Assembly: GCF_025960875.1 (NCBI RefSeq)
Contig: NZ_JAODLR010000006.1
Coordinates: 62,001-126,000 of the forward strand
Length of the DNA: 64,000 nucleotides
Reading direction: 5' to 3'
DNA from: Crystallibacter permensis
GTDB lineage: Bacteria; Actinomycetota; Actinomycetes; Actinomycetales; Micrococcaceae
This document shows positions 1 to 64,000 of the stretch, in pieces. Each line of letters starts with the position of its first letter. The first letter of the stretch is position 1. The translations under genes were made by a program, and so were the position numbers. The notes under the pieces are model-generated. The model was not told where the DNA came from, ran no database searches, and saw only the letters and a list, made by a program, of their open reading frames with translations.

Positions 1-27
1 TAGGTTCGAATCCTATCGAGGGCACCA
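1..27 (+). tRNA. 3' end of a tRNA gene (partial)
   Basis: The window opens inside a tRNA. The T arm is visible (stem TAGG/CCTA around the loop TTCGAAT), followed by the 3' acceptor strand CGAGGGC, discriminator A and an encoded CCA. The anticodon lies outside the window. The implied 5' acceptor strand GCCCTCG would suit an actinobacterial tRNA-Arg, but this is only a guess. Confidence 0.85.
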
Positions 28-30
28 CAG

Positions 31-68
31 AAAGCCCCGCCGCTGGAATAGCAGCCGGCGGGGCTTTT
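31..68 (+). terminator. Rho-independent terminator after the tRNA
   Basis: A 12-bp perfect stem (AAAGCCCCGCCG paired with CGGCGGGGCTTT) ends in TTTT. It follows the tRNA by 3 bases. The flanking A and T runs also let it serve the minus-strand regulator gene that ends at 110. Confidence 0.85.
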
Positions 69-109
69 CCGTTCCGGCTGGCAGGCGGTACGTCTGGAGC
101 CCGTCGCCG

Positions 110-1084
110 TTAATGGACAGCCATGGCCGCGGAGCTTCCACGGAATGTCCGGCGGTAGGCTGCAGGCGAAATGCTGAGTGCTTTAACGAAATGATGGCGC
201 AGCAGCACCGCCTGCCCGAAGCCGGTGGCGCGGGCAATCTCGTCGACGTTCAGGTCAGAGGTCTCCAGTAACTCCTGGGCCAGCAACACACGCTGGGCAT
301 TGATCCAGGCAGCGGGCGTGGCACCGGTCTCGGCGCGGAACCGCCTGGCGAAAGTCCGTTCCGACATGTGCACGCGTTGGGACAGTTCCGCGATGGAGAC
401 CTCGCGGTCAAGATTCTCGCTGAGCCAGACCACGAGGTCCTTGAGCGTGCTGCAACCTTCCAGCGACAAGGGCCGCGCGATGTACTGGGCCTGGCCACCC
501 TCCCGGTGCGGCGGCACCACCATGTCCCGGGCAATGGCTGCCGCCACTCCGGCACCGAGCTCCGTCCGGACCAGATGCAGGCAGGCATCAATCCCGGCCG
601 ATGTACCGGCGCTGGTGATGATCCGGTCATCCTGGACGTAGAGCACATTCTCGTCGACATGGATCTGCGGGTATTGCTGGGCAAGCTGCTGCGAGTACTG
701 CCAGTGCGTGGTGGCGCGGCGGCCGTCCAGCAAGCCGGCTCCAGCCAGGACAAAAGCACCCGTGCACAATGACATCACCCACGCTCCACGAGAATGGGCG
801 CGGCGCAGGGACTGCTTAACGTTTTGCGGCACCGGTGCGTCCCATTGATAAGGCGCCACGATAAGCAGATCCGCGTCCTCGGCCGCTTCCAGCCCCAGTT
901 CGACGTCGATGGAAAACCCGGTCTTGGTGTCCACCTTCCCCGGCGTAGGTGTGCAGACCTTGAAGTTGAAGGCCGGTACCCCGGTTCCACGGGCGGAACG
1001 GTCAATGCCGAACACCTCGCATGCGACCCCGAATTCGAACGGCGAGGTACCCGGAAGTACCAGCACAGCTACGTTTTTAAGCAT
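110..1084 (-). CDS. GlxA-type transcriptional regulator (DJ-1/PfpI domain + AraC HTH)
   Basis: A 324-residue regulator of the GlxA/FtrA type. The N-terminal half is a class I glutamine amidotransferase-like (DJ-1/PfpI) domain with the nucleophile-elbow motif SLCTGAF. The C-terminal 100 residues are an AraC-type double helix-turn-helix (MSERTFARRFRAETG, then ARATGFG and SPAAYRRTF). Such proteins sense small metabolites and activate nearby genes. I chose the ATG at 1084 (MLKNVAVLVLPG), which fits the family start; an in-frame start at 1159 would add 25 unrelated residues. It is divergent from the small membrane ORF at 1166. The target is unknown. Confidence 0.88.
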   Translation of the reverse strand: MLKNVAVLVLPGTSPFEFGVACEVFGIDRSARGTGVPAFNFKVCTPTPGKVDTKTGFSIDVELGLEAAEDADLLIVAPYQWDAPVPQNVKQSLRRAHSRGAWVMSLCTGAFVLAGAGLLDGRRATTHWQYSQQLAQQYPQIHVDENVLYVQDDRIITSAGTSAGIDACLHLVRTELGAGVAAAIARDMVVPPHREGGQAQYIARPLSLEGCSTLKDLVVWLSENLDREVSIAELSQRVHMSERTFARRFRAETGATPAAWINAQRVLLAQELLETSDLNVDEIARATGFGQAVLLRHHFVKALSISPAAYRRTFRGSSAAMAVH

Positions 1085-1165
1085 GGGTCCATTATGGCAG
1101 TTTTTTATCGTTAGTGGTCGTTTCTGCCACTCTTTTTTTGGTCCGTACCGGCGCACCATGAAGTC

Positions 1166-1327
1166 ATGGAACTTCTTCTAGCTCTGGCTTTCATCCTCAT
1201 CCTCGTTGCCACCGTCGCCATCATCCCCAGCGATGGACACGGCCATACTCCGGAGGAGCGGTCCCTGCAGGACTGGTCCGACGGCGTCCTGCCCAGCCGC
1301 CCGTTTTCGCAGCTGATGCGCTGGTAA
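1166..1327 (+). CDS. small single-pass membrane protein (53 aa)
   Basis: A 53-codon frame starting MELLLALAFILILVATVAII: one strongly hydrophobic helix at the very N-terminus, then a short polar tail with GHTPEERSLQDW and ending SRPFSQLMRW. The tail is rich in charged and aromatic residues and looks coding rather than random. It begins 81 bp from the divergent GlxA-type regulator, so it may be a target of that gene. I have a loose memory of similar small Arthrobacter hypothetical proteins with a GHTP motif after one helix, but cannot verify it. Function unknown. The upstream Shine-Dalgarno signal is weak. Confidence 0.5.
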   Translation: MELLLALAFILILVATVAIIPSDGHGHTPEERSLQDWSDGVLPSRPFSQLMRW

Positions 1328-1369
1328 GCGCCGCACTCCCCCAGTCGAAGACGACGCTGCCGAAACCCT

Positions 1370-1924
1370 CTACTGCCGGTGGGCAAAAAGGTCCCGCAGC
1401 AGCGCCACTTCGGCAAGATGATGGATCATTTCGCGGTTGATGTGCAGTACCAGCGCCGCCATGGAACGGTCCGCAAACTGCCCCTCTGCCGCCCCGCAGG
1501 GTTTCTCCAGGCCCGGCTCGCCCAAGGAACTCACGCCGTCGATCCAGCGGGCATAGTATTCGTCCAGCAGCGCCAGCGCACCGTCAGCGGTTCCCGGATA
1601 GTCAAAGCTTTCGTAGTCGACGGCCGGCCCGCCGAAGTGCGACGCATTCCTGGTTCCCAGCACTCCGACCAGGATATGGCCGAGCCGCCAGGCGATGGTG
1701 GTGACCGGTGCCGGATAGGGTTCGGGTATGGCGAAGTCGATCGTGTAATCACCCGAACCTACGGACATCGGCGCATGGCTGGTCCCGCGGTGGCGGACGT
1801 TCCAGCAGTCTTCCCCCGGTTCCCAGAAGTACTCCTCGTCGGTCAGCCCCTTTAGCCGCGGTCTGGCCTGGTTTTCCCAGTGCCACTGAACCTGGTCCAG
1901 CAGTTCGAATTCAGCGTTGAACAC
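1370..1924 (-). CDS. DinB-superfamily protein
   Basis: A DinB/YfiT-like four-helix-bundle protein. The pattern LLDQVQWHWENQ near the start, WRLGHILVG in the middle and EMIHHLAEVALLRD near the end place the histidines where this superfamily binds a divalent metal. Many actinobacterial members are mycothiol-dependent or uncharacterised enzymes. Start choice is uncertain: a GTG at 1924 follows a GGAAAGG stretch, and a second in-frame GTG lies at 1960 with no ribosome binding site. Its 5' end faces the divergent WYL regulator, whose start is at 2064. Confidence 0.75.
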   Translation of the reverse strand: MFNAEFELLDQVQWHWENQARPRLKGLTDEEYFWEPGEDCWNVRHRGTSHAPMSVGSGDYTIDFAIPEPYPAPVTTIAWRLGHILVGVLGTRNASHFGGPAVDYESFDYPGTADGALALLDEYYARWIDGVSSLGEPGLEKPCGAAEGQFADRSMAALVLHINREMIHHLAEVALLRDLFAHRQ

Positions 1925-2063
1925 CTTTTTCCGCGCCCTTTCCCGATCAGCTCCGCCCACCGCGGCGCTGCAGCTTGTCTGGTTCCATCATGTCTGGCCG
2001 CCGCCGGTTTGCCCAGAGAATTCAGGACGGCCACTGTCCGCATTCGGGCGTAGATTTGTGTGC

Positions 2064-3014
2064 ATGCTTGAAACGTCGGCACGGCTGCTTCAACTCTTGT
2101 CCCTACTCCAGATGCGGCGCGAATGGACGGGTTCGGCTTTAGCTGCGCGCATGAGTGTCACAGAGCGGACCGTCAGGCGGGACATCGACAAGCTGCGCAG
2201 TCTCGGCTACCCCATCAACGCGTCGCCCGGCGTGGCCGGCGGCTATCAGCTCGGCGCCGGCGCGCAGTTGCCGCCGCTGCTGCTGGACGATGACGAAGCC
2301 CTGGCCGTTGCACTGGGGCTCAGCGCCGTCACCGCCAGTCCCGTCTCAGGTGTTGCCGAAGCGTCGGTACGGGCGCTGACCAAGCTTGAACAGGTACTCC
2401 CGTCGCGGCTCCGGCCCAAATTCACCATGCTCAAGAACGCGGTCACCACATTGAGCAGCCCGCGGACTGTAGTGAACCCGGAGACGCTGACCAGCGTTTC
2501 CGCCGCCATTTCCGACCGCCGAGTGGTGGCGTTCCGTTACGCCAAGCCGGACAGCGAGTCCTCCCGGCGGATGGCCGAGCCGTACGGCCTGGTGGATACC
2601 GGACACCGCTGGTACCTGGTGGCCTGGGATCTGGGCCGCCAGGACTGGCGGACTTTCCGCGTGGACCGGTTCGAAAGCGTTCCTTCCGCACGGGAACGCT
2701 TCACACCCAGGCCGCTGCCGCAAAAGGATCTGGCAACGTATGTCCAGCGCTCGATCACACGCTCGCCCTACCGTTATGACGTCGTCGTACGCATTTTCGC
2801 ACCGCTTCAAACGGTGGCCGAACGGATACCGCCCCAGGTCGCGGAGCTAACTAATGACGGCGGCAGTACTGTTCTGCATTCGGGTTTCGATTCGCTGGAC
2901 TACCCCTTGATGCAGCTGGCCGCAATGGGGTTCGAGTTTGAAATCCTCCAGCCCGCCGAATTCAAGGACCGTGCGCTGGAGCTGGCGGGAAAACTGGCGA
3001 AGGCCGGACGCTAA
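2064..3014 (+). CDS. WYL-domain transcriptional regulator
   Basis: A 316-residue DeoR/PafC-like regulator. Residues 1-60 are an HTH_11-type winged helix (LLQLLSLLQMRREWTGSALA, then TERTVRRDIDKLRSLGYPI). The central and C-terminal part is a WYL ligand-binding domain (EPYGLVDTGHRWYLVAWD, FRVDRF). Start ATG 2064 gives the family-typical MLETSARLLQLLSLL; the frame is open upstream to 1917, but that part would overlap the DinB gene. It is divergent from the DinB-like gene, which is often the target in this kind of pair. The stop codon lies in the loop of a hairpin (3001-3026). Confidence 0.88.
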   Translation: MLETSARLLQLLSLLQMRREWTGSALAARMSVTERTVRRDIDKLRSLGYPINASPGVAGGYQLGAGAQLPPLLLDDDEALAVALGLSAVTASPVSGVAEASVRALTKLEQVLPSRLRPKFTMLKNAVTTLSSPRTVVNPETLTSVSAAISDRRVVAFRYAKPDSESSRRMAEPYGLVDTGHRWYLVAWDLGRQDWRTFRVDRFESVPSARERFTPRPLPQKDLATYVQRSITRSPYRYDVVVRIFAPLQTVAERIPPQVAELTNDGGSTVLHSGFDSLDYPLMQLAAMGFEFEILQPAEFKDRALELAGKLAKAGR

Positions 3015-3026
3015 TGCGTCCGGCCT
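3001..3026 (+). terminator. stem-loop enclosing the stop codon of the WYL regulator
   Basis: A perfect 11-bp stem (AGGCCGGACGC / GCGTCCGGCCT) closes a 4-base loop TAAT that contains the TAA stop. There is no T-run after it. It separates two convergent genes and probably ends or stabilises both messages. Confidence 0.6.
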
Positions 3027-3074
3027 CCATCAATTCCGCCCAAACACTGGCCCGCAGCCCGTGTTCCGGCAGAC

Positions 3075-3866
3075 CTACTGCAGCATGGTGCGGTCGTCCA
3101 GCGCGCCGCCCTTGATCTTTTCGAACTCGTGCAACAGGTCCTGGACGGTGGTTTTGCGCTTCTGCTCCTGGCCGATGTCCAGGATGATCCGGCCTTCATG
3201 CATCATGATCAGCCGGCTCCCGAGGCGCAGGGCCTGCTCCATATTGTGGGTGACCATCAGGGTGGTCAACTGGTGCCGTTCCACAACCTCCGCGGTCAAA
3301 CGGCTCACAAGGTCAGCCCGTTGCGGATCCAGCGCGGCCGTGTGCTCATCCAGCAGCAGGATTTTCGGGCTGCTGAAGGTGGCCATGAGCAGTGAGAGCG
3401 CCTGGCGCTGCCCTCCGGAGAGGAGGCCCACTTTGGCTTTGAGCCGGTTCTCCAGGCCCAGTTCGAGCGATTTGAGCTCTTCCTGGAAGAATTCCCGCTT
3501 CTTCTTCGTGACACCGGGGCCCAGGCCTCGCGTCTTACCGCGCTCGTAAGCCATTGACATGTTCTGTTCGATCGTCATGTCCGGGGAGGTCCCGGCCATT
3601 GGATCCTGGAAGACCCGGCCAATGAATTTTGCCCGCTGGTGGTCCGCCAGTTTGGTCACATCGTTGCCGTCGATCCTGACCGAACCGGTGTCCGGTCGGA
3701 GCTTGCCCGAAGTGATGTTCAGAACCGTCGATTTCCCGGCGCCGTTGCTGCCAATCACCGTGACGAACTCGCCCGGCGTGAGCGATAGGTTGATCTCCTT
3801 CAGCGCCACCCGCTCATTGACAGTGCCGGCGAAAAAGGTCTTGTGCACATTAGTTATATCCAGCAT
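3075..3866 (-). CDS. ABC transporter ATP-binding protein (ABC_sub_bind-type importer)
   Basis: A 263-residue ATPase with all ABC motifs: Walker A GSNGAGKS (39-46), signature LSGGQRQ (149-155), Walker B ILLLDEH (169-175) and the switch histidine in MVTHN (about 207). It is the last gene of a three-gene operon (binding protein, permease, ATPase), 1 bp after the permease stop. This gene set matches the TrpXYZ/ABC_sub_bind type of importer described in Gram-positive bacteria; members import amino acids or other small nutrients. The substrate here cannot be told from sequence. Confidence 0.9.
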   Translation of the reverse strand: MLDITNVHKTFFAGTVNERVALKEINLSLTPGEFVTVIGSNGAGKSTVLNITSGKLRPDTGSVRIDGNDVTKLADHQRAKFIGRVFQDPMAGTSPDMTIEQNMSMAYERGKTRGLGPGVTKKKREFFQEELKSLELGLENRLKAKVGLLSGGQRQALSLLMATFSSPKILLLDEHTAALDPQRADLVSRLTAEVVERHQLTTLMVTHNMEQALRLGSRLIMMHEGRIILDIGQEQKRKTTVQDLLHEFEKIKGGALDDRTMLQ

Positions 3867-3867
3867 G

Positions 3868-4773
3868 TCAGCCCTTAGCTCCCGCCCCGGTCAACGACTT
3901 CCTCATGTTGGCCAGTCCGCCGATCCGTTTGAAGAACTTCCATTGTGGCAGCACCAAGGCGGTGACCACCAGCACTGCGGAGATCAGCTTCATATCGTTC
4001 GGGTTCAGACCCGCCTGGAGGGCAAGCTGGATGACCACGCGGTACAAAACGGAGCCGAGAACTACGGCCAGCGAGGCAATGATGATGAGCCTCGAGCCGA
4101 AGATCGCCTGACCGATGATGACTGACGCCAGGCCAGCCAGAATCAGGCCGATGCCCATGCCGATGTCGGCGAACCCCTGATACTGGGCAATGAGTGCCCC
4201 GCACAGGCCGACCAGCCCGTTGGAAAGCGCGAGACCCAGGATTTTCATCCGGTCGGTGCTCACGCCGAAGCTGCGGATCATTTCTTCGTTGTCACCGGTG
4301 GCCTGCATGGCCAGACCAACGTCTGTGTGCAGGAACCAGTCGATAACGAACTTGACCGCCAAGGCAAACAGCGAGAAGACCACCACTGACATAGCGGTGC
4401 CAAGCAGACCGGCGTCGCGCAGGGGCGTAATGAGGGTTTCTTCGCGCAGCAGGGGCAGGTTTGCCCTGCCCATAATGCGCAGATTTATCGAATACAGGGC
4501 GATCATGGTCAGAATGCCGGCCAGCAATCCGTTGATCTTGCCCTTGGTATGCAGTATTCCGGTAATCCAGCCCGCAACCAGTCCTGCACCGAAAGCAGCG
4601 ATGGTGGAGACCACGGGCGAGAAGCCGTTGATGATCATGATCGAGGCGACGGCAGCTCCGGTGGTGAAGCTGCCGTCAACCGTCAGATCGGGAAAATTCA
4701 GAATGCGGAAGGTCAGGTAGACCCCCAGAGCCATGATCGCGTAGATCAGGCCCAGCTCAACCGCGACAATCAT
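3868..4773 (-). CDS. ABC transporter permease (ABC_sub_bind-type importer)
   Basis: A 301-residue, very hydrophobic protein of the branched-chain amino acid permease fold. It starts MIVAVELGLIYAIMALGVYL and carries the family-typical FPDLTVDGSFTTGAA and a GNEEMIRSFG-like cytoplasmic loop (here DNEEMIRSFGVSTDRMK). About eight or nine membrane helices can be counted. It sits between the lipoprotein gene (19 bp upstream) and the ATPase (1 bp downstream). One permease probably forms the homodimeric channel. Confidence 0.9.
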   Translation of the reverse strand: MIVAVELGLIYAIMALGVYLTFRILNFPDLTVDGSFTTGAAVASIMIINGFSPVVSTIAAFGAGLVAGWITGILHTKGKINGLLAGILTMIALYSINLRIMGRANLPLLREETLITPLRDAGLLGTAMSVVVFSLFALAVKFVIDWFLHTDVGLAMQATGDNEEMIRSFGVSTDRMKILGLALSNGLVGLCGALIAQYQGFADIGMGIGLILAGLASVIIGQAIFGSRLIIIASLAVVLGSVLYRVVIQLALQAGLNPNDMKLISAVLVVTALVLPQWKFFKRIGGLANMRKSLTGAGAKG

Positions 4774-4792
4774 GTGTCGGTATCCTCAGGTT

Positions 4793-5800
4793 CTACTCGA
4801 TGACGCGGTCGGCGGATTCCAGCAGGGAAGCCGGAATCTCGACGCCCATGCGCTCAGCGGCTGCGGGGTTGACGACAACTTCCAGTTCGGAGGCCGTCTG
4901 GATCGGCATTGTTGCCGGGTCAGCGCCTTCGAGAACCTCGATGGCCATCATGCCCGTCTGGTAGCCCAGGTCCTCGTAGTTGATGCCCTCGGTAGCGACG
5001 GCACCGCCTTCAACGCTGGCGGCATCCGAGGCGATCACCGGGATCTTCTTGGATTCCGCAACGCCGATGAGCGACTTCAGGGCAGAGACAACATTGTTGT
5101 CCGTCGGTACATAGAACGCGTCGACATCCAACGACTGCGCGGCCTGCTGGACCTCGCTGGAGTTGCTGACCGTGGCTTCCTTGATTTCCAGCCCCATCTC
5201 GGCGGCGACCTTCTTCGCCAGGTCAACCTGGACCTGTGAGTTCACCTCGCCTGAGCTGTAGACGATGCCCACGCTCTTGGCGTCCGGGACCAGTTCCTTC
5301 AGCAGGCCCAGCTGTTCCTTGACCGGATTGAGGTCGCTCGTCCCGGTGATGTTGCCGCCGGGTGCCTCAAGTGATTCGACCAGACCAGCCTCGACCGGAT
5401 CAGTAACGGCGGTGATGAGGATGGGGATGTCCTGGATGGCCTGGGCTGCTGCCTGGGCAGTCGGAGTGGCGATCGCGAGGACAAGGTCCTTCTGGTCGGT
5501 AGCGAACTTGCCGGCAATCGAGGTCGCAGTAGCCTGGTCGCCCTGTGCGTTCTGCTCGTCGTAGGTGACATTTTCACCCTCGGTGTAGCCGTTCTCGGCC
5601 AGGGCCTTCTTGAAGCCCTCCCGCGACGCATCCAGCGAGGGGTGGGAAACAATCTGCGTGATGCCGATTTCGACCATTTCGCCGGCTGCCCCGCTCTCGC
5701 CGGATCCGGCCTCGCCGCCGCCCCCGTTGCCACACGCTGTCATCAGCAGGGCCGAGGCGAAAAGCGACGCGCCCATGGTTGTGTATGTTGACCGTTTCAT
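4793..5800 (-). CDS. ABC transporter substrate-binding lipoprotein (ABC_sub_bind family)
   Basis: A 335-residue periplasmic-type binding protein anchored as a lipoprotein: a signal peptide ends in MTAC, giving an acylated Cys, followed by a Gly/Ser/Glu linker. The mature part reads as the ABC_sub_bind fold (GITQIVSHPSLDASREGFKK, VLAIATPTAQAAAQ, YSSGEVNSQVQ, PVIASD). The ATG at 5800 is preceded by GAAAGGA at good spacing; the frame is open to 5908 but without a signal there. First gene of the operon with the permease and ATPase. The first helix and lipobox make export certain; the ligand is unknown. Confidence 0.9.
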   Translation of the reverse strand: MKRSTYTTMGASLFASALLMTACGNGGGGEAGSGESGAAGEMVEIGITQIVSHPSLDASREGFKKALAENGYTEGENVTYDEQNAQGDQATATSIAGKFATDQKDLVLAIATPTAQAAAQAIQDIPILITAVTDPVEAGLVESLEAPGGNITGTSDLNPVKEQLGLLKELVPDAKSVGIVYSSGEVNSQVQVDLAKKVAAEMGLEIKEATVSNSSEVQQAAQSLDVDAFYVPTDNNVVSALKSLIGVAESKKIPVIASDAASVEGGAVATEGINYEDLGYQTGMMAIEVLEGADPATMPIQTASELEVVVNPAAAERMGVEIPASLLESADRVIE

Positions 5801-6141
5801 GCCAGTGATTCCTTTCAAATCGCAAACGTGCCGGATGCTCCCGGCCCGCTCCCCCAAGTCACAGCCGTCCATGCGCTCCACCACGTTGCTGACGGTGGAA
5901 TTTGCCACTTGCCGGCGGCGTCATTACCCGGCTGCGGACACGGACAGTCATTCCCTGCGGAAAGTCCACTCTGATAGTACCTGTGAACAGCGTCACATTG
6001 TCTAATCTTCAGTGCAGGCTTAGGACAAGAGTCCACTCATACGGGCCTAAGAACGGACGATCCGTATCGAAATGCCAGTTCGGCTACGGTTCTGTCCATG
6101 GATGTGTGGATGCTTGGGAACCGATAAACTGGTGCGCAATC

Positions 6142-9100
6142 ATGACACTGAAAATCACCTATCCCGAGATGTTGCCGGTTTCGGAACGGCGGGATGACAT
6201 CATGGCGGCCATTGCCGCCAACCAGGTCACCATCATTGCGGGCGAAACCGGCTCGGGGAAGACCACCCAGATTCCCAAAATGTGCCTTGAGTTGGGGCTC
6301 GCGGAGAAGGGCTTGGTCGGCCATACCCAGCCTCGCAGGCTCGCCGCCCGCACCGTTGCCGAGCGGATTGCGGAAGAACTTGACGTCAAGCTGGGCGAGG
6401 AAGTCGGCTTCCAGGTGCGATTCACCGGTCAAGTCGGCCGCAGCACCCGGGTCAAGCTCATGACGGACGGTATTCTGCTCGCCGAAATCCAGCATGACAA
6501 GCTGCTGAAGAAATACAGCACCATCATCATCGACGAGGCGCACGAACGAAGCCTCAACATCGATTTCATTCTGGGCTACCTCAAGCGCATTCTGCCGCAG
6601 CGCCCCGATCTGAAAGTCATCATCACCTCCGCCACCATTGATCCGGAGCGCTTCGCCAAGCATTTCGGCGACGATGAACCGGCGCCGATCATCGAAGTTT
6701 CGGGCCGCACCTACCCGGTGGAAATCAGGTACCGCCCGCTCAACATGCCGGCCGGCACCATCGACTCGGACGACGAGCTGGAGGAGGACCGCGACCCTCT
6801 TGACGCGGTCTGCGATGCCGTGGACGAACTGGCCGGCGAAGCCCACGGGGACATCCTCGTCTTCTTCTCCGGGGAGCGGGAAATCCGCGACGCCGCGGAC
6901 GCCTTGCGGGCTCGGGTGCAAACCAACCGCCGGTTGGCGGGAACCGAGATCCTGCCGCTCTATGCCCGGCTCTCCCTGGCCGAACAGCACAGGGTCTTTT
7001 CGCCCGGCACCGGCGGGCGTCGCCGGATCGTCCTGGCCACCAACGTGGCGGAAACGTCGCTGACTGTACCCGGGATCAAATACGTCATCGATACCGGCAC
7101 GGCCCGCATCTCAAGATATTCGCACCGCACCAAGGTCCAACGTTTGCCGATCGAACGGATCTCCCAGGCCTCCGCCAACCAGCGCTCCGGCCGCTGCGGC
7201 CGTGTCAGTGACGGCATCGCGATCAGGCTGTATTCGGAAGAGGACTTCGAGGCCAGGCGCGAGTTCACCGATCCCGAAATCCTGCGCACCAATTTGGCCG
7301 CTGTTATCCTCCAGATGACAGCCATGGGTGTGGCCCGCAGCCCGAAGGACATCGAGAATTTCCCGTTCGTCGAGCCGCCGGAGACCCGGGCGATTAACGA
7401 CGGCGTCAACCTCCTCCGCGAGCTGGGCGCCCTGGCTGACCCGGGCAATCCGGCGGACGCGGTCCGCGAACCGCAAGCCTCCGGCCGCGGCGGCGGCCGC
7501 GGCCCGCGCCGCGAACCCGGCCTGACCGCCGTCGGGCACCAGCTAGCCCAGTTGCCGGTGGATCCCCGTCTGGGCCGCATGATTGTCGAAGCAGGCAAAC
7601 GCGGGTGCGTCCGCGAGGTCATGATCCTCGCTGCGGCACTGACCATCCAGGATCCGCGTGAACGGCCGTCTGCGGACAGCGGCAGCAAGCAGCAGCAGGC
7701 CGCCGAACTGCACAAGCGCTTCGTGGACGAGAACTCGGACTTCACCGGCATCCTGAACCTGTGGCGCTACGTGCAGGACAAACAGAAGGAACTTTCCTCC
7801 ACCCAGTTCCGCAAGCTCTGCCGCACCGAGTTCATCAACTATCTGCGGATCCGTGAATGGCAGGACCTGTTTGCCCAGCTGAGGCAGCTCGCCAAGCCGC
7901 TCGGCATCACGCTCTCCGCCGGCAGCGAAGTAGACCCTGTGGGCAAAAATGACGACATCCACAAGAGCCTGCTGGCCGGCCTGCTCAGCCACATCGGCGC
8001 CTACGAGGAGCGCAAACGCGAATACGCCGGTGCCCGCGGCACCCGCTTCGCGATTTTCCCCGGTTCTGCCTTGTTCAAGAAGTCACCGGAATGGGTCATG
8101 GCGGCCGAGCTGGTGGAGACGTCCCGGCTGTGGGCCCGGGTAGCTGCCCGGTTCGATCCCGTGTGGGCCGAGGAAATCGCCCCGCAGCTGCTCAAACGAA
8201 CCTATTCCGAGCCGCACTGGTCCCGTCGTCTGGGTTCGGTCATGGCCTATGAGAAGGTCACGCTTTACGGCGTCCCAATCATCCCGCAGCGGCGCATCCA
8301 GTACGGCAGGATCGACCGTGAACTTAGCCGGGACCTGTTTATCCGCCATGCCCTGGTTGAAGGTGACTGGCGTACGCACCACAAGTTCTTCCACCGCAAC
8401 CGCGCCCTGCTGGCCGAGGTCGAAGAGCTGGAAACGCGTACCCGCCGACGCGGCCTGCGCGTGGATGATGAGGCGCTTTTCGAGTTCTACGATCAGCGCA
8501 TCGGCGAGAACGTGGTCTCTGAACGCCACTTCGACAAGTGGTGGAAGGCGGCACGGCAGGAAAATCCAGCGCTGCTGGACTTCGACCCCGATGCGCTCCT
8601 GACCGAAGAAGCCGAAGAGCTCGATGCCGGTGCCTTCCCGAAAATTTGGCGCCAAGGCTCGTTCGAGCTACCGCTGAGCTACGAATTTTCGCCGGTAGCT
8701 CCCGGCGGCACACCCAATCCCTCGGACGGTGTCACGGCGGAAGTCCCGGTGCTGTTCCTGAACCAGCTCGATCCGGCGCCTTTCCGCTGGCAGATTCCCG
8801 GCCTGCGGGCAGACCTGGTCACCGCCTTGATCAAGTCCCTGCCCAAGCAGGTGCGCAAGAACTTTGTGCCGGCCCCCGATGTTGCCCGTACGGCTGCCGC
8901 GGCTCTTGCCGAGGAGTTTGTTCCGGAAGAAGACGGGCTGGAGCCCTCGCTGGAGCTGGTGCTCCGCCGGCTCAAAGGACACGTTGTCCCGCCTGGTTCA
9001 TGGAACTGGGAGGTAGTGCCGCCGCACCTGCGGATGACGTTCCGTGTGGTGGACTCGCGCGGAAAAGTCCTCGGCGAAGACAAGGACCTGGCCCGGCTGC

Positions 9101-10092
9101 AGGAAGAACTTGCACCCCAGACCCGCCGCGCCATCGCCGAATCACTCGGTGCCACCCCCAAGACGGCCAAGCCGGCAAAGCAGGCGAAGGCATCGACGCC
9201 TGCTGCTCCTCAGACCACGGGGATCAGGGAACAGACAGGGCTGACCGAGTGGGCGGGCGGCACGCTTGAACGCGAGGTCAAGCGGTTGGTAGCGGGCCAC
9301 ACGGTCACCGGCTATCCGGCGTTCGTGGATGAAGGCCAGACGGTCGCGCAGCGGATCTATCCCAATGCCGCGGAGCAGGAGTCCGCCATGCGCTCCGGCG
9401 TCATCCGGTTGCTGGCGCTTCGGGTGCCGTCCCCGCAGCGCTACGTGCTGGACCATTTGAACAACACCGAGAAACTCACCTTCAGCCAGAACCCGCACGG
9501 CTCCGTCGCCTCGTTGATCGATGACTGCACGCTGGCGGCCATCGACAAGCTGGTGCCGCAGGAGCTGCCCTGGTCCAGGGAAGAATTCGACCGCCTGTAT
9601 GAGGTAGTCCGTGCGGAACTGATCGACACCGTCTTCTCCGTGACGGCCGTCGTCGAAAAGATTCTCTCCGGCAACCGGCGGATCCAGAAATCGCTCAAGG
9701 CCAGCACGAGCCTGGCCCTGATCAGCGCGCTGAACGATATCAAGAGCCAACTCGAGCAGCTGGTCTACCCCGGTTTCGTCGCCCGCACGGGCTATGCCCA
9801 GCTGAGCCATCTTCCCCGCTATCTGGCCGCGATCGAGCGCAGGCTGGAGAAGCTGCCAACCAACGTGGCGCGGGACGGCCAGCAGATGGCGGCCGTGCAA
9901 AAGCTTGAAGACGAGTACGACGACGCCGTGGCGGCTCTGCGTCCCGGCTCGCGGCATCCCGGGGCGCTGCGTAAGGTGCGGTGGATGCTCGAGGAACTGA
10001 GGGTCAGCTTCTTCGCCCAGGAACTGGGAACGGCCTATTCCATTTCGGAGAAGCGCGTGCGTGCTGCCCTGAACGAGGCCCTCGGCCAGTGA
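6142..10092 (+). CDS. hrpA: ATP-dependent RNA helicase HrpA
   Basis: A 1316-residue DEAH-box helicase, the usual HrpA length. Motif I is GETGSGKT (34-41), motif II is DEAH (131-134), motif III is SATID, and motif VI is in QRSGRCGR. The helicase core is followed by HA2/OB-fold regions and the long HrpA-specific C-terminal domain (DUF3418). HrpA unwinds RNA and acts on stalled or collided ribosomes in other bacteria. Start ATG 6142 (MTLKITYPEM) begins right before the helicase core; the frame is open from 5902, but that stretch has no similarity to the family. Stands alone; a hairpin spans its stop codon. Confidence 0.95.
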   Translation: MTLKITYPEMLPVSERRDDIMAAIAANQVTIIAGETGSGKTTQIPKMCLELGLAEKGLVGHTQPRRLAARTVAERIAEELDVKLGEEVGFQVRFTGQVGRSTRVKLMTDGILLAEIQHDKLLKKYSTIIIDEAHERSLNIDFILGYLKRILPQRPDLKVIITSATIDPERFAKHFGDDEPAPIIEVSGRTYPVEIRYRPLNMPAGTIDSDDELEEDRDPLDAVCDAVDELAGEAHGDILVFFSGEREIRDAADALRARVQTNRRLAGTEILPLYARLSLAEQHRVFSPGTGGRRRIVLATNVAETSLTVPGIKYVIDTGTARISRYSHRTKVQRLPIERISQASANQRSGRCGRVSDGIAIRLYSEEDFEARREFTDPEILRTNLAAVILQMTAMGVARSPKDIENFPFVEPPETRAINDGVNLLRELGALADPGNPADAVREPQASGRGGGRGPRREPGLTAVGHQLAQLPVDPRLGRMIVEAGKRGCVREVMILAAALTIQDPRERPSADSGSKQQQAAELHKRFVDENSDFTGILNLWRYVQDKQKELSSTQFRKLCRTEFINYLRIREWQDLFAQLRQLAKPLGITLSAGSEVDPVGKNDDIHKSLLAGLLSHIGAYEERKREYAGARGTRFAIFPGSALFKKSPEWVMAAELVETSRLWARVAARFDPVWAEEIAPQLLKRTYSEPHWSRRLGSVMAYEKVTLYGVPIIPQRRIQYGRIDRELSRDLFIRHALVEGDWRTHHKFFHRNRALLAEVEELETRTRRRGLRVDDEALFEFYDQRIGENVVSERHFDKWWKAARQENPALLDFDPDALLTEEAEELDAGAFPKIWRQGSFELPLSYEFSPVAPGGTPNPSDGVTAEVPVLFLNQLDPAPFRWQIPGLRADLVTALIKSLPKQVRKNFVPAPDVARTAAAALAEEFVPEEDGLEPSLELVLRRLKGHVVPPGSWNWEVVPPHLRMTFRVVDSRGKVLGEDKDLARLQEELAPQTRRAIAESLGATPKTAKPAKQAKASTPAAPQTTGIREQTGLTEWAGGTLEREVKRLVAGHTVTGYPAFVDEGQTVAQRIYPNAAEQESAMRSGVIRLLALRVPSPQRYVLDHLNNTEKLTFSQNPHGSVASLIDDCTLAAIDKLVPQELPWSREEFDRLYEVVRAELIDTVFSVTAVVEKILSGNRRIQKSLKASTSLALISALNDIKSQLEQLVYPGFVARTGYAQLSHLPRYLAAIERRLEKLPTNVARDGQQMAAVQKLEDEYDDAVAALRPGSRHPGALRKVRWMLEELRVSFFAQELGTAYSISEKRVRAALNEALGQ

Positions 10093-10120
10093 CGCCGGAC
10101 GGACGGCCCGGCGTCACTGG
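10086..10120 (+). terminator. bidirectional hairpin between hrpA and the HIT gene
   Basis: A 13-bp perfect stem (CCAGTGACGCCGG / CCGGCGTCACTGG) with a 9-base loop. The hrpA stop TGA lies in the left arm, and the HIT gene ends at the next base. No T-run on either side. Confidence 0.6.
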
Positions 10121-10549
10121 CTAATCTGCCGGGACGAATTCGCCGTAGCCGGCGTCGCGCAGTCCCGTGCGCAGTTGCCGGGCGTTGTTCTCCATACGTT
10201 CGGGATCCGGGTTCTGCTCTGCCCGCTTGAAATCGAACTCGGCTTCCGAGCTGGCCGGCCACACGTGGAGGTGGAGGTGGTCCACCTCGAACCCGGCGAT
10301 GATCATGCCTGCCCGCGGCACGCCGAACGCCTCAACCTGCACCTTGCCGATGGTCTGGGCAACGGCCGTCACCTTCTGCCACAGCTCCGCCGGCGCGTCC
10401 GTCCAGCGGTCCACTTCCTGACGCGGAACCACCAGCGTGTGGCCATCGGCCAGCGGGCCGATGCTGAGGAAAGCAACGACGTCGTCGTCCTTCCACACGA
10501 ATTTGCCGGGGATCTCACCGTTGATGATTTTCGTGAACAGGGTGCTCAT
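10121..10549 (-). CDS. HIT-family nucleotide hydrolase/transferase
   Basis: A 142-residue histidine-triad protein. The HIT motif HLHLHV (91-96) is complete, and the N-terminus TLFTKIINGEIPGKFVWKDD is typical of the Hint/YcfF-like branch that hydrolyses nucleoside phosphoramidates and related compounds. It overlaps the upstream alcohol dehydrogenase gene by 4 bp (ATGA), so both are translated from one message. Exact substrate unknown. Confidence 0.9.
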   Translation of the reverse strand: MSTLFTKIINGEIPGKFVWKDDDVVAFLSIGPLADGHTLVVPRQEVDRWTDAPAELWQKVTAVAQTIGKVQVEAFGVPRAGMIIAGFEVDHLHLHVWPASSEAEFDFKRAEQNPDPERMENNARQLRTGLRDAGYGEFVPAD

Positions 10550-11607
10550 GCTGTCTCCTTCACAGATGCTATATCCAGGACAAACCGGTACTGCACATCA
10601 CCGGCAACCATGCGGTCGTACGCGTCATTGAGCTGGTCGGCGGTGACCATTTCGATATCGGAAGTGATGTTGTGTTCGGCGCAGAAATCCAGCATCTCCT
10701 GGGTCTCGGCGATCCCGCCGATCATGGAGCCGCCGTAGGCGATGCGCTTGCGGATGAGCGCGCCAACCGGAACCGGTGGCATGTCATCCGGTGGCAACCC
10801 CAGCTGGATGAGCGCGCCATCCCTGCGGATGGTCCGCAGGTAGGGACCGAGATCGTGGGCAGCGGCGACGGTGTCGATGATCAGGTCGATGCTGTCCCGG
10901 ACGTGCGCCATCGCGGCGCGCTCCGAGGAGAGGACTACCCGGTCTGCCCCCAGTACGCGGGCTGCCTCGGCCTTGCCTTCCGACGTAGTGAACACCGTGA
11001 CCTCGGCGCCCATGGCCTTGGCGAGCTTGACGGCCATGTGCCCGAGGCCGCCCAGACCCACAACACCCACCGAGTCGCCGGCCTCCACGCCGAAGTACCT
11101 CATGGGTGAGTAGACGGTGATGCCGGCACACAGCAGCGGGGCGGTGGCCGCCGGGTCGAGGCTCTCCGGAACGCGCAGACAGTAATTTTCGTCGACGACG
11201 ATCGAGGTGGCGTAGCCGCCCTGGGTAGGCTCGCCCCCGCGCCGCCGATCGGGCACACCGTACGTACCGGTGGAGCCGTTCTCGCAGTACTGTTCCAGGC
11301 CCTCTTCGCAGCTGACGCATTCGCGGCAGGAATCCACCAGACAGCCCACGCCTACCAGATCACCGATCGCGTGGAGCGTCACGTCCTGTCCAATCCCCGT
11401 CACCCGTCCGACGATCTCGTGGCCGGGCACCAGCGGATACCGCGACGGCCGCCACTCGCTGCGCACAGCATGCACATCCGAATGGCACAGTCCGCAGAAG
11501 GCAATCGCGATTTCCACGTCGTGGGGTTCGGGCTCACGCCGCTCGATCTGCAGGGGAAGAAGCCCCGACGTCGGCGATGTCGCGGCATAGGCCTGCGCGG
11601 TGCTCAT
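10546..11607 (-). CDS. zinc-dependent NAD(P) alcohol dehydrogenase (YahK/cinnamyl-alcohol type)
   Basis: A 353-residue medium-chain dehydrogenase. Catalytic zinc ligands lie in FCGLCHSDVH and PGHEIVG; the structural zinc site is CRECVSCEEGLEQYC. The Rossmann motif is GLGGLGHMAVKLAK, followed by TTSEGK, which fits NADP-preferring YahK/CAD-like aldehyde reductases. Start ATG 11607 has AAGGAG at ideal spacing; the frame is open further upstream to 11676 but lacks a binding site there. First gene of a two-gene operon with the HIT protein. It reduces aldehydes or oxidises alcohols in the cytosol; the substrate is unknown. Confidence 0.9.
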   Translation of the reverse strand: MSTAQAYAATSPTSGLLPLQIERREPEPHDVEIAIAFCGLCHSDVHAVRSEWRPSRYPLVPGHEIVGRVTGIGQDVTLHAIGDLVGVGCLVDSCRECVSCEEGLEQYCENGSTGTYGVPDRRRGGEPTQGGYATSIVVDENYCLRVPESLDPAATAPLLCAGITVYSPMRYFGVEAGDSVGVVGLGGLGHMAVKLAKAMGAEVTVFTTSEGKAEAARVLGADRVVLSSERAAMAHVRDSIDLIIDTVAAAHDLGPYLRTIRRDGALIQLGLPPDDMPPVPVGALIRKRIAYGGSMIGGIAETQEMLDFCAEHNITSDIEMVTADQLNDAYDRMVAGDVQYRFVLDIASVKETA

Positions 11608-11701
11608 GGATCTCCTTGGATTCGGCGCTGGCAGGGGCTGGCCCAACGGCGGCGGTTGGGGGCGGCCAAGACTCATACAGCGACGCTACCCTGTTGCCGC
11701 A

Positions 11702-12601
11702 TCAGCCTGCCAGTTGCGAACGCGGCGCTGTCCCTGGTTCAGAGGTGGCGTCGACCGCGTGCCCGCCCGGCTCGCTTCCCAAAGCCACTGGCAGTTCCGA
11801 ACGTTGCGACCACTGCGACCAGGAACCGGGGAACAAGGCCGCCTCGAGGCCGGCGTGGGCCAGCGCGGCAACCTCATGGGCCGCCGTAACGCCAGACCCG
11901 CAGTAGACTCCAATCGCCCGGCCCGGCAGCACACCCAGCTCGCCGAATCTGGCGGCCAGCCGTTCCGGGGGCAGGAACCTGCCCGCTGCATCCAGATTGG
12001 AGCCGGCCGGAGCGTTGACGGCGCCGGGGATATGACCCGCCTTCGGATCCACCGGTTCGTTCTCGCCGCGGTACCGCTCCGGTGCCCTGGCATCGAGCAG
12101 CAGCCCGTAGCTGGTAAACTCCGTGACTTCGTCGAGTTCCAGCACGGGCATGTGGCCCGGCTTCAAGGTGACGCAGCCGAGGCTTGGCATTTCGTCGCCG
12201 CGATCGGTTTCAAAGCCCGCATCCCGCCAGGCTGCCAGTCCGCCGTCGAGCAGGAAGACGTTGACAAAGCCGCCGTCTTTGAGCAGCCACCACAGCCGTG
12301 CGGCGGATAGCCCGCCCACATTGTCATAGGCGACCACAATATCCCCGTTGTTAATTCCCCATTCCCGTGCTGCTTCCTCGAAAGCGGCAGCGTCCGGCAG
12401 CGGATGGCGCCCGGCCCGCGGGGACGGCGGTGCGGCCAACTGCGTTTCCAGATCGACGTAGACAGCGCCGGGAATGTGCTCGCCAAGATAGTGTTCGCGG
12501 CCGTGGGGGTCGCCCAGCGCCCAGCGGACATCGAGTACAACCGTGCGGAGGCCGGAGGTCATCCGGTCCTGCAGGGTCCGTACGTCCATCAGAGTCCTCA
12601 T
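11702..12601 (-). CDS. sulfurtransferase (two rhodanese domains)
   Basis: A 299-residue thiosulfate/3-mercaptopyruvate sulfurtransferase. There are two rhodanese domains; the C-terminal one holds the active-site loop CGSGVTA with the catalytic Cys at about 234. The CG[ST]GVT form of the loop is typical of mercaptopyruvate sulfurtransferases. The N-terminal domain has the usual VLDVRW and IPGAVYVDLE motifs. Start ATG 12601 follows AGGAGG at 8 bp; an upstream in-frame start (12682) would overlap the next gene and has no good signal. It lies 78 bp downstream of the MBL hydrolase and is probably cotranscribed. Confidence 0.9.
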   Translation of the reverse strand: MRTLMDVRTLQDRMTSGLRTVVLDVRWALGDPHGREHYLGEHIPGAVYVDLETQLAAPPSPRAGRHPLPDAAAFEEAAREWGINNGDIVVAYDNVGGLSAARLWWLLKDGGFVNVFLLDGGLAAWRDAGFETDRGDEMPSLGCVTLKPGHMPVLELDEVTEFTSYGLLLDARAPERYRGENEPVDPKAGHIPGAVNAPAGSNLDAAGRFLPPERLAARFGELGVLPGRAIGVYCGSGVTAAHEVAALAHAGLEAALFPGSWSQWSQRSELPVALGSEPGGHAVDATSEPGTAPRSQLAG

Positions 12602-12678
12602 GAGATCTCCTCCTGAACTGTTGCCGGCCCCGTTGCCGGCGGATGTGCTGCTGCCCAAGGGTTCGGGCAGCTGGGTTT

Positions 12679-13335
12679 TCACACTGTGACGCTCTGCCCC
12701 GGCTCCAGATGCTCGTAGCGCGTGCCGTACCGTTCGCCGAAAGACGTCACATGTTTTTCGACAATACCCTTGCCCGCGCTGTTCAGCAGGCCGTCATGAA
12801 TCGGGAACGCCCGCTCTGCGCGCATTGCGGTGACAAAATCGATCACCTCACCGACTTTGGACCAGGGGGCGTGGATCGGCACCAGTACCGTTGAAACCTG
12901 CAGGCCATGGGGCACGATAAAGGAATCCCCCGGGTGGTACACCTCGTCATTAATCAGGTAACCAATGTTGGCCACCACGGGGATGTGCGGGTGGATCAGG
13001 GCGTGCTGCCCGCCAAACGTGCGGATGTCGAAGCCGGGGATCGAAAACCGGGTTCCGGAGTCCGATGCATGGATTCGCGCGGCGGCCTCGGGCACCAGCG
13101 CACGCAGTTCCTCGGCCACACCTGACGGGGCGTAGACCTGCAATTCCGGCATGGCAAGGATGGCGGAAGGCAGCCGCTCCCGGTCGACATGGTCCTCGTG
13201 TTCGTGAGTAATCAGGACGGTGCCGGCACCGTCCAGAGCCTGGTCGACTTCGGAAAGGTTTCCGGGATCGAGGACCAGCACCTGGCCGTCGCGCTCAAGC
13301 CTGACACATGCGTGGGTGTACTTGGTTAGCAGCAT
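12679..13335 (-). CDS. MBL-fold metal-dependent hydrolase
   Basis: A 218-residue beta-lactamase-fold protein. The metal motif THEHEDHVD gives ligands H44, H46, D48 and H49; further ligands are in YHPGDSF and PIHDG. It resembles the UlaG/YcbX-like single-domain hydrolases, whose substrates are mostly unknown. It lies just upstream of the sulfurtransferase on the same strand, which hints at sulfur or thiol chemistry but does not prove it. Divergent from zur. Confidence 0.85.
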   Translation of the reverse strand: MLLTKYTHACVRLERDGQVLVLDPGNLSEVDQALDGAGTVLITHEHEDHVDRERLPSAILAMPELQVYAPSGVAEELRALVPEAAARIHASDSGTRFSIPGFDIRTFGGQHALIHPHIPVVANIGYLINDEVYHPGDSFIVPHGLQVSTVLVPIHAPWSKVGEVIDFVTAMRAERAFPIHDGLLNSAGKGIVEKHVTSFGERYGTRYEHLEPGQSVTV

Positions 13336-13446
13336 GGTCCCAGCCTACCCAGCCGGTGCCATCCGGCAACCGGTCCCGGGCCGGCTGATAGGCTGGAGAT
13401 CAGCCTTCAGGCCGCACCACCCGCTGTCAAGGAGACCTCCCACGCA

Positions 13447-13884
13447 ATGTCGACCCCCTCTGCCGATTCCCAGGCGCCCCGCCGCGGTTCCGAGCAACGA
13501 GTGACCCGGCAGCGGCTCGCCGTCAGCGGCGCGCTGGACAGCCTCGATGATTTCGTCAGTACCCAGGAACTGCACCGGCTGCTGCACGGCCGCGGTGACT
13601 CCGTCTCGCTGGCTACCACGTATCGGATTCTGCAGTCCATGGCCGAGGACGGGCAGGTGGATGTGCTGCGCAAGGACGACGGCGAGGCCGTGTACCGGCG
13701 CTGCGCCGTTGAGCACCACCATCACCACCTGCTCTGCAGGGACTGCGGCAAGGCCGTGGAGATCGAGGCGCCGGCAGTGGAACAGTGGGCCTCCCGTGTT
13801 GCGGCCGAACACGGCTACACGCAAGTCGCACACACCGTGGAAATGTACGGGCTCTGCCCGGAATGCAGCGCTAAGCGGCAGTAA
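13447..13884 (+). CDS. zur: Fur-family zinc uptake regulator Zur
   Basis: A 145-residue Fur-family repressor. The N-terminal winged helix has TRQRLAVSGALDSL and SLATTYRILQSMAEDG. The dimerisation half has a histidine-rich stretch (HHHHH) and two CxxC pairs, CRDC and CPEC, for structural zinc. Zur with zinc bound represses zinc import genes. Here it lies tail to tail with the znu operon, and the two genes overlap by 14 bp at their 3' ends, so it is almost certainly its regulator. Confidence 0.9.
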   Translation: MSTPSADSQAPRRGSEQRVTRQRLAVSGALDSLDDFVSTQELHRLLHGRGDSVSLATTYRILQSMAEDGQVDVLRKDDGEAVYRRCAVEHHHHHLLCRDCGKAVEIEAPAVEQWASRVAAEHGYTQVAHTVEMYGLCPECSAKRQ

Positions 13885-14773
13885 CTTTCACCGCAGCGAT
13901 GTCCAGGGAAGCACTTCGACGTGTCCTGCCCAGCTTGTCGCGCCGTGCACCGATCAACCGGCAGACCAGGTAGATCAGGAACGAGATCGTGGTGACGTAG
14001 GGGCTGATCGGAATCCGCCCGCCCAAAGCCAGCAGAATGCCACCCACCACGGAAACCAACGCGAAGATTACGCTCAAGCCGACCACCAGGCGAGGCGAAG
14101 CGGTGACCCGAAGTGCGGCAGCAGACGGTGTGATGACCAACGCCAGCACCAGCAGCGCGCCCACTATCTGGATGGACAGGGCGACCGCCAGGCCCAGCAG
14201 GAACATGAACCCGATGGCCAGCTTGCCCACGGGCACTCCCCGGGCTTCGGCAAGATCCGGATCCGCGCTGGCAAACGTCAGGGGCCGCCAGATCGCCAGC
14301 AGGGCCACGATGACGAACAGCGAGCACCCCAGCATCACATTCAGTTGCACGGTGTCTACCGAGACGATCTGCCCGGTGAGCAGGCCGAACTTATTCGCGG
14401 ACCTGCCCTCGTACAAGGACAGGAAAAGAATGCCCAGGCCCAGACCGAACGGCATGATGACCCCGATGATGGAGTTCCTGTCCCGTGCCCGCATGCCCAT
14501 GACGCCGAGGATGACAGCGGCAACCACGGAGCCCAGCAGCGAGCCGAAAACCACGTTGGCGCCGATGAGGAGCGCGAAGGCGGCGCCGGCGAAAGACAGT
14601 TCGGCGATGCCGTGGACGGCGAAGGCCAGATCCCGCATCATGACGAAGGTTCCGATGAGCCCGCCGACCAGGCCGAGCACGGCTCCGGCGATGAGCGAGT
14701 TGGTCACCAGCGGAAGCAGCTGCGAGTAGTCTTCGAAGTTGAAGACCGCGTTCATGAACTCGTTGAGGTCCAT
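13871..14773 (-). CDS. znuB: zinc ABC transporter permease ZnuB
   Basis: A 300-residue ABC-3 family membrane protein with about eight helices. Family landmarks include AGAVLGLVGGLIGTFVMMRD, HGIAELSFAGAA and VGALLVLALVITPSAAA. It is the last gene of znuA-znuC-znuB on the minus strand, 2 bp after the ATPase. Tail overlap with zur supports zinc as the cargo. Confidence 0.9.
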   Translation of the reverse strand: MDLNEFMNAVFNFEDYSQLLPLVTNSLIAGAVLGLVGGLIGTFVMMRDLAFAVHGIAELSFAGAAFALLIGANVVFGSLLGSVVAAVILGVMGMRARDRNSIIGVIMPFGLGLGILFLSLYEGRSANKFGLLTGQIVSVDTVQLNVMLGCSLFVIVALLAIWRPLTFASADPDLAEARGVPVGKLAIGFMFLLGLAVALSIQIVGALLVLALVITPSAAALRVTASPRLVVGLSVIFALVSVVGGILLALGGRIPISPYVTTISFLIYLVCRLIGARRDKLGRTRRSASLDIAAVKVTAA

Positions 14774-14775
14774 GC

Positions 14776-15642
14776 TCAGTCCTCCCCGCCGTGGTGATGG
14801 GTGGTGGCGTCCGGCAATCCGACCACGATGATGCGGCCCTCGTTATGGATGACTTCGACGTGGCTGTTGTACATGTCCGACAGGACTTCGGTGGTCATAA
14901 CATCTTCAGGCGCCCCGACCCGGAACTGGCCGCCCGCCAAATACAGCACCCGGTCCACGTAATCGATGATCGGGTTGATTTCGTGCGTCACGAACACCAC
15001 GGCGCTGTTCTGCTCATGGCATTGCGTATTGATCAATGCACTCACTGCCTGCTGATGGTGCAGGTCCAGCGACAGCAGCGGCTCATCGCACAGCAGCACC
15101 TTGGGATCCGTAGCCAGCGCCTGGGCGGCCCGCAGCCGCTGTTGCTCGCCGCCGGAGAGCAAGCCGACCGGAGCCTCGGCATAGGACGCGGCACCCACCA
15201 AATCCAGCAGTTCGTCCACGCGCCGGCGGTGCTTGCGCCCATTGAGCCGGACGCCCCAGCGATGACCGTCCAGGCCGAGGCCAACAAGGTCCCTGGCGCG
15301 CAGGGGCGTGCCTGGGACAAATGACTTCTGCTGCGGGATGTAGCCGATATCGCGGCTCCCCCGCGCGACCGAACTGCCGTTGATACGCGCACTTCCGTGC
15401 GTCAGCGGCTGCAGCCCGAGCAGTACCCGCAGGAAACTCGTCTTGCCGGATCCGTTCGGCCCGAGCACTGCAAAGAACTCGCCCGGGTTGATCTCGAGGT
15501 CCAGATCATGCCACAGCACGCGGTTGCCAAAGGAAAGGGAGGCCCCCTGCAGGCTGACGGCGGGTGTTGTCACACGGTTCCTTGTACTCGGTCCGGTTGG
15601 CTGGGACAAGTCAATCACAGTACTGCTGGTCATGGTCGTCAC
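14776..15642 (-). CDS. znuC: zinc ABC transporter ATP-binding protein ZnuC
   Basis: A 288-residue ATPase: Walker A GPNGSGKT (61-68), signature LSGGE (162-166), Walker B VLLCDE (182-187), switch His in FVTHE. The C-terminus ends in a histidine-containing tail (ATTHHHGGED), common in zinc transporter parts. It stops at the base before the permease region and starts directly after the znuA stop. It drives zinc import with ZnuA and ZnuB. Two nearby ATG codons compete as start; I kept the first. Confidence 0.9.
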   Translation of the reverse strand: MTTMTSSTVIDLSQPTGPSTRNRVTTPAVSLQGASLSFGNRVLWHDLDLEINPGEFFAVLGPNGSGKTSFLRVLLGLQPLTHGSARINGSSVARGSRDIGYIPQQKSFVPGTPLRARDLVGLGLDGHRWGVRLNGRKHRRRVDELLDLVGAASYAEAPVGLLSGGEQQRLRAAQALATDPKVLLCDEPLLSLDLHHQQAVSALINTQCHEQNSAVVFVTHEINPIIDYVDRVLYLAGGQFRVGAPEDVMTTEVLSDMYNSHVEVIHNEGRIIVVGLPDATTHHHGGED

Positions 15643-16620
15643 TTAGGCCGCGAGCACGGTGGAAATATTGTCCAGATTGCTGCCCATCCACGACACGTAG
15701 TCCTGGCCTTCGGGCAGCGTTTCAGTGAAAACAACGACGGCGACGCCGGCCTCTTCCGCCAAGGCACGCAGCTGTTGCGTCTGGGGGCCTTCTGTCTGCT
15801 CGTTGTAGGCCACGAAGCTGACGGTTCCCCCGCTGATCAAGTCCTGGGTCTCCTTGACGGCAACCGGCGCGGCATCGCTGCCCTCTTCGACCGCCTGCAG
15901 GAAGTCGGCCGGAGTCTCGTTGTGCAGGCCGAGCGCCTCGAGCAAATAATGCGGCACGGGATCCGTGGCCGCCACCTCGGCATTGCCAGCGCGTTCGGCC
16001 AGCGCATCGCGCTCCTGCACTAAGGCGTCGATGTCCTCGTTGAAGGCGGCGCTGTTGGCCTCAAACGTCGCGGCATTGGCTGGATCCAGCTCGCTGAGCT
16101 TTTCGGCGACGACGGCGGCCATCTTGCCCATGGTTTCGAAGTCATACCAGACGTGTTCGTTCAGGCCTTCAACATGTCCGTGGCCTGCGTGCTCGTCGTC
16201 GGCTTCCGGTTGGGCCGATTTCCCGGTCTGCCCGGCCAAACCGGAGACGTCCACGGCGGTGACGACGTAGTCGTGGTCCTTGTCGGTTTCATCGACCAGA
16301 CCGTGCAGGAAGGGGTCATATCCGCCACCGTTTTCGATGACGACATCCGCTTCGGACACGGCGAGCTTGTCTCTGGCGGTTGCCTCGTAGGAGTGGGGGT
16401 CCTGCGAGATCTTGTTGATGATGGAGGTCACCTCCACGGCCTCCCCGCCGATAGTGGCCGCCAAGTCGCCGTAGACATCGGTGGATGCCACGACCTGGAC
16501 CTTTCCGGCTTCCCCGCCATCCGTCCCACCGGTTTCGGAGCTACCTTGGCCGCAGGCCGAAAGCATCAGTGCGAGTCCGGCGACACCGGAAATAGCAGTC
16601 AGACCACGGAACGGCCGCAT
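15643..16620 (-). CDS. znuA: zinc ABC transporter substrate-binding lipoprotein ZnuA
   Basis: A 325-residue cluster A-I metal-binding protein. The signal peptide ends in LMLSAC with a lipoprotein Cys, followed by GQGSSETGG. Metal-binding landmarks are SQDPHSYEAT, NGGGYDPF, a His-rich loop (DDEHAGHGHVEG) followed by HVWYDF, and FVAYNEQTEG. The His-rich loop is a zinc-transport hallmark. ATG 16620 has GAGG at good spacing; a GTG two codons upstream is possible. A Zur-like box lies 23 bp upstream of the start. Confidence 0.92.
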   Translation of the reverse strand: MRPFRGLTAISGVAGLALMLSACGQGSSETGGTDGGEAGKVQVVASTDVYGDLAATIGGEAVEVTSIINKISQDPHSYEATARDKLAVSEADVVIENGGGYDPFLHGLVDETDKDHDYVVTAVDVSGLAGQTGKSAQPEADDEHAGHGHVEGLNEHVWYDFETMGKMAAVVAEKLSELDPANAATFEANSAAFNEDIDALVQERDALAERAGNAEVAATDPVPHYLLEALGLHNETPADFLQAVEEGSDAAPVAVKETQDLISGGTVSFVAYNEQTEGPQTQQLRALAEEAGVAVVVFTETLPEGQDYVSWMGSNLDNISTVLAA

Positions 16621-16642
16621 GGACACCTCGATCTACTCATAA

Positions 16643-16657
16643 TGAGAATCAATACCA
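16643..16657 (-). promoter_or_regulatory. candidate Zur box upstream of znuA
   Basis: The 15-mer TGAGAATCAATACCA matches the Fur/Zur 7-1-7 pattern TGATAAT-N-ATTATCA in 6 of 7 left-arm and 5 of 7 right-arm positions. It overlaps a smaller palindrome CTCAT-A-ATGAG (16636-16646). Position 23 bp from the znuA start fits a repressor site. Confidence 0.45.
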
Positions 16658-16681
16658 ACAGGGAACTTTTCCAGTGTAACG

Positions 16682-16702
16682 TAACGCGAACCGTTCGCAT
16701 TA
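16682..16702. promoter_or_regulatory. 21-bp palindrome upstream of znuA
   Basis: TAAC-GCGAAC-C-GTTCGC-ATTA: a perfect 6-1-6 inverted repeat with outer arms TAA/TTA matching and one mismatch between. It lies about 60 bp upstream of znuA. It is unlike the Fur-type pattern, so it could be a second operator, for example for another regulator or a diverged Zur site. Confidence 0.4.
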
Positions 16703-16739
16703 CCATCAATGCCTACTGCTGCTGTCTGCTGCCTGATGG

Positions 16740-16765
16740 GGCCCGGAGCCGTGACGCTCCGGGCC
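16740..16765 (-). terminator. hairpin after the CNNM/HlyC gene pair
   Basis: A 10-bp perfect stem GGCCCGGAGC / GCTCCGGGCC with a 6-base loop, 13 bp beyond the stop of the minus-strand gene ending at 16778. There is no T-run, so it may act as a Rho-dependent end or an RNA stabiliser. Confidence 0.5.
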
Positions 16766-16777
16766 GGAGTCTCCGGA

Positions 16778-17839
16778 TCAGGCACCCAGTCGGCGCACAC
16801 CCTGATTCTGGGTGGTGTCCCGGATTTCCCCCACCAGTTCCTCGAGCACGTCCTCAAGGAAAAGCACTCCGTGGGTCTGGCCGTCGAGTCCAATCACGCG
16901 GGCCAGATGGGAACCGGTGCGCTGCATGACAGCCAGCGCGTCCTCGATTTCCTCATCGCGCGACAGGTTGGCCAGCGTGCGCACCTTGGTCACCGGAATG
17001 GCTGTGGAATACCGCTCCTCGGGAATCGTCATGATGTCCTTCAGATGCAGATACCCGGTGAGGTTAGCGTCGCCGTCGGCAACCGCGAAGCGGGAGAAAC
17101 CTGTCCGGCCCACTACCCGTTCGAACTCCGCCGGCGTGGTGTCAACGCCGATGGTGACCAGGTCATCCAGCGGAACCATGATGCTTTCCGCTGTCTGGCC
17201 GGAGAACTCCAGCGAGCTGGAGATCAACCCTGCTTCGTCCTCTACCAGGCCGTGCCGGGTGGATTCCTGCACGATGGACTGGACTTCCTCCAGGGTGAAG
17301 GTGGAGGTCACCTCGTCCTTCGGCTCAATGCGGATCGCACGCAGAATGTGGTTCGCGGACCAGTTCAGGACAACGATCACCGGTTTGACGATCTTGCCGA
17401 CAAAGACCAGAGGCGGGGCCAGCAACAGGGCCGCCTTATCCGCGGTGGACACCGAGATGTTCTTCGGTACCATCTCGCCGAAGGTCACGTGCAGGAACGT
17501 CACCAGCAGGAGGGCGATCACGAATGAAGTTCCATAGGAGACGTCGTGCGGTATCCCGATCCAGCGCTCCAGCGGAATCAACAGGAGTTCCTTGATGGCC
17601 GGCTCGGCGACATTGAGGATGAGCAAGGAACAGACGGTAATGCCCAATTGCGCACAGGCCAGCATCAGGGAAACGTTTTCCATGGCCCACAGCGTGGTTT
17701 TGGCCCGCTTCGATCCGGCTTCGGCCAGCGGTTCGATCTGGCTCCGCCGGGCCGACATAACTGCAAATTCGGCACCGACAAAGAAGGCGTTGCCAAGCAG
17801 CAGCACAACAAGCCAGAAGATGCCCATACCCGCGCTCAT
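16778..17839 (-). CDS. CNNM/HlyC-family membrane protein (DUF21 + CBS pair), second of two
   Basis: A 353-residue protein of the CNNM/CorB (hemolysin-related) family. The N-terminal DUF21 domain has three to four helices (IFWLVVLLLGNAFFVGAEFA, MLACAQLGITVCSLLI), followed by a tandem CBS domain (VPLDDLVTIGVDT, GYLHLKDIM, RVIGLDGQTHGVLFLEDVLE). It lacks the usual long C-terminal transporter-associated (CorC_HlyC) domain that its upstream partner has. Family members transport or regulate Mg2+ and other ions. The gene overlaps its upstream paralogue by 4 bp. Confidence 0.88.
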   Translation of the reverse strand: MSAGMGIFWLVVLLLGNAFFVGAEFAVMSARRSQIEPLAEAGSKRAKTTLWAMENVSLMLACAQLGITVCSLLILNVAEPAIKELLLIPLERWIGIPHDVSYGTSFVIALLLVTFLHVTFGEMVPKNISVSTADKAALLLAPPLVFVGKIVKPVIVVLNWSANHILRAIRIEPKDEVTSTFTLEEVQSIVQESTRHGLVEDEAGLISSSLEFSGQTAESIMVPLDDLVTIGVDTTPAEFERVVGRTGFSRFAVADGDANLTGYLHLKDIMTIPEERYSTAIPVTKVRTLANLSRDEEIEDALAVMQRTGSHLARVIGLDGQTHGVLFLEDVLEELVGEIRDTTQNQGVRRLGA

Positions 17840-19194
17840 CGGACGCCACCTTCGGCAGCCGCGGTCCCGGGCGTCGTCGTACTGCCGCCCTCGCCGGCCA
17901 CCGGAGCCGGAATGAACCGGACCCGGTCCACCCGGCGTCCGTCCATGCGCTCCACTTCCAGCACGCCGCCGGGTACGTCGACGCGGTCGCCGGCAGCAGC
18001 TATGCGGCCCAGCTCGCTCATGATGAATCCGCCGACGGTCTCATAGCCTGCTTCGTCCGGAACCGTGAGTAGCGGGATCTGTTCGGAGACCTCGTCCGGG
18101 CGCATCAGCCCGGGGAAGTACCAGTTGCCCGCAGCACTCTGCAGCACGCCGGGCTTTACCCGGTCGTGCTCATCGGAGACCTCGCCGACGATTTCTTCCA
18201 CCAAATCCTCAAGAGTGACGACTCCCGCTGTGCCACCGTATTCATCGAGAACGACGGCAAACTGCAGGTTTGATGCACGCAGCTCCGACAGCAGCGAATC
18301 CAGGTGCACAGTCTCGGGCACCCGCAGCGCATCGGACATGATGGTTGCGGCGGCCAGCTCAGGCCGTTTCCAACGCGGCACTCCAATGGCCTTTTTGATG
18401 TGGACAACACCGCGGACATCGTCCGGCGAGTCGCCCAGGATAGGGAACCTCGAAAAGCCGGTTCTCCGGGCAGCCGCCACGATGTCTTCGACGGTGTCGT
18501 CGGCGTCGATGAACTCGACCCGGATACGCGGGGTCATGACATCGGCGGCCGAACGGCCGGAAAACCTCAAGGTCCGGGACAGGAAGTTTGCGGTACCCGC
18601 ATCCAGCGTGCCCATTTCGGCGGACCGGCGCACCAGGGAGGCCAGCTCGGACGGTGTCCGGGCGCCCGAGAGTTCTTCCTTGGCTTCCAGGCCGAACAGA
18701 TGAAGCACCTTGTTGGAAAAGCCGTTAAGGACGATAATCGCCGGTTTGAATACTGCGGTGAACAGCAACTGCGGCCGGGCAACGGCCTTGCCGACTGCCA
18801 TGGGCAGGGCGATGGAGGCATTTTTCGGAACCAACTCGCCGATCAGCATCGAGAGCAGGGTTGCCACCGTCATGGCGATGACCACGCCGGCGGTCTGGAT
18901 GATGGCTTCGGGCAAGGCCAGCATCGCCAGCGGCGCACGAAGCAGGCTGCTGATGGCCGGCTCCAGCAGGAAACCGGTCAGCAAAGTGGTCATGGTAATG
19001 CCCAGCTGGCAGCTGGAGAGTTGGGTGGAAAGGGACTTCAGGCACTTCATCACCGCAACGGCGCCCTTGTCGCCCTTGTCAATGGCCCGCTGCACGGTGG
19101 CCTGGTCCAGCGCCACGAGGGCGAATTCAACCGCCACGAAGAAGCCGGTTCCGAAGATCAAAAGCATGCCGGTGGCAATCTGGATCCACTCCAT
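17836..19194 (-). CDS. CNNM/HlyC-family membrane protein (DUF21 + CBS + CorC_HlyC), first of two
   Basis: A 452-residue full-length CNNM protein. DUF21 transmembrane domain at the N-terminus (LIFGTGFFVAVEFALVALDQ), then a CBS pair (VMTPRIRVEFIDADD, VVLDEYGGTAGVVTLEDLVE) and a C-terminal CorC_HlyC domain (GYETVGGFIMSELGRIA, RVDVPGG). The DEYGG motif is typical. It pairs with the shorter paralogue that follows with a 4-bp overlap; the two may form a heterodimer. Predicted role is divalent cation export or homeostasis in the membrane. Confidence 0.9.
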   Translation of the reverse strand: MEWIQIATGMLLIFGTGFFVAVEFALVALDQATVQRAIDKGDKGAVAVMKCLKSLSTQLSSCQLGITMTTLLTGFLLEPAISSLLRAPLAMLALPEAIIQTAGVVIAMTVATLLSMLIGELVPKNASIALPMAVGKAVARPQLLFTAVFKPAIIVLNGFSNKVLHLFGLEAKEELSGARTPSELASLVRRSAEMGTLDAGTANFLSRTLRFSGRSAADVMTPRIRVEFIDADDTVEDIVAAARRTGFSRFPILGDSPDDVRGVVHIKKAIGVPRWKRPELAAATIMSDALRVPETVHLDSLLSELRASNLQFAVVLDEYGGTAGVVTLEDLVEEIVGEVSDEHDRVKPGVLQSAAGNWYFPGLMRPDEVSEQIPLLTVPDEAGYETVGGFIMSELGRIAAAGDRVDVPGGVLEVERMDGRRVDRVRFIPAPVAGEGGSTTTPGTAAAEGGVR

Positions 19195-19437
19195 CAGAGG
19201 ACCACCACCGCACGCGGTGAAGTTATGAGCGCAGACTGCGCCGGCGGGGGCTTGTCGTCAGAGCCCGGACTGGAAGGCTCCTGTCCGGCCGCCGGGGCGT
19301 CAGGAAGTGAATGATGGGCACGTGTACGGGGTCTGCCGGTGCTGTGTGAGCCATCCGATTGCGTTGCCACTGCTGCAATCGTGCCCACGGACCGGCGCCT
19401 AGAATAGCTGTCCATTATTCGTTAAGCGTAGCAGGCG

Positions 19438-21090
<1,653 letters not shown>

Positions 21091-21183
21091 TCACGCGCCC
21101 GTGACGACTGCAGCAGGTTATTCATGGGCCACAGCGTGTGGTCTGCAGGGCAAGCGGCAACACATGGAAGAGGCGTATAACAA

Positions 21184-24100
21184 GTGCCAGAGCATCCCAA
21201 TCTTCGTCTACCCGAGGAATTCGGCGGTAACGAATGGCTCGTCGACGAAATTTACGAGCAGTACCTCCAGGACAAGAATTCGGTGGACAAGAAATGGTGG
21301 AGCATTTTCGAGTCGGCCGGCGCCGGCTCGGCTCAAACCGCTAATGGCAATGCGCCGCGCGCCGAAAGGGAGGAAACCGACCCCCAGACGCGCCAACTGC
21401 CGGTAGTCAAGGAGCCCAAGGGCACCCCAGCGGCTTCCGCCGAAACCACCGCGGACAACCGCAGTGCGGAAAAGCGGATCCCTGCGGATGCCGAGCCTGC
21501 ACCCAACACTTCCAAGGACAAGGCAGTGCCCGCCGCCGCTGCCGATGCGGCCAGCAAGTCCGAGCCGAAGACGGCTCCCATCCCGGCCCAGCTGCCGAAG
21601 TCTTCGCCCAACTCCCAGACCGAGGATGACAAGGTCACGGTCCTGCGCGGTCCGGCCAAGGCCATCGCCACCAACATGGACCAGAGCCTGACTGTCCCGA
21701 CGGCTACGACAGTGCGCGCTGTACCCGCGAAACTGCTGATCGACAACCGCGTGGTCATCAATTCGAATCTGGCCCGCGCCCGCGGTGGCAAGGTCTCCTT
21801 CACCCACCTCATCGGCTACGCAGTCATCAAGGCACTGGGCCAGTTCCCCAGCCAGAACGTGCACTACGACGAGGTCGATGGGAAGCCCGTTGCGGTCCAG
21901 CCGGCCCACGTCAACTTCGGCATAGCCATCGACATGCCGAAGCCCGACGGTACCCGCCTCCTTGTTGTTCCCAACATCAAGAAGGCTGAAACCATGAACT
22001 TCGCGGAGTTCTGGCATAACTACGAGGACCTCATCAAGCGCGCCCGCGCCGGCAAGCTGACTGCCGACGATTATTCGGGCACCACATCCTCGCTGACCAA
22101 CCCGGGTGGCATCGGTACCGTCCACTCCGTACCCCGCCTGTCCAAGGGCCAGGCGACCATCGTCGGCGTCGGCGCCCTCGAATACCCCGCCGAATTCCGT
22201 GGGGCAAGCGAGAAGACCATCGCCGCGCAGGGCGTTGGCAAGATCATCACGCTGACCTCCACGTATGACCACCGCGTCATCCAGGGCGCCGGTTCCGGCG
22301 AGTTCCTGCGACTCGTAGAGTCGCTGCTGCTCGGCGAGCAGGACTTCTACGACGAGATCTTCGAAGCTCTGCGGATCCCGTACGAGCCGGTTCGCTGGCG
22401 TCCGGACAACCAGGTTGACGTAGAACTGCAGGTCAACAAGATTGCCCGCATCCAGCAGCTCATTCACGCTTACCGGGTCCGCGGACACCTCATGGCGGAT
22501 ACCAACCCGCTGGAGTACGTCCAGCGCAAGCACCCTGACCTGGACATCCTCACTTACGGCCTGACCATGTGGGATCTGGACCGCGAGTGGGTCACGGGCG
22601 GATTCGGCGGCAAATCCCGGCTGAAACTGCGCGACATCCTCGGCGTGCTCCGCGATGCCTACTGCCGCACCACCGGCATCGAGTACATGCACATTCAGGA
22701 TCCTGAAGAACGTAAATGGTTCCAGGACGAGCTGGAGCGCCCGTATGCGAAGCCCAGCCGCGAAGAGCAGCTGCGCGTCCTGGGCAAGCTCAATGCCGCC
22801 GAGGCATTCGAAACGTTCCTGCAAACCAAGTTTGTGGGCCAGAAGCGCTTTTCGCTGGAAGGTGGCGAATCCCTGATTCCGCTGCTGGACGCAGTGATCT
22901 CTGACGCCGCCGACGACGGGCTGGACGAAGTGGCCATCGGCATGGCCCACCGCGGCCGCTTGAACGTGCTGACCAACATTGCCGGCAAGACCTACGCGCA
23001 GGTGTTCCGCGAGTTCGAGGGGACGCAGGATCCGCGCAGCGTTCAGGGCTCGGGCGATGTGAAGTACCATCTGGGCACCGAGGGTACCTTCACCTCCGAC
23101 AACGGCAACGAGACCAAGGTCTACCTCGCAGCCAACCCCTCCCACCTTGAAGCCGTTGACCCGGTCGTTGAAGGCATCGTGCGTGCCAAGCAGGACCGTC
23201 TCGACCAGGGCGACGGTGCGTTCGGTGTGCTCCCCATCATCATCCACGGCGATGCTGCATTCGCAGGCCAGGGCGTGGTTGCGGAGACGCTCAACCTGTC
23301 CCAGCTACGCGGCTACCGCACTGGCGGTACGGTGCATGTCGTCGTCAATAACCAGGTCGGCTTCACCACCTCGCCGCACGCCTCGCGCTCCTCGGTGTAC
23401 TCCACCGACGTAGCCAAGATGATCCAGGCGCCGGTGTTCCACGTCAACGGGGATGATCCCGAAGCCGTTGTCCGCGTGGCACAGCTTGCGTACGACTACC
23501 GCCAGCGTTTCCACAAGGACGTTGTCATCGACATGGTCTGCTACCGCCGGCGCGGTCACAACGAGGGCGACGACCCCTCGATGACCCAACCGATGATGTA
23601 CAACCTGATCGAAGCCAAGCGCTCCACCCGCAAGCTGTACACCGAAGCCCTCGTCGGCCGCGGCGACATCACGCAGGACGAGGCGGACCAGGCGCTGCGC
23701 GACTATCAGGAACGGCTGGAACGGGTCTTCGCCGAAACGCATGCCGCCCAGACCTCGCCGATTCCGGTTGTCACCAAGGACGCGGCCGCCGTCTCGGACA
23801 TCGAACGCCCGCTGTCCCAGCAGGCCGAAGACGAGGTCCGCGTACCGACCAGCACCGCTGTCAGCACCGAGGTGCTCGCCCAGATCGGCAAGGCGCACGT
23901 CAGCATCCCCGAAGGCTTCACCGTGCACCCGAAGCTCAAGGCCCTGCTGGAGAAGCGCGAGCAGATGTCGCGTGAAGGCGGCATCGACTGGGGCTTCGGC
24001 GAAATTGCCGCCTTCGGCAGCCTGCTGATGGAAGGCGTTCCGGTCCGTCTGGCCGGCCAGGACTCGCGCCGCGGTACGTTCGTCCAGCGCCACGCCGTCT

Positions 24101-25005
24101 TCCATGACCGGTCATCCGGTAAGGAATGGGCACCGCTGACGCAGCTGTCCGAAGACCAGGCGAAGTTCTGGATCTATGACTCGCTGCTCTCCGAATACGC
24201 GGCCATGGGCTTCGAATACGGTTACTCGGTGGAGCGGCCGGATGCGCTGGTCATCTGGGAGGCGCAGTTCGGCGACTTCGTCAACGGCGCACAGACCGTT
24301 ATCGACGAGTTCATCTCCTCGGCCGAGCAAAAATGGGGACAGCGTTCCTCACTGGTCCTCATGCTGCCGCACGGCTATGAAGGCCAGGGGCCGGACCACT
24401 CTTCCGCACGCATTGAACGCTTCCTGCAGATGTGCGCTGAAGACAACATGATCGTGGCCAACCCGACCACCCCCGCGTCGCACTTCCATCTGCTGCGGCG
24501 CCAGGCTTACAGCCGTCCGCGCAAACCGCTGATCATCTTCACACCCAAGCAGCTGCTGCGCCTCAAGGCTGCCGCGGCCAACGTCGAGGACTTTACGGAA
24601 GGCCGCTTCCAGCCGGTCATCCCGGAGATCCAGGAACTGAACGCAGGGGAAGTCGACCGGGTGGTCCTGGTATCGGGCCGGCTGTACTACGACCTGCTGG
24701 CTGCCCGCCAGAAGAACGGCGACACCAAGACGGCTCTGGTCCGGGTCGAGCAGCTATACCCGCTGCCAGCCCAGGAAATCGAGGCCGAACTGGCCAAGTA
24801 TCCGAACGCCGAGGTGGTCTGGGCCCAGGACGAGCCCGCCAACCAGGGACCGTGGCCGGTTATTGGAATGATGCTGCCGCAGAGGGTGGACACAAGCCTT
24901 CGTCTGGTTTCCCGTCCCGCGTCCGCCGCTACCTCAACAGGTTCCGCCAAACGGCACGCTGTCGAGCAAGACGTCCTTTTGAAAAAGGTGTTTGAGCGTA
25001 AATAA
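21184..25005 (+). CDS. kgd: multifunctional 2-oxoglutarate dehydrogenase E1/E2 (Kgd)
   Basis: A 1273-residue fused enzyme of the TCA cycle. N-terminus has the E1o-type helix FGGNEWLVDEIYEQYLQD, then a Pro/Ala/Lys-rich linker to about residue 140, an E2 succinyltransferase catalytic domain without lipoyl part (DHRVIQGAGSGEF near 362), then the complete thiamin-diphosphate E1 (GMAHRGRLNVLTNI, HGDAAFAGQG near 690). This architecture (Kgd/OdhA) is the rule in Actinobacteria, where it works with pyruvate dehydrogenase E2 and Lpd and is inhibited by the FHA protein GarA/OdhI. Start is GTG 21184, with GAAGAGG upstream. Transcribed alone and followed by a strong terminator. Confidence 0.97.
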   Translation: MPEHPNLRLPEEFGGNEWLVDEIYEQYLQDKNSVDKKWWSIFESAGAGSAQTANGNAPRAEREETDPQTRQLPVVKEPKGTPAASAETTADNRSAEKRIPADAEPAPNTSKDKAVPAAAADAASKSEPKTAPIPAQLPKSSPNSQTEDDKVTVLRGPAKAIATNMDQSLTVPTATTVRAVPAKLLIDNRVVINSNLARARGGKVSFTHLIGYAVIKALGQFPSQNVHYDEVDGKPVAVQPAHVNFGIAIDMPKPDGTRLLVVPNIKKAETMNFAEFWHNYEDLIKRARAGKLTADDYSGTTSSLTNPGGIGTVHSVPRLSKGQATIVGVGALEYPAEFRGASEKTIAAQGVGKIITLTSTYDHRVIQGAGSGEFLRLVESLLLGEQDFYDEIFEALRIPYEPVRWRPDNQVDVELQVNKIARIQQLIHAYRVRGHLMADTNPLEYVQRKHPDLDILTYGLTMWDLDREWVTGGFGGKSRLKLRDILGVLRDAYCRTTGIEYMHIQDPEERKWFQDELERPYAKPSREEQLRVLGKLNAAEAFETFLQTKFVGQKRFSLEGGESLIPLLDAVISDAADDGLDEVAIGMAHRGRLNVLTNIAGKTYAQVFREFEGTQDPRSVQGSGDVKYHLGTEGTFTSDNGNETKVYLAANPSHLEAVDPVVEGIVRAKQDRLDQGDGAFGVLPIIIHGDAAFAGQGVVAETLNLSQLRGYRTGGTVHVVVNNQVGFTTSPHASRSSVYSTDVAKMIQAPVFHVNGDDPEAVVRVAQLAYDYRQRFHKDVVIDMVCYRRRGHNEGDDPSMTQPMMYNLIEAKRSTRKLYTEALVGRGDITQDEADQALRDYQERLERVFAETHAAQTSPIPVVTKDAAAVSDIERPLSQQAEDEVRVPTSTAVSTEVLAQIGKAHVSIPEGFTVHPKLKALLEKREQMSREGGIDWGFGEIAAFGSLLMEGVPVRLAGQDSRRGTFVQRHAVFHDRSSGKEWAPLTQLSEDQAKFWIYDSLLSEYAAMGFEYGYSVERPDALVIWEAQFGDFVNGAQTVIDEFISSAEQKWGQRSSLVLMLPHGYEGQGPDHSSARIERFLQMCAEDNMIVANPTTPASHFHLLRRQAYSRPRKPLIIFTPKQLLRLKAAAANVEDFTEGRFQPVIPEIQELNAGEVDRVVLVSGRLYYDLLAARQKNGDTKTALVRVEQLYPLPAQEIEAELAKYPNAEVVWAQDEPANQGPWPVIGMMLPQRVDTSLRLVSRPASAATSTGSAKRHAVEQDVLLKKVFERK

Positions 25006-25014
25006 GTAAGATGT

Positions 25015-25051
25015 TGGGTGGGGTGCATAGACGCCCCACCCACTTCTTTTT
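25015..25051 (+). terminator. Rho-independent terminator of kgd
   Basis: A 9-bp stem TGGGTGGGG / CCCCACCCA with a 10-base loop, followed by CTTCTTTTT. It starts 10 bp after the kgd stop. Confidence 0.9.
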
Positions 25052-25088
25052 AACCAGACGCCTGCCCTAACCAACCAGAAAGCATCTT

Positions 25089-25688
25089 GTGGAGCAACGC
25101 AAAATCAGGATCGCCGCTGTCGGCGATGAACTCCTTGCCGGTACCGGTGATCAGCGCGCCCTCGGTTGGCTCGGACGGACTCTGGCCCGTACCAATCCCG
25201 CTCCGGCCAGCCTCGAATCGTTCACTCTGGCATCCCCCAACGAGGGCACAGAGGAGCTTGCCGGACGCTGGCTGCAGGAGGCAGGACGGCGGTTTGATGA
25301 CGGCTACGAAAACCGGCTCGTTATCGGGCTGTCCGACCGCGACCTGGATCTGGAGCTGACGACTGCCCGGAGCCGACTGAATCTGGCCAACATTCTTGAT
25401 GGTGCAGCACAGTTAAGCGTCAAGGCTTTCGTCGTCGGTCCGCCGCCCGGGCTCGATGCAGAGCGCAACCAACGCCTTGCCGAACTGTCGGCCGCATTCG
25501 GCGATGTCACGACCCGGCGCAAACATGTCTACGTTGATACCTTCACTCCCCTGCTCAACCACGAACAGTGGCGCACGGATCTTGCCGCTAACGGCGGCGC
25601 TCCCGGACAGGCCGGCTACGGATTGATCGCCTGGTTGGTCCTCCACCGCGGCTGGTACAGCTGGCTGGAACTGCCCGAGCCCGCCTGA
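25089..25688 (+). CDS. GDSL-hydrolase-like protein with altered catalytic motifs
   Basis: A 199-residue SGNH/GDSL-fold protein. Block I reads AAVGDELLAGTGD, with Glu at 14 in place of the nucleophilic Ser. Block V, normally DGxHP, reads NGGAPGQAGYGLIAWLVL, so the catalytic Asp and His are also missing. The rest of the fold is kept (LVIGLSDRDLDLE, VDTFTPLL). It may be a binding or structural protein, or use another chemistry. Start GTG 25089 lies 37 bp after the kgd terminator with only a weak ribosome binding site. Confidence 0.75.
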   Translation: MEQRKIRIAAVGDELLAGTGDQRALGWLGRTLARTNPAPASLESFTLASPNEGTEELAGRWLQEAGRRFDDGYENRLVIGLSDRDLDLELTTARSRLNLANILDGAAQLSVKAFVVGPPPGLDAERNQRLAELSAAFGDVTTRRKHVYVDTFTPLLNHEQWRTDLAANGGAPGQAGYGLIAWLVLHRGWYSWLELPEPA

Positions 25689-25811
25689 CTCCGCTCCCCC
25701 GGCCGAGGTCCGCCCGTCAAACCGGTTCAGTAGCCGTCACCGGTTAGGCCTGCATGGGCGGATGTGGGAGACTGGTACGCAGTTCTTTTTCATCCAGGTA
25801 AGGAGGCAGCT

Positions 25812-25886
25812 ATGAGCAAGCGAGCACGCAAGCGTCGTGACCGTAAGCGCGGCGGCGCAAACCACGGTAAGCGCCCCAACACCTAA
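25812..25886 (+). CDS. 50S ribosomal protein bL37
   Basis: A 24-residue, extremely basic peptide: MSKRARKRRDRKRGGANH then GKRPNT. It matches bL37, a tiny large-subunit protein found in mycobacterial ribosome structures and conserved in Actinobacteria. A perfect ribosome binding site (AGGAGG, 25801-25806) precedes the ATG by 5 bp. It is read alone between kgd's neighbour and a very strong terminator. Such short genes are often missed in annotation. Confidence 0.88.
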   Translation: MSKRARKRRDRKRGGANHGKRPNT

Positions 25887-25930
25887 GCAACCGGTTTTCC
25901 GGTATGGCTTACGGGTCACCCGCCAGCTGA

Positions 25931-25982
25931 ATAAAGCAGGAACCCCCGCAGACCGTCAGGTTTGCGGGGGTTCCTGCTTTAT
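25931..25982. terminator. strong bidirectional terminator between bL37 and rshA
   Basis: A perfect 20-bp stem from ATAAAGCAGGAACCCCCGCA to its complement, with a 12-base loop. A-rich on the left and T-rich on the right (TGCTTTAT), so it works for both convergent genes. Confidence 0.9.
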
Positions 25983-26000
25983 CTATTCCAGCAGGCAGTT

Positions 26001-26276
26001 CTAGGCGTCGGCCTGTACCGGGTCAGCGGCTTCGAGATGCCCGATCCGGTCCAGAATCCGTTCCTTCAGTGTCTGCGGTGCAGCCTCTTGGCACGACCTC
26101 TTGACCACGCTTCGGATCAGGCACTCCAGGCTGTGTTCCTGGGCGCATTCCTCGCAGCCGTCCAGATGCTGTTTGATCTCGTTGAGGTCCTCGCGGGACA
26201 ACGCGCCGTCAACGTACTCATAGATCCGCTTCATGCGGTCGTCTTCGCAGTCGCCCAAGCCGTGGCAGTCGCTCAT
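26001..26276 (-). CDS. rshA: mycothiol-system zinc anti-sigma factor (RshA/RsrA family)
   Basis: A 91-residue ZAS-domain anti-sigma factor. The redox zinc motif is [12 protein letters not shown] (HxxxCxxC), with further cysteines near both ends ([16 protein letters not shown]). In the reduced state the zinc form binds SigH/SigR; disulfide stress releases it. It follows the sigma gene with a 4-bp overlap (ATGA), the standard operon for this pair. Confidence 0.93.
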
Positions 26277-26959
26277 TTGCCGTTCTCCTGTTTTGTCCCC
26301 ACTGTGGTTTTGTCCGTCTTTTTGCCCATTCCGCGTTCGTGCGCGTAGTCGGCCAGCAGATCGCGCAATAGCTTGCGTCCGCGGTGGAGGCGGGACATAA
26401 CCGTTCCGATCGGGGTGTTCATGATTTCCGATATTTCTTTGTAGGCAAAGCCTTCTACATCTGAAAAGTAGACGGCCAGCCTGAACTCCTCCGGGATTGC
26501 CTGGAGGGCTTCCTTGACGTCCGAATCCGGCAGGTGGTCCAATGCCTCGGCTTCGGCGGAACGAAGCCCCGTCGAGGTGTGTGAAGCTGCTTGGAACATC
26601 TGCCAGTCCTCAACCTGGTCCGTGTTGGACTGGAGCGGTTCGCGCTGCCGTTTGCGGTACAGGTTGATATAGGTGTTGGTCAGGATCCGGTAGAGCCATG
26701 CCTTGAGGTTGGTCCCCGGCTTGTACTGATGGAAGGCCGAAAACGCCTTCGTGTACGCCTCCTGGACCAGATCTTCGGCATCGCTGGGGTTGCGGGCCAT
26801 ACGCATGGCAGCTGAGTAGAGCTGGTCCACATACTGCATGGCGTCGCGCTCGAAGCGGGCGCTGCGTTCTTCTGGTGTCTCGGTGTCAGCGGCCGCTGCC
26901 GGCGCGGATTCCTCCGCAGCCTCCAGGGGGGCAGCCTCATCGGATTTGTCTGTTGTCAT
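26273..26959 (-). CDS. sigH: ECF RNA polymerase sigma factor SigH/SigR family
   Basis: A 228-residue group IV sigma factor. Region 2 includes [20 protein letters not shown] and [19 protein letters not shown]; region 4 includes [20 protein letters not shown] and [14 protein letters not shown]. It controls the thiol-oxidative and heat stress response with RshA. I chose ATG 26959 (MTTDKSDEA). The frame stays open to 27097, with a GTG at 27064 that also lies downstream of the predicted promoter; a longer form, as known for Streptomyces SigR, is therefore possible. A SigR-type promoter lies at 27115-27140. Confidence 0.92.
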
Positions 26960-27114
26960 CGGCACCAAGTCTACGCTGGAGGTCTTCCGGGCAGGGTCCA
27001 ACCGTAGCTGCTGGCCCGCAGCAGGTTGGAGGGTTGCTAATGGCACTGGTTGTCCTTTCGACACGTTGGCGCCGGCGCTATGTTCGAGAACCCGCACCTA
27101 TTGCTCTTCTTCAC

Positions 27115-27140
27115 AACGATGCAGACACTGTCCTTATTCC
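27115..27140 (-). promoter_or_regulatory. SigH/SigR-type autoregulatory promoter of sigH
   Basis: On the minus strand GGAAT (27140-27136) is followed by exactly 18 bases and GTT (27117-27115). This is the GGAAT-N18/19-GTT consensus of actinobacterial SigR/SigH promoters. It lies about 155 bp upstream of the chosen sigH start and about 50 bp upstream of the GTG at 27064, which supports positive autoregulation. Confidence 0.75.
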
Positions 27141-27277
27141 AGCTGCGGTCATCGCGGACGACGACGTTGCGACGCAGGATGTACACTGCGCGCAAAAGTG
27201 CCAGACTAGAGAACAGCGTCACCAGCAGCCCTAGAAACAGCTTCCGCATTGCGGACAGCGCCAGCCAGGAGGTACTT

Positions 27278-27859
27278 ATGACCATCGTTCGCTTTGTTGC
27301 CCGCCCGATGCTTGCCGCAACGTTTGTGGCTTCGGGAGTCGATCGTTTGCGAAACGTGCAGGACACCGCGGACCAGCTCCAGCCGGCCCTGCGGCAGGTC
27401 CAGACCATGGTCCCCTCCGCAGCACCGGTAACAGGCAACGAGAAGCTGGTTGCCCAGGTCATTGGTGCCACTCAGGTTGGGGCCGGCGTTTTGCTGGGGA
27501 TCGGCAAATTCCCACGCATCGCGGCACTGCTTCTGGCAGGAACGGCAGCGGCGAACGCACTGGTGGAATTCAACGCCGCGGACGCTACCTCGCCTGAATC
27601 CCGCCGGACCCGGCGCAACCAGTTGCTCAAGAACGTATCCCTCATCGGCGGCGTTTTGCTGGCGGCCGTCGATACCAACGGCCGCCCCGGACTGGTCTGG
27701 CGTGCCGAGCATCTCGCCTCTGACGCGCGCAAAAACGTGCAGTCCTTCAGCAAGGATGCCCGCAAGAACGCCAGCACCCTGAGCAAGGATGCCCGCAAGC
27801 AGCTGCAGAAGGCTGAACGGACAGTGCGTGCAGCTGCCTCCGATGTGGTGGGTTCCTAG
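27278..27859 (+). CDS. DoxX-family membrane protein with 11-residue amphipathic repeats
   Basis: A 193-residue protein. The first 140 residues hold a DoxX-type four-helix membrane domain (FVARPMLAATFVASGVDRLR, GATQVGAGVLLGIGKFPR, AALLLAGTAAANALVEF). The C-terminal tail is a run of 11-residue units (SDARKNVQSF, SKDARKNASTL, SKDARKQLQKA), likely an amphipathic helix on the membrane surface. ATG 27278 follows CAGGAGGT. It is divergent from sigH and 5 bp upstream of aroA. DoxX relatives work in redox or thiol stress, which fits the neighbour, but the role here is inferred. Confidence 0.8.
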   Translation: MTIVRFVARPMLAATFVASGVDRLRNVQDTADQLQPALRQVQTMVPSAAPVTGNEKLVAQVIGATQVGAGVLLGIGKFPRIAALLLAGTAAANALVEFNAADATSPESRRTRRNQLLKNVSLIGGVLLAAVDTNGRPGLVWRAEHLASDARKNVQSFSKDARKNASTLSKDARKQLQKAERTVRAAASDVVGS

Positions 27860-27864
27860 TTTTC

Positions 27865-29211
27865 ATGACTGAGCAAGCAAGCACCGGCAGCAACAGCACT
27901 AACTGGCCCGCACCTTTCGCCCACGGGCCGGTCGATGCCACCGTTTACGTACCGGCCTCGAAATCCCTGACCAACCGCTACCTTGTGCTCGCTGCCCTGG
28001 CGGACGGCCCGTCGCGGCTGCGGGCACCGCTGCACTCGCGTGATTCGGTTCTCATGATCGAAGCGCTGCGTGCGCTCGGAGCCCGTGTCGAGGAAACGCC
28101 GGGCGAAGGCCGATTCGGTCCCGACCTGCTGGTCACCCCTATTGAGCAGGACCGGCAGCTGGGCGAGACGCGCGTGGATTGCGGGCTGGCCGGTACGGTG
28201 ATGCGCTTCGTGCCGCCCCTGGCAGCGCTGTGCACGGGAACCGTCACCTTCGACGGCGATCCGCAGGCAAGGCAGCGGCCAATGGGCAGCACCATCGACG
28301 CTCTGCGTGGCCTCGGCGTCCGGCTGGACGACGGCGGCAACCGCTCGCTGCCGTTCACGCTGGCCGCTTCCGGCGACGTCGACGGCGGGCATCTGGTCAT
28401 CGACTCCGGAGCCTCCTCCCAGTTCGTTTCGGCGCTGCTGCTGGTCGGCGCCAGATTCGGCAACGGGCTGCACCTCGAGCATTCCGGCCAAAGCGTCCCC
28501 AGCCTGGACCACGTTGCCATGACCGTGGCGGTACTGCGCAGCGTCGGAGTGGAGGTGGACGATTCCCGGCAGAACCACTGGGTGGTCCGGCCGGGACGGA
28601 TCAAGGCCTTCGACCTCACCGTCGAGCAGGACCTTTCCAACGCCGGCCCCTTCCTCGCGGCGGCACTGGCCACGAAGGGAACCGTTCGGATCCCGGGCTG
28701 GCCGGGGGAAACCACTCAGGTAGGTGATAAGTGGCGCAGCATCCTGGCACAACTCGGCGCCACCGTCAGCTACGAGAACGGCACTCTCACCGTGACCGGC
28801 GGGGCAGAGATCACCGGGGCGCAGCTCGCCGACACCAGCGAGCTTGCCCCCACCACGGCGGCGCTCTGCGCCCTGGCCGGCAGCGAATCCAGACTCACCG
28901 GAATTGCCCATTTGCGCGGACATGAAACGGACCGGCTGGCGGCTCTGGTCGCGGAGATCAACGCCCTGGGCGGCGACGCCGAGGAAACCGAGGACGGGTT
29001 GATCATCCGTCCGAGACCGCTGCATGGCGGGGTCTTCCATTCGTATGAGGACCACCGGATGGCTACGGCAGGAGCCATTATCGGGCTGGCAGTCGAGGGC
29101 GTGGAAGTCGAAGATATCGGCACCACGGCCAAGACCATGCCCGAGTTCCCCCGGCTTTGGCAGGAGCTGTTCGAAACTTCCGTCCGCCAGTCCGAGGCGG
29201 GAGCGCTCTAA
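27865..29211 (+). CDS. aroA: 3-phosphoshikimate 1-carboxyvinyltransferase (EPSP synthase)
   Basis: A 448-residue EPSP synthase of the shikimate pathway; joins shikimate-3-phosphate and phosphoenolpyruvate. Signature stretches are PASKSLTNRYLVLAALA, LAGTVMRFV, and the C-terminal HETDRLAAL and YEDHRMATAGAIIGL. The ATG at 27865 lies 5 bp after the DoxX stop, and the stop is 1 bp before the GTG of rsgA, so the three genes form a tight run. Confidence 0.96.
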   Translation: MTEQASTGSNSTNWPAPFAHGPVDATVYVPASKSLTNRYLVLAALADGPSRLRAPLHSRDSVLMIEALRALGARVEETPGEGRFGPDLLVTPIEQDRQLGETRVDCGLAGTVMRFVPPLAALCTGTVTFDGDPQARQRPMGSTIDALRGLGVRLDDGGNRSLPFTLAASGDVDGGHLVIDSGASSQFVSALLLVGARFGNGLHLEHSGQSVPSLDHVAMTVAVLRSVGVEVDDSRQNHWVVRPGRIKAFDLTVEQDLSNAGPFLAAALATKGTVRIPGWPGETTQVGDKWRSILAQLGATVSYENGTLTVTGGAEITGAQLADTSELAPTTAALCALAGSESRLTGIAHLRGHETDRLAALVAEINALGGDAEETEDGLIIRPRPLHGGVFHSYEDHRMATAGAIIGLAVEGVEVEDIGTTAKTMPEFPRLWQELFETSVRQSEAGAL

Positions 29212-29212
29212 G

Positions 29213-30316
29213 GTGGTACGCGGCAACCGTACGTGGGACGAGTCCGATGTCCGCATCCGTCCCAACAAGCGCGGCTCGCGTCCGCGCACCAAGGAACGGC
29301 CTGCCCACGAAGACGCCGTGATCGGCCGGATCATCACCGTGGACCGTGGCCGCTACACTGCGGTCGTCGATGAAGACACCGCCCAGGAACGGGTGGTTGT
29401 CGCCGCCCGTGCCCGGGAGCTTCGGCGCAGTCCGGTAGTGGCCGGCGACTTCGTGGCGCTGGTTGGAGACATCACCGGAGAACCGGACGCCTTGGCGCGG
29501 CTGGTGCGGATCGAGGAACGCAGGACGCTGCTGCGCCGCAGCGCCGACGACACAGACCCGGTAGAGCGCGTAGTCGTCGCGAATGCGGACCAACTGGTCA
29601 TCGTTGTGGCCGCCGCCAATCCGGTGCCGCGCACCGGTTTTATCGACCGCGCCCTGGTCGCGGCGTACGACGCCGGTATCAGCCCGCTGCTGTGCGTCAC
29701 CAAAGCGGATGTGAAGGATCCCGAGGAGCTGCTCTCCAATTACCGGCACCTCGATCTGCCCGTCATCGTCAGCCGGACCGCCGGCACGGAGGGCTTCGGG
29801 ATTGATGCGCGGTCCGCCGACGGGCTTTCGGCCCGTCTCGACCGCGACGCCGTGGCCGAACTGAAGGGCTATCTGGACGGGATGGTCAGCGTCATGCTCG
29901 GCCATTCCGGCGTCGGCAAGTCCACCATGGTCAATGCGCTCACGGGCGCGGAACGCGCCACGGGCGGCGTCAACGCCGTGACCGGGCGGGGACGGCATAC
30001 GTCCTCCTCCGCGCTGGCCCTGAAGCTGACCGATGCCCCGGCCGGCAGCTGGATCATCGACACGCCCGGCATCCGTTCTTTCGGACTTGCCCATGTGGAC
30101 CCGGACCGGATCATTTCCGCCTTTCCCGATCTGGAGCCCGGGACCGCCGACTGCGAGCGGGGCTGCAAGCACGACGACCACGCCGTCAACTGTGGCGTGG
30201 ACGCGTGGGTGGCTTCCGGGCAGGCCGGCGAATCAGGCCCGGCGCGGCTGGCGTCGCTGCGCCGTTTGCTGGGAACGGAAGAACGCGCCCAGGCGAAGGA
30301 ACTCGGGTTCCAGTAG
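29213..30316 (+). CDS. rsgA: ribosome small subunit-dependent GTPase A
   Basis: A 367-residue circularly permuted GTPase that helps 30S subunit maturation. N-terminal OB-like part (VIGRIITVDRGRYTAVV), G4 motif TKADVKD placed before G1, then G1 GHSGVGKST near 230, and G3 DTPGI. The zinc motif CERGCKHDDHAVNC lies at about 312-326. Start is GTG 29213, one base after the aroA stop; upstream in-frame sequence lies inside aroA. The aroA-rsgA-hisN order is common in Actinobacteria. Confidence 0.94.
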   Translation: MVRGNRTWDESDVRIRPNKRGSRPRTKERPAHEDAVIGRIITVDRGRYTAVVDEDTAQERVVVAARARELRRSPVVAGDFVALVGDITGEPDALARLVRIEERRTLLRRSADDTDPVERVVVANADQLVIVVAAANPVPRTGFIDRALVAAYDAGISPLLCVTKADVKDPEELLSNYRHLDLPVIVSRTAGTEGFGIDARSADGLSARLDRDAVAELKGYLDGMVSVMLGHSGVGKSTMVNALTGAERATGGVNAVTGRGRHTSSSALALKLTDAPAGSWIIDTPGIRSFGLAHVDPDRIISAFPDLEPGTADCERGCKHDDHAVNCGVDAWVASGQAGESGPARLASLRRLLGTEERAQAKELGFQ

Positions 30317-30384
30317 CGCCGCCGTCGTCGGTTAAGGACTTCACATCCCGCATCCGGCGGCCAAATAAGGATAAGTTGAAGCCT

Positions 30385-31272
30385 ATGACCCGTGACGTTC
30401 AAAGCTATAACGACGATCTGCGCCTGGCCCACGTGATGGCCGATTCCGTGGATTCGCAGACCATGGCCCGCTTCAAGGCGCTGGACCTGAAAATCGAGAC
30501 CAAACCGGATCTCACCCCTGTCACGGATGCGGACCGCACCGCCGAAGAGGCCATCCGCGGCCAGCTCTCCCGGGCGCGGCCACGCGACGCGGTCCTCGGC
30601 GAAGAGTACGGCAGCAGCGGCCACGGCTTCCGCCGCTGGATCATCGATCCCATTGACGGCACAAAGAACTTTGTCCGCGGGGTGCCGGTCTGGGCCACCC
30701 TGATCGCACTGGTGGACGAAGACCGGCCCGTTGTCGGGCTGGTGAGCGCCCCCGCCTTGGGCAAGCGCTGGTGGGCCGCGACCGGAACCGGCGCCTACAT
30801 GGGACGCTCGCTGTCTGCGGCGACCCGGCTCCGGGTCTCGGACGTCAACCGGCTGGAAGACGCCTCGCTCTCCTACTCCAGCCTCACCGGCTGGCAGGAA
30901 CGGGGCAACTTCCCGGAGTTCCTCGGCCTCACCGAGTCCGTCTGGCGCACCCGAGCCTACGGGGACTTCTGGTCCTACTGCATGGTGGCCGAGGGCGCCG
31001 TCGACATCGCCTGCGAGCCGGAACTCAACCTCTATGATATGGCCGCACTGGTGCCGATCGTCACCGAAGCCGGCGGACGGTTCAGCTCGCTCGAGGGCGA
31101 GAACGGCCCGTTCGGCGGCAATGCGCTGGCCACCAACGGCACGCTCCACGACGAGGTGCTCTACCGGCTCAATCCTGCGTTGCGCGGCCAACGTCCGGCC
31201 GCCCATCCGCGAGAGGCGCCCCTGCCGGAAACCGCTCCGGAGGCCTCCGTGGAGGCGGACGACCTGCGCTGA
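30385..31272 (+). CDS. hisN: histidinol-phosphatase, inositol monophosphatase family
   Basis: A 295-residue IMPase-fold enzyme. Metal-binding motifs are GEEYG, DPIDGTKNF (about 88-96) and the C-terminal ELNLYDMAAL in place of the usual WD. In Actinobacteria this orthologue, next to aroA and rsgA, is the histidinol-phosphate phosphatase HisN of histidine synthesis. ATG 30385 (MTRDVQSYNDDL) has AAGGATAAG upstream. The last 30 residues are a Pro/Glu-rich tail of no known role. Confidence 0.9.
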   Translation: MTRDVQSYNDDLRLAHVMADSVDSQTMARFKALDLKIETKPDLTPVTDADRTAEEAIRGQLSRARPRDAVLGEEYGSSGHGFRRWIIDPIDGTKNFVRGVPVWATLIALVDEDRPVVGLVSAPALGKRWWAATGTGAYMGRSLSAATRLRVSDVNRLEDASLSYSSLTGWQERGNFPEFLGLTESVWRTRAYGDFWSYCMVAEGAVDIACEPELNLYDMAALVPIVTEAGGRFSSLEGENGPFGGNALATNGTLHDEVLYRLNPALRGQRPAAHPREAPLPETAPEASVEADDLR

Positions 31273-31384
31273 CACCGCCTTTGTGACGAATTACGACGGC
31301 GGCCGTCCCCTTTTCCGGGGATGGCCGCCTTTTCGTTCCCGTAACAAAGATGCAGCGGCTCCGGCCGGGTAATAATCTCGATGG

Positions 31385-31491
31385 CAGGTCACGAGTGCCA
31401 GCGCTAAACCCCGGTTTGCTGGCCGGCAACCCTCCTACCGCGGCGGGGTGCCCCGGGTGACGACCTGGCCGTTCCGGACTGGTTCGGCAAG
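31385..31491 (+). ncRNA. SAM-IV riboswitch
   Basis: The segment has the SAM-IV aptamer core: P1 CAGGTC / GACCTG (31385-31390 with 31462-31467), the invariant CACGAGTGCCAGCG, then CCCCGGTTTGCTGGCCGG, CAACCCTCC and CGGGGTGCCCCGGGTGA. SAM-IV riboswitches occur mainly in Actinomycetales and turn off sulfur amino-acid genes when S-adenosylmethionine is high. It ends about 50 bp before the PLP enzyme at 31541. The exact 3' limit, including the downstream pseudoknot arm, is approximate. Confidence 0.88.
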
Positions 31492-31540
31492 CGCGGATCC
31501 GCTCTGCCATGGGCACGGATCCCTCACCAGATGAGGTCAC

Positions 31541-32920
31541 ATGAGCACCACCGTTATCGACTCCGCCCTGTCCCCCGAACTGCTGGCAGCGGAACATCCG
31601 TTCCAGGAAGTTGCCGGCGCAGAACTCGCCGCTCCCCTGCTGGACGGCGGCACAGTCCGCTACGCCAATCTGGACTATGCCGCCTCGGCACCCGCGCTGG
31701 CTTCCGTCACCGCCTATCTGGAGCAGCTGCTCCCCTACTACGCGAGCGTCCACCGCGGTGCCGGCTACGCATCCCAGGTCTCCACCTCCGTTTACGAGCA
31801 CTCACGCGAGGTCCTGCGTTCTTTTGTGGGCGGGCGGACCGATGACCTGGTCATCTTCACCCGCAACACGACCGACTCCCTGAACCTGCTGGCCGGCTGC
31901 ATCCCGGACGGCGGCGAAGTGCTCTACCTGGACATCGAACACCACGCCAACCTGCTGCCCTGGCAGGCGGTACCGCACCGCAGCGTGGTGGCGCAGCGAA
32001 GTGTTGCCGCTACACTCGAAGCGATCGAGGCCGAATTGGCCGGCGGCCAAGTGGCACTCGTGGCCATCACGGGCGCGTCGAATGTTACCGGCGAGATCTT
32101 TCCGATTGCCGAAACCGCACGGCTTGCCCACCGGCATGGTGCCCAGGTAGTGGTGGATGCCGCGCAGCTCGCCCCGCACCGACGGATCGATATTGCCCGG
32201 GACAACATTGACTATGTGGTCCTCTCCGGGCACAAGCTCTATGCCCCCTTCGGCGCGGGAGCGATCATCGGGCGGGCCGACTGGCTGGACTCGGGCACAC
32301 CGCACCTGGCTGGCGGCGGCGCGGTGAAACAGGTCCGGCTGGACAGCGTGGTCTGGACAACGGGGCCGGCCCGGCACGAGGCCGGGTCGCCCAACGTGCT
32401 CGGTGCGGCCACCTTGGCCCGGGCTGCCGAGCACATTGCACAGCTGGATGAGGAAGCCTGGCAGCAGCATGAGTCCGTGCTGCGTGGGTACCTCACCGAG
32501 CGGCTGGAGGCGGTGGACTCGGTCACCGTGCACCGGATCTTCAGCGAGGAGACCGCCCCGCTGGATGCCATCGGCGTCGTTAATTTTTCGGTGGCCGGCT
32601 ACGATGCTGGCCTCGTGGCCGCGTATCTTTCGGCCGAGCACGGCGTCGGTGTGCGGGACGGCAAGTTCTGCGCCCATCCCTTGCTCAACCGCCTCGGGCT
32701 GCCGTCCGGTTCGCTCCGTGCCAGCTTCGGGCTGGGTTCCCGCCTGGAGGACGCGGCGCGGCTCGCGGACGGCGTGGCAGCACTGGTCCGCGACGGCCTG
32801 CGCCATGACTACGTCGTCGAGAGCGGACGCTGGGTGCCGGCGGTGGAAACACGGGTCTTCCCCGAGTGGGCACCGGCGACGCCGGGAACCGCCGGCGCGG
32901 CGCCGTGCTCCTTAGACTAA
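31541..32920 (+). CDS. class V aminotransferase, cysteine-desulfurase-like
   Basis: A 459-residue PLP enzyme of the NifS/SufS fold. The PLP lysine is K232 in VVLSGHKLYAPFG. NLDYAASAP at the N-terminus and ASNVTGEIFPIAE are family marks. The stretch GVRDGKFCAHPLLN places a Cys (377) where SufS-type desulfurases carry their persulfide Cys. It is preceded by a SAM-IV riboswitch, so it is likely made when SAM or methionine runs short and works in sulfur mobilisation. It is not part of a suf operon. Reaction inferred, not proven. Confidence 0.82.
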   Translation: MSTTVIDSALSPELLAAEHPFQEVAGAELAAPLLDGGTVRYANLDYAASAPALASVTAYLEQLLPYYASVHRGAGYASQVSTSVYEHSREVLRSFVGGRTDDLVIFTRNTTDSLNLLAGCIPDGGEVLYLDIEHHANLLPWQAVPHRSVVAQRSVAATLEAIEAELAGGQVALVAITGASNVTGEIFPIAETARLAHRHGAQVVVDAAQLAPHRRIDIARDNIDYVVLSGHKLYAPFGAGAIIGRADWLDSGTPHLAGGGAVKQVRLDSVVWTTGPARHEAGSPNVLGAATLARAAEHIAQLDEEAWQQHESVLRGYLTERLEAVDSVTVHRIFSEETAPLDAIGVVNFSVAGYDAGLVAAYLSAEHGVGVRDGKFCAHPLLNRLGLPSGSLRASFGLGSRLEDAARLADGVAALVRDGLRHDYVVESGRWVPAVETRVFPEWAPATPGTAGAAPCSLD

Positions 32921-33070
32921 TTGCTACTCCTGACTGCCGGATGGAGCATGATCTAATCGACCCGTCGTTTGCGAAGCCGCCTGTGCAGTGGCATGGGCGG
33001 CTGGCGGCGTCAATGACAGGTCAAGGAGAGCCCCCTGCCAGAGGGCAGAGGGTGCACGAGGAGTGTGGCA

Positions 33071-33835
33071 GTGGTTCGCGGCGGACCCCGGATGGATGAC
33101 GAACGGCGCCGGGAGTTCGGCAGCAGCTTCCAGCAGGGTGGTGCGCATTATGACCGGGTCCGTCCCGGCTACCCTGATGACGCCGTCGATTGGCTGGTGC
33201 CGCCGTCGGCACGGGACGCCGCGGATGTAGGCGCCGGTACCGGAAAATATACGGCCGCGTTGCTCGCCCGGGGCCTGCGGGTGACCGCCGTGGATCCTTC
33301 GGCCGACATGCTGGAGCAACTGGCAACCAATTATCCCGCGGCCCGGATCCTGCTGGGGACGGCCGAACACACCGCTATCGCCGATGCCGCCGTGGATCTG
33401 GTCACCGTGGCGCAGGCCTGGCACTGGGTGGATCAGGCAGCTGCCAGCGCGGAGACTGCCCGGATCCTGAGGCCAGGGGGAACGCTGGGGTTGATCTGGA
33501 ACCAGCTCGATGTCTCCATTCCCTGGGTCCACCGGCTCTCCCGGATCATGCACGCTGGTGACGTCTACAGGCCGGACTTCCGCCCCTTCATCGGCCCTGA
33601 GTTCATCCGGCATGAGGGCCACGAAACCCACTGGGCGGATCCGCTCACGCCCGCCGACTTGTTGGAACTGGTCAAGTCGCGCAGCTACTATCTGCGGGCC
33701 AACGAACAGACGCGTGCAAAAGTGCTGGGAAACCTTGACTGGTACTTGCATGAACATCTGGGCCATGCCCGGGAAGAGATTATCCGGCTCCCCTACCTGA
33801 CCCTGACCTGGCGCGCAGTGAAGGCTGGCCGTTAG
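33071..33835 (+). CDS. class I SAM-dependent methyltransferase
   Basis: A methyltransferase of about 254 residues (Methyltransf_11 type). Motif I is DVGAGTGKYTAALLARG, motif II around VTAVDPSADML, and post-motif LVTVAQAWHWVD is typical of this UbiE/BioC-like branch. Two nearby GTG starts (33065, 33071) and an ATG (33092) compete; the GTG at 33071 has GAGGAG at the best distance. Substrate unknown. It lies 150 bp after the PLP enzyme and may be read through from it. Confidence 0.82.
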   Translation: MVRGGPRMDDERRREFGSSFQQGGAHYDRVRPGYPDDAVDWLVPPSARDAADVGAGTGKYTAALLARGLRVTAVDPSADMLEQLATNYPAARILLGTAEHTAIADAAVDLVTVAQAWHWVDQAAASAETARILRPGGTLGLIWNQLDVSIPWVHRLSRIMHAGDVYRPDFRPFIGPEFIRHEGHETHWADPLTPADLLELVKSRSYYLRANEQTRAKVLGNLDWYLHEHLGHAREEIIRLPYLTLTWRAVKAGR

Positions 33836-33933
33836 GTTCCAGGTTTTCTCCGTCAACTTTCCGTGCCGCTCCGCCAAGTAACGTGCAGAAATTTTTGCCG
33901 CACCCTATTTTTCCGGTGCACCTTTGCGATAAA

Positions 33934-33949
33934 TTTAGGCATGCCGAAA
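33934..33949 (+). promoter_or_regulatory. candidate MntR/DtxR-type operator over the mntA start codon
   Basis: TTTAGGCATGCCGAAA is a 16-bp inverted repeat (TTTAGGCA/TGCCGAAA, one mismatch) of the DtxR-family type. It covers the ATG of the binding-protein gene (33941). Just upstream lies GATAAA (33928-33933), a possible -10; this spacing would start the transcript at or next to the ATG. No ribosome binding site precedes the ATG, which fits a leaderless message blocked by MntR. Confidence 0.6.
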
Positions 33950-34861
33950 AAATTGTGGTCCGTGGTGCTGGCCGTCGTGTCGCTGAGCATGCTGACGGCC
34001 TGCGGTCCCGTGGGCAACGGTTCGGCCGCCGTACCGGAGCCGTCCGACGAGCGGCCCATGGTGCTCACCACTTTCACGGTGCTTGCGGATCTGGTACGCC
34101 AAGTCGCCGGCGAGCATGTGCGGGTGGAATCGATCACCAAGGTGGGCGCGGAGATCCACGGCTACCAGCCCACTCCTTCGGATCTTGTCGGCGCCCAGGA
34201 AGCGGACCTGATTCTCGACAACGGCCTGGGGCTGGAGCGTTGGTTCGCCCGGTTTGTGACGGCGGTTCCGGCCCCGCACGCCGTCCTCTCCGAGGGGATC
34301 GACCCGGTGGATATCCGCTCCGGAAACTACGAGGGCAAGCCCAATCCGCATGCCTGGATGTCGCCGGAGGCCGCCAAGGTCTATGTCGACAACACCGTGG
34401 TTGCCCTGAGCGAACTGGATCCGGCGCATGCCGCGGACTTCCGTGCCAACGGCGAGCGGTATAAGGACGAACTGGACGGTGTCATGCAGGAACTGAAGGA
34501 CGCCTTCCGTGACACCGGCTCCGTTGCCGCCCTGGTTACGTGCGAGGGTGCTTTCTCCTATCTGGCCAGGGACGCCGGCCTGAAGGAAGCTTTCCTGTGG
34601 CCGGTAAACTCCGATGCCGAAGGCACACCCCGGCAAATCAAAGACACGATCGCCTTTGTCCAGCAGAACCAGGTTCCGGCCGTGTTCTGCGAATCCACAG
34701 TGAATCCGGGCGCCATGGAACAGGTTGCCGCAGCTACCGGCGCCGAGCTCATCACCCCGCTCTACGTGGATTCGCTGTCCGGCCCCGAGGGCCCGGTGCC
34801 GAGCCACCTGGACCTTATCCGGCATGACATCGCCCTGATCAAAGAAGGACTGGCCTCATGA
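33941..34861 (+). CDS. mntA: manganese/zinc ABC transporter substrate-binding lipoprotein
   Basis: A 306-residue cluster A-I metal-binding protein. The signal peptide ends MLTAC (lipoprotein). Metal-ligand landmarks: GAEIHGYQPTPSD, NPHAWMSPEAA, FCESTVNPG. It lacks the long His-rich loop of the ZnuA above, which points to manganese, as does the DtxR-type regulator in the same operon. ATG 33941 sits inside a palindromic operator and may be leaderless. It overlaps the next gene by 4 bp. Confidence 0.88.
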   Translation: MPKKLWSVVLAVVSLSMLTACGPVGNGSAAVPEPSDERPMVLTTFTVLADLVRQVAGEHVRVESITKVGAEIHGYQPTPSDLVGAQEADLILDNGLGLERWFARFVTAVPAPHAVLSEGIDPVDIRSGNYEGKPNPHAWMSPEAAKVYVDNTVVALSELDPAHAADFRANGERYKDELDGVMQELKDAFRDTGSVAALVTCEGAFSYLARDAGLKEAFLWPVNSDAEGTPRQIKDTIAFVQQNQVPAVFCESTVNPGAMEQVAAATGAELITPLYVDSLSGPEGPVPSHLDLIRHDIALIKEGLAS

Positions 34862-35637
34862 GCGTGCATGAACTTCCCACCGGCGCCGACGCCATTACCG
34901 TGAGGTCGCTGCACGTGGCGTACAACGAGGTCATAGCGCTGGACGGCGTGACGCTGACCATCCGGCCGCAGACGATTTGCGGACTGATCGGCGTCAACGG
35001 GTCCGGCAAGTCCACGCTGTTCAAGTCCCTCATGGGCCTCGTCCAGGCGACCAAAGGCGACGTGCGTCTGTTCGGCGTCGAGCCCAAGGACGCGCGGAAG
35101 CTCAACGTCGTCTCCTACGTGCCGCAGTCCGAAGATGTGGACTGGACATTTCCCGTATCCGTCCGCGACGTCGTCATGATGGGCCGTTATGGCCGGCTGG
35201 GACGGGCCCGCCGCGCGCACCGCGCCGACCGCGAGGCTGTGGCGGCAGCACTGGAACGTGTCGGCCTGTCGGAGCTCCAGCACCGACAGATCGGCGAGCT
35301 CTCGGGCGGTCAGCGGAAGCGGGCCTTCGTGGCGCGGGGAATTGCCCAGGATGCGGGGCTGTTGCTGCTCGATGAGCCGTTTGCCGGTGTCGACAAGGGC
35401 TCCGAGGGTGCCCTGATCACCCTGTTCAAGGAGCTGCGGAACGAAGGCCGGACCGTGTTGGTCTCGACCCATGACCTGGCCGGCATCCCCCAGCTCTGCG
35501 ATGAAGCTGTCTTGCTCCACCAGCGGGTGCTCGCCCACGGCAAACCCGAAGCGGTCCTGACCAACGAGAACCTCGCCCGGGCTTTCGGAACTGCCCTCGC
35601 CACCGCCCCGGAAGGAGCGCCTCATGGACGTCATTAA
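34858..35637 (+). CDS. mntB: manganese ABC transporter ATP-binding protein
   Basis: A 259-residue ATPase: Walker A GVNGSGKS (45-52), VPQSEDVDWTFPVSVRDVV (typical of MntB/SitB-type ATPases), signature LSGGQ (148-152), Walker B LLLLDE (168-173), switch His in VSTHD. Overlaps the binding-protein gene by 4 bp and the permease by 14 bp; the three products form one importer. Confidence 0.9.
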   Translation: MSVHELPTGADAITVRSLHVAYNEVIALDGVTLTIRPQTICGLIGVNGSGKSTLFKSLMGLVQATKGDVRLFGVEPKDARKLNVVSYVPQSEDVDWTFPVSVRDVVMMGRYGRLGRARRAHRADREAVAAALERVGLSELQHRQIGELSGGQRKRAFVARGIAQDAGLLLLDEPFAGVDKGSEGALITLFKELRNEGRTVLVSTHDLAGIPQLCDEAVLLHQRVLAHGKPEAVLTNENLARAFGTALATAPEGAPHGRH

Positions 35638-36517
35638 TTGGGTACTGGAGCCGCTGCAGTACGGCTTCTTGACCCGCGCGCTGCTGGTGACCCTGGCGGC
35701 GGCCGTGGTCTCCGCCGTGCTGTCCTGCTGGCTGATCCTGATGGGCTGGTCCCTCATGGGCGACGCCGTATCCCACGCGGTGCTGCCCGGCGTCGCGCTG
35801 GCGTACATTGTCGGTCTGCCGTTCTCGCTGGGCGCCTTCGTCTTCGGCGCCGGTGCGGTAGCGCTGATCGGCGCCGTCCGGTCGACCACGAAACTCAAAG
35901 CGGACACGGCCATCGGCGTCGTTTTTACCGGGCTTTTTGCCTTGGGTCTGGCCATCATTTCCAAGACTCCGAGCCAAACGGATCTGCAGCACATCCTGTT
36001 CGGCAACGTCCTCGGCGTGAACACCGCCGAACTGTTCCAAGTGCTCATCCTGGGCGCCATTACGCTGGCCGTGCTGCTCTACAAACGGCGCGACCTGACG
36101 CTGCTCGCGTTCGACCGGATCCATGCCCACGCCATCGGGCTGAACACCCGCTGGCTTTCCGCCCTAATGCTGGGCCTGCTGGCCCTGACCGTTGTGGTGG
36201 GCCTGCAAGCGGTCGGCATTATCCTGATGGTGGCCATGCTGATCACACCTGGCGCCACCGCATTCCTGTTGACCCGCAGCTTTGACACAATGCTGCTGAT
36301 CGCGGCGTCGATAACGGCATCGGCCGCGGTTGCCGGCATCTATGCCAGCTACTACCTGGACATTTCCACTGGTGCGTCCGTGGTCCTGGCCCAGTCCGTG
36401 GTCTTCGTCGTCGTCTACCTGTTCGCCCGGCGCAACGGGGTAGTCTGGCAATGGCAGCGGCGGCGCAGCGCCAAGCGCAGGGTCTCCGAACAGCCGAGCA
36501 TCCCCACGTCCGTCTAG
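35624..36517 (+). CDS. mntC: manganese ABC transporter permease
   Basis: A 297-residue ABC-3 permease with about eight helices. Family marks are LMGWSLMGDAVSHAVLPGVA, FALGLAIISKTP, LFGNVLGV and GLQAVGIILMVAMLITPGA. It overlaps the ATPase gene by 14 bp and is followed after 8 bp by the DtxR-type regulator. The C-terminus is long and basic (WQRRRSAKRRV). Confidence 0.9.
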   Translation: MDVINWVLEPLQYGFLTRALLVTLAAAVVSAVLSCWLILMGWSLMGDAVSHAVLPGVALAYIVGLPFSLGAFVFGAGAVALIGAVRSTTKLKADTAIGVVFTGLFALGLAIISKTPSQTDLQHILFGNVLGVNTAELFQVLILGAITLAVLLYKRRDLTLLAFDRIHAHAIGLNTRWLSALMLGLLALTVVVGLQAVGIILMVAMLITPGATAFLLTRSFDTMLLIAASITASAAVAGIYASYYLDISTGASVVLAQSVVFVVVYLFARRNGVVWQWQRRRSAKRRVSEQPSIPTSV

Positions 36518-36525
36518 AGAACAAG

Positions 36526-37257
36526 ATGCCCCCCAACAAGCACAGTCCCGCCCTTAGCAGCGGATCCGCCAGTGTCCAGGACTACGTCAAGGTGATCTAC
36601 TCCTTCACCGAGTGGCAGGACGAACCCATCAGCTCGTCCCAGCTGGCCAACAGGCTGGGCGTCGCCAACTCCTCGGTGTCGGAGATGGTGCGCAAGCTCG
36701 TCGAGCTTGGCCTGGCCATCCACGAGCCGTACAGCGCAGTGGAGCTGAGCGACGAGGGCCGCCGGCTTGCTCTGGCCATGGTCCGCCGGCACCGGCTGCT
36801 GGAGACTTTCCTGGTCCAGGAACTCGACTATGCCTGGGACGAGGTCCACGACGAGGCCGAACTGCTCGAGCACACCGTTTCGGACACGTTCATCGAGCGG
36901 CTATCAGCCAAACTCGGCTATCCCCACCGTGACCCGCACGGCGATCCGATTCCGGATGCACACGGCGCCGTGGACATCCCGCAGGCGCACCAGCTGGCGA
37001 TTTTGGATGCTGGCCATACGGGCCGGATCACCCGCATCAGCGACTCGAACCCAGCACTCCTGAGGTTCCTCAGCGCCGAGGACATCGGCCTGGATGACCA
37101 TGTGGAGGTCATCGGCCGGAAGCCGTTCGGCGGCCCCGTGGCAGTCCGCGTCGGCACCGCCGGGCGGGACCGGGAGCTGGATCTGGGCGACGAGGCCGCA
37201 TCGGCACTATGGGTTTTCAGCGACAAACCGCACGCTGGCTGCGCCCTCGCCACATGA
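36526..37257 (+). CDS. mntR: DtxR-family metal-dependent regulator (MntR)
   Basis: A 243-residue DtxR/MntR-family repressor: winged helix (SSSQLANRLGVANSSVSEMV), metal-binding and dimer domain (RRHRLLETFLVQELDYAWDE, VHDEAELLEHTVSD), and a C-terminal SH3-like (FeoA-type) domain. It is the fourth gene of the mntABC operon, so manganese is the likely corepressor, and the palindrome at 33934-33949 its likely operator. ATG 36526 gives MPPNKHSPALSSG. The end overlaps crcB by 4 bp (ATGA). Confidence 0.88.
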   Translation: MPPNKHSPALSSGSASVQDYVKVIYSFTEWQDEPISSSQLANRLGVANSSVSEMVRKLVELGLAIHEPYSAVELSDEGRRLALAMVRRHRLLETFLVQELDYAWDEVHDEAELLEHTVSDTFIERLSAKLGYPHRDPHGDPIPDAHGAVDIPQAHQLAILDAGHTGRITRISDSNPALLRFLSAEDIGLDDHVEVIGRKPFGGPVAVRVGTAGRDRELDLGDEAASALWVFSDKPHAGCALAT

Positions 37258-37718
37258 GAACGACGCCGGGGGCGCACCTCGAGCGGTCGGGGAAACCTCC
37301 GGTGCCGCCCGCCACCGCATGGATGGCCGTGGCTGTCGGCGGACTGCTCGGCACCGAGGCGCGCTACGGCCTGGGACTGGTCTTTCCCGAAGACGGCGGC
37401 GGTGTCCCCTGGACCACCCTGGCCATCAATATCGCGGGCAGCCTCCTGCTGGGGCTGCTCACCGCCTTCTGGGCGGAACGGGCGGCCGCTCCGTCCTGGC
37501 TCCAAGCCGGCCTCGGCCCCGGGCTGCTCGGCTCCTTCACCACCTTTTCGGCAGTGGTCATCGCCATCGACCAACTCGCCGCTGCGGGCAGTCACCATGT
37601 GTGGCTGGTGTATCTGGGCCTGTCCCTCGCCGCCGGGCTCGCCGCAGCCGTCGCCGGTTTGGCGCTCGGCCACGTGCTCGGCAGGCGCGCGGCCGGGTTA
37701 GCGGGTGGACAATCGTGA
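37254..37718 (+). CDS. crcB: fluoride channel subunit CrcB/FluC (first of a pair)
   Basis: A 154-residue, four-helix Fluc protein. Marks are VGGLLGTEARYGL (the usual GGxxGAxxRY), TLAINIAGSLLLGLL (Asn in helix 2) and GSFTTFSAVV (the TFSTF-like fluoride/Na+ site). Gram-positive bacteria often carry two crcB genes that form a heterodimer; the second follows with a 4-bp overlap. The start ATG 37254 overlaps the mntR stop. Confidence 0.88.
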   Translation: MRTTPGAHLERSGKPPVPPATAWMAVAVGGLLGTEARYGLGLVFPEDGGGVPWTTLAINIAGSLLLGLLTAFWAERAAAPSWLQAGLGPGLLGSFTTFSAVVIAIDQLAAAGSHHVWLVYLGLSLAAGLAAAVAGLALGHVLGRRAAGLAGGQS

Positions 37719-38101
37719 CGGCTTTGGCCGCGCTGCTGGTAGGTGTCTTCGGCATGGCAGGGGCGCTGGCAAGATTCGCCGCTGATACCCTGTTCAGCCG
37801 TGCCGCGGCCTCCGGGACCGCGCGTACAGCCTGGCCCTGGTCCACCTTGCTGGTCAACGTGGTCGGCTCGTTCATCATCGGGCTGGTCTGTTCAGTGACC
37901 GCACAGAGTTCGCTGGCGGAGCCATGGAGTACTTCGGTGGCGACGGGACTGGCCGGAGGCCTCACCACGTTCAGCTCCTGGACGGTTTCCACCGTAAGAC
38001 TGTGGGCCGAACGGCGGCCGGTTGCCGCCGTCGTCAATCTTGCTGCCAACCTGTCCCTGGGTCTGGGAGCGGCGGCGCTGGGACTGCTGCTGTTCAGGTG
38101 A
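37715..38101 (+). CDS. crcB: fluoride channel subunit CrcB/FluC (second of a pair)
   Basis: A 128-residue Fluc protein starting at GTG 37715 in a 4-bp overlap (GTGA) with the first subunit. Marks: GMAGALARFAADTLF, TLLVNVVGSFIIGLV, GGLTTFSSWTV. Four helices fill almost the whole length. With its partner it should form the dual-topology fluoride exporter. No fluoride riboswitch was seen upstream; expression is probably driven by the mnt operon or an internal promoter. Confidence 0.88.
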   Translation: MTALAALLVGVFGMAGALARFAADTLFSRAAASGTARTAWPWSTLLVNVVGSFIIGLVCSVTAQSSLAEPWSTSVATGLAGGLTTFSSWTVSTVRLWAERRPVAAVVNLAANLSLGLGAAALGLLLFR

Positions 38102-38175
38102 GAAGGCTGTCATCAGCACACTGATAATTTGGGTAAGCTCAAGTTTGTCCGCTTCAGGCTAGGGAAGGGCGCTCT

Positions 38176-39273
38176 ATGGCAACGCTGGGAATTGAGGAAG
38201 AGTACCTGCTGCTCAATCCGGCCACGGGACTGCCCGAGGCAGTTGCAGACAAGGTGGCCCAGAACCTGGAGTCCCTGCAGGTGGCCCGCGGGGACATCCA
38301 GCGGGAGCTGCTCAATTGCCAGATCGAGACCGCCACGGCCGTCTGCTCAACGCTGACTGAGGCCGAAGAATCGCTGCTGAACTTCCGCCGCCAGCTGGAC
38401 ACCGCAGCGCGGAAGGCGGGCGTCCGCGCCGCGGCCACCGGCACTGCTGCACGGATCCGCGAAGACTACCCGGAGGTGACAGACAAGCGGCGCTACCATG
38501 ACCTCAAGGCCAGTGCCAAGGGGATTGTCGCGGACCAGTTCGTCAACGGCCAGCACGTCCATGTCTCCGTCCCCGACAAGGAGTCGGGGGTGCAGGCTCT
38601 GAACCGGATCCGGCCCTGGCTGCCCGTCATCGTGGCACTGAGCGCGAATTCCCCGTTCTGGCTGGACCGCGACAGCGGGTTCGCCAGCTGGCGGATTGTG
38701 CACTACCGCCGTTGGCCGGTCCAGGGCTGTCCGCCGCTGTTCGCTGATGCCGCCGATTACGAGCGGCGGATCCAGCGGCTGGTGGACACCGGGGTGGTTA
38801 TCGATCGCGGCGTACTCACCTGGCTGGCGCGCCTTTCCGACCGCTACCCCACTTTGGAAGTGAGGGCGGCCGACGTGCAGCTGGAGGCCCAGGACGCAGT
38901 CCTCATCGCCGCCCTGATCCGTGGTCTGGTGGTCACGGCCCTCGCCGAAGCGCAGGCCGGCAAGGACTTTCCCGACCTCGACGCCGAACTCCTCGATGCG
39001 GCTGTCTGGCAAGCCGGACGGCAAGGGCTGGCCGATAAGCTGATCGACCCATTTTCCGGACTCCTCCTGCCCGCACGCGATGTGGTCAACCTGCTGGTTC
39101 GGCGCATCCGGCCTGCCCTTGAGGAAGCCGGCGACGCTGAGTGGGTGGACGCTTCCCTGGAGCGTTTATGGACCGACGGCATCGGGGCCGAACGCCAACG
39201 GCGGGTCATGGCCGCTGGCGGAATGCCGGCGCTGATGGACCTCTACGCTGATTCGTTGACCGCCGAGGCCTGA
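38176..39273 (+). CDS. YbdK-type carboxylate-amine ligase (glutamate-cysteine ligase 2 family)
   Basis: A 365-residue GCS2-family ligase. The N-terminus TLGIEEEYLLLNPATGLP is the family signature; NCQIETATAV, GQHVHVSV and FASWRIVHYRRW are active-site regions. E. coli YbdK has weak glutamate-cysteine ligase activity; in mycothiol-using Actinobacteria the real product is unknown. ATG 38176 follows AGGGAAGGGCG. It lies 74 bp after crcB. A broken N-terminus of a related gene lies at 63405. Confidence 0.85.
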   Translation: MATLGIEEEYLLLNPATGLPEAVADKVAQNLESLQVARGDIQRELLNCQIETATAVCSTLTEAEESLLNFRRQLDTAARKAGVRAAATGTAARIREDYPEVTDKRRYHDLKASAKGIVADQFVNGQHVHVSVPDKESGVQALNRIRPWLPVIVALSANSPFWLDRDSGFASWRIVHYRRWPVQGCPPLFADAADYERRIQRLVDTGVVIDRGVLTWLARLSDRYPTLEVRAADVQLEAQDAVLIAALIRGLVVTALAEAQAGKDFPDLDAELLDAAVWQAGRQGLADKLIDPFSGLLLPARDVVNLLVRRIRPALEEAGDAEWVDASLERLWTDGIGAERQRRVMAAGGMPALMDLYADSLTAEA

Positions 39274-39282
39274 ACGGCTGTG

Positions 39283-40032
39283 CTATCCGCGGCCCCCGCT
39301 CCGCCCTAACTGCTGCTCGCCATCCGATCCCTCCAAAAGCGAACTGATCAAGTCCGAAATGATAGCCGAGGGGGCAACACCGAATTCCTGGCGCAGCCTG
39401 ATCCGGAAGGATTGGTAGGCCCGCAGCGCTTCCGCATTGTTTCCCTCCGCCAGGTAGCACTGGAGCAGTAACCGCTGTGCACTCTCGCGTAGGGGCTCTA
39501 TGGTCGTCGCTGCGCGTGCCGCTTCCATCGCCGGATCGATCCTGCCCAGCAGCAGAAACTGCTTGGCCAGCCGTTCAAGCACCGACAACCGCAGTCGCTG
39601 CCACCTCTCCTGCTCGGAGATGACCCAGTCTTCGTACCAGCCCGGCAACAATTCGGCATCCTGCACCGCATGCAACAGGCTCTGCTGGAGGCCGGGATTG
39701 GCATGTTCCTCCAGGCGGGCTGCCTGCGCCCTGAGATCGCGGACGTCAACGCTGGCGTGCTCGTCCAAGTCCAGCGAATCCTGAGTCGATGACAGGAGCT
39801 GCGGTAATGTCCGATTAACGAGGAAAACACTCTCCCGAAGACTGCCCGCCGCCTGATGCTCGGAGCTGTCCGGCCACAGCAATCCGGCCAAAAAAGTACG
39901 GGACTGCCTGCCGTACAGCGCCAAGGCCGCAATAAGGCGCTGCTGGCGCAGTGCTACCTTCACAGGCGGACCCCCGCGATGCAGTTGCCAGCCCCCCACA
40001 AGCCGCAAATCCCAAGGTTGATCGGTAGCCAT
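39283..40032 (-). CDS. SARP/AfsR-type transcriptional activator (BTAD domain)
   Basis: A 249-residue regulator with an OmpR-like winged helix at the N-terminus (QRLIAALALYGRQSRTFLAG, LRESVFLVNR) and a bacterial transcriptional activator domain of TPR-like helices (QERWQRLRLSVLERLAKQF, IEPLRESAQRLLLQCYLAEG, YQSFRIRLRQEFGVAPSA). SARPs activate secondary metabolism or accessory genes. ATG 40032 (MATDQPWDLRL) gives the normal family start; the frame is open to 40107. It marks the left border of the decayed region, next to remnants of biosynthetic genes. Confidence 0.83.
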   Translation of the reverse strand: MATDQPWDLRLVGGWQLHRGGPPVKVALRQQRLIAALALYGRQSRTFLAGLLWPDSSEHQAAGSLRESVFLVNRTLPQLLSSTQDSLDLDEHASVDVRDLRAQAARLEEHANPGLQQSLLHAVQDAELLPGWYEDWVISEQERWQRLRLSVLERLAKQFLLLGRIDPAMEAARAATTIEPLRESAQRLLLQCYLAEGNNAEALRAYQSFRIRLRQEFGVAPSAIISDLISSLLEGSDGEQQLGRSGGRG

Positions 40033-40277
40033 ATCGCAGTGATCCCCACAGTCCACTCCCCACAGAGCCAGCCGGACCCTCCGGCCGGCTCCCCTCGCGG
40101 GCCCCACCGCTTGGAGTCTTCAGGATCGCTAATGCGCGCGGCAGTGTCAATGAATTGTGCAATCGGTTTCAGGAAAGCCCAAGGTTCTACCCCGGGAACG
40201 GCGGCGTTTCGTTAGTGCGGCAGTAACGAAAGATCGCAGCCGCTGCACTCAACTGAAGCTGTCACCCAGGAGGCGTC

Positions 40278-40985
40278 ATGGAACGACAACCGGCCCACGG
40301 CAAGGCCTATATCGTCGGCTACGGCCCGCTGCGGCTTCGCACGGTCCTGAACCGCGGGGAAATACCCCTTGTGGCTGGTTTCCACGGCAAGGGACTGAAG
40401 TCCAAGGAAACTACGACCTGGGGCCCAGGCGGTTCCGACCTCACCGCCATTGTGCTGGCCGCCGCCCTCGGCGCCAGCGTGTGCGAGATCTACACGGACG
40501 TCGACGGCGTGTACAGCGCCGGCCTCCGGTACGAAAACAGCACGGCCAGTATCCGGTGGAATCGGTTCCGGAAATTCCGGGCAAGGCCGCCCAGATCATC
40601 GCCGCCCAGTCTGCCGTTGGCGCCAGCGCCGACATGGTTGCCCAGAGTATCGTGGCCGTACCGGCTGCACGGATATGTCCCTGGCGCTGCCGGCGGCCGA
40701 GGCGACGGCAGCGTGCAAAGCCCTCCCAAGCAGCAAGACAGACCATAGGCTTCAGCCCCCTGCACTGGAACGAGCGTATGGGCATGCTCTCCCCCACCGG
40801 CTCTGGGATGCGGCTCGGCCCGGAAATTTCCTACCGGTTCTTCAGAGCACTGACGGAGGCGGGTATCCCCATCAGCCTCACTTCCACCTCTGACTTCAAA
40901 CTGAGCGTGCTGACACGCTCCGAACTGCTCGATGCTGCCGTCCTGGCCATCCGCAGGACATTCGGCTGGAAAATCCGTAGACGCG
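40278..40985 (+). pseudogene. decayed aspartate kinase (lysC-like)
   Basis: The first frame matches the aspartokinase core from the middle of the kinase domain: VLNRGEIPLVAGFHGKG, TTTWGPGGSDLTAI, GASVCEIYTDVDGVYSA. The segment that should follow is deleted, and the ACT domains appear in other frames: VPEIPGKAAQIIAAQSAVGA near 40570, TDMSLALPAAEATAACK near 40670, and MRLGPEISYRFFRALTEAG then SLTSTSDFKLSV near 40810-40920. So the gene has lost its N-terminus (about 150 residues), carries a deletion and at least two frameshifts. A good ribosome binding site (CCAGGAGGCGTC) before 40278 may still allow translation of the first fragment. Confidence 0.8.
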
Positions 40986-40999
40986 GCGCAACGACGCCC

Positions 41000-41165
41000 A
41001 GCTCGGATGTCATGGTCGGAGTGGGCGGTTTCGTGCACTACGGCGTGACCATGCAGGACGGTTCCGTATTGGATGCCGACGCGTTCCTCATGAAGAGCAG
41101 CGAGGTTCCTGCCGGGGCCGCTACAGCGGCAACCCTGCCCGGGAAATCGAGATTCCCCGCTGCCA
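41000..41165 (+). pseudogene. remnant of the C-terminus of a Pls/PosA-like (NRPS-type) protein
   Basis: The frame reads GGFVHYGVTMQDGSVLDADA then FLMKSSEVPAGA, a left-handed hexapeptide-repeat tail like that ending Pls/PosA-family NRPS-like enzymes. A one-base shift at about 41117 is needed to continue it into GRYSGNPAREIEIP, the expected next motif. Nothing else of that large enzyme is present. It is fused directly behind the aspartokinase wreck, which suggests deletion between two genes. Confidence 0.6.
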
Positions 41166-41264
41166 CCGGCGTATCGTGATCGCTCTGGAACCGGCCTTAC
41201 CGGGGTCAGCGTGTTCCGCGGCTTGTTTCGAATCGGCGCCAGTGGCGGCGTTGGCCTATTGTTG

Positions 41265-41642
41265 ATGACGATGATTACCAGACGAGATGCAGCCCTGGCC
41301 CTTGACATTCCGCTTGAGATGGCGCGGCGGCACGGTATACCTTCGCGGCTTACCGAAGAGGACCTCGCCGAGATTGTGGCAAATCCGCCACAGTGGCTGC
41401 TACAGTCCCGCGCCAACCGCACAGGCAAGCGACCGGTATGGGTCGAATTGCGGTGCTGTGTCTGCGGCTTTTCGGAGGCAGCACGGCCAAAGAAGTGGTG
41501 GCCTGAGTTCACTTATGTCATCTGCGAATTCCATGATCCAATAGAGTTGCCCGAACTCGGGCCCGGCATGCGCCGGAGCGAATTCGATGGTGTGGGCAGC
41601 CGCTTCATCGGCATAGTCGAGGATCCTGTAGAAGGTTCCTGA
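41265..41642 (+). CDS. conserved hypothetical protein with CxxC
   Basis: A protein of about 125 residues with coherent composition: DIPLEMARRHGIPSRLTEED, NPPQWLLQSRANRTGKRPVW, ELRCCVCGFSEAARPKKWW. The CCVC and a later Cys-His (ICEFHD) could bind a metal. The middle part looks like a known actinobacterial family with a 'DPPxWL' motif, but I cannot name it. Start is ATG 41265 or 41271; neither has a clear ribosome binding site, and the frame is open from 41211. A hairpin follows at 41683. Probably real, in a region of many remnants. Confidence 0.55.
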   Translation: MTMITRRDAALALDIPLEMARRHGIPSRLTEEDLAEIVANPPQWLLQSRANRTGKRPVWVELRCCVCGFSEAARPKKWWPEFTYVICEFHDPIELPELGPGMRRSEFDGVGSRFIGIVEDPVEGS

Positions 41643-41682
41643 CGCCGTTCGGATCAAGCGGCCAACATGCTTAAGCGACAAA

Positions 41683-41711
41683 CAGGCCGGAAGCGTTACG
41701 CCTCCGGCCTG
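41683..41711 (+). terminator. hairpin downstream of the hypothetical gene
   Basis: CAGGCCGGA pairs with TCCGGCCTG; three more pairs continue past one A-C mismatch to a TTA loop. No T-run follows, so the terminator role is only likely. Confidence 0.5.
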
Positions 41712-42010
41712 AATCTGATTCGTGGAGGTAACTGTCAGAAAGTCGGTGTCTTCCTTGTCGTTGTCTTCCATATCTCGTCATCATAAGAATGACTCAGGAT
41801 CTTCCGCTACAGATGGCACCACAGAACTTAAGACCCACGTTCTCCTTCGCTCAGCGGTTCCCACATTTGTCTGTCAGCTAAGGCAAGGACCCGTTCTTGC
41901 CACTCCCGAACCGATAACCTGCAAGGACAACGCAACGGTCAATTGTTCAAATGCGCGATCCTTCTTCGCACAATTATGGTGGTAGCAGGAAACTACTCAG
42001 GAAGAGCTCC

Positions 42011-42283
42011 ATGGCCGTCGACTATCCGCTGGAACAGCTCAGCCCCGCTTTCGGAGCCGGGGCTGACGGAGGTCGCGAAGCCACATACGACGGAAAGGTC
42101 ACTTGGTCAGCAACAACTGGCTTCGGGTCCGACTCCTGGCATGGATATGTCGTCATTCAAGCCAAGCAGCGCCAGGAAAACGACACGGCGCGCGTCTCGA
42201 AACGCCGCCTGGCTTCGCGCTCAAACCCACTCAAAACGGGCTGTGGCCTGAATTGCCGGATCCTGCCCTTGCCTGGCCCCTGA
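42011..42283 (+). pseudogene. N-terminal remnant of a restriction/NTPase-type accessory protein
   Basis: Starting at ATG 42011 behind AGGAAGAG, the frame reads VDYPLEQLSPAFGAGADGGR then EATYDGKV and WHGYVVIQAKQRQ. The GAGxDGGREA plus W.GY..QAK pattern recalls nuclease-like N-terminal domains of defence NTPases and restriction proteins. After about residue 60 similarity ends and the frame becomes Arg/Ser-rich nonsense. It is too short to work. Family assignment is from memory of the pattern and uncertain. Confidence 0.35.
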
Positions 42284-42772
42284 CAACTGAAGCCTTGAAG
42301 GATCCTGAAGCGAACTCGACCTTTGAGCTCCTCTGCGGAAACCTTGGGCCGGATGAATGGCAGGCTACGGCGTTCCTCGCACGGGCCCTCTGGCCGTCCC
42401 TCACACGCCGTCCGGTAGGGGAAATACTGCAAGAGTTTTCCTAACTCTGCTGTCGTAAACGTTGTCCGGTCAGGGCGGAAGCCCAGCTGCTGAGGCCAGA
42501 TAAAGCGCAATGCCCGTCTGCAGCAGGAGTCGGCAGGCTTCTCGGCACGCCAGCACGGGCCGCACCGGACGAGTGCCGGCCCGGCTTCGATTTCAGAGCT
42601 GGACGCGCCGGAGGGGCTGGTTCGGTGACAAGGGAGCGTTGGAGTTTGGCTGCACTGCGACCCTTAAGGAAAGGGCTTCGATCGCGCGCCTGCGCACTCA
42701 CCGTATCGACTGACACCAATAGTCCGGTGAATCCACACGGTGGCCTGGATGGCCGCCGAAGGGACTTTACCC
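42284..42772 (+). other. intergenic stretch with an unidentified coding remnant
   Basis: About 490 bp without a whole gene. A frame in the + direction ending at 42444 reads protein-like from about 42205 (DPEANSTFELLCGNLGPDEW, then QATAFLARALWPSLTRR) and may be the tail of a lost gene; I cannot identify it. Nothing recognisable between 42445 and 42772. Confidence 0.3.
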
Positions 42773-42870
42773 CGTGAGATGACTCACAAGGCTGCAACCT
42801 AGACGCAACCTTCCCGTCCCTAGGCTAAGGACAACGGCCATCGCCCGCTCACAACAAGAGTGAACGATGC
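42773..42870 (+). repeat. 98-bp repeat, copy A (promoter region)
   Basis: From CGTGAGATGA to the ATG at 42868-42870 this copy matches 52721-52818 with roughly nine bases in ten identical, both on the + strand about 9.9 kb apart. Long identical blocks include TCCCTAGGCTAAGGACAACG and GAGTGAACGATG. It carries the TGCAACC-type promoter module (42793-42826). Behind the ATG the two copies differ completely; here only a 17-codon frame follows. Confidence 0.85.
42793..42826 (+). promoter_or_regulatory. C2-island promoter module, copy A
   Basis: TGCAACCTAGACGCAACC is a direct repeat of (T/C)GCAACC at 11-bp spacing; after 10 bases follows TAGGCT, a fair -10 hexamer. The same layout occurs upstream of the aldehyde dehydrogenase (50792-50825, minus) and at 52741-52774. 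It points towards adhP at 43156 but 330 bp away. Confidence 0.5.
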
Positions 42871-43155
42871 TCGTGCTTCGCACCGCAGACCACGACGGTC
42901 GGAGTGAGGTTCCACAATAGCGACACGGGCTAGAACGCTGACAGGTTATCCCTGGCTTGACGTTCCGTCCACCTCAATCGCCTACCCGGCCGATGAGGTG
43001 CCTCGGCAGCGGCTGTCCTCCGGCATCGGGCGTGAAACCCACCCATGATGCTGTGACCGACGGCTACTCAGCATCCAGCCCGGTTTCTTGCGTGCCGTTC
43101 CAATTCATGCCCGGCGCTCTCCGCTGCCGGCACTAACGACGAAGGAATATCGACA

Positions 43156-44175
43156 ATGACGACGATGCAAGCAGCAGTAGTAACCGAATTCGGCAAGGAT
43201 CTTCAGATCCAGGCCCTCCCCGTTCCCGTCCCCGGCCACGGGCAGGCCCTCGTCAAGGTACTCACCACAGGTGTTTGCCACACCGACCTGCACGCCGCCG
43301 AAGGGGACTGGCCGGTCAAGCCGACACCGCCGTTCATCCCCGGCCATGAGGGCGTCGGCGAGGTCGTTGCCCTCGGCGAGGGCGTCACAGACCTGGCCGT
43401 CGGTGACCTCGTGGGCAATGCGTGGCTCTGGTCCGCCTGCGGCGCCTGCCAGTACTGCCGCACCGGCTGGGAGACGCTGTGTGAAGCGCAGCAGAACGCC
43501 GGCTACAGTGTCGACGGTTCCTTCGGCGAATACATGCTGGTGGACAGCCGGTTCGCGGCCAGGATCCCGGCCGGCTCGGACCCCGTCGAAGTGGCCCCGG
43601 TGCTCTGCGCCGGAGTGACCGTCTACAAGGGACTGAAGATGACCGAGACCCGGCCCGGCCAATGGGTCACCATCTCGGGGATCGGCGGACTCGGGCACAT
43701 CGCCGTCCAGTACGCGGTGGCCATGGGCCTCCGCGTCGCCGCGGTAGACATCGCCGACGACAAGCTCGCCCTGGCTAAAAAACACGGAGCCGAGCTGACG
43801 GTCAATGCCCTGCACGAAGATCCCGCCGAAGTCATCCAGCGCGAAACCGGAGGTTGCCATGGAGTCCTGGTCACTGCTGTACACCCGTCAGCATTCGGGC
43901 AGGCGATCGGAATGGCCCGCCGCGGCGGCACCATCGTGTTCAACGGCCTGCCGCCGGGCGACTTCCCGGCACCCATCTTCGAGATTGTGCTCAAGGGCCT
44001 GACAGTCCGCGGTTCCATCGTGGGAACCCGGCAGGATCTCGAGGAAGCCCTGGACTTCTACGCCCAGGGCAAGATCCACCCGACAATCTCGACCCGGGAG
44101 CTGTCCGAAGTGAATGCTGTCCTCGACGAGATGAAGCACGCCAAGATCGACGGCCGCGTCGTTATCAAGTACTGA
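43156..44175 (+). CDS. adhP: zinc-dependent alcohol dehydrogenase AdhP
   Basis: A 339-residue medium-chain dehydrogenase of the AdhP/AdhA ethanol type. Catalytic zinc motifs: VCHTDLHAAEGDW and GHEGVGEV. Structural zinc: CGACQYCRTGWETLC. NAD-binding: GIGGLGHIAVQYA with Asp (VDIADDK) favouring NAD. It should oxidise ethanol to acetaldehyde. ATG 43156 follows GAAGGAA. It is 302 bp upstream of acs on the same strand; the gap 44176-44477 holds a GC-rich inverted repeat (GGCGGCGG/CCGCCGCC, 44193-44240) and no gene. Confidence 0.93.
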   Translation: MTTMQAAVVTEFGKDLQIQALPVPVPGHGQALVKVLTTGVCHTDLHAAEGDWPVKPTPPFIPGHEGVGEVVALGEGVTDLAVGDLVGNAWLWSACGACQYCRTGWETLCEAQQNAGYSVDGSFGEYMLVDSRFAARIPAGSDPVEVAPVLCAGVTVYKGLKMTETRPGQWVTISGIGGLGHIAVQYAVAMGLRVAAVDIADDKLALAKKHGAELTVNALHEDPAEVIQRETGGCHGVLVTAVHPSAFGQAIGMARRGGTIVFNGLPPGDFPAPIFEIVLKGLTVRGSIVGTRQDLEEALDFYAQGKIHPTISTRELSEVNAVLDEMKHAKIDGRVVIKY

Positions 44176-44477
44176 TCAGTCCCGCTGCCAGCGGCGGCGG
44201 AGTATCCCGGACAGCTTCGGTACCCCGCCGCCACAGGGCGCTGATGCCCAGCGAAGAAACCCAATAGTTCAAAGAACACCCAGGAGTCAGCCCGTGGGCG
44301 AGGTGCCGCAGACGGCGCCTCGCCGGCGGGAACTCTGGACGCCTTGCGGCTGCGAAGCCGTGCAATACGGCACCGGAACCGCCGACCAGACCCGCCAAGA
44401 GGCAGGAAGAACCAACCCGGGCCTATGACCGCGACGGCCGTCACCACAGAGCATCTTTAGAGGAAGAACAGTCATCC

Positions 44478-46502
<2,025 letters not shown>

Positions 46503-46543
46503 AGCATCTGCCCAATCCAGGACGACCTACACAGGAGGTAGTA

Positions 46544-46852
46544 GTGATCAAAAGACACGCTTCAGGTCCAGGAATGGTCTGCACGGGAGAGTGTGTTTGT
46601 CTGGCCGGAGCGGTCGTGGACGTCTATCTCCACGATGACTTTCACCGGCGGGGCACTGTCGAGGACGTCATGCCCGACTCTTCCGGCCTGTGGATCACCG
46701 GCCAGGGTCCTTGTTCCCGCGAGTTCGTCGACAAGGCGAGCGGATATACCGTGCGGACCGAACACTCGACACTGCTGAATCCTGCCGCTACGGCAGCGCC
46801 CGGAATGAAAGATCAGGAGATGTCCCAGACTGCCTTCGCCGCTTCAGCATGA
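46544..46852 (+). CDS. small unknown protein, family A (downstream of acs)
   Basis: A 102-residue protein starting at GTG 46544 with AGGAGG at 5 bp, 41 bp after acs, so likely in its operon. The core (residues 16-70: AGAVVDVYLHDDFHRRGTVE, GLWITG, SGYTVRT) looks like a small beta-barrel. It aligns with the product of 47851-48057 (LTGRQVQVHKNGRTIRTGYV, then EEAQGYTAL): shared L-x-G, V-x-V, R-x-G-x-V, G-x-L-x-I and GYT. So the two are paralogues within one island. I do not recognise the family. The N-terminus has two cysteines (CTGEC). Confidence 0.6.
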   Translation: MIKRHASGPGMVCTGECVCLAGAVVDVYLHDDFHRRGTVEDVMPDSSGLWITGQGPCSREFVDKASGYTVRTEHSTLLNPAATAAPGMKDQEMSQTAFAASA

Positions 46853-47039
46853 GGCCAGCTTGCAGGAACACCGGCAGGTTCTGTTCGCTTTTCGAGCGGG
46901 TGGGCGCCCCCGGCAGCCGTTCGTGGAAGCTGCGCGCCGACCTCGACCTTCTGTGGGTGTCGTCAAGCGTCCGGCGGTCAGGTGCGAGCGTGTTCGGACA
47001 ATCCCTCGCTTTGGCCCGTCGCCCGATGTAAGTCTGCCG

Positions 47040-47233
47040 CTACGCGCGCCGTTCGTGTGTTTGCCCGTAGGGGACATCGCCGCTGACGGCGACGGTATAG
47101 CTGGTGTAGCCGTGTTGGGTGACCAGGGTGCCGTGTGCCGTGGCGGCGTTCCGTCATGGCGTGTTCGCGGGCGGTTTCCACGGCAGTGTTCAGGTCGTTT
47201 TCGACGGTGTTCGGGTCGTGGGCGCTTGATCAT
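47040..47233 (-). pseudogene. frameshifted copy of small protein family B
   Basis: An ATG at 47233 with a perfect AAGGAGG site begins a frame broken by two shifts. Read across them it gives NDLNTAVETAREHAMTERRH then GTLVTQHGYTSYTVAVSGDV and PYGQTHER-stop. This aligns with the intact family B protein at 47627-47854 (ITTAVNRMIECALRQRAHG, ILVTRLGDGHFVVSLSDSV, PFGYTEQFD). Between 47234 and 47430 nothing else is recognisable. Confidence 0.6.
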
Positions 47234-47430
47234 CGTGGCCTCCTTCTCGATGGGATGTGCCTGGCCTCTCGGCGGGCACAGGCTTTTAGAGGACGGGCAG
47301 GCCCGGAGGGGCGGAAAGCGGTGGTTTGAGGGGGTGCAGGCATGCAGGACGAAGTCCGAAAAAGTCGGCTGTTTGGTGACGCGCGGCTGCCGCGGCACCC
47401 ATGGATCAGGCCGGAATTGGACGGCAACGG

Positions 47431-47530
47431 TAACGCCGGCCGTGACCGGCCTGGATTTCCTGCGCCGCCCGGTACGGTACGCGGCGTTGCCGGTGCCGTT
47501 GTCGGACCAGGCCGGGGCGCCGAGTGCCTA
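47431..47530 (-). pseudogene. aldehyde dehydrogenase remnant (C-terminal piece)
   Basis: Minus-strand frames read LGAPAWSDNGTGNAAYRTGR and, after a shift, EIQAGH, matching [20 protein letters not shown] of the intact enzyme at 49229-50752. DNA similarity to 49368-49470 is visible (for example GGCCGGCCTGGATCTCC versus GACCGGCCTGGATTTCC). The piece following in the protein order lies at 48205-48380, on the other side of the family A/B gene pair. Confidence 0.65.
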
Positions 47531-47626
47531 CAGGAGCCATTGGGCCTAGACAGGCCTCCTAATAGGAACTAATAGCAACGTCCAGGCCAGAATGGCTGGG
47601 AGCACGAAGATATTGTCCCCGGACCG

Positions 47627-47854
47627 TCAGGCGGAGTGGCGTCGGAAATCGAACTGTTCCGTATAGCCAAAGGGGACCGAATCGCTGAGGCTGACGACGA
47701 AGTGTCCGTCTCCGAGCCGTGTCACAAGGATGCCATGCGCCCGTTGCCGGAGCGCGCACTCAATCATCCGGTTGACCGCAGTGGTGATGCACTGGTCCAT
47801 GGACGCTCTGTTACGGACCTTGATTTCGATGGGTTTGACAGCTGGCATGTTCAT
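47627..47854 (-). CDS. small unknown protein, family B
   Basis: A 75-residue protein: SMDQCITTAVNRMIECALRQ, RAHGILVTRLGDGHFVVSLS, DSVPFGYTEQFDFRRHSA. A helix followed by beta strands is likely. It starts inside the stop of the family A gene (ATGA overlap at 47851-47854), so they are coupled. A frameshifted second copy lies at 47040-47233. I do not recognise the family; pairing with A and repeated occurrence in one island argue for a shared function. Confidence 0.6.
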   Translation of the reverse strand: MNMPAVKPIEIKVRNRASMDQCITTAVNRMIECALRQRAHGILVTRLGDGHFVVSLSDSVPFGYTEQFDFRRHSA

Positions 47855-48057
47855 CGAGCTCGTGCGGAGCCTGGTAGGGCCGTATACCCTTGCGCCTCTT
47901 CATATAAGGCTCGAGGTTCGGTGCCGCAGGCTTCAATCCTGAGAACGCCTGCAGAAACGGCTACCTCCTTCACATACCCGGTCCGGATAGTTCGCCCATT
48001 TTTGTGAACCTGAACCTGCCGGCCGGTCAAGTTCTTCCGTTCTCCGCAGTGTCCCAT
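47851..48057 (-). CDS. small unknown protein, family A (second copy)
   Basis: A 68-residue protein: GHCGERKNLTGRQVQVHKNG, RTIRTGYVKEVAVSAGVLRI, ALYEEAQGYTALP. ATG 48057 has AAAGG at 10 bp; an upstream GTG (48084) is weaker. Paralogue of the protein at 46544-46852. It is the first gene of an A-B pair that lies inside a broken aldehyde dehydrogenase copy. Confidence 0.58.
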   Translation of the reverse strand: MGHCGERKNLTGRQVQVHKNGRTIRTGYVKEVAVSAGVLRIEACGTEPRALYEEAQGYTALPGSARAR

Positions 48058-48204
48058 GACGTTGCCTTTCGTATCGCAATTCACTGTCTTGCTTATGTCT
48101 GGAGCTCAGAGCCCCGGAATCCTCAACCACCGGTCGACTTCAACTATCTAACTGTTGCCAGCGGGCATGGTGTGATCAAGCTACGCCAAATTGGGAGACA
48201 CGCC

Positions 48205-48380
48205 CTAGCTGACGGCGTCATGCTGATCGCTGAACCCTGCTACCGGGACCACGACCACGAGGCCGAAGATTTCCTCCTGGAAGATGCGCATCCTGTTGTG
48301 GCCTTCAACAATGATCTGGTGGACGCAGAAGCCGCCGGCGAAGACCGGGGCGCCCCAGCCTGGAAGGACGGCCGTGGACA
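48205..48380 (-). pseudogene. aldehyde dehydrogenase remnant (middle piece)
   Basis: The minus strand reads [20 protein letters not shown] then VPVAGFSDQHDAVS-stop, clearly related to [20 protein letters not shown] of the intact enzyme. The stop is at 48205-48207. In the intact protein the next residues are about those of the remnant at 47431-47530, so one gene copy was split by about 670 bp that hold the A/B pair. Between 48058 and 48204 nothing else is recognisable. Confidence 0.75.
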
Positions 48381-48495
48381 CTGATTCTTCTCGATTCGAT
48401 TACCCTTAGGATCCTTGTTTTGAAGAACCGGGGCTGTTCAGGAAGTCTGTGGCCGGTGCACGCTGGGGCGACGGAAGCACGCGCCACGGGGGTAG

Positions 48496-48537
48496 TCGAG
48501 CCTGCCGGATTCCGCTGGTGGTTTCCGACAGGCTCGA
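48496..48537. repeat. REP-like inverted repeat
   Basis: TCGAGCCTGCCGGA pairs with TCCGACAGGCTCGA (one mismatch) around a 14-base loop. It has the TCGAGCCTGTCG core of the short palindromic repeats scattered through Arthrobacter-type genomes. It lies between adk and the remnants and may end the adk transcript. A single arm with the same core (GGTAGTCGAGCCT) recurs near 52970. Confidence 0.65.
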
Positions 48538-48575
48538 TCACCGTTGCAGGATCACCGGTGCAAGCGGCGGAAGTA

Positions 48576-49172
48576 CTATCGTCCGTTTCCGGCAGAGACC
48601 TTGAGGAGATCTTCGAGGATGCTCATCACTCTGTCCGTGACCTCGCCGATCCCGCCGATCCCGTCAACACTGGCCAGGATTCCGCGGGCTGCGTAGCTGG
48701 CCACCACGGCTTCGGTCTGCTCGTGGTAGAGATCCAGGCGGTGGCGGATGACAGCTTCGTTGTCATCGCTGCGCCCGGTCTCCTGGGCACGACCCAGAAG
48801 GCGGGCCACGAGTTCCTCGTTGTCGGCCGTGAGCTGCAGGACGACGTCGAGCTCGTTATACTTGCCGGCGATGATGTAGTCCAGGTAATCGACCTGGGCG
48901 GTAGTGCGCGGGTATCCGTCGAGGAGGAAACCGTCCTGAACGTCGGCTTCGCTGAGGCGGTCCCGGACCATTTTGTTGGTCACGCTGTCCGGAACGAAGT
49001 CCCCGGCGTCCAGGTACTTCTTGGCTTCGATTCCTAGCGGGGTCTGGCCTTTGACGTTGGCACGGAAGATGTCGCCGGTGGAGATCGCGGCCACGCCGAG
49101 GCGCTCCGAGATCCGTTCCGCCTGCGTTCCCTTGCCCGAACCTGGAGGTCCGATAATCAACATTCTCGTCAT
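48576..49172 (-). CDS. adk: adenylate kinase, probable second copy
   Basis: A 198-residue adenylate kinase with P-loop GPPGSGKGT (8-16), AISTGDIFRANV, LLDGYPRTTAQ and a short LID as in other actinobacterial enzymes. It converts AMP + ATP to 2 ADP. The housekeeping adk normally lies after secY in the ribosomal protein cluster, which is not here, so this is probably an extra copy. It sits 56 bp downstream of the aldehyde dehydrogenase, probably in one operon, where it could recycle AMP made by acetyl-CoA synthetase. Confidence 0.92.
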   Translation of the reverse strand: MTRMLIIGPPGSGKGTQAERISERLGVAAISTGDIFRANVKGQTPLGIEAKKYLDAGDFVPDSVTNKMVRDRLSEADVQDGFLLDGYPRTTAQVDYLDYIIAGKYNELDVVLQLTADNEELVARLLGRAQETGRSDDNEAVIRHRLDLYHEQTEAVVASYAARGILASVDGIGGIGEVTDRVMSILEDLLKVSAGNGR

Positions 49173-49228
49173 TCAAAAGCCCTTCGTGGTGCCTGTTTGT
49201 TGAACGCTTGCGGTGGTCCCGACCGGGC

Positions 49229-50752
49229 TTAGAAGAAGCCGAGTTTGTTTTCGGAGTGGCTGACAAGGAGGTTCTTGGTCTGCTGGTAGTGGTCCAGCAT
49301 CATGGAGTGGTTTTCACGTCCGATGCCGGAGGACTTGTAGCCCCCGAACGCCGCCCCGGCCGGGTAGGCGTGGTAGTTGTTGACCCAGACCCGGCCGGCC
49401 TGGATCTCCCGTCCCGCGCGGTAGGCCACGTTGCCGTTGCGGGACCAAACGCCCGCGCCGAGACCGTAGAGCGTATCGTTGGCGATGCCCATGGCGTCGT
49501 TGTAGTCGCTGAACTTTGCCACGGAGACCACCGGGCCGAAGATCTCCTCCTGGAAGATCCGCATCCTGTTGTGGCCCTCGAAGACGGTGGGCTGGACGTA
49601 GTAGCCGCCGGCGAGATCGCCTTCCAGCTGGGCCCGGGCGCCGCCGGTGAGCAGCTTGGCGCCTTCCTGCACTCCGATGTCGATGTAAGAGAGGATCTTT
49701 TCGAGCTGGTCGTTAGAGGCCTGGGCGCCGATCTGGGTGTCAGTGTCCAGCGGGTTGCCCTGGATCATCTTCTCCACCCGGGCCACGGCGTCGGCCATGA
49801 AGGAGTCGTAGATGTTCTCCTGGACCAGGGCCCGGGACGGGCAGGTGCAGACTTCGCCCTGGTTGAAGGCGAAGAGGGCGAAGCCCTCCAGCGCCTTGTC
49901 GTAGAACGCGTCGTTGGACTCCGCGACGTCGGAGAAGAAGATGTTCGGGCTCTTGCCGCCGAGTTCCAGCGTGACCGGAATCAAGTTCTGGCTGGCGTAC
50001 TGGCTGATCAGCCGGCCGGTGCTGGTTTCGCCGGTGAAGGCGATCTTGCGGATCCGCGGGCTGGACGCCAGCGGCTTGCCGGCCTCGACGCCGAAGCCGT
50101 TGACCACGTTGAGGACGCCGGCGGGCAGCAGGTCGCCGATGAGTTCCATCAGAACCAAGATCGACGCCGGCGTCTGCTCAGCCGGCTTAAGGACGACGGC
50201 GTTGCCCGCCGCCAGGGCGGGGGCGAGCTTCCAGACGGCCATCAGGATCGGGAAGTTCCAGGGGATGATCTGGCCCACGACGCCGAGCGGCTCGTGGTAG
50301 TGGTAGGCGGTGGTGTCCTCGTCGAGCTGGGACAGCCGGCCCTCCTGAGCCCGGACCGCGGAGGCGAAGTACCGGAAGTGGTCCGCGGCGAGCGGGATGT
50401 CCGCGTTGAGCGTCTCGCGGATGGGCTTGCCGTTGTCCCAGGACTCGGCCACGGCCAGCAGTTCGAGGTTCGCGTCGATCCTGTCGGCGATCCTGTTCAG
50501 GACCGCGGCCCGTTCGGCGACGGAGGTCCTGCCCCACGACGGCGCGACCTTGTGGGCGGCATCCAGCGCCAGCTCGATGTCCTCAGCGGTGCTGCGGGCC
50601 ACCTCACAGAAGGCCTTGCCAGTCACGGGGGTGATGTTCTGGAAGTACCGGCCCTTGACCGGGGCGACCCACTCGCCGCCGATCCAGTTCTCGTAGCGGT
50701 CCTTGAACGTGACCTTCGAACCCTCAGTACCGGGCTGGGCATAAACAGTCAT
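49229..50752 (-). CDS. acetaldehyde dehydrogenase (NAD-dependent aldehyde dehydrogenase, ExaC/AcoD type)
   Basis: A 507-residue aldehyde dehydrogenase. Catalytic Cys302 in [11 protein letters not shown], general base Glu in LELGGKSPN, and [13 protein letters not shown] for the NAD site. The N-terminus ([20 protein letters not shown]) and the C-terminus ([15 protein letters not shown]) are those of ExaC/AcoD enzymes that oxidise acetaldehyde. Upstream lies a promoter module shared with two other sites in the island, and the divergent GAF regulator. Downstream adk follows. Remnants of a second copy lie at 47431 and 48205. Confidence 0.94.
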
Positions 50753-50791
50753 AGTAACTCCTCTGGATAACAGACGTCTTCTTCTGGCCCC

Positions 50792-50825
50792 ATGCTAGAA
50801 CTTCAAAGGTTGCGACCAGGCTGCA
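50792..50825 (-). promoter_or_regulatory. C2-island promoter module of the aldehyde dehydrogenase
   Basis: On the minus strand: TGCAGCCTGGTCGCAACC, then 10 bases, then TAGCAT. The layout equals that of copies at 42793 and 52741. The hexamer TAGCAT lies about 40 bp upstream of the start codon, a normal -10 position; the CGCAACC repeat would occupy the -35 zone, as for a class II activator site. Confidence 0.6.
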
Positions 50826-51339
50826 ACGGGGATCCGCCAGTTGCTGACCAGCCCCCGATGGGACGCTTCTGGTCCCGATGCATCTGCACAGAGAAAGCAC
50901 CGGACCAGAACATCCTGAATCAAGGGGAACGGCTCGATCCCGATTCCCGTCATCAGGAAGTGGCTGATTGAAAACCCTGGTACGGCATCCTTCCATGCAC
51001 CATCACGGCGGCCATCAGCTGGTGTGCGCCAGATTCAGGAGTCCTCCGGTGGCGTGTGATGAGGCCGTAGATTGAAGGGGCATTCGCGGCCGGGGAGCTA
51101 ATGGACCGCGGAAGAACTGTTTGCGCTGGCGTCCGGAGCCAGCGCCTACCGGACCAAACCATTGTGGCTCAGACGGCTGCTGGATTTAGTCAGTCACCTC
51201 TAACCGACGATGGAAACCGTCGGGATGGCGGGGGTACGCAAATATTCCGCTAACCTGAACGATGCAACCTGCAAGAGGCCGGTATGCTTGTGATTGGGGC
51301 CACACCTGCCCCTTTCCTCCTGTCGACTATGGAGCCACC
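50826..51339. other. divergent intergenic region with a hairpin and a possible remnant
   Basis: About 510 bp between the aldehyde dehydrogenase and the GAF regulator. It contains a perfect 8-bp hairpin GCGCTGGC / GCCAGCGC (51123-51145). Around it a + strand frame reads EELFALASGASAYRTKPLWL then RRLLDLVSHL-stop (ends near 51201), which looks like the tail of a lost protein that I cannot identify. No whole gene is seen. Confidence 0.4.
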
Positions 51340-52725
51340 GTGCCTAATTCCCGGCCGCTGTTGCCCAGCCTGTCTCCCAGCGTCGCGGCGACGACAATTG
51401 TTCCCGTTACCCTGCCTTTCCCGGCGTCGAAGCAGCTTGGTGTCAGTTCCGGGCAACGGGCCCTTCGCAGCATCATTGAGGAGTCCTGGCAGCGTTCGTT
51501 GCGTCTGCAGGCCGACCCCGATATGCCCCCGTCTGCGCTGACGCTCGACGGCGAGGCACTTAAGGAGTACCGCCGGGGCCACCCCTTAGCGTCCATCATG
51601 CCGGTGATCCATAAACTGCTGATTCAGCCCGGTTCCGAACAAGGGCTGCTCGTCGCTGTCGGGGATGAACTGGGCCGGCTCCTGTGGGTCGATGGCGATA
51701 CTGCCCTGCGCCGGCGTGCCGAGCGCATGCTGTTCGTTGAGGGTGCGGACTGGTCCGAGGCCAGCGTCGGCACGAGCGCACCCGGGACCGCCCTGGCGCT
51801 GGGCCGCAGCGTCCAGGTCGCCGGTGCCGAGCATTTCAACCGGGCTGTTCACCCGTGGAGCTGCACGGCGGTGCCCTTCCATGATCCGGACACAGGGGCC
51901 GTGATCGGAGTCCTGGACATTACCGGCACGGAGATGGCGGTCGCCCCGCATACCCTGACCCTCGTTGAGGCCACCGTGGCGGCCGCGCAGGCGCAACTGC
52001 GGGTGGAGCGGCTTCAGTTGGCCGCCACGCAGCGGGACCGGCCCGCGGATCGGCGCATGCCGGCTGCGGCTGCCGGACACAAAACCATCCACCGGACCAG
52101 CAGCCCGGTCCAGAGTCTGTATCGCAACAGCCTGCGGTTGCTCGGCCGGGACCACGCTCTGCTTAGCATTGAAGGCAGGACGGTATCGCTGTCTCCAAGG
52201 CACAGTGAGTTGCTTGCCCTGCTGAGCATCCATCCGGATGGCCTCAGCGCTGAGGAACTGTGCAGCCTACTCTTCGGGGAAGTTCCGGCCATGACGCTTC
52301 GGGCGGAGATGGTCCGGTTGAGGAAAGTCCTTCAGCAGTTCAATCCTGCCGCCGTGCCGGAATCCCGCCCCTACAGGCTCACCGTGGACGTCCGGTCGGA
52401 CGCTGGCCAGGTTCTCAGCTGCCTCCAGCGCGGGGCACACCGGCTCGCCCTGGAAATTTATCGCGGTCCGGTGTTGCCGCACTCCGAGGCTCCAGGTGTG
52501 GTAAAGCTCCGGAGGCGCGTCTCCACACTCCTTCGGGAGGCCCTATTAACGGACGGCAGCGCGGAAGCCCTGCTTCAGTACGCGGAACTTCCTGAAGCGA
52601 GCGATGACGTGGCTGTTCGGATGGCGGCGCTGAAACGACTGCCGCCCCGCTCACCCAAGAGGGCTGCGGTGGTTGCTGATCTGGAGCGTCTGGAATCCGA
52701 ACTCGGAACACACCAACGTCCGTGA
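51340..52725 (+). CDS. GAF-domain transcriptional regulator (AcoR-like sensor, winged-helix C-terminus)
   Basis: A 461-residue protein. The N-terminal two thirds resemble the sensor part of AcoR-type activators: IIEESWQRSLRLQADPD, then a GAF domain (GLLVAVGDELGRLLWVDGD, WSEASVGTSAPGTALALGRS, HPWSCTAVPFHDPDTGAVIG). There is no sigma-54 AAA+ domain; instead a winged helix of the OmpR type follows (TVSLSPRHSELLALLSIHPD, LRAEMVRLRKVLQQF). Divergent from the aldehyde dehydrogenase, it is the likely activator binding the TGCAACC-type modules. Start GTG 51340 has GGAG at 5 bp. Confidence 0.82.
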   Translation: MPNSRPLLPSLSPSVAATTIVPVTLPFPASKQLGVSSGQRALRSIIEESWQRSLRLQADPDMPPSALTLDGEALKEYRRGHPLASIMPVIHKLLIQPGSEQGLLVAVGDELGRLLWVDGDTALRRRAERMLFVEGADWSEASVGTSAPGTALALGRSVQVAGAEHFNRAVHPWSCTAVPFHDPDTGAVIGVLDITGTEMAVAPHTLTLVEATVAAAQAQLRVERLQLAATQRDRPADRRMPAAAAGHKTIHRTSSPVQSLYRNSLRLLGRDHALLSIEGRTVSLSPRHSELLALLSIHPDGLSAEELCSLLFGEVPAMTLRAEMVRLRKVLQQFNPAAVPESRPYRLTVDVRSDAGQVLSCLQRGAHRLALEIYRGPVLPHSEAPGVVKLRRRVSTLLREALLTDGSAEALLQYAELPEASDDVAVRMAALKRLPPRSPKRAAVVADLERLESELGTHQRP

Positions 52726-52818
52726 GATGACCCGCAAGGCTGCAACCTCGGTGCAACCCTCCCGTCCCTAGGCTAAGGACAACGGCCATCGCCCCGCTCA
52801 CACCAAGAGTGAACGATG
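52721..52818 (+). repeat. 98-bp repeat, copy B (promoter region)
   Basis: Second copy of the repeat at 42773-42870. Its first bases overlap the stop codon of the GAF regulator. It ends with the ATG (52816-52818) of a malate synthase tail fragment. Both copies share the promoter module and the conserved run up to the start codon. Confidence 0.85.
52741..52774 (+). promoter_or_regulatory. C2-island promoter module, copy B
   Basis: TGCAACCTCGGTGCAACC, then 10 bases, then TAGGCT: the same direct repeat and -10 as the other two modules. It would start a transcript about 35 bases before the ATG at 52816. Confidence 0.5.
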
Positions 52819-52941
52819 CCCGTCGCCGACGCCCGCGACATCTTCGAGGAGGTCACCCTTGACCCTAGGCTCCCGGCCTTCCTGACAGTTCCCGCCTACG
52901 ACCGGTTCCTGTACCAGGGCTGGAAGGGATCCGGTCGCTGA
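52816..52941 (+). pseudogene. malate synthase C-terminal fragment behind a promoter copy
   Basis: A 41-codon frame: VADARDIFEEVTLDPRLPAF then LTVPAYDRFLYQGW. The pattern ARxIFEEV...FLT(L/V)PAY is the extreme C-terminus of malate synthase A (AceB). The rest of the enzyme is missing, and the fragment is joined exactly to the start codon of the duplicated promoter region. It suggests that a glyoxylate-cycle gene once stood in this C2 island. Confidence 0.65.
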
Positions 52942-53360
52942 GCCCGTGCTTATGGAAACCTGATCCTCGGTAGTCGAGCCTCTCGAGATTTCTGTCGCCG
53001 GGTTGCTACGCCCTCCGCGGGACGGGCGGCCGACGACGGCTTGAGCCGTAATCCCGTCATAAACCGGCCCTTCCCGCTTTCGGGTCAAGCGCAAAACGCG
53101 AAGGATGACGACGGTAATCGGGGACAGAGGGAACTCAAGCAGATAACCTCCGATCCATCGTCAGGCCCCACGAGCGAGTCAAGAGCGCTTTGTCAGGCTC
53201 TTTGTGAATTCCACCCGCTCGACTTTAGGCACATCGGGCCTGACGCTTTACTACTATTCCGCCAACACTTACGGTGGCGGCGTCCTGCTTCAGAAAGTAC
53301 CCCCTGGTAGATCTCGGTGTCCGACGGCACGACGCCAGCGAGCGAGAAAAGAGACATTTC
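52942..53360. other. intergenic, no gene seen
   Basis: About 420 bp. Only a partial REP-like arm (GGTAGTCGAGCCTCTCGAG, 52969-52987) is recognisable. Nothing else supports a gene on either strand. Confidence 0.5.
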
Positions 53361-54677
53361 ATGACCACCTGGCGGATCAGGGATTTTCATTCGGCCGACC
53401 TTGACGGGATCCTGCACCTCTGGGAATCCCTCAAGGCCACCAACATCGAGCCGGTCTACGCCCTTTCCGAGGTGCTCGCCTCCTGCGAGAAGGACCACGC
53501 CGTCGTCGCGGTGCAGGGCGAGACGGTGGTGGGAGCCGCCATCGGACGCGCCGCGCATGACCAGGGCTGGATCGTCTTTCTGGCTACGCTTCCGGAGTTC
53601 CGGGGCCGCGGGATCGGCACCTCGCTGCTGGCCGCGGTCGAAAACCGGATGGCCCCGCACGGGCTCGACAAGCTCTCCGCGCTGATGCCCGAGGCCGAAA
53701 CCCGGGTGGAAGCCTTCCTGGGCCGCGGCTTCGTGCTCAAAAAGAACCTGCGCTACTTCGAGCGCAGGATCCCCGTCCAGCGCCAGGAGCTCGGCGCGCT
53801 GGGCCAGCTCGGCGGCCGCATCCTGGCCCGGGACCTCTGGGAAAACGTCGCCGGCATGCGCAAGGAGAAGGAACTGCTGGAACGGCGCCTGGTCCTGCCG
53901 CTGGCCGAGGCCGACCTCGCCGACGAATACGGCGTGGTGCCCCCACGCGCCGTCGTCCTCTTCGGCCCTCCCGGCACCGGAAAGACGACCTTCGCGAAGG
54001 CGATCGCCTCCCGGCTGGAGTGGCCGTTCGTGGAGGTTTTCCCGTCCCGGCTGGCCTCGGACCCGAAGGGGCTGGCCGGCGCGCTGCGCGAGACCTTCCT
54101 GGAGATCGCCGAGCTGGAGCACGCCGTCGTGTTCATCGACGAGGTGGAGGAAATCGCCTCCCAGCGGTCGGGCGAACCGCCGTCGCCGCTGCAGGGCGTC
54201 ACCAACGAACTGCTCAAGATCATCCCGGCCTTCCGCGAACAGCCCGGCCGGCTGCTCGTCTGCGCCACCAACTTCATCCGCGCCCTGGACACCGCGTTCC
54301 TGCGCCACGGCCGGTTCGACTACGTCATCCCCATCGGACTGCCCGACCGCCAGGCCCGCGAGGCCATGTGGCAGCGCTTCATCCCCGCCGCGGTCGTGGA
54401 CGAGGTGGACGTGGAGCTGCTGGTGGACCGAACCAAGGGCTTCTCCCCGGCGGACATCGAGTACGCGGCCCGGAGCGCCTCCCAGCGGGCGCTGGAAAAG
54501 GCGGTGTACGACGACGGCGGGCTGGCTTCCGGCGGCGACCTCGCCGTCCGCGCCGCGGTCCGGAAGGGCCCGGCCACCCAAGATTACCTCGACGCGATCG
54601 GGGACACCCGGACCACGGTCAGCGACGAGGTCCACGAGCAGTTCCTTGAGGACATCGACGCGCTGGGCCGGGTATAA
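53361..54677 (+). CDS. GNAT acetyltransferase - AAA+ ATPase fusion protein
   Basis: A 438-residue two-domain protein. Residues 1-140 are a GNAT N-acetyltransferase fold with the acetyl-CoA motif PEFRGRGIGTSLLAAVE. From about 165 follows an AAA+ domain: Walker A FGPPGTGKTT (about 201-210), Walker B VVFIDEVEEI (about 254-263), sensor 1 LLVCATNFI, arginine-finger region FLRHGRFDYVIP and sensor 2 region FSPADIEYAARSAS. The AAA+ part is of the classical SpoVK/FtsH-like clade. ATG 53361 has only a weak ribosome binding site. In this C2 island it might acetylate and remodel Acs or the dehydrogenases; this is inference. Confidence 0.8.
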   Translation: MTTWRIRDFHSADLDGILHLWESLKATNIEPVYALSEVLASCEKDHAVVAVQGETVVGAAIGRAAHDQGWIVFLATLPEFRGRGIGTSLLAAVENRMAPHGLDKLSALMPEAETRVEAFLGRGFVLKKNLRYFERRIPVQRQELGALGQLGGRILARDLWENVAGMRKEKELLERRLVLPLAEADLADEYGVVPPRAVVLFGPPGTGKTTFAKAIASRLEWPFVEVFPSRLASDPKGLAGALRETFLEIAELEHAVVFIDEVEEIASQRSGEPPSPLQGVTNELLKIIPAFREQPGRLLVCATNFIRALDTAFLRHGRFDYVIPIGLPDRQAREAMWQRFIPAAVVDEVDVELLVDRTKGFSPADIEYAARSASQRALEKAVYDDGGLASGGDLAVRAAVRKGPATQDYLDAIGDTRTTVSDEVHEQFLEDIDALGRV

Positions 54678-55261
54678 GGCTGATCTTGCAGGGGCTTCGC
54701 TAATTGTTACGTGGCAGATGAATTCCCCTCTGCGGCCATGTTAACGGGCTGGCTTGTCAATTTGTCGAGTATCCGACGCGAGGCCTCGGCACGCCCGGTA
54801 ACGATCGTCATCGTACGCAATCCAACAATGGCTTATCGCTACTTTAACGCGCAGTGGTCCCGCCCCCATCTCGGCGGGGTCCCGCGCTGGCTAGGCTAGG
54901 TCCAGCGAGTCGAAGTCCTCGTCGACCCGGATCGGGTTGTGGAGGTTCAGCACCGTGGAGCCGGCGCTCCGTTTGATGGTATTTGTCAGTACGGCGATCG
55001 TGGCAATCCTCACGGCGGGGACAAGACGTCAAACTCCTCGTGTTGCTAATTAATCGCCATGGCTGGCTAACAGCGCCCAAACCCGGCAGATACAGGCCAC
55101 CTCGGCGCTCGGCAAAACCTTAGCGTTGGATATTTCACTTTTCACGAGCCATCCCATCCAGGCAATGGCACGATGCCGGTCTCCAGCCGCTGCGACTGGC
55201 TTTGCGGTCATAAACACTCAGGATCCTCTCTTGTTCGACACGCGATTCCTGAGGAGGTCGA
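54678..55261. other. intergenic with a short unidentified coding tail
   Basis: About 580 bp without a whole gene. On the minus strand a frame ending at a stop at 54891-54893 reads RSAGSTVLNLHNPIRVDEDF then DSLDLA, a plausible C-terminus of a lost protein (about 54891-55010). I cannot name it. The remainder shows nothing on either strand. Confidence 0.35.
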
Positions 55262-55708
55262 TCAAGGCCTGCCCGGACGCTCCTTCGCAAGTTCGATGAC
55301 CCATTGCGGGGTCTCGCGGCCCAGTCGCTTATCGAGTTCGCAGCGCAATCGTGCTGCCTCGATCTTGACCCTCTTCTCCGCAGCCGCTTGCTGGACAGGA
55401 GTCCGTCGGCGTTGACGCCGAGTTGTCTCTTCACGTCGGTCCGGGTCGGCAGAACTGGTCCCGGCAGCCGGGTCGAAGTCACTACGACTTGGCTTTGGAA
55501 GCTCGGCGTCTGACAGGGCCGCGATGAGGTCATAGTCCTCAACCATGTAGCCATCGCCGACATTCAGACGGCGCTGCAGATTAGTGACGTATTGAAAGAA
55601 GCGCTGATCCGATCCGGTGCGTTTCCAATCAGCGGCGATCAGCCCGAGGAGCAGGTCGATGCGGTCTCTTGGCCGTTCCGGTAGACCAGCGAATAGATCC
55701 TCCGTCAT
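55262..55708 (-). CDS. hypothetical protein (last gene of an unknown operon)
   Basis: A 148-residue soluble protein. The N-terminal half (RPRDRIDLLLGLIAADWKRT, GSDQRFFQYVTNLQR, YMVEDYDLIAAL) resembles the small DUF1040-type helical proteins with an R..W...PD.R..Q..xNL...EDxxL pattern. The C-terminal half is highly charged and may be a coiled coil (QQAAAEKRVKIEAARLRCEL). AGGAAGGAAG precedes ATG 55708. It follows the HicB-like gene by 2 bp. Confidence 0.6.
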   Translation of the reverse strand: MTEDLFAGLPERPRDRIDLLLGLIAADWKRTGSDQRFFQYVTNLQRRLNVGDGYMVEDYDLIAALSDAELPKPSRSDFDPAAGTSSADPDRREETTRRQRRRTPVQQAAAEKRVKIEAARLRCELDKRLGRETPQWVIELAKERPGRP

Positions 55709-55710
55709 GC

Positions 55711-56025
55711 CTACTTCCTTCCTGTTTCAAGCCAGAGACGGATGTCCTTCTCACACTCGTCTGCTGCAGGGACCGGCGACCGCCACGCGCCTTTCCACTT
55801 GCTTTTGACAGGCCAGTGTGGCCGGTACATACGCCAGCTCTCACCATGGACCTTCAGCGCGACGAGAAAATCCTCCGGCATCGCGCCGCAGAGGATCTCG
55901 TACTCAGCGGCCAAAGCGTCAACAATTCCATTCAGCCTTCGGGTCCGAACCGACAGGCCAGGAACCTCCGGCACGTCAGCAATCCACCAGACGCCGGACT
56001 TATGCACCCGCGCGGTCAGTTCCAT
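55711..56025 (-). CDS. HicB-like small protein
   Basis: A 104-residue protein. The first 50 residues (ARVHKSGVWWIADVPEVPGL, RRLNGIVDALAAEYEIL) fit the HicB antitoxin fold: W-W-x(3)-VPE-x-PG followed by a helix with leucines. The C-terminal part (YRPHWPVKSKWKGAWRSPV) is basic and aromatic. No HicA toxin partner (small, GSH motif) is seen next to it, so a classical toxin-antitoxin role is unproven. It lies 7 bp after the 205-residue gene. Confidence 0.55.
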   Translation of the reverse strand: MELTARVHKSGVWWIADVPEVPGLSVRTRRLNGIVDALAAEYEILCGAMPEDFLVALKVHGESWRMYRPHWPVKSKWKGAWRSPVPAADECEKDIRLWLETGRK

Positions 56026-56032
56026 CGGAGCT

Positions 56033-56650
56033 TCACGTCTCCTCGATTCTCGTAATTGCGGTTACGGGCGTAGTAGCCCGGAAAGTTGGAATACCGTCTT
56101 CCCGCACGTCGACGAGTAGTGCACCAGGCCGGCCGAGCTGGAGTCGATATATCGATAGCAGCCTCAAAGCTTCCCCGTCTCTCCTCAGGCCATCGGCGGG
56201 AATCCGACTGAAATCTCCGTACGGGACTTCATGGCCTGGCAAACGGGTCATAGTCCGATTGCCATGCGTAAGGTCGAAGACGTAGAGCGTCCCAGAGGCG
56301 GTGCACACCCGCCAGCGGCCCTCCTCGCGGTCAGTCAGCCGGTCCGTCAGTTCAACCATGGTCAGCAGGGCTTGACGATGCGCCGCATCACCCATCCCGT
56401 CCAGGTCCTCGACGGTGTCCACGCGGATACTGGCACCCGGCAGGATCCGCTCCAGCGCGGACCGCAACAGCTGGCGCGCTCTTTCCCCGACCGTCCTTGC
56501 CGAGCGTGACTGCACGAGCAGATGCACTTCGACGGGCTCCTCGGCAAGCCCAGTAGACGAGCCGGGAACGACCCAAACCCTGTCGATGCCCACCACCCGT
56601 GCCTCGCGGAGAACAGCTCCCAGGTGCTCCCCGCTCCCCTCCAGCATCAT
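56033..56650 (-). CDS. hypothetical protein of an unknown operon
   Basis: A 205-residue protein. The N-terminal 75 residues (VVGIDRVWVVPGSSTGLAEE, PVEVHLLVQSRSARTVGERA, GASIRVDTVEDLDG) have the strand order of MNT-like nucleotidyltransferases, but the GSxxxGxxxxxSDxD catalytic pattern is degenerate (PGSSTGLAEEPVEV). The C-terminal half has TLYVFDLTHGNRTMTRLPG. AAGGA precedes ATG 56650. The start overlaps a possible upstream gene by 4 bp. Function unknown. Confidence 0.6.
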   Translation of the reverse strand: MMLEGSGEHLGAVLREARVVGIDRVWVVPGSSTGLAEEPVEVHLLVQSRSARTVGERARQLLRSALERILPGASIRVDTVEDLDGMGDAAHRQALLTMVELTDRLTDREEGRWRVCTASGTLYVFDLTHGNRTMTRLPGHEVPYGDFSRIPADGLRRDGEALRLLSIYRLQLGRPGALLVDVREDGIPTFRATTPVTAITRIEET

Positions 56651-56862
56651 TCAGTTCCTTTGCATAGCCGAGTACCGCTTAGTGCCGTCGTTCCTATCCA
56701 AGAGATATTCCCCAGGTGCCGCGTGGCACTTTTCCCGGCTTCGGTCCAACGCGCATCTTTATTGAGATGAGCGTTCTCCGGCGCACACTCTAGGAACTGC
56801 TGAAGGTCGCGGGCACTAGCGGATCCGGCGAGGTCGACGAAGACATGAGTAAGGACGGTCAA
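56647..56862 (-). CDS. possible small protein at the head of the unknown operon
   Basis: A 71-codon frame from TTG 56862 (LTHVFVDLAGSASARDLQQF, RWTEAGKSATRHLGNI) whose TGA overlaps the next ATG as ATGA. GAGGGCGGG lies upstream of the TTG. Composition is less convincing than the following genes. It could be a real leader gene or a truncated remnant. The stretch 56863-57079 further upstream shows no gene. Confidence 0.3.
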   Translation of the reverse strand: MTVLTHVFVDLAGSASARDLQQFLECAPENAHLNKDARWTEAGKSATRHLGNISWIGTTALSGTRLCKGTE

Positions 56863-57079
56863 GATTAACCCGCCCTCGACACTAGTGCCGGTGCCCTCTG
56901 AAATTCAATGCCTCTACCGGCAGAACAAGCGCCGGTTACCAGTCTCAGGTCGAGAGTACAGATCACGCCACGGGCCCTCGGAGTCTGTTGACTCTACTTC
57001 GTTGCAGGGCTTTCCTCTCGCGCCGGCAGGGAGGGCCACGAAGACCCGTCAGGGGGCAACTACGAAACAACGGTGGGAG

Positions 57080-57511
57080 TCAATAGCGGTGCCGTTTCTG
57101 GCGGCGCATGGGAACCGCGCCGTCCGATTCGGTGCTCGGGTTGTCCGCCAGGTAGTGCGCGAAGAGCGTCATGGCGTAGCGGTCGAGCTGTCGGTTGAGT
57201 TCGCCGACCTGCTGCTTGAGTTCGGCGATCCGCTGTTTGTCTTGATGCTTTTCCTCCGCAGCGGGGCTTCGCCGACCGGTTCCGAGCGGGGCGATGAGTT
57301 GGTTGAATTTCTCGTTGAGCCGGTATGGGTTGTCCGGCTCGTGAGCGTCCTGCCGGAATGCCCGGGCCACGGCGTCATGGCCGAGTCCGCTGAGGATTTC
57401 GATCTGCCGTTTCGTCCGCGGCGCGTTTCTATCGGTGGAGAGCACCTCGATTGCACCGGATACACGGGTCATCACGTCATCGGAGACGCGCTTGCGCTTC
57501 GCGGGCATCAT
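57080..57511 (-). CDS. TnpC-like/DUF6262-type accessory protein of the recombinase trio
   Basis: A 143-residue protein: RTKRQIEILSGLGHDAVARA near the N-terminus looks like a helix-turn-helix, and KHQDKQRIAELKQQVGELNR is a coiled coil. This combination is that of the small proteins (TnpC of Tn554, DUF6262) encoded behind large tyrosine recombinases. It overlaps the recombinase gene by 4 bp (ATGA). Likely a DNA-binding helper for transposition. Confidence 0.75.
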   Translation of the reverse strand: MMPAKRKRVSDDVMTRVSGAIEVLSTDRNAPRTKRQIEILSGLGHDAVARAFRQDAHEPDNPYRLNEKFNQLIAPLGTGRRSPAAEEKHQDKQRIAELKQQVGELNRQLDRYAMTLFAHYLADNPSTESDGAVPMRRQKRHRY

Positions 57512-59556
57512 TCCTCCTTCAGGGTGGACGGGTCGTAGCCGAGATCACGCAGGGTGCGGATGAGGTTGGCGCGGTCGCGCCGCATTCGTTGCGCCATGGC
57601 CTCGTCTTTTCTTTCGCGGTCAAGGTATGCATCGATACGGTTGATGCCATTGTGAAGAACGGGTGTGTGCGCCTGAGTCAACAGCGCATTGGCGCAGTCG
57701 AGACCGACGCAAATGTGGTCGCCCAGGTGGGGGCCGTCGCTTCCGCAGCCGCTGGTCGAGGCGTTCCACATGCAGTCGTTTGTCAGGCCGAAATGGAGGC
57801 GGCCGGCGACGGTTTCGGCGATATGGTCGGCCCGGGTTGGGTCGGAGACGACTTGTGCGCGGAAGGCCGTGATATGCCGGGCTGCGGGCCCCACGACGGG
57901 AGCCCCGTCCAGGATCAGGGCTGCGGCCTGCTTACGCAGGATGCCCTTGCGTGTTGCGTCGAGGTGCCTGACTGCCTGCTGCTGTCCGTCGCTGAAGTAG
58001 CCGCTGGTCATGCGCCAGGCGGAGTGGCCCAGTTGTATACCGAGACCAAGTTCGGCTCCTGGCTTGGTCGTGGCATAGACGGCGAAGGAGCGGCGCAATG
58101 TGTCGGCGTTGATGCTATCGGCGCCCATTGTGTTAATCGGTCGGAGGCCGAGGCCCGAGCCCCGTCCGGGGCGCGTCTGCGGATCGTCGTTGACAAAGGC
58201 GATGAGGCGAGGGATGTCGCGGTCCCCACTGTAGGAGCCGGCATTGGTGGCGTTGCGCGCGAACAGATAGTCGGGATGAGGGCTAACCTCAGCCAGGACC
58301 TGGCAGGCTCGGATCACCGGCTCTGGGGCCCACCACGTACGCGCTTCTCCTTCCAGATCGTCGTTGCCCTTATGCTGAATGGCCGCCAGTGCCGGCAGGC
58401 CGTCCCGCATCGTGACCGAGTCTCGCCTCAGCTCCTGAATCTCGCCGTCGCGCATGCCCGTCAGGCAGGCGATGATGATGTAGCAGGCAGCCCGCAGAAC
58501 GCTGGCGAAGTGCTCGGCCTCTCCTTGCCCAATTTCTTCAATCCAGGGCGTTTGCGTACCGTCCTCATGGGCAACATGAATCGCAGGGGTGACGAGTCCG
58601 CCGGAGATGCCTCGGGCGGGGTCGCGGGCGGCTACGACAAGGATGTCGGCTGCTGCCTGTCGATAGTTGTGGTTGGCGCGGTTGAAGATCGAGTCGTTGA
58701 TGCGCAATTGCCGGCAGAGCAATCTCGTATTGACGTCTCCGCACTGCCCTGGGCTGCGTCCAAACCCGGTATGCAGCGGCAGTTGGCCTCCGTTGGCATC
58801 CCAGGCGGCAATGATCTGCATGGCATTGCTTCCCCCGGGTCCGGCGGGCTCTGCCGGCAGGTCCCGCCGGGTTCTTGCCGCGGCGATGATGTCGGCTGAC
58901 CACTGGTCCAAGACGGTCCATGATGCGGCGAGCAAGGGTGCCCATAGGCCCCATTCAAGCGGGGCAGTATCGTTATCGACGCCGCGCTTCTCCTGCCCGG
59001 AAATGTCTACGGCGTAGCGCATCCCCCATGGCCGGAAGGACAGGCCCGCGGGCAGCACGGCGTAGCAGTCGCGCACGAGCCTGAGCAGCTCGATGTAACC
59101 GCGGATTGTCCCCGGGGAAAGCCCAAAACCGTTCTGGCGGTGTCGCCCCGCCTGAAGGTCGGCCAGAAGGGCGTCGCAGTCCGGCTGCATCCAGGCCCCG
59201 AATGACTGAAGGGACCGGGCAGTGCCCCAGCGCGCGAGGATGCGCAGTTTGACGTAGGCGTCATAGACAGCGGAGGTGGGGGCGGGGCCGTCGCGGCGGA
59301 CGACCCCGGCCTCGACAACGGCCGGGTGGTCGGGTTGGGCGAGGACCATCAGCAAGTCTGCGGCGTCAGTGCGGTAGCTAGACGGGATTTTCCTGAAGTC
59401 GATTCTGCGTTCGGCTTGAGACTTGCGCTTTTTCAGAGGACCGAAGTCCCAGACGGTTTGGCCATAACGTGGTCCGTCTGGCTCCAGTGCCCAAACCGGC
59501 TCGCCCGGGATGAAGATGCCGGGGCTTGTGGCAGGTACGGGTTCAGGCTTCGTCAT
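57508..59556 (-). CDS. tyrosine recombinase, third of a trio (large)
   Basis: A 682-residue site-specific recombinase. The catalytic C-terminal domain keeps Arg I (CLTGMRDGEIQEL), the Arg II region (DTLRRSFAVYATT), His (LGHSAWR) and the Tyr nucleophile (TSGYFSDG). The long N-terminal part is a core-binding region as in TnpB of Tn554. A Cys-containing tail (CMWNASTSGCG, CVGLDCANALL) may bind zinc. It overlaps the second recombinase gene by 14 bp. Confidence 0.85.
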   Translation of the reverse strand: MTKPEPVPATSPGIFIPGEPVWALEPDGPRYGQTVWDFGPLKKRKSQAERRIDFRKIPSSYRTDAADLLMVLAQPDHPAVVEAGVVRRDGPAPTSAVYDAYVKLRILARWGTARSLQSFGAWMQPDCDALLADLQAGRHRQNGFGLSPGTIRGYIELLRLVRDCYAVLPAGLSFRPWGMRYAVDISGQEKRGVDNDTAPLEWGLWAPLLAASWTVLDQWSADIIAAARTRRDLPAEPAGPGGSNAMQIIAAWDANGGQLPLHTGFGRSPGQCGDVNTRLLCRQLRINDSIFNRANHNYRQAAADILVVAARDPARGISGGLVTPAIHVAHEDGTQTPWIEEIGQGEAEHFASVLRAACYIIIACLTGMRDGEIQELRRDSVTMRDGLPALAAIQHKGNDDLEGEARTWWAPEPVIRACQVLAEVSPHPDYLFARNATNAGSYSGDRDIPRLIAFVNDDPQTRPGRGSGLGLRPINTMGADSINADTLRRSFAVYATTKPGAELGLGIQLGHSAWRMTSGYFSDGQQQAVRHLDATRKGILRKQAAALILDGAPVVGPAARHITAFRAQVVSDPTRADHIAETVAGRLHFGLTNDCMWNASTSGCGSDGPHLGDHICVGLDCANALLTQAHTPVLHNGINRIDAYLDRERKDEAMAQRMRRDRANLIRTLRDLGYDPSTLKEE

Positions 59557-61255
59557 CGGTGCCCCGCATGTCGTTGCGTGTGCCGAGGTCGAGCGGCACC
59601 GACGCCATCCGGCGGCGGGCTGCCTCCACGTCCTCGGGCGGGAACGCGGGCAGGATCATCTGGGTGATCATCTCGTAGATCGGCTTCCAGTGGTCGAGCC
59701 AGACCTGCGGATCGGCGGCGCGGGCCGGGTCGGCGACCTCGGCGATGGCCAGCGCCGCCGGCAGGTGGTGGCGGGTGATCAGGGCGTTGCCGCAGCCGAA
59801 GCAGGTTCCGGTCATCGACCTGGTGCAGATGTCGCCCAGTGCCTCGAACGGGCTGTCCCTGGAGTCGCGGCACGCGGCCTGGGGTCCGTCGAGGTCGCCG
59901 CGCAGCAGGGCTGCCGCGGTGGCGGCGTCGAGGCCGGGAGCTTCCTGACCCGCGGCAAGCAACTGCTCGGCCTCGGGTGTCACCACGGTGGGCCCGGCCA
60001 GCGAGGCCTCGAACATCTCGTTGGCGCTCTCAAGCAGCAGGCGTCCGGCTTCGGCGCGGAGGACCTCGCTGTTGGTGTAGTGCCGGAAGAACGTCTCGGC
60101 CCGGTGCCGCCGCTTGCTGTTGAGGTAACGGCGCGGGTTGGCCAGCGCCTCGCCTGCCACCACGGTCTTGCGGAACCGTCCCCAGACCTGTGGCTCGCTC
60201 ACCACCAGACCCGATTCATCGACCCAGTGGCGGATCCGGAACAGGTCCGAGTTCCAGACCGGCTGTGTGATGCGCCCACTCGCCTGCTCCTGCTGCCAGA
60301 GAGCGGAGAGGTTACTGCGTGCCCGCAGCGGTGCCGTCAGCCGGATGAGTGCCGTGAGTGCCCGGTGGGCGGCGTGGTCGTGCCGGGTGTAGACGTCCTG
60401 ATAGCTCTCCCGCGCCCGGTTCTTCGTCCAGGTGACGGCGTAGTGATCTATCAAGTTCCGTTCGGCCAGCCAGGCGAGCCGGGCTGCTGGCGTCATGCCA
60501 TCGACGGCTTGGTCGTAGTCAGCCGGGGCGGTCGCGGTAACGTCGTCCACCTTGAGGGCGCGGATGACCTCCGGCGGTTCTCCGGTGGCCAGACTCAGCA
60601 GGATGTGGGCGGCGACCAGCACCGGTGGAGGTGGCGGTGGAGCGGGTCCCGGCTTCCCGTCTGCCCCGAGGCGGAGGTGGCCGTAGACGAGCCGGTGGGC
60701 CCGCGACCGCATGTGCCTGACTTCAGCGGGGGCGAAGGCGGGCAGGCCCTCGTTGCGGTGGTGGCGCAGCCGCGTGTCGCTCTCCAGGCGGCGTACAACT
60801 TCAGGGTGCAGTACCTCGGGAGTGTCATCCTGGATGCGGTCGAGCAGGGCAAACAGGTAAACGGCGTAGCGGTAGTGGGTGTCTGTTTTCGCTTCCCGGT
60901 GCGCGGCGAGGAGGTCCATCTCCCACGCGTCGAGGTGCCGGCGGCGCAGGTCCCCGAGCCCGAAGGGCTGCGCGCGGTCTGCTGCACGGGGCTGGCTGCC
61001 GACATGCGTGAGAAACCTGCGGACGGATGCCGTCAGCGTCTGCATCGACTGTCCGTTCTCGCGGGCAACCTCCAGCCACTTGTCGGCGAGCTGGGCGGCG
61101 AGCACGGGCAGTAGGAACTCCGAGGGGGTGATGGACGATGTATTTGTATGCCCGTAGTCGTGCCAGATGTAGGTGCGGGGGTCACTAACGGTGAGGTCGG
61201 CTGCAGGGGGCCGGCGGTTAGAGCTGGCAGGGGTGCTGTAAGAACCCCGTGTCAT
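59543..61255 (-). CDS. tyrosine-recombinase-family protein, second of a trio
   Basis: A 570-residue protein of the same family, with divergent active site: the Arg I box reads LATGEPPEVIRAL (Arg replaced), followed by KRRHRAETFFRHYTNSEVL, which may supply the H/R and Tyr region. The C-terminus has CTRSMTGTCFGCGNALITRH, a likely zinc finger. Probably a structural partner or a partly active recombinase. It overlaps the first recombinase gene by 4 bp. Confidence 0.75.
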   Translation of the reverse strand: MTRGSYSTPASSNRRPPAADLTVSDPRTYIWHDYGHTNTSSITPSEFLLPVLAAQLADKWLEVARENGQSMQTLTASVRRFLTHVGSQPRAADRAQPFGLGDLRRRHLDAWEMDLLAAHREAKTDTHYRYAVYLFALLDRIQDDTPEVLHPEVVRRLESDTRLRHHRNEGLPAFAPAEVRHMRSRAHRLVYGHLRLGADGKPGPAPPPPPPVLVAAHILLSLATGEPPEVIRALKVDDVTATAPADYDQAVDGMTPAARLAWLAERNLIDHYAVTWTKNRARESYQDVYTRHDHAAHRALTALIRLTAPLRARSNLSALWQQEQASGRITQPVWNSDLFRIRHWVDESGLVVSEPQVWGRFRKTVVAGEALANPRRYLNSKRRHRAETFFRHYTNSEVLRAEAGRLLLESANEMFEASLAGPTVVTPEAEQLLAAGQEAPGLDAATAAALLRGDLDGPQAACRDSRDSPFEALGDICTRSMTGTCFGCGNALITRHHLPAALAIAEVADPARAADPQVWLDHWKPIYEMITQMILPAFPPEDVEAARRRMASVPLDLGTRNDMRGTDDEA

Positions 61256-62739
61256 GACTCCTCCTCATCAGTGTCCTGTACCTCATCGCCGGGGTCCTCG
61301 GCGGTGTGTCCGACAAGTCCAGCGGCCAGGGAGCGCAGGGCGCGCGGCACCTCCCCCTGCCAGGTTTCGGCGGCGTAGAGGTAGTGGTAGGTGGTGGCTA
61401 CGCTGGCGTGTCCGAGCAGCGCCTTGACGGTTAGCACGGGGTTGGCCAGCAGCAGGTAGGGATCGCCGGACCGTTCGCGTCCCTCCTTCATCAGCGCAGC
61501 CAGCATGGTCACCGCGAAGGTATGGCGGAAGGTGTGGGGCGTGACGTTGATGTGCTCAGGAGGCCGGTCGTGGCTGCCGAGTTCGAACACGCGGTCTCGT
61601 GCATCGGAGAAGAGGTGGTTCCAGTATTCCAATACCGGGGGCAGCCCTCGGGCCACGAACAGTCCGAGCGGTTCAATGCTGCCGTCGTCCAGGATCCGGA
61701 CCACGCGGGCACGGTCCTCGTCGGTCAGGGCGAGGGTCGGACGGGCGTGCCCGTCGAAGACGACGGCGGGCTGTCCGCGCAGACGGGTGAGTCCGTCGAC
61801 GATGAGCAGCCGCCCCTCGCGGCGGAATTTGCGCAGGACCGTCTGGTGGCGCCGGATGACGGCGGCCCGTTCGGTCTGCCGGTAGAGGTCGACGGCGCGG
61901 GCGACCTCGGCGGTCACGTAGATGGAGCGGGTGATGCCCATCTTGCCGGTGCGGTCGAAGACGTGCACGCCGTCGGCGGGCATCCCGGACAGCGGCGGTA
62001 TCTCGTTGTCGAGCAGGAACGCTCCTTCCTCGCGGCGGAGGCCGGTTGCGGCGAGCAGCAGCCCGTAGACGTAATCCCGTTCCGGTGCGGCGGGGCGGGA
62101 CTCCGCGTCGGATCCATCGCCGCGCAGTCCCGCAGCCAGGAAGTGCGCAGTCTGTGCAGCCGTCAGGAAACGCGCCTGCCGGTCTTTCCGTTTTCCCGAT
62201 GTGAGCGTATTCCGGCCGGCCCAGAAGGGAAACGGGTTGGCCTTGATCCAGCCCATGGCCGTGGCATAGCGGAAGAAGGAGGACAGGCAGCCCAGTTCGG
62301 TGTCGAGGGTGGTGAACTCGACGGTACCTTGGCGGCTGTCCCGGTAACCCACGAGGTCCTTACGGGTCGTGTGGATCAGGTCGATCTTCGGCTCGCCATT
62401 GTCTGCCAGCCAGTCCTCGACCGGCTGGCCGGCCAGTTCGGCAAGTCTTTGTGCCCGCTGCCGGCGGAGATAACGCAGCAGCCGCGCCAGATGGTAGACG
62501 TGGAAGCGGCGCATGTTGGTCAGGTCGAAGGCGTTCTGTTCGTGGGCGTCGAGCAGGTACTGGTTGAGGTAGCGGCAGCCGGTGGCGCCGCCGTCGTCGT
62601 CCACGACGAACGGGAAGCCGTCCGGCAGCCCCCGCTCGTCGAAGACCGAACATGCCTGGGAAACGTCGAAGGCCTGCCCCTCGGGAAGGGACAGGCCTTC
62701 GATACCCAGCCGATGCCGGTCGATAACCACGGTCCTCAC
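61252..62739 (-). CDS. tyrosine recombinase, first of a trio
   Basis: A 495-residue integrase with a complete catalytic set: Arg I in ATGLRREEGAFL, HxxR in PHTFRHTFAVTML, His in LGHASVATTY and the Tyr in YHYLYAAE. An N-terminal SAM-like core-binding domain precedes it (FSSFFRYATAMGW-like part SSFFRYATAMGWIKANPF). Start is GTG 62739 (VRTVVIDRHRLG) with GGGGAGG at 7 bp; the open frame runs up into ssrA and cannot be coding there. First gene of the trio, 114 bp from the ssrA 3' end. Confidence 0.87.
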   Translation of the reverse strand: MRTVVIDRHRLGIEGLSLPEGQAFDVSQACSVFDERGLPDGFPFVVDDDGGATGCRYLNQYLLDAHEQNAFDLTNMRRFHVYHLARLLRYLRRQRAQRLAELAGQPVEDWLADNGEPKIDLIHTTRKDLVGYRDSRQGTVEFTTLDTELGCLSSFFRYATAMGWIKANPFPFWAGRNTLTSGKRKDRQARFLTAAQTAHFLAAGLRGDGSDAESRPAAPERDYVYGLLLAATGLRREEGAFLLDNEIPPLSGMPADGVHVFDRTGKMGITRSIYVTAEVARAVDLYRQTERAAVIRRHQTVLRKFRREGRLLIVDGLTRLRGQPAVVFDGHARPTLALTDEDRARVVRILDDGSIEPLGLFVARGLPPVLEYWNHLFSDARDRVFELGSHDRPPEHINVTPHTFRHTFAVTMLAALMKEGRERSGDPYLLLANPVLTVKALLGHASVATTYHYLYAAETWQGEVPRALRSLAAGLVGHTAEDPGDEVQDTDEEES

Positions 62740-62853
62740 TGCTGCCTCCCCTCGATGGCCCCGATGACTAACCGGTGGCACCTCTCGTGTGGAAGACACT
62801 AACAGACCGCCTGCGATACAGGGAGTGAGAAGACACTTCCTGAATCTCATCCG

Positions 62854-63220
62854 TGGAGATGGGGGGAATTGAACCCCCGTCCGATGTTGCGTTGCCAGGA
62901 CTTCTCCGGGCGCAGTTTGCTTCGGGATTTCTCGGCCCCAGCCATCCTGCAAACAAGTGGCTGACCCGGGCCCAGCCGTCTAAAAGTCCCGGACACTCCA
63001 ACGGCGAAAGTGTCCAGCAGTGGCCCTCTAAATGACGCCAGAAACCGGGTCGAGAGCGTACCCGGGCTGACGGACTATGCCCGCTGCTTAGGCAGCGAGA
63101 GCGAAGTCGTGCTGTTTAGAATCAGCAGTTATTTTTTTGCAGAGAGCGTTAACGAGATAGCCCTGCATCCTCGGCCCGCTTCTCCTGGCGCGACTAACAT
63201 CGTCGAAACCTGTCATCCCC
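62854..63220 (-). ncRNA. ssrA: transfer-messenger RNA (tmRNA)
   Basis: About 367 nt. The 5' end GGGGATGACAGGTTTCGACG and the 3' end CATCTCC-A form the tRNA-like acceptor stem; the T arm GGGGGTTCAATTCCCCCC is complete. CCA is not encoded. The tag frame lies at 63126-63088: GCT GAT TCT ... GCC TAA gives ADSKQHDFALAA, close to the mycobacterial ADSHQRDYALAA. It rescues stalled ribosomes together with SmpB, encoded just upstream at 63638. Confidence 0.93.
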
Positions 63221-63404
63221 ATATTGAATTACCAAACCGGTTCACACCGGACTATCTATTCTAACCACAACATCGGCGAATGTATTCCCCGAGGTCCCTG
63301 GTGTTTTGTGGCCCTCCGGCCGCGGGCTGATTTGCGCTGTATTTAAGTTCGTCAGCGGCCGCCGCGACCGCTGACGGCCTCCTCGCTGAGCCCAGGAGCT
63401 TCTC

Positions 63405-63602
63405 ATGCTTGCGTTCGGGATCGACGAAGAATTTCTGCTGATGGATCCTGCTACAGGACGGCCCCGTCTGGAGGGCCGCAGATCCCTGCCCGGCTGTCCC
63501 TGCGGAGGGACCTGGCAGGGGCCGCTACTCAGCTTGGTTCTTGGCGGCCGGCATCGGATCCATCTTCGATCCGGGCAACACGCCAGCGGTCGTCACACAT
63601 AG
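63405..63602 (+). pseudogene. N-terminal fragment of a YbdK-type ligase gene
   Basis: The frame starts AFGIDEEFLLMDPATGRPRL, matching TLGIEEEYLLLNPATGLPEA of the intact YbdK-type ligase (38176-39273), then similarity is lost. The intact gene needs about 365 codons; here only about 25 are recognisable, followed by unrelated frames. It retains an AGGAG site before the ATG (63405). It lies between ssrA and smpB, so DNA was lost or inserted here. Confidence 0.7.
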
Positions 63603-63637
63603 CGAAGCTACCAGGGCACGCTCCTGATGAACGCCGA

Positions 63638-64000
63638 TCAGGCAGAACGGCGGTTGCGCTCACGCATGACACGCAGCGCTTCGCGCTTGTCCTGCTGTTC
63701 GCGCAATGTCTGACGCTTGTCGTAGTCCTTCTTGCCTCGGGCGATCGCAATTTCGACCTTGGCCCGCCCATCATTGAAGTAAAGCTGAAGCGGCACAATT
63801 GTGAAGCCTGATTCGCGGATCTTGTGTGAGATCTTGTTCAGCTCTTCGCGGTGCAGCAGGAGTTTCCGCCGACGCCGGGCAGAGTGATTGGTCCAGCTGC
63901 CATTGAGATACTCCGGGATATAGACGGCTTCCAGATACAGCTCATCGTTATAGAAAACGCAAAATCCGTCTACGAGGGATGCTCTGCCCTCGCGCAGCGA
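63638..64000 (-). CDS. smpB: SsrA-binding protein SmpB (partial, runs off the window)
   Basis: The last 120 residues of SmpB are present: SLREGRASLVDGFCVFYNDE, YIPEYLNGSWTNHSARRRRK, LLLHREELNKI, KVEIAIARGKKDYDKRQTLR and the basic tail ending VMRERNRRSA. SmpB binds tmRNA and places it in the A site. The N-terminus (about 35 residues) lies beyond position 64000. Its stop is at 63638-63640. The smpB-ssrA neighbourhood is standard in Actinobacteria. Confidence 0.93.
   Translation of the reverse strand, partial: SLREGRASLVDGFCVFYNDELYLEAVYIPEYLNGSWTNHSARRRRKLLLHREELNKISHKIRESGFTIVPLQLYFNDGRAKVEIAIARGKKDYDKRQTLREQQDKREALRVMRERNRRSA

What the first reader, a model, noticed from the sequence alone, without database searches (positions are those of the whole stretch)
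42773..54677. C2-metabolism island that pairs Acs with its own adenylate kinase and a GNAT-AAA+ fusion
Seen: adhP, acs, acetaldehyde dehydrogenase, adk, a GAF regulator and a GNAT-AAA+ protein within 12 kb. Known: Acs yields AMP, which only adenylate kinase returns to the ADP pool; Acs is shut off by GNAT acetylation of the lysine in its SGK motif (K636 here). Inference: the island is a self-contained ethanol-to-acetyl-CoA unit with its own AMP recycling and possibly its own post-translational control.
Basis: partly seen in the sequence, partly recalled or inferred. Interest (0 to 1): 0.75.

Follow-up and report, generated by a model that had tools for sequence, protein, structure and literature searches.

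The report
Mobile ethanol-use cassette with private adenylate kinase
A 21-kb inserted DNA island in a soil actinobacterium carries genes for turning ethanol into acetyl-CoA together with its own spare adenylate kinase, and spare adenylate kinases beside AMP-making enzymes turn up on several other plasmids and islands, which suggests that such pathways tend to bring their own AMP recycler.

Summary
The six genes are real. They are cargo of a 21.1-kb element (41728-62852) inserted at the tmRNA 3' end; relatives G001, G003 and G004 carry the empty site. The adk is a second copy: the housekeeping adk lies in secY-adk-map. Acs is also an extra copy. Arthrobacter sp. ISL-5 has the same collinear array plus glyoxylate-shunt genes: exaC-adk facing acs-aceB-aceA-adhP. 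The window lost aceA/aceB but keeps an aceB scrap upstream of GNAT-AAA+. Beyond the finding: accessory adks recur beside AMP-forming CoA ligases. At score cut-off 300 a ligase lies within 6 kb in 11 of 19 plasmid adk entries and 7 of 40 accessory entries of the family, against 0 of 144 control entries, but also in 0 of 22 entries not flagged housekeeping elsewhere in the phylum. Cut-off 100 gives 12 of 144 controls. The adk tree scatters the paired adks over several branches. Best reading: a mobile catabolic module with private AMP recycling. Control of Acs by GNAT-AAA+ is not supported: 0 of 20 other genomic copies lie near C2 genes. All six genes together were seen nowhere else.

The parts
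41728..62852 (.). inserted element carrying the C2 cassette (21,125 bp)
   Evidence: window 41727 and 62853 are joined in relatives G003 and G004 with a 6-base overlap; G001 also lacks the stretch; the more distant G009 lacks it too, with a less exact left edge
41708..41727 (.). left copy of a 20-bp direct repeat (18 of 20 identical) ending in the 6-bp GTGGAG
62839..62858 (.). right copy of the direct repeat; its last 6 bp are the end of the tmRNA gene
43156..44175 (+). adhP, zinc alcohol dehydrogenase (start could be 43165)
   Evidence: NCBIfam AdhP above cut-off; 96% identical over residues 27-339 to the ISL-5 copy
44478..46502 (+). acs, AMP-forming acetate-CoA ligase, extra copy
   Evidence: TIGR02188 above cut-off; chromosomal paralogues at 82% and 54% identity
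48211..48342 (-). aldehyde dehydrogenase (exaC-like) fragment; the surrounding DNA aligns with ISL-5
   Evidence: tblastn 64% over 44 residues; collinear with L187
48576..49172 (-). adk2, accessory adenylate kinase, 198 aa
   Evidence: second copy in the genome; tree partner of the ISL-5 and Soil736 exaC-adk copies, support 100/99
49229..50752 (-). exaC, acetaldehyde dehydrogenase, 56 bp upstream of adk2 on the same strand
   Evidence: NCBIfam AcaldDHExaC above cut-off; exaC-adk neighbours also in L051, L070, L186, L187, L188
51262..52725 (+). GAF-domain putative regulator, divergent from exaC
   Evidence: PF01590 and a partial DhaR-like N-terminus below its cut-off
52828..52911 (+). remnant of aceB (malate synthase), residues 508-535
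   Evidence: tblastn 71% over 28 aa, E 3e-07 in a 21-kb search; DNA match to L003 and L187
53361..54677 (+). GNAT-AAA+ protein, 438 aa
57080..57511 (-). small ORF (143 aa) behind the recombinase-like genes
   Evidence: no family match
57508..59556 (-). 682-aa recombinase-like ORF (assignment by my reading of motifs, recalled)
   Evidence: no Pfam or NCBIfam match
59543..61255 (-). 570-aa ORF of the same array
   Evidence: no Pfam match; NCBIfam only a chance-level hit; weak matches in 14 plasmid records, one of them annotated as a site-specific integrase
61252..62952 (-). 566-aa tyrosine recombinase (start uncertain, may be near 62730)
   Evidence: NCBIfam XerC E 8.6e-13, below cut-off; Pfam Phage_integrase E 5e-4, below cut-off
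62853..63220 (-). tmRNA gene, the insertion site
   Evidence: ARAGORN

Best explanation
A mobile catabolic module for ethanol and acetaldehyde that brings its own AMP recycling. AdhP oxidises ethanol to acetaldehyde, ExaC oxidises that to acetate, and the extra Acs activates acetate to acetyl-CoA, giving AMP and pyrophosphate. The accessory adenylate kinase behind exaC turns AMP plus ATP into two ADP. The housekeeping adk is tied to ribosomal genes, so a separate copy expressed with the pathway would keep AMP from building up when C2 flux is high and growth is slow. Shown: gene content, second-copy status, insertion at the tmRNA, the collinear relative in ISL-5, and recurrence of the adk-ligase pairing elsewhere. 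Inferred: substrate, co-expression of exaC and adk, and the recycling role.
For: Second adk; the housekeeping one is in secY-adk-map. Extra acs. Empty site in relatives. ISL-5 carries exaC-adk facing acs-aceB-aceA-adhP, with adk 90%, exaC 88% and acs 87% identical. The module genes are under purifying selection by Ka/Ks. Accessory adks lie within 6 kb of an AMP-forming ligase in 11 of 19 plasmid entries and 7 of 40 family entries, against 0 of 144 controls, at cut-off 300. Seven of the 19 plasmid adks are directly next to the ligase gene: acs on pAD51, pADNL1, a Prescottella plasmid, two pRi plasmids and pRL10, and malonyl-CoA synthase on a Microvirga plasmid. The paired adks sit on several tree branches.
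Against: In the window adk2 is next to exaC, not acs; acs is 2.1 kb away on the other strand. Five exaC-adk loci were found outside the window and only ISL-5 showed acs in the stretch held. 33 of 40 family entries, 8 of 19 plasmid entries and 22 of 22 phylum entries have no ligase within 6 kb at cut-off 300. Three acs-bearing plasmid loci have no adk in the stretch read. The ligase model was built partly from these same loci, and at cut-off 100 it rings in 12 of 144 controls. Adk2 has a higher Ka/Ks against ISL-5 (0.05/0.156) than exaC (0.075/0.601) or acs (0.069/0.541). The scan found no sigma-70-like promoter in 42700-55000. No expression data.
Confidence: 0.65

Rival explanations
1. Adk2 is a passenger: Arthrobacter-type genomes often duplicate adk, and one copy happened to land behind exaC in a mobile module and is only slowly decaying.
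For: 20 of 295 family genomes show more than one adk match, 16 of them in one genus, g9, in many contexts without ligases. Adk2 nests among g9 housekeeping adks and has a raised Ka/Ks. One exaC-linked copy is split (L070).
Against: Adk2 is intact with conserved motifs and under purifying selection against ISL-5, Soil736 and MDT3-9. The exaC-adk neighbourhood recurs in six loci including the window. Pairing with ligases exceeds controls, also in another phylum. In G216 the housekeeping adk is split as well (L076), so the L070 break may be an assembly error.
Confidence: 0.22
2. One reading: a six-gene unit in which GNAT-AAA+ also switches Acs off by acetylating K636.
For: K636 lies in the SGK motif. 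GNAT-AAA+ follows aceB on pAD51 and pADNL1, and an aceB scrap precedes it here.
Against: 0 of 20 other genomic GNAT-AAA+ loci and 0 of 3 further ones in ISL-5, Soil736 and MDT3-9 have C2 genes nearby. Five annotated plasmid copies lie beside unrelated genes. No hit to a named protein acetyltransferase family of Acs among the best 25 of 26 listed.
Confidence: 0.05
3. Adk2 serves another reaction, for example balancing adenylates for the aldehyde dehydrogenase or a lost neighbouring enzyme rather than Acs.
For: It is adjacent to exaC, not acs. Other accessory adks sit in ligase-free contexts such as arginine-deiminase genes or electron-transfer-flavoprotein genes.
Against: ExaC needs NAD only (established knowledge). 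In ISL-5 acs faces adk directly.
Confidence: 0.08

Closest known systems
C2 array of Arthrobacter sp. ISL-5, contig NZ_JAGGPM010000053.1 (L187)
   Same: exaC-adk facing acs, then adhP, collinear with the window; adk 90% identical
   Different: keeps aceB-aceA between acs and adhP; no GAF or GNAT-AAA+ in the 16.6 kb held; no recombinase genes seen there
Atrazine-type plasmids pAD51 and pADNL1 (L003, L013, L014)
   Same: exaC, acs with adk directly behind, aceA-aceB-GNAT-AAA+
   Different: adk of another branch (60% identical), adds DUF779, amine oxidase and ethanolamine permease; adk behind acs rather than exaC
acs-adk gene pair on Rhizobium rhizogenes pRi plasmids and R. johnstonii pRL10 (L135, L143, L144)
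   Same: adenylate kinase gene directly behind acs
   Different: other phylum, distant adk branch, other neighbours
Adenylate kinase coupled to AMP-forming Acs in Syntrophus aciditrophicus (PMC4992975, passages seen)
   Same: adenylate kinase activity interconverts the AMP handled by an AMP-forming Acs
   Different: Acs runs in the ATP-forming direction; the passages I saw do not describe a gene pairing

Membership tests
short-type bacterial adenylate kinase | family score above curated cut-off with P-loop and DGYPR motifs | tested here: met
   PRK00279.1-3 238 bits vs 187; motifs
housekeeping adk of the ribosomal operon | adjacent to secY and map | tested here: not met
   adk2 lies behind exaC; the other adk of the genome is in secY-adk-map
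AMP-forming acetate-CoA ligase (Acs) | TIGR02188 cut-off and SGK motif | tested here: met
ExaC acetaldehyde dehydrogenase | NF050026 equivalog cut-off | tested here: met
   955 bits vs 900
integrative element at tmRNA | empty site in relatives with short repeat at both ends | tested here: met
Tn554-like three-recombinase element | two tyrosine recombinases plus a small third protein (recalled) | tested here: inconclusive
   only the 566-aa ORF matches recombinase families, below cut-offs; the others have no match
GNAT acetyltransferase of Acs (Pat/AcuA type) | acetylates the SGK lysine of Acs | not testable with these tools
   needs biochemistry; neighbourhood evidence is negative
adk paired with AMP-forming CoA ligase (pattern proposed here) | ligase gene within 6 kb | tested here: met
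   acs at 2.1 kb, opposite strand; pattern counts

The most novel reading that the evidence does not exclude
Mobile catabolic modules repeatedly recruit a private adenylate kinase to recycle the AMP of their CoA ligase. The recruits come from different adk branches in Actinomycetota and Alphaproteobacteria and sit with acetate, propionate, malonate, anthranilate and salicylate-type activation genes, so an orphan adk on a plasmid could be used to predict an AMP-forming pathway nearby.
Probability: 0.5. Interest if true: 0.7.

Novelty: new variant of a known kind. Interest (0 to 1): 0.6.

Why it matters
Adenylate kinase is usually treated as a single-copy housekeeping gene. If mobile pathways bring their own copy, AMP removal would be a limiting step when an AMP-forming pathway enters a new host. 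That is directly testable, and useful both for annotating plasmids and for building ethanol, acetate or aromatic-acid pathways in new hosts. In the nine paper searches I made I saw no description of this gene pairing; the library lacks most subscription journals. The main text of the Rue61a genome paper has 0 occurrences of 'adenylate kinase', although its plasmid carries an unannotated adk 4.4 kb from a ligase whose activity that paper confirms.

Tried and rejected
Att site by exact repeat of 16 bases or more around the tmRNA: none in the window, only weak matches elsewhere in the genome; solved instead by comparing relatives. GNAT-AAA+ as a conserved C2 partner: rejected. Full six-gene co-occurrence: not seen. 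A general phylum-wide adk-ligase rule: not supported, 0 of 22 at cut-off 300 and 1 of 22 (L167) at cut-off 100; I read 40 of the 54 adk places in 22 genomes (not fetched: all 7 of G306, one of G319, and the pairs of G506, G526 and G538), and some of the 22 may be housekeeping copies whose secY my single-sequence model missed. Rows and biases in the pairing count: the 144 controls are 20 random windows, 20 genomic and 5 plasmid GNAT-AAA+ sites and 99 housekeeping adks; 3 housekeeping loci were counted twice and one split gene gave two entries. The 40 family entries hold one split gene counted twice (L070). The 19 plasmid entries include the identical pAD51/pADNL1 pair and are 19 of 208 records, picked by me from the best 60 rows for annotation and diversity. 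The ligase model was built from 13 ligases, most of them from these loci; Pfam AMP-binding was confirmed separately for ten loci, and a Pfam search gives about one AMP-binding match per 313 kb in 20 genomes (my sum), i.e. about 4% per 12.6 kb. L070 and L076 were left out of the tree. Two 50-kb control stretches of plasmids showed no ligase by annotation or model. Structure prediction and fold searches were not used.
Full report
What is there. The six genes reported are present and complete by family scores. The adk (48576-49172, minus strand) is a second copy: a search of the own genome finds two, and the other lies between secY and map. The two are 76% identical. The acs is also extra: the genome has a copy at 82% identity and another at 54%. 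In the genus, adk2 was found in 1 of 10 genomes.

It is cargo of an inserted element. In relatives G003 and G004, DNA matching window 41727 continues directly into DNA matching 62853, the 3' end of the tmRNA gene, with a 6-base overlap; G001 lacks the stretch as well, and so does the more distant G009 with a less exact left edge. The element is 21,125 bp with an 18-of-20 direct repeat at its two ends. Behind the tmRNA end lies an array of three large ORFs and a small one; only the first matches tyrosine recombinases, below the curated cut-offs. I call the element integrative on the empty site; the recombinase type is open.

Ancestral form of the cassette. Arthrobacter sp. ISL-5 (L187) carries exaC and adk facing acs, aceB, aceA and adhP. 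DNA alignment is collinear over exaC-adk, the intergenic region, acs and adhP; the window lacks the aceB-aceA stretch between acs and adhP. An 84-bp aceB scrap lies at 52828-52911, about 450 bp before GNAT-AAA+, and on plasmids pAD51 and pADNL1 aceB is followed by GNAT-AAA+. So the island probably once held the glyoxylate shunt too (inference). The exaC-adk neighbourhood was found in five loci besides the window: L051, L070 (adk split), L186, L187 and L188. In the tree adk2 joins ISL-5 and Soil736 with support 100/99 and nests, with weaker support, among housekeeping adks of another genus (g9) rather than next to its host's own.

The wider pattern. 20 of 295 genomes of the family show more than one adk match at E 1e-50. 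Among their extra copies some close catabolic arrays: a ligase, cupin and maleylpyruvate-isomerase array resembling salicylate/gentisate degradation (L052, L053), an anthranilate-type array (L060) and a methylcitrate array with a divergent ligase (L062). On annotated plasmids an adk follows acs on pAD51, pADNL1, a Prescottella plasmid, two pRi plasmids and pRL10 and malonyl-CoA synthase in Microvirga. It closes the salicylate-type array of pASPHE301, lies behind prp genes on pTC2 with prpE 5.2 kb away, sits 4.4 kb from the anthranilate ligase of pAL1, where it is unannotated, and follows gabD 3.1 kb from an adenylate-forming enzyme on pEL101-243.

Counts. At score 300 a ligase lies within 6 kb in 11 of 19 plasmid entries, 7 of 40 accessory family entries, 0 of 22 entries not flagged housekeeping elsewhere in the phylum, and 0 of 144 controls. 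At score 100 the figures are 11 of 19, 8 of 40, 1 of 22 and 12 of 144; 11 of those 12 are housekeeping adks with a weak homologue nearby, two of them the same locus. Plasmid misses: L129, L133, L136, L138, L139, L140, L141, L145. So the pairing is a tendency of plasmid and catabolic-array copies, not a rule for all extra adks. The entries are not independent: the seven family hits are four contexts (this module twice, the salicylate-type array three times, anthranilate, propionate). Three plasmid acs loci have no adk in the stretch read.

Mechanism. AMP-forming ligases yield AMP, which adenylate kinase returns to ADP (established knowledge; the reaction coupling is also used in the assays of PMC7746861, passage seen). 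The housekeeping adk is tied to ribosomal genes; a copy tied to the catabolic genes would follow pathway demand. That adk2 does this is inferred.

GNAT-AAA+. It is a widespread gene: 85 of 295 family genomes and 14 of 32 genera, with full-length relatives in 21 plasmid records. 0 of 20 other genomic loci had C2 genes within 5 kb, nor did 3 more. Acs control by it is therefore only a conjecture; the sole C2 link is the aceB neighbourhood.

Verdict.

Noticed in passing
window 40157-41179 (+): Remnants of an aspartokinase-like gene in the host flank: AA_kinase and ACT domains in different frames.
   Followed up: no
L132:9001-9558 (plasmid pAL1): An adenylate kinase ORF without annotation, 4.4 kb from the anthranilate-CoA ligase gene.
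   Followed up: partly
L070 and L076 (genome G216): Both the exaC-linked adk and the secY-adk-map adk are split in this genome, which points to assembly indels or to reliance on another copy.
   Followed up: no
window 48576-49172 against L187: Synonymous divergence of adk (0.156) is far below that of the flanking exaC (0.60) and acs (0.54) in the same pair of loci; codon bias or gene conversion could explain it.
   Followed up: no
L138, L139, L140: Accessory adks in ligase-free contexts on rhizobial plasmids: between a DMSP-lyase-family gene and a thioesterase, and behind arginine-deiminase pathway genes.
   Followed up: no
L068, L069, L071, L073, L074, L077-L079: A conserved extra adk (54-57% identical to adk2) beside an ANTAR/GAF protein, an epimerase and (in most) a subtilase in genus g9, with no ligase nearby.
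   Followed up: no
G007:C93:133481-133849 and G001:C1: G007 has a second tmRNA-like match at 84%; G001 shows the same tmRNA match near both ends of one contig, perhaps overlapping contig ends.
   Followed up: no
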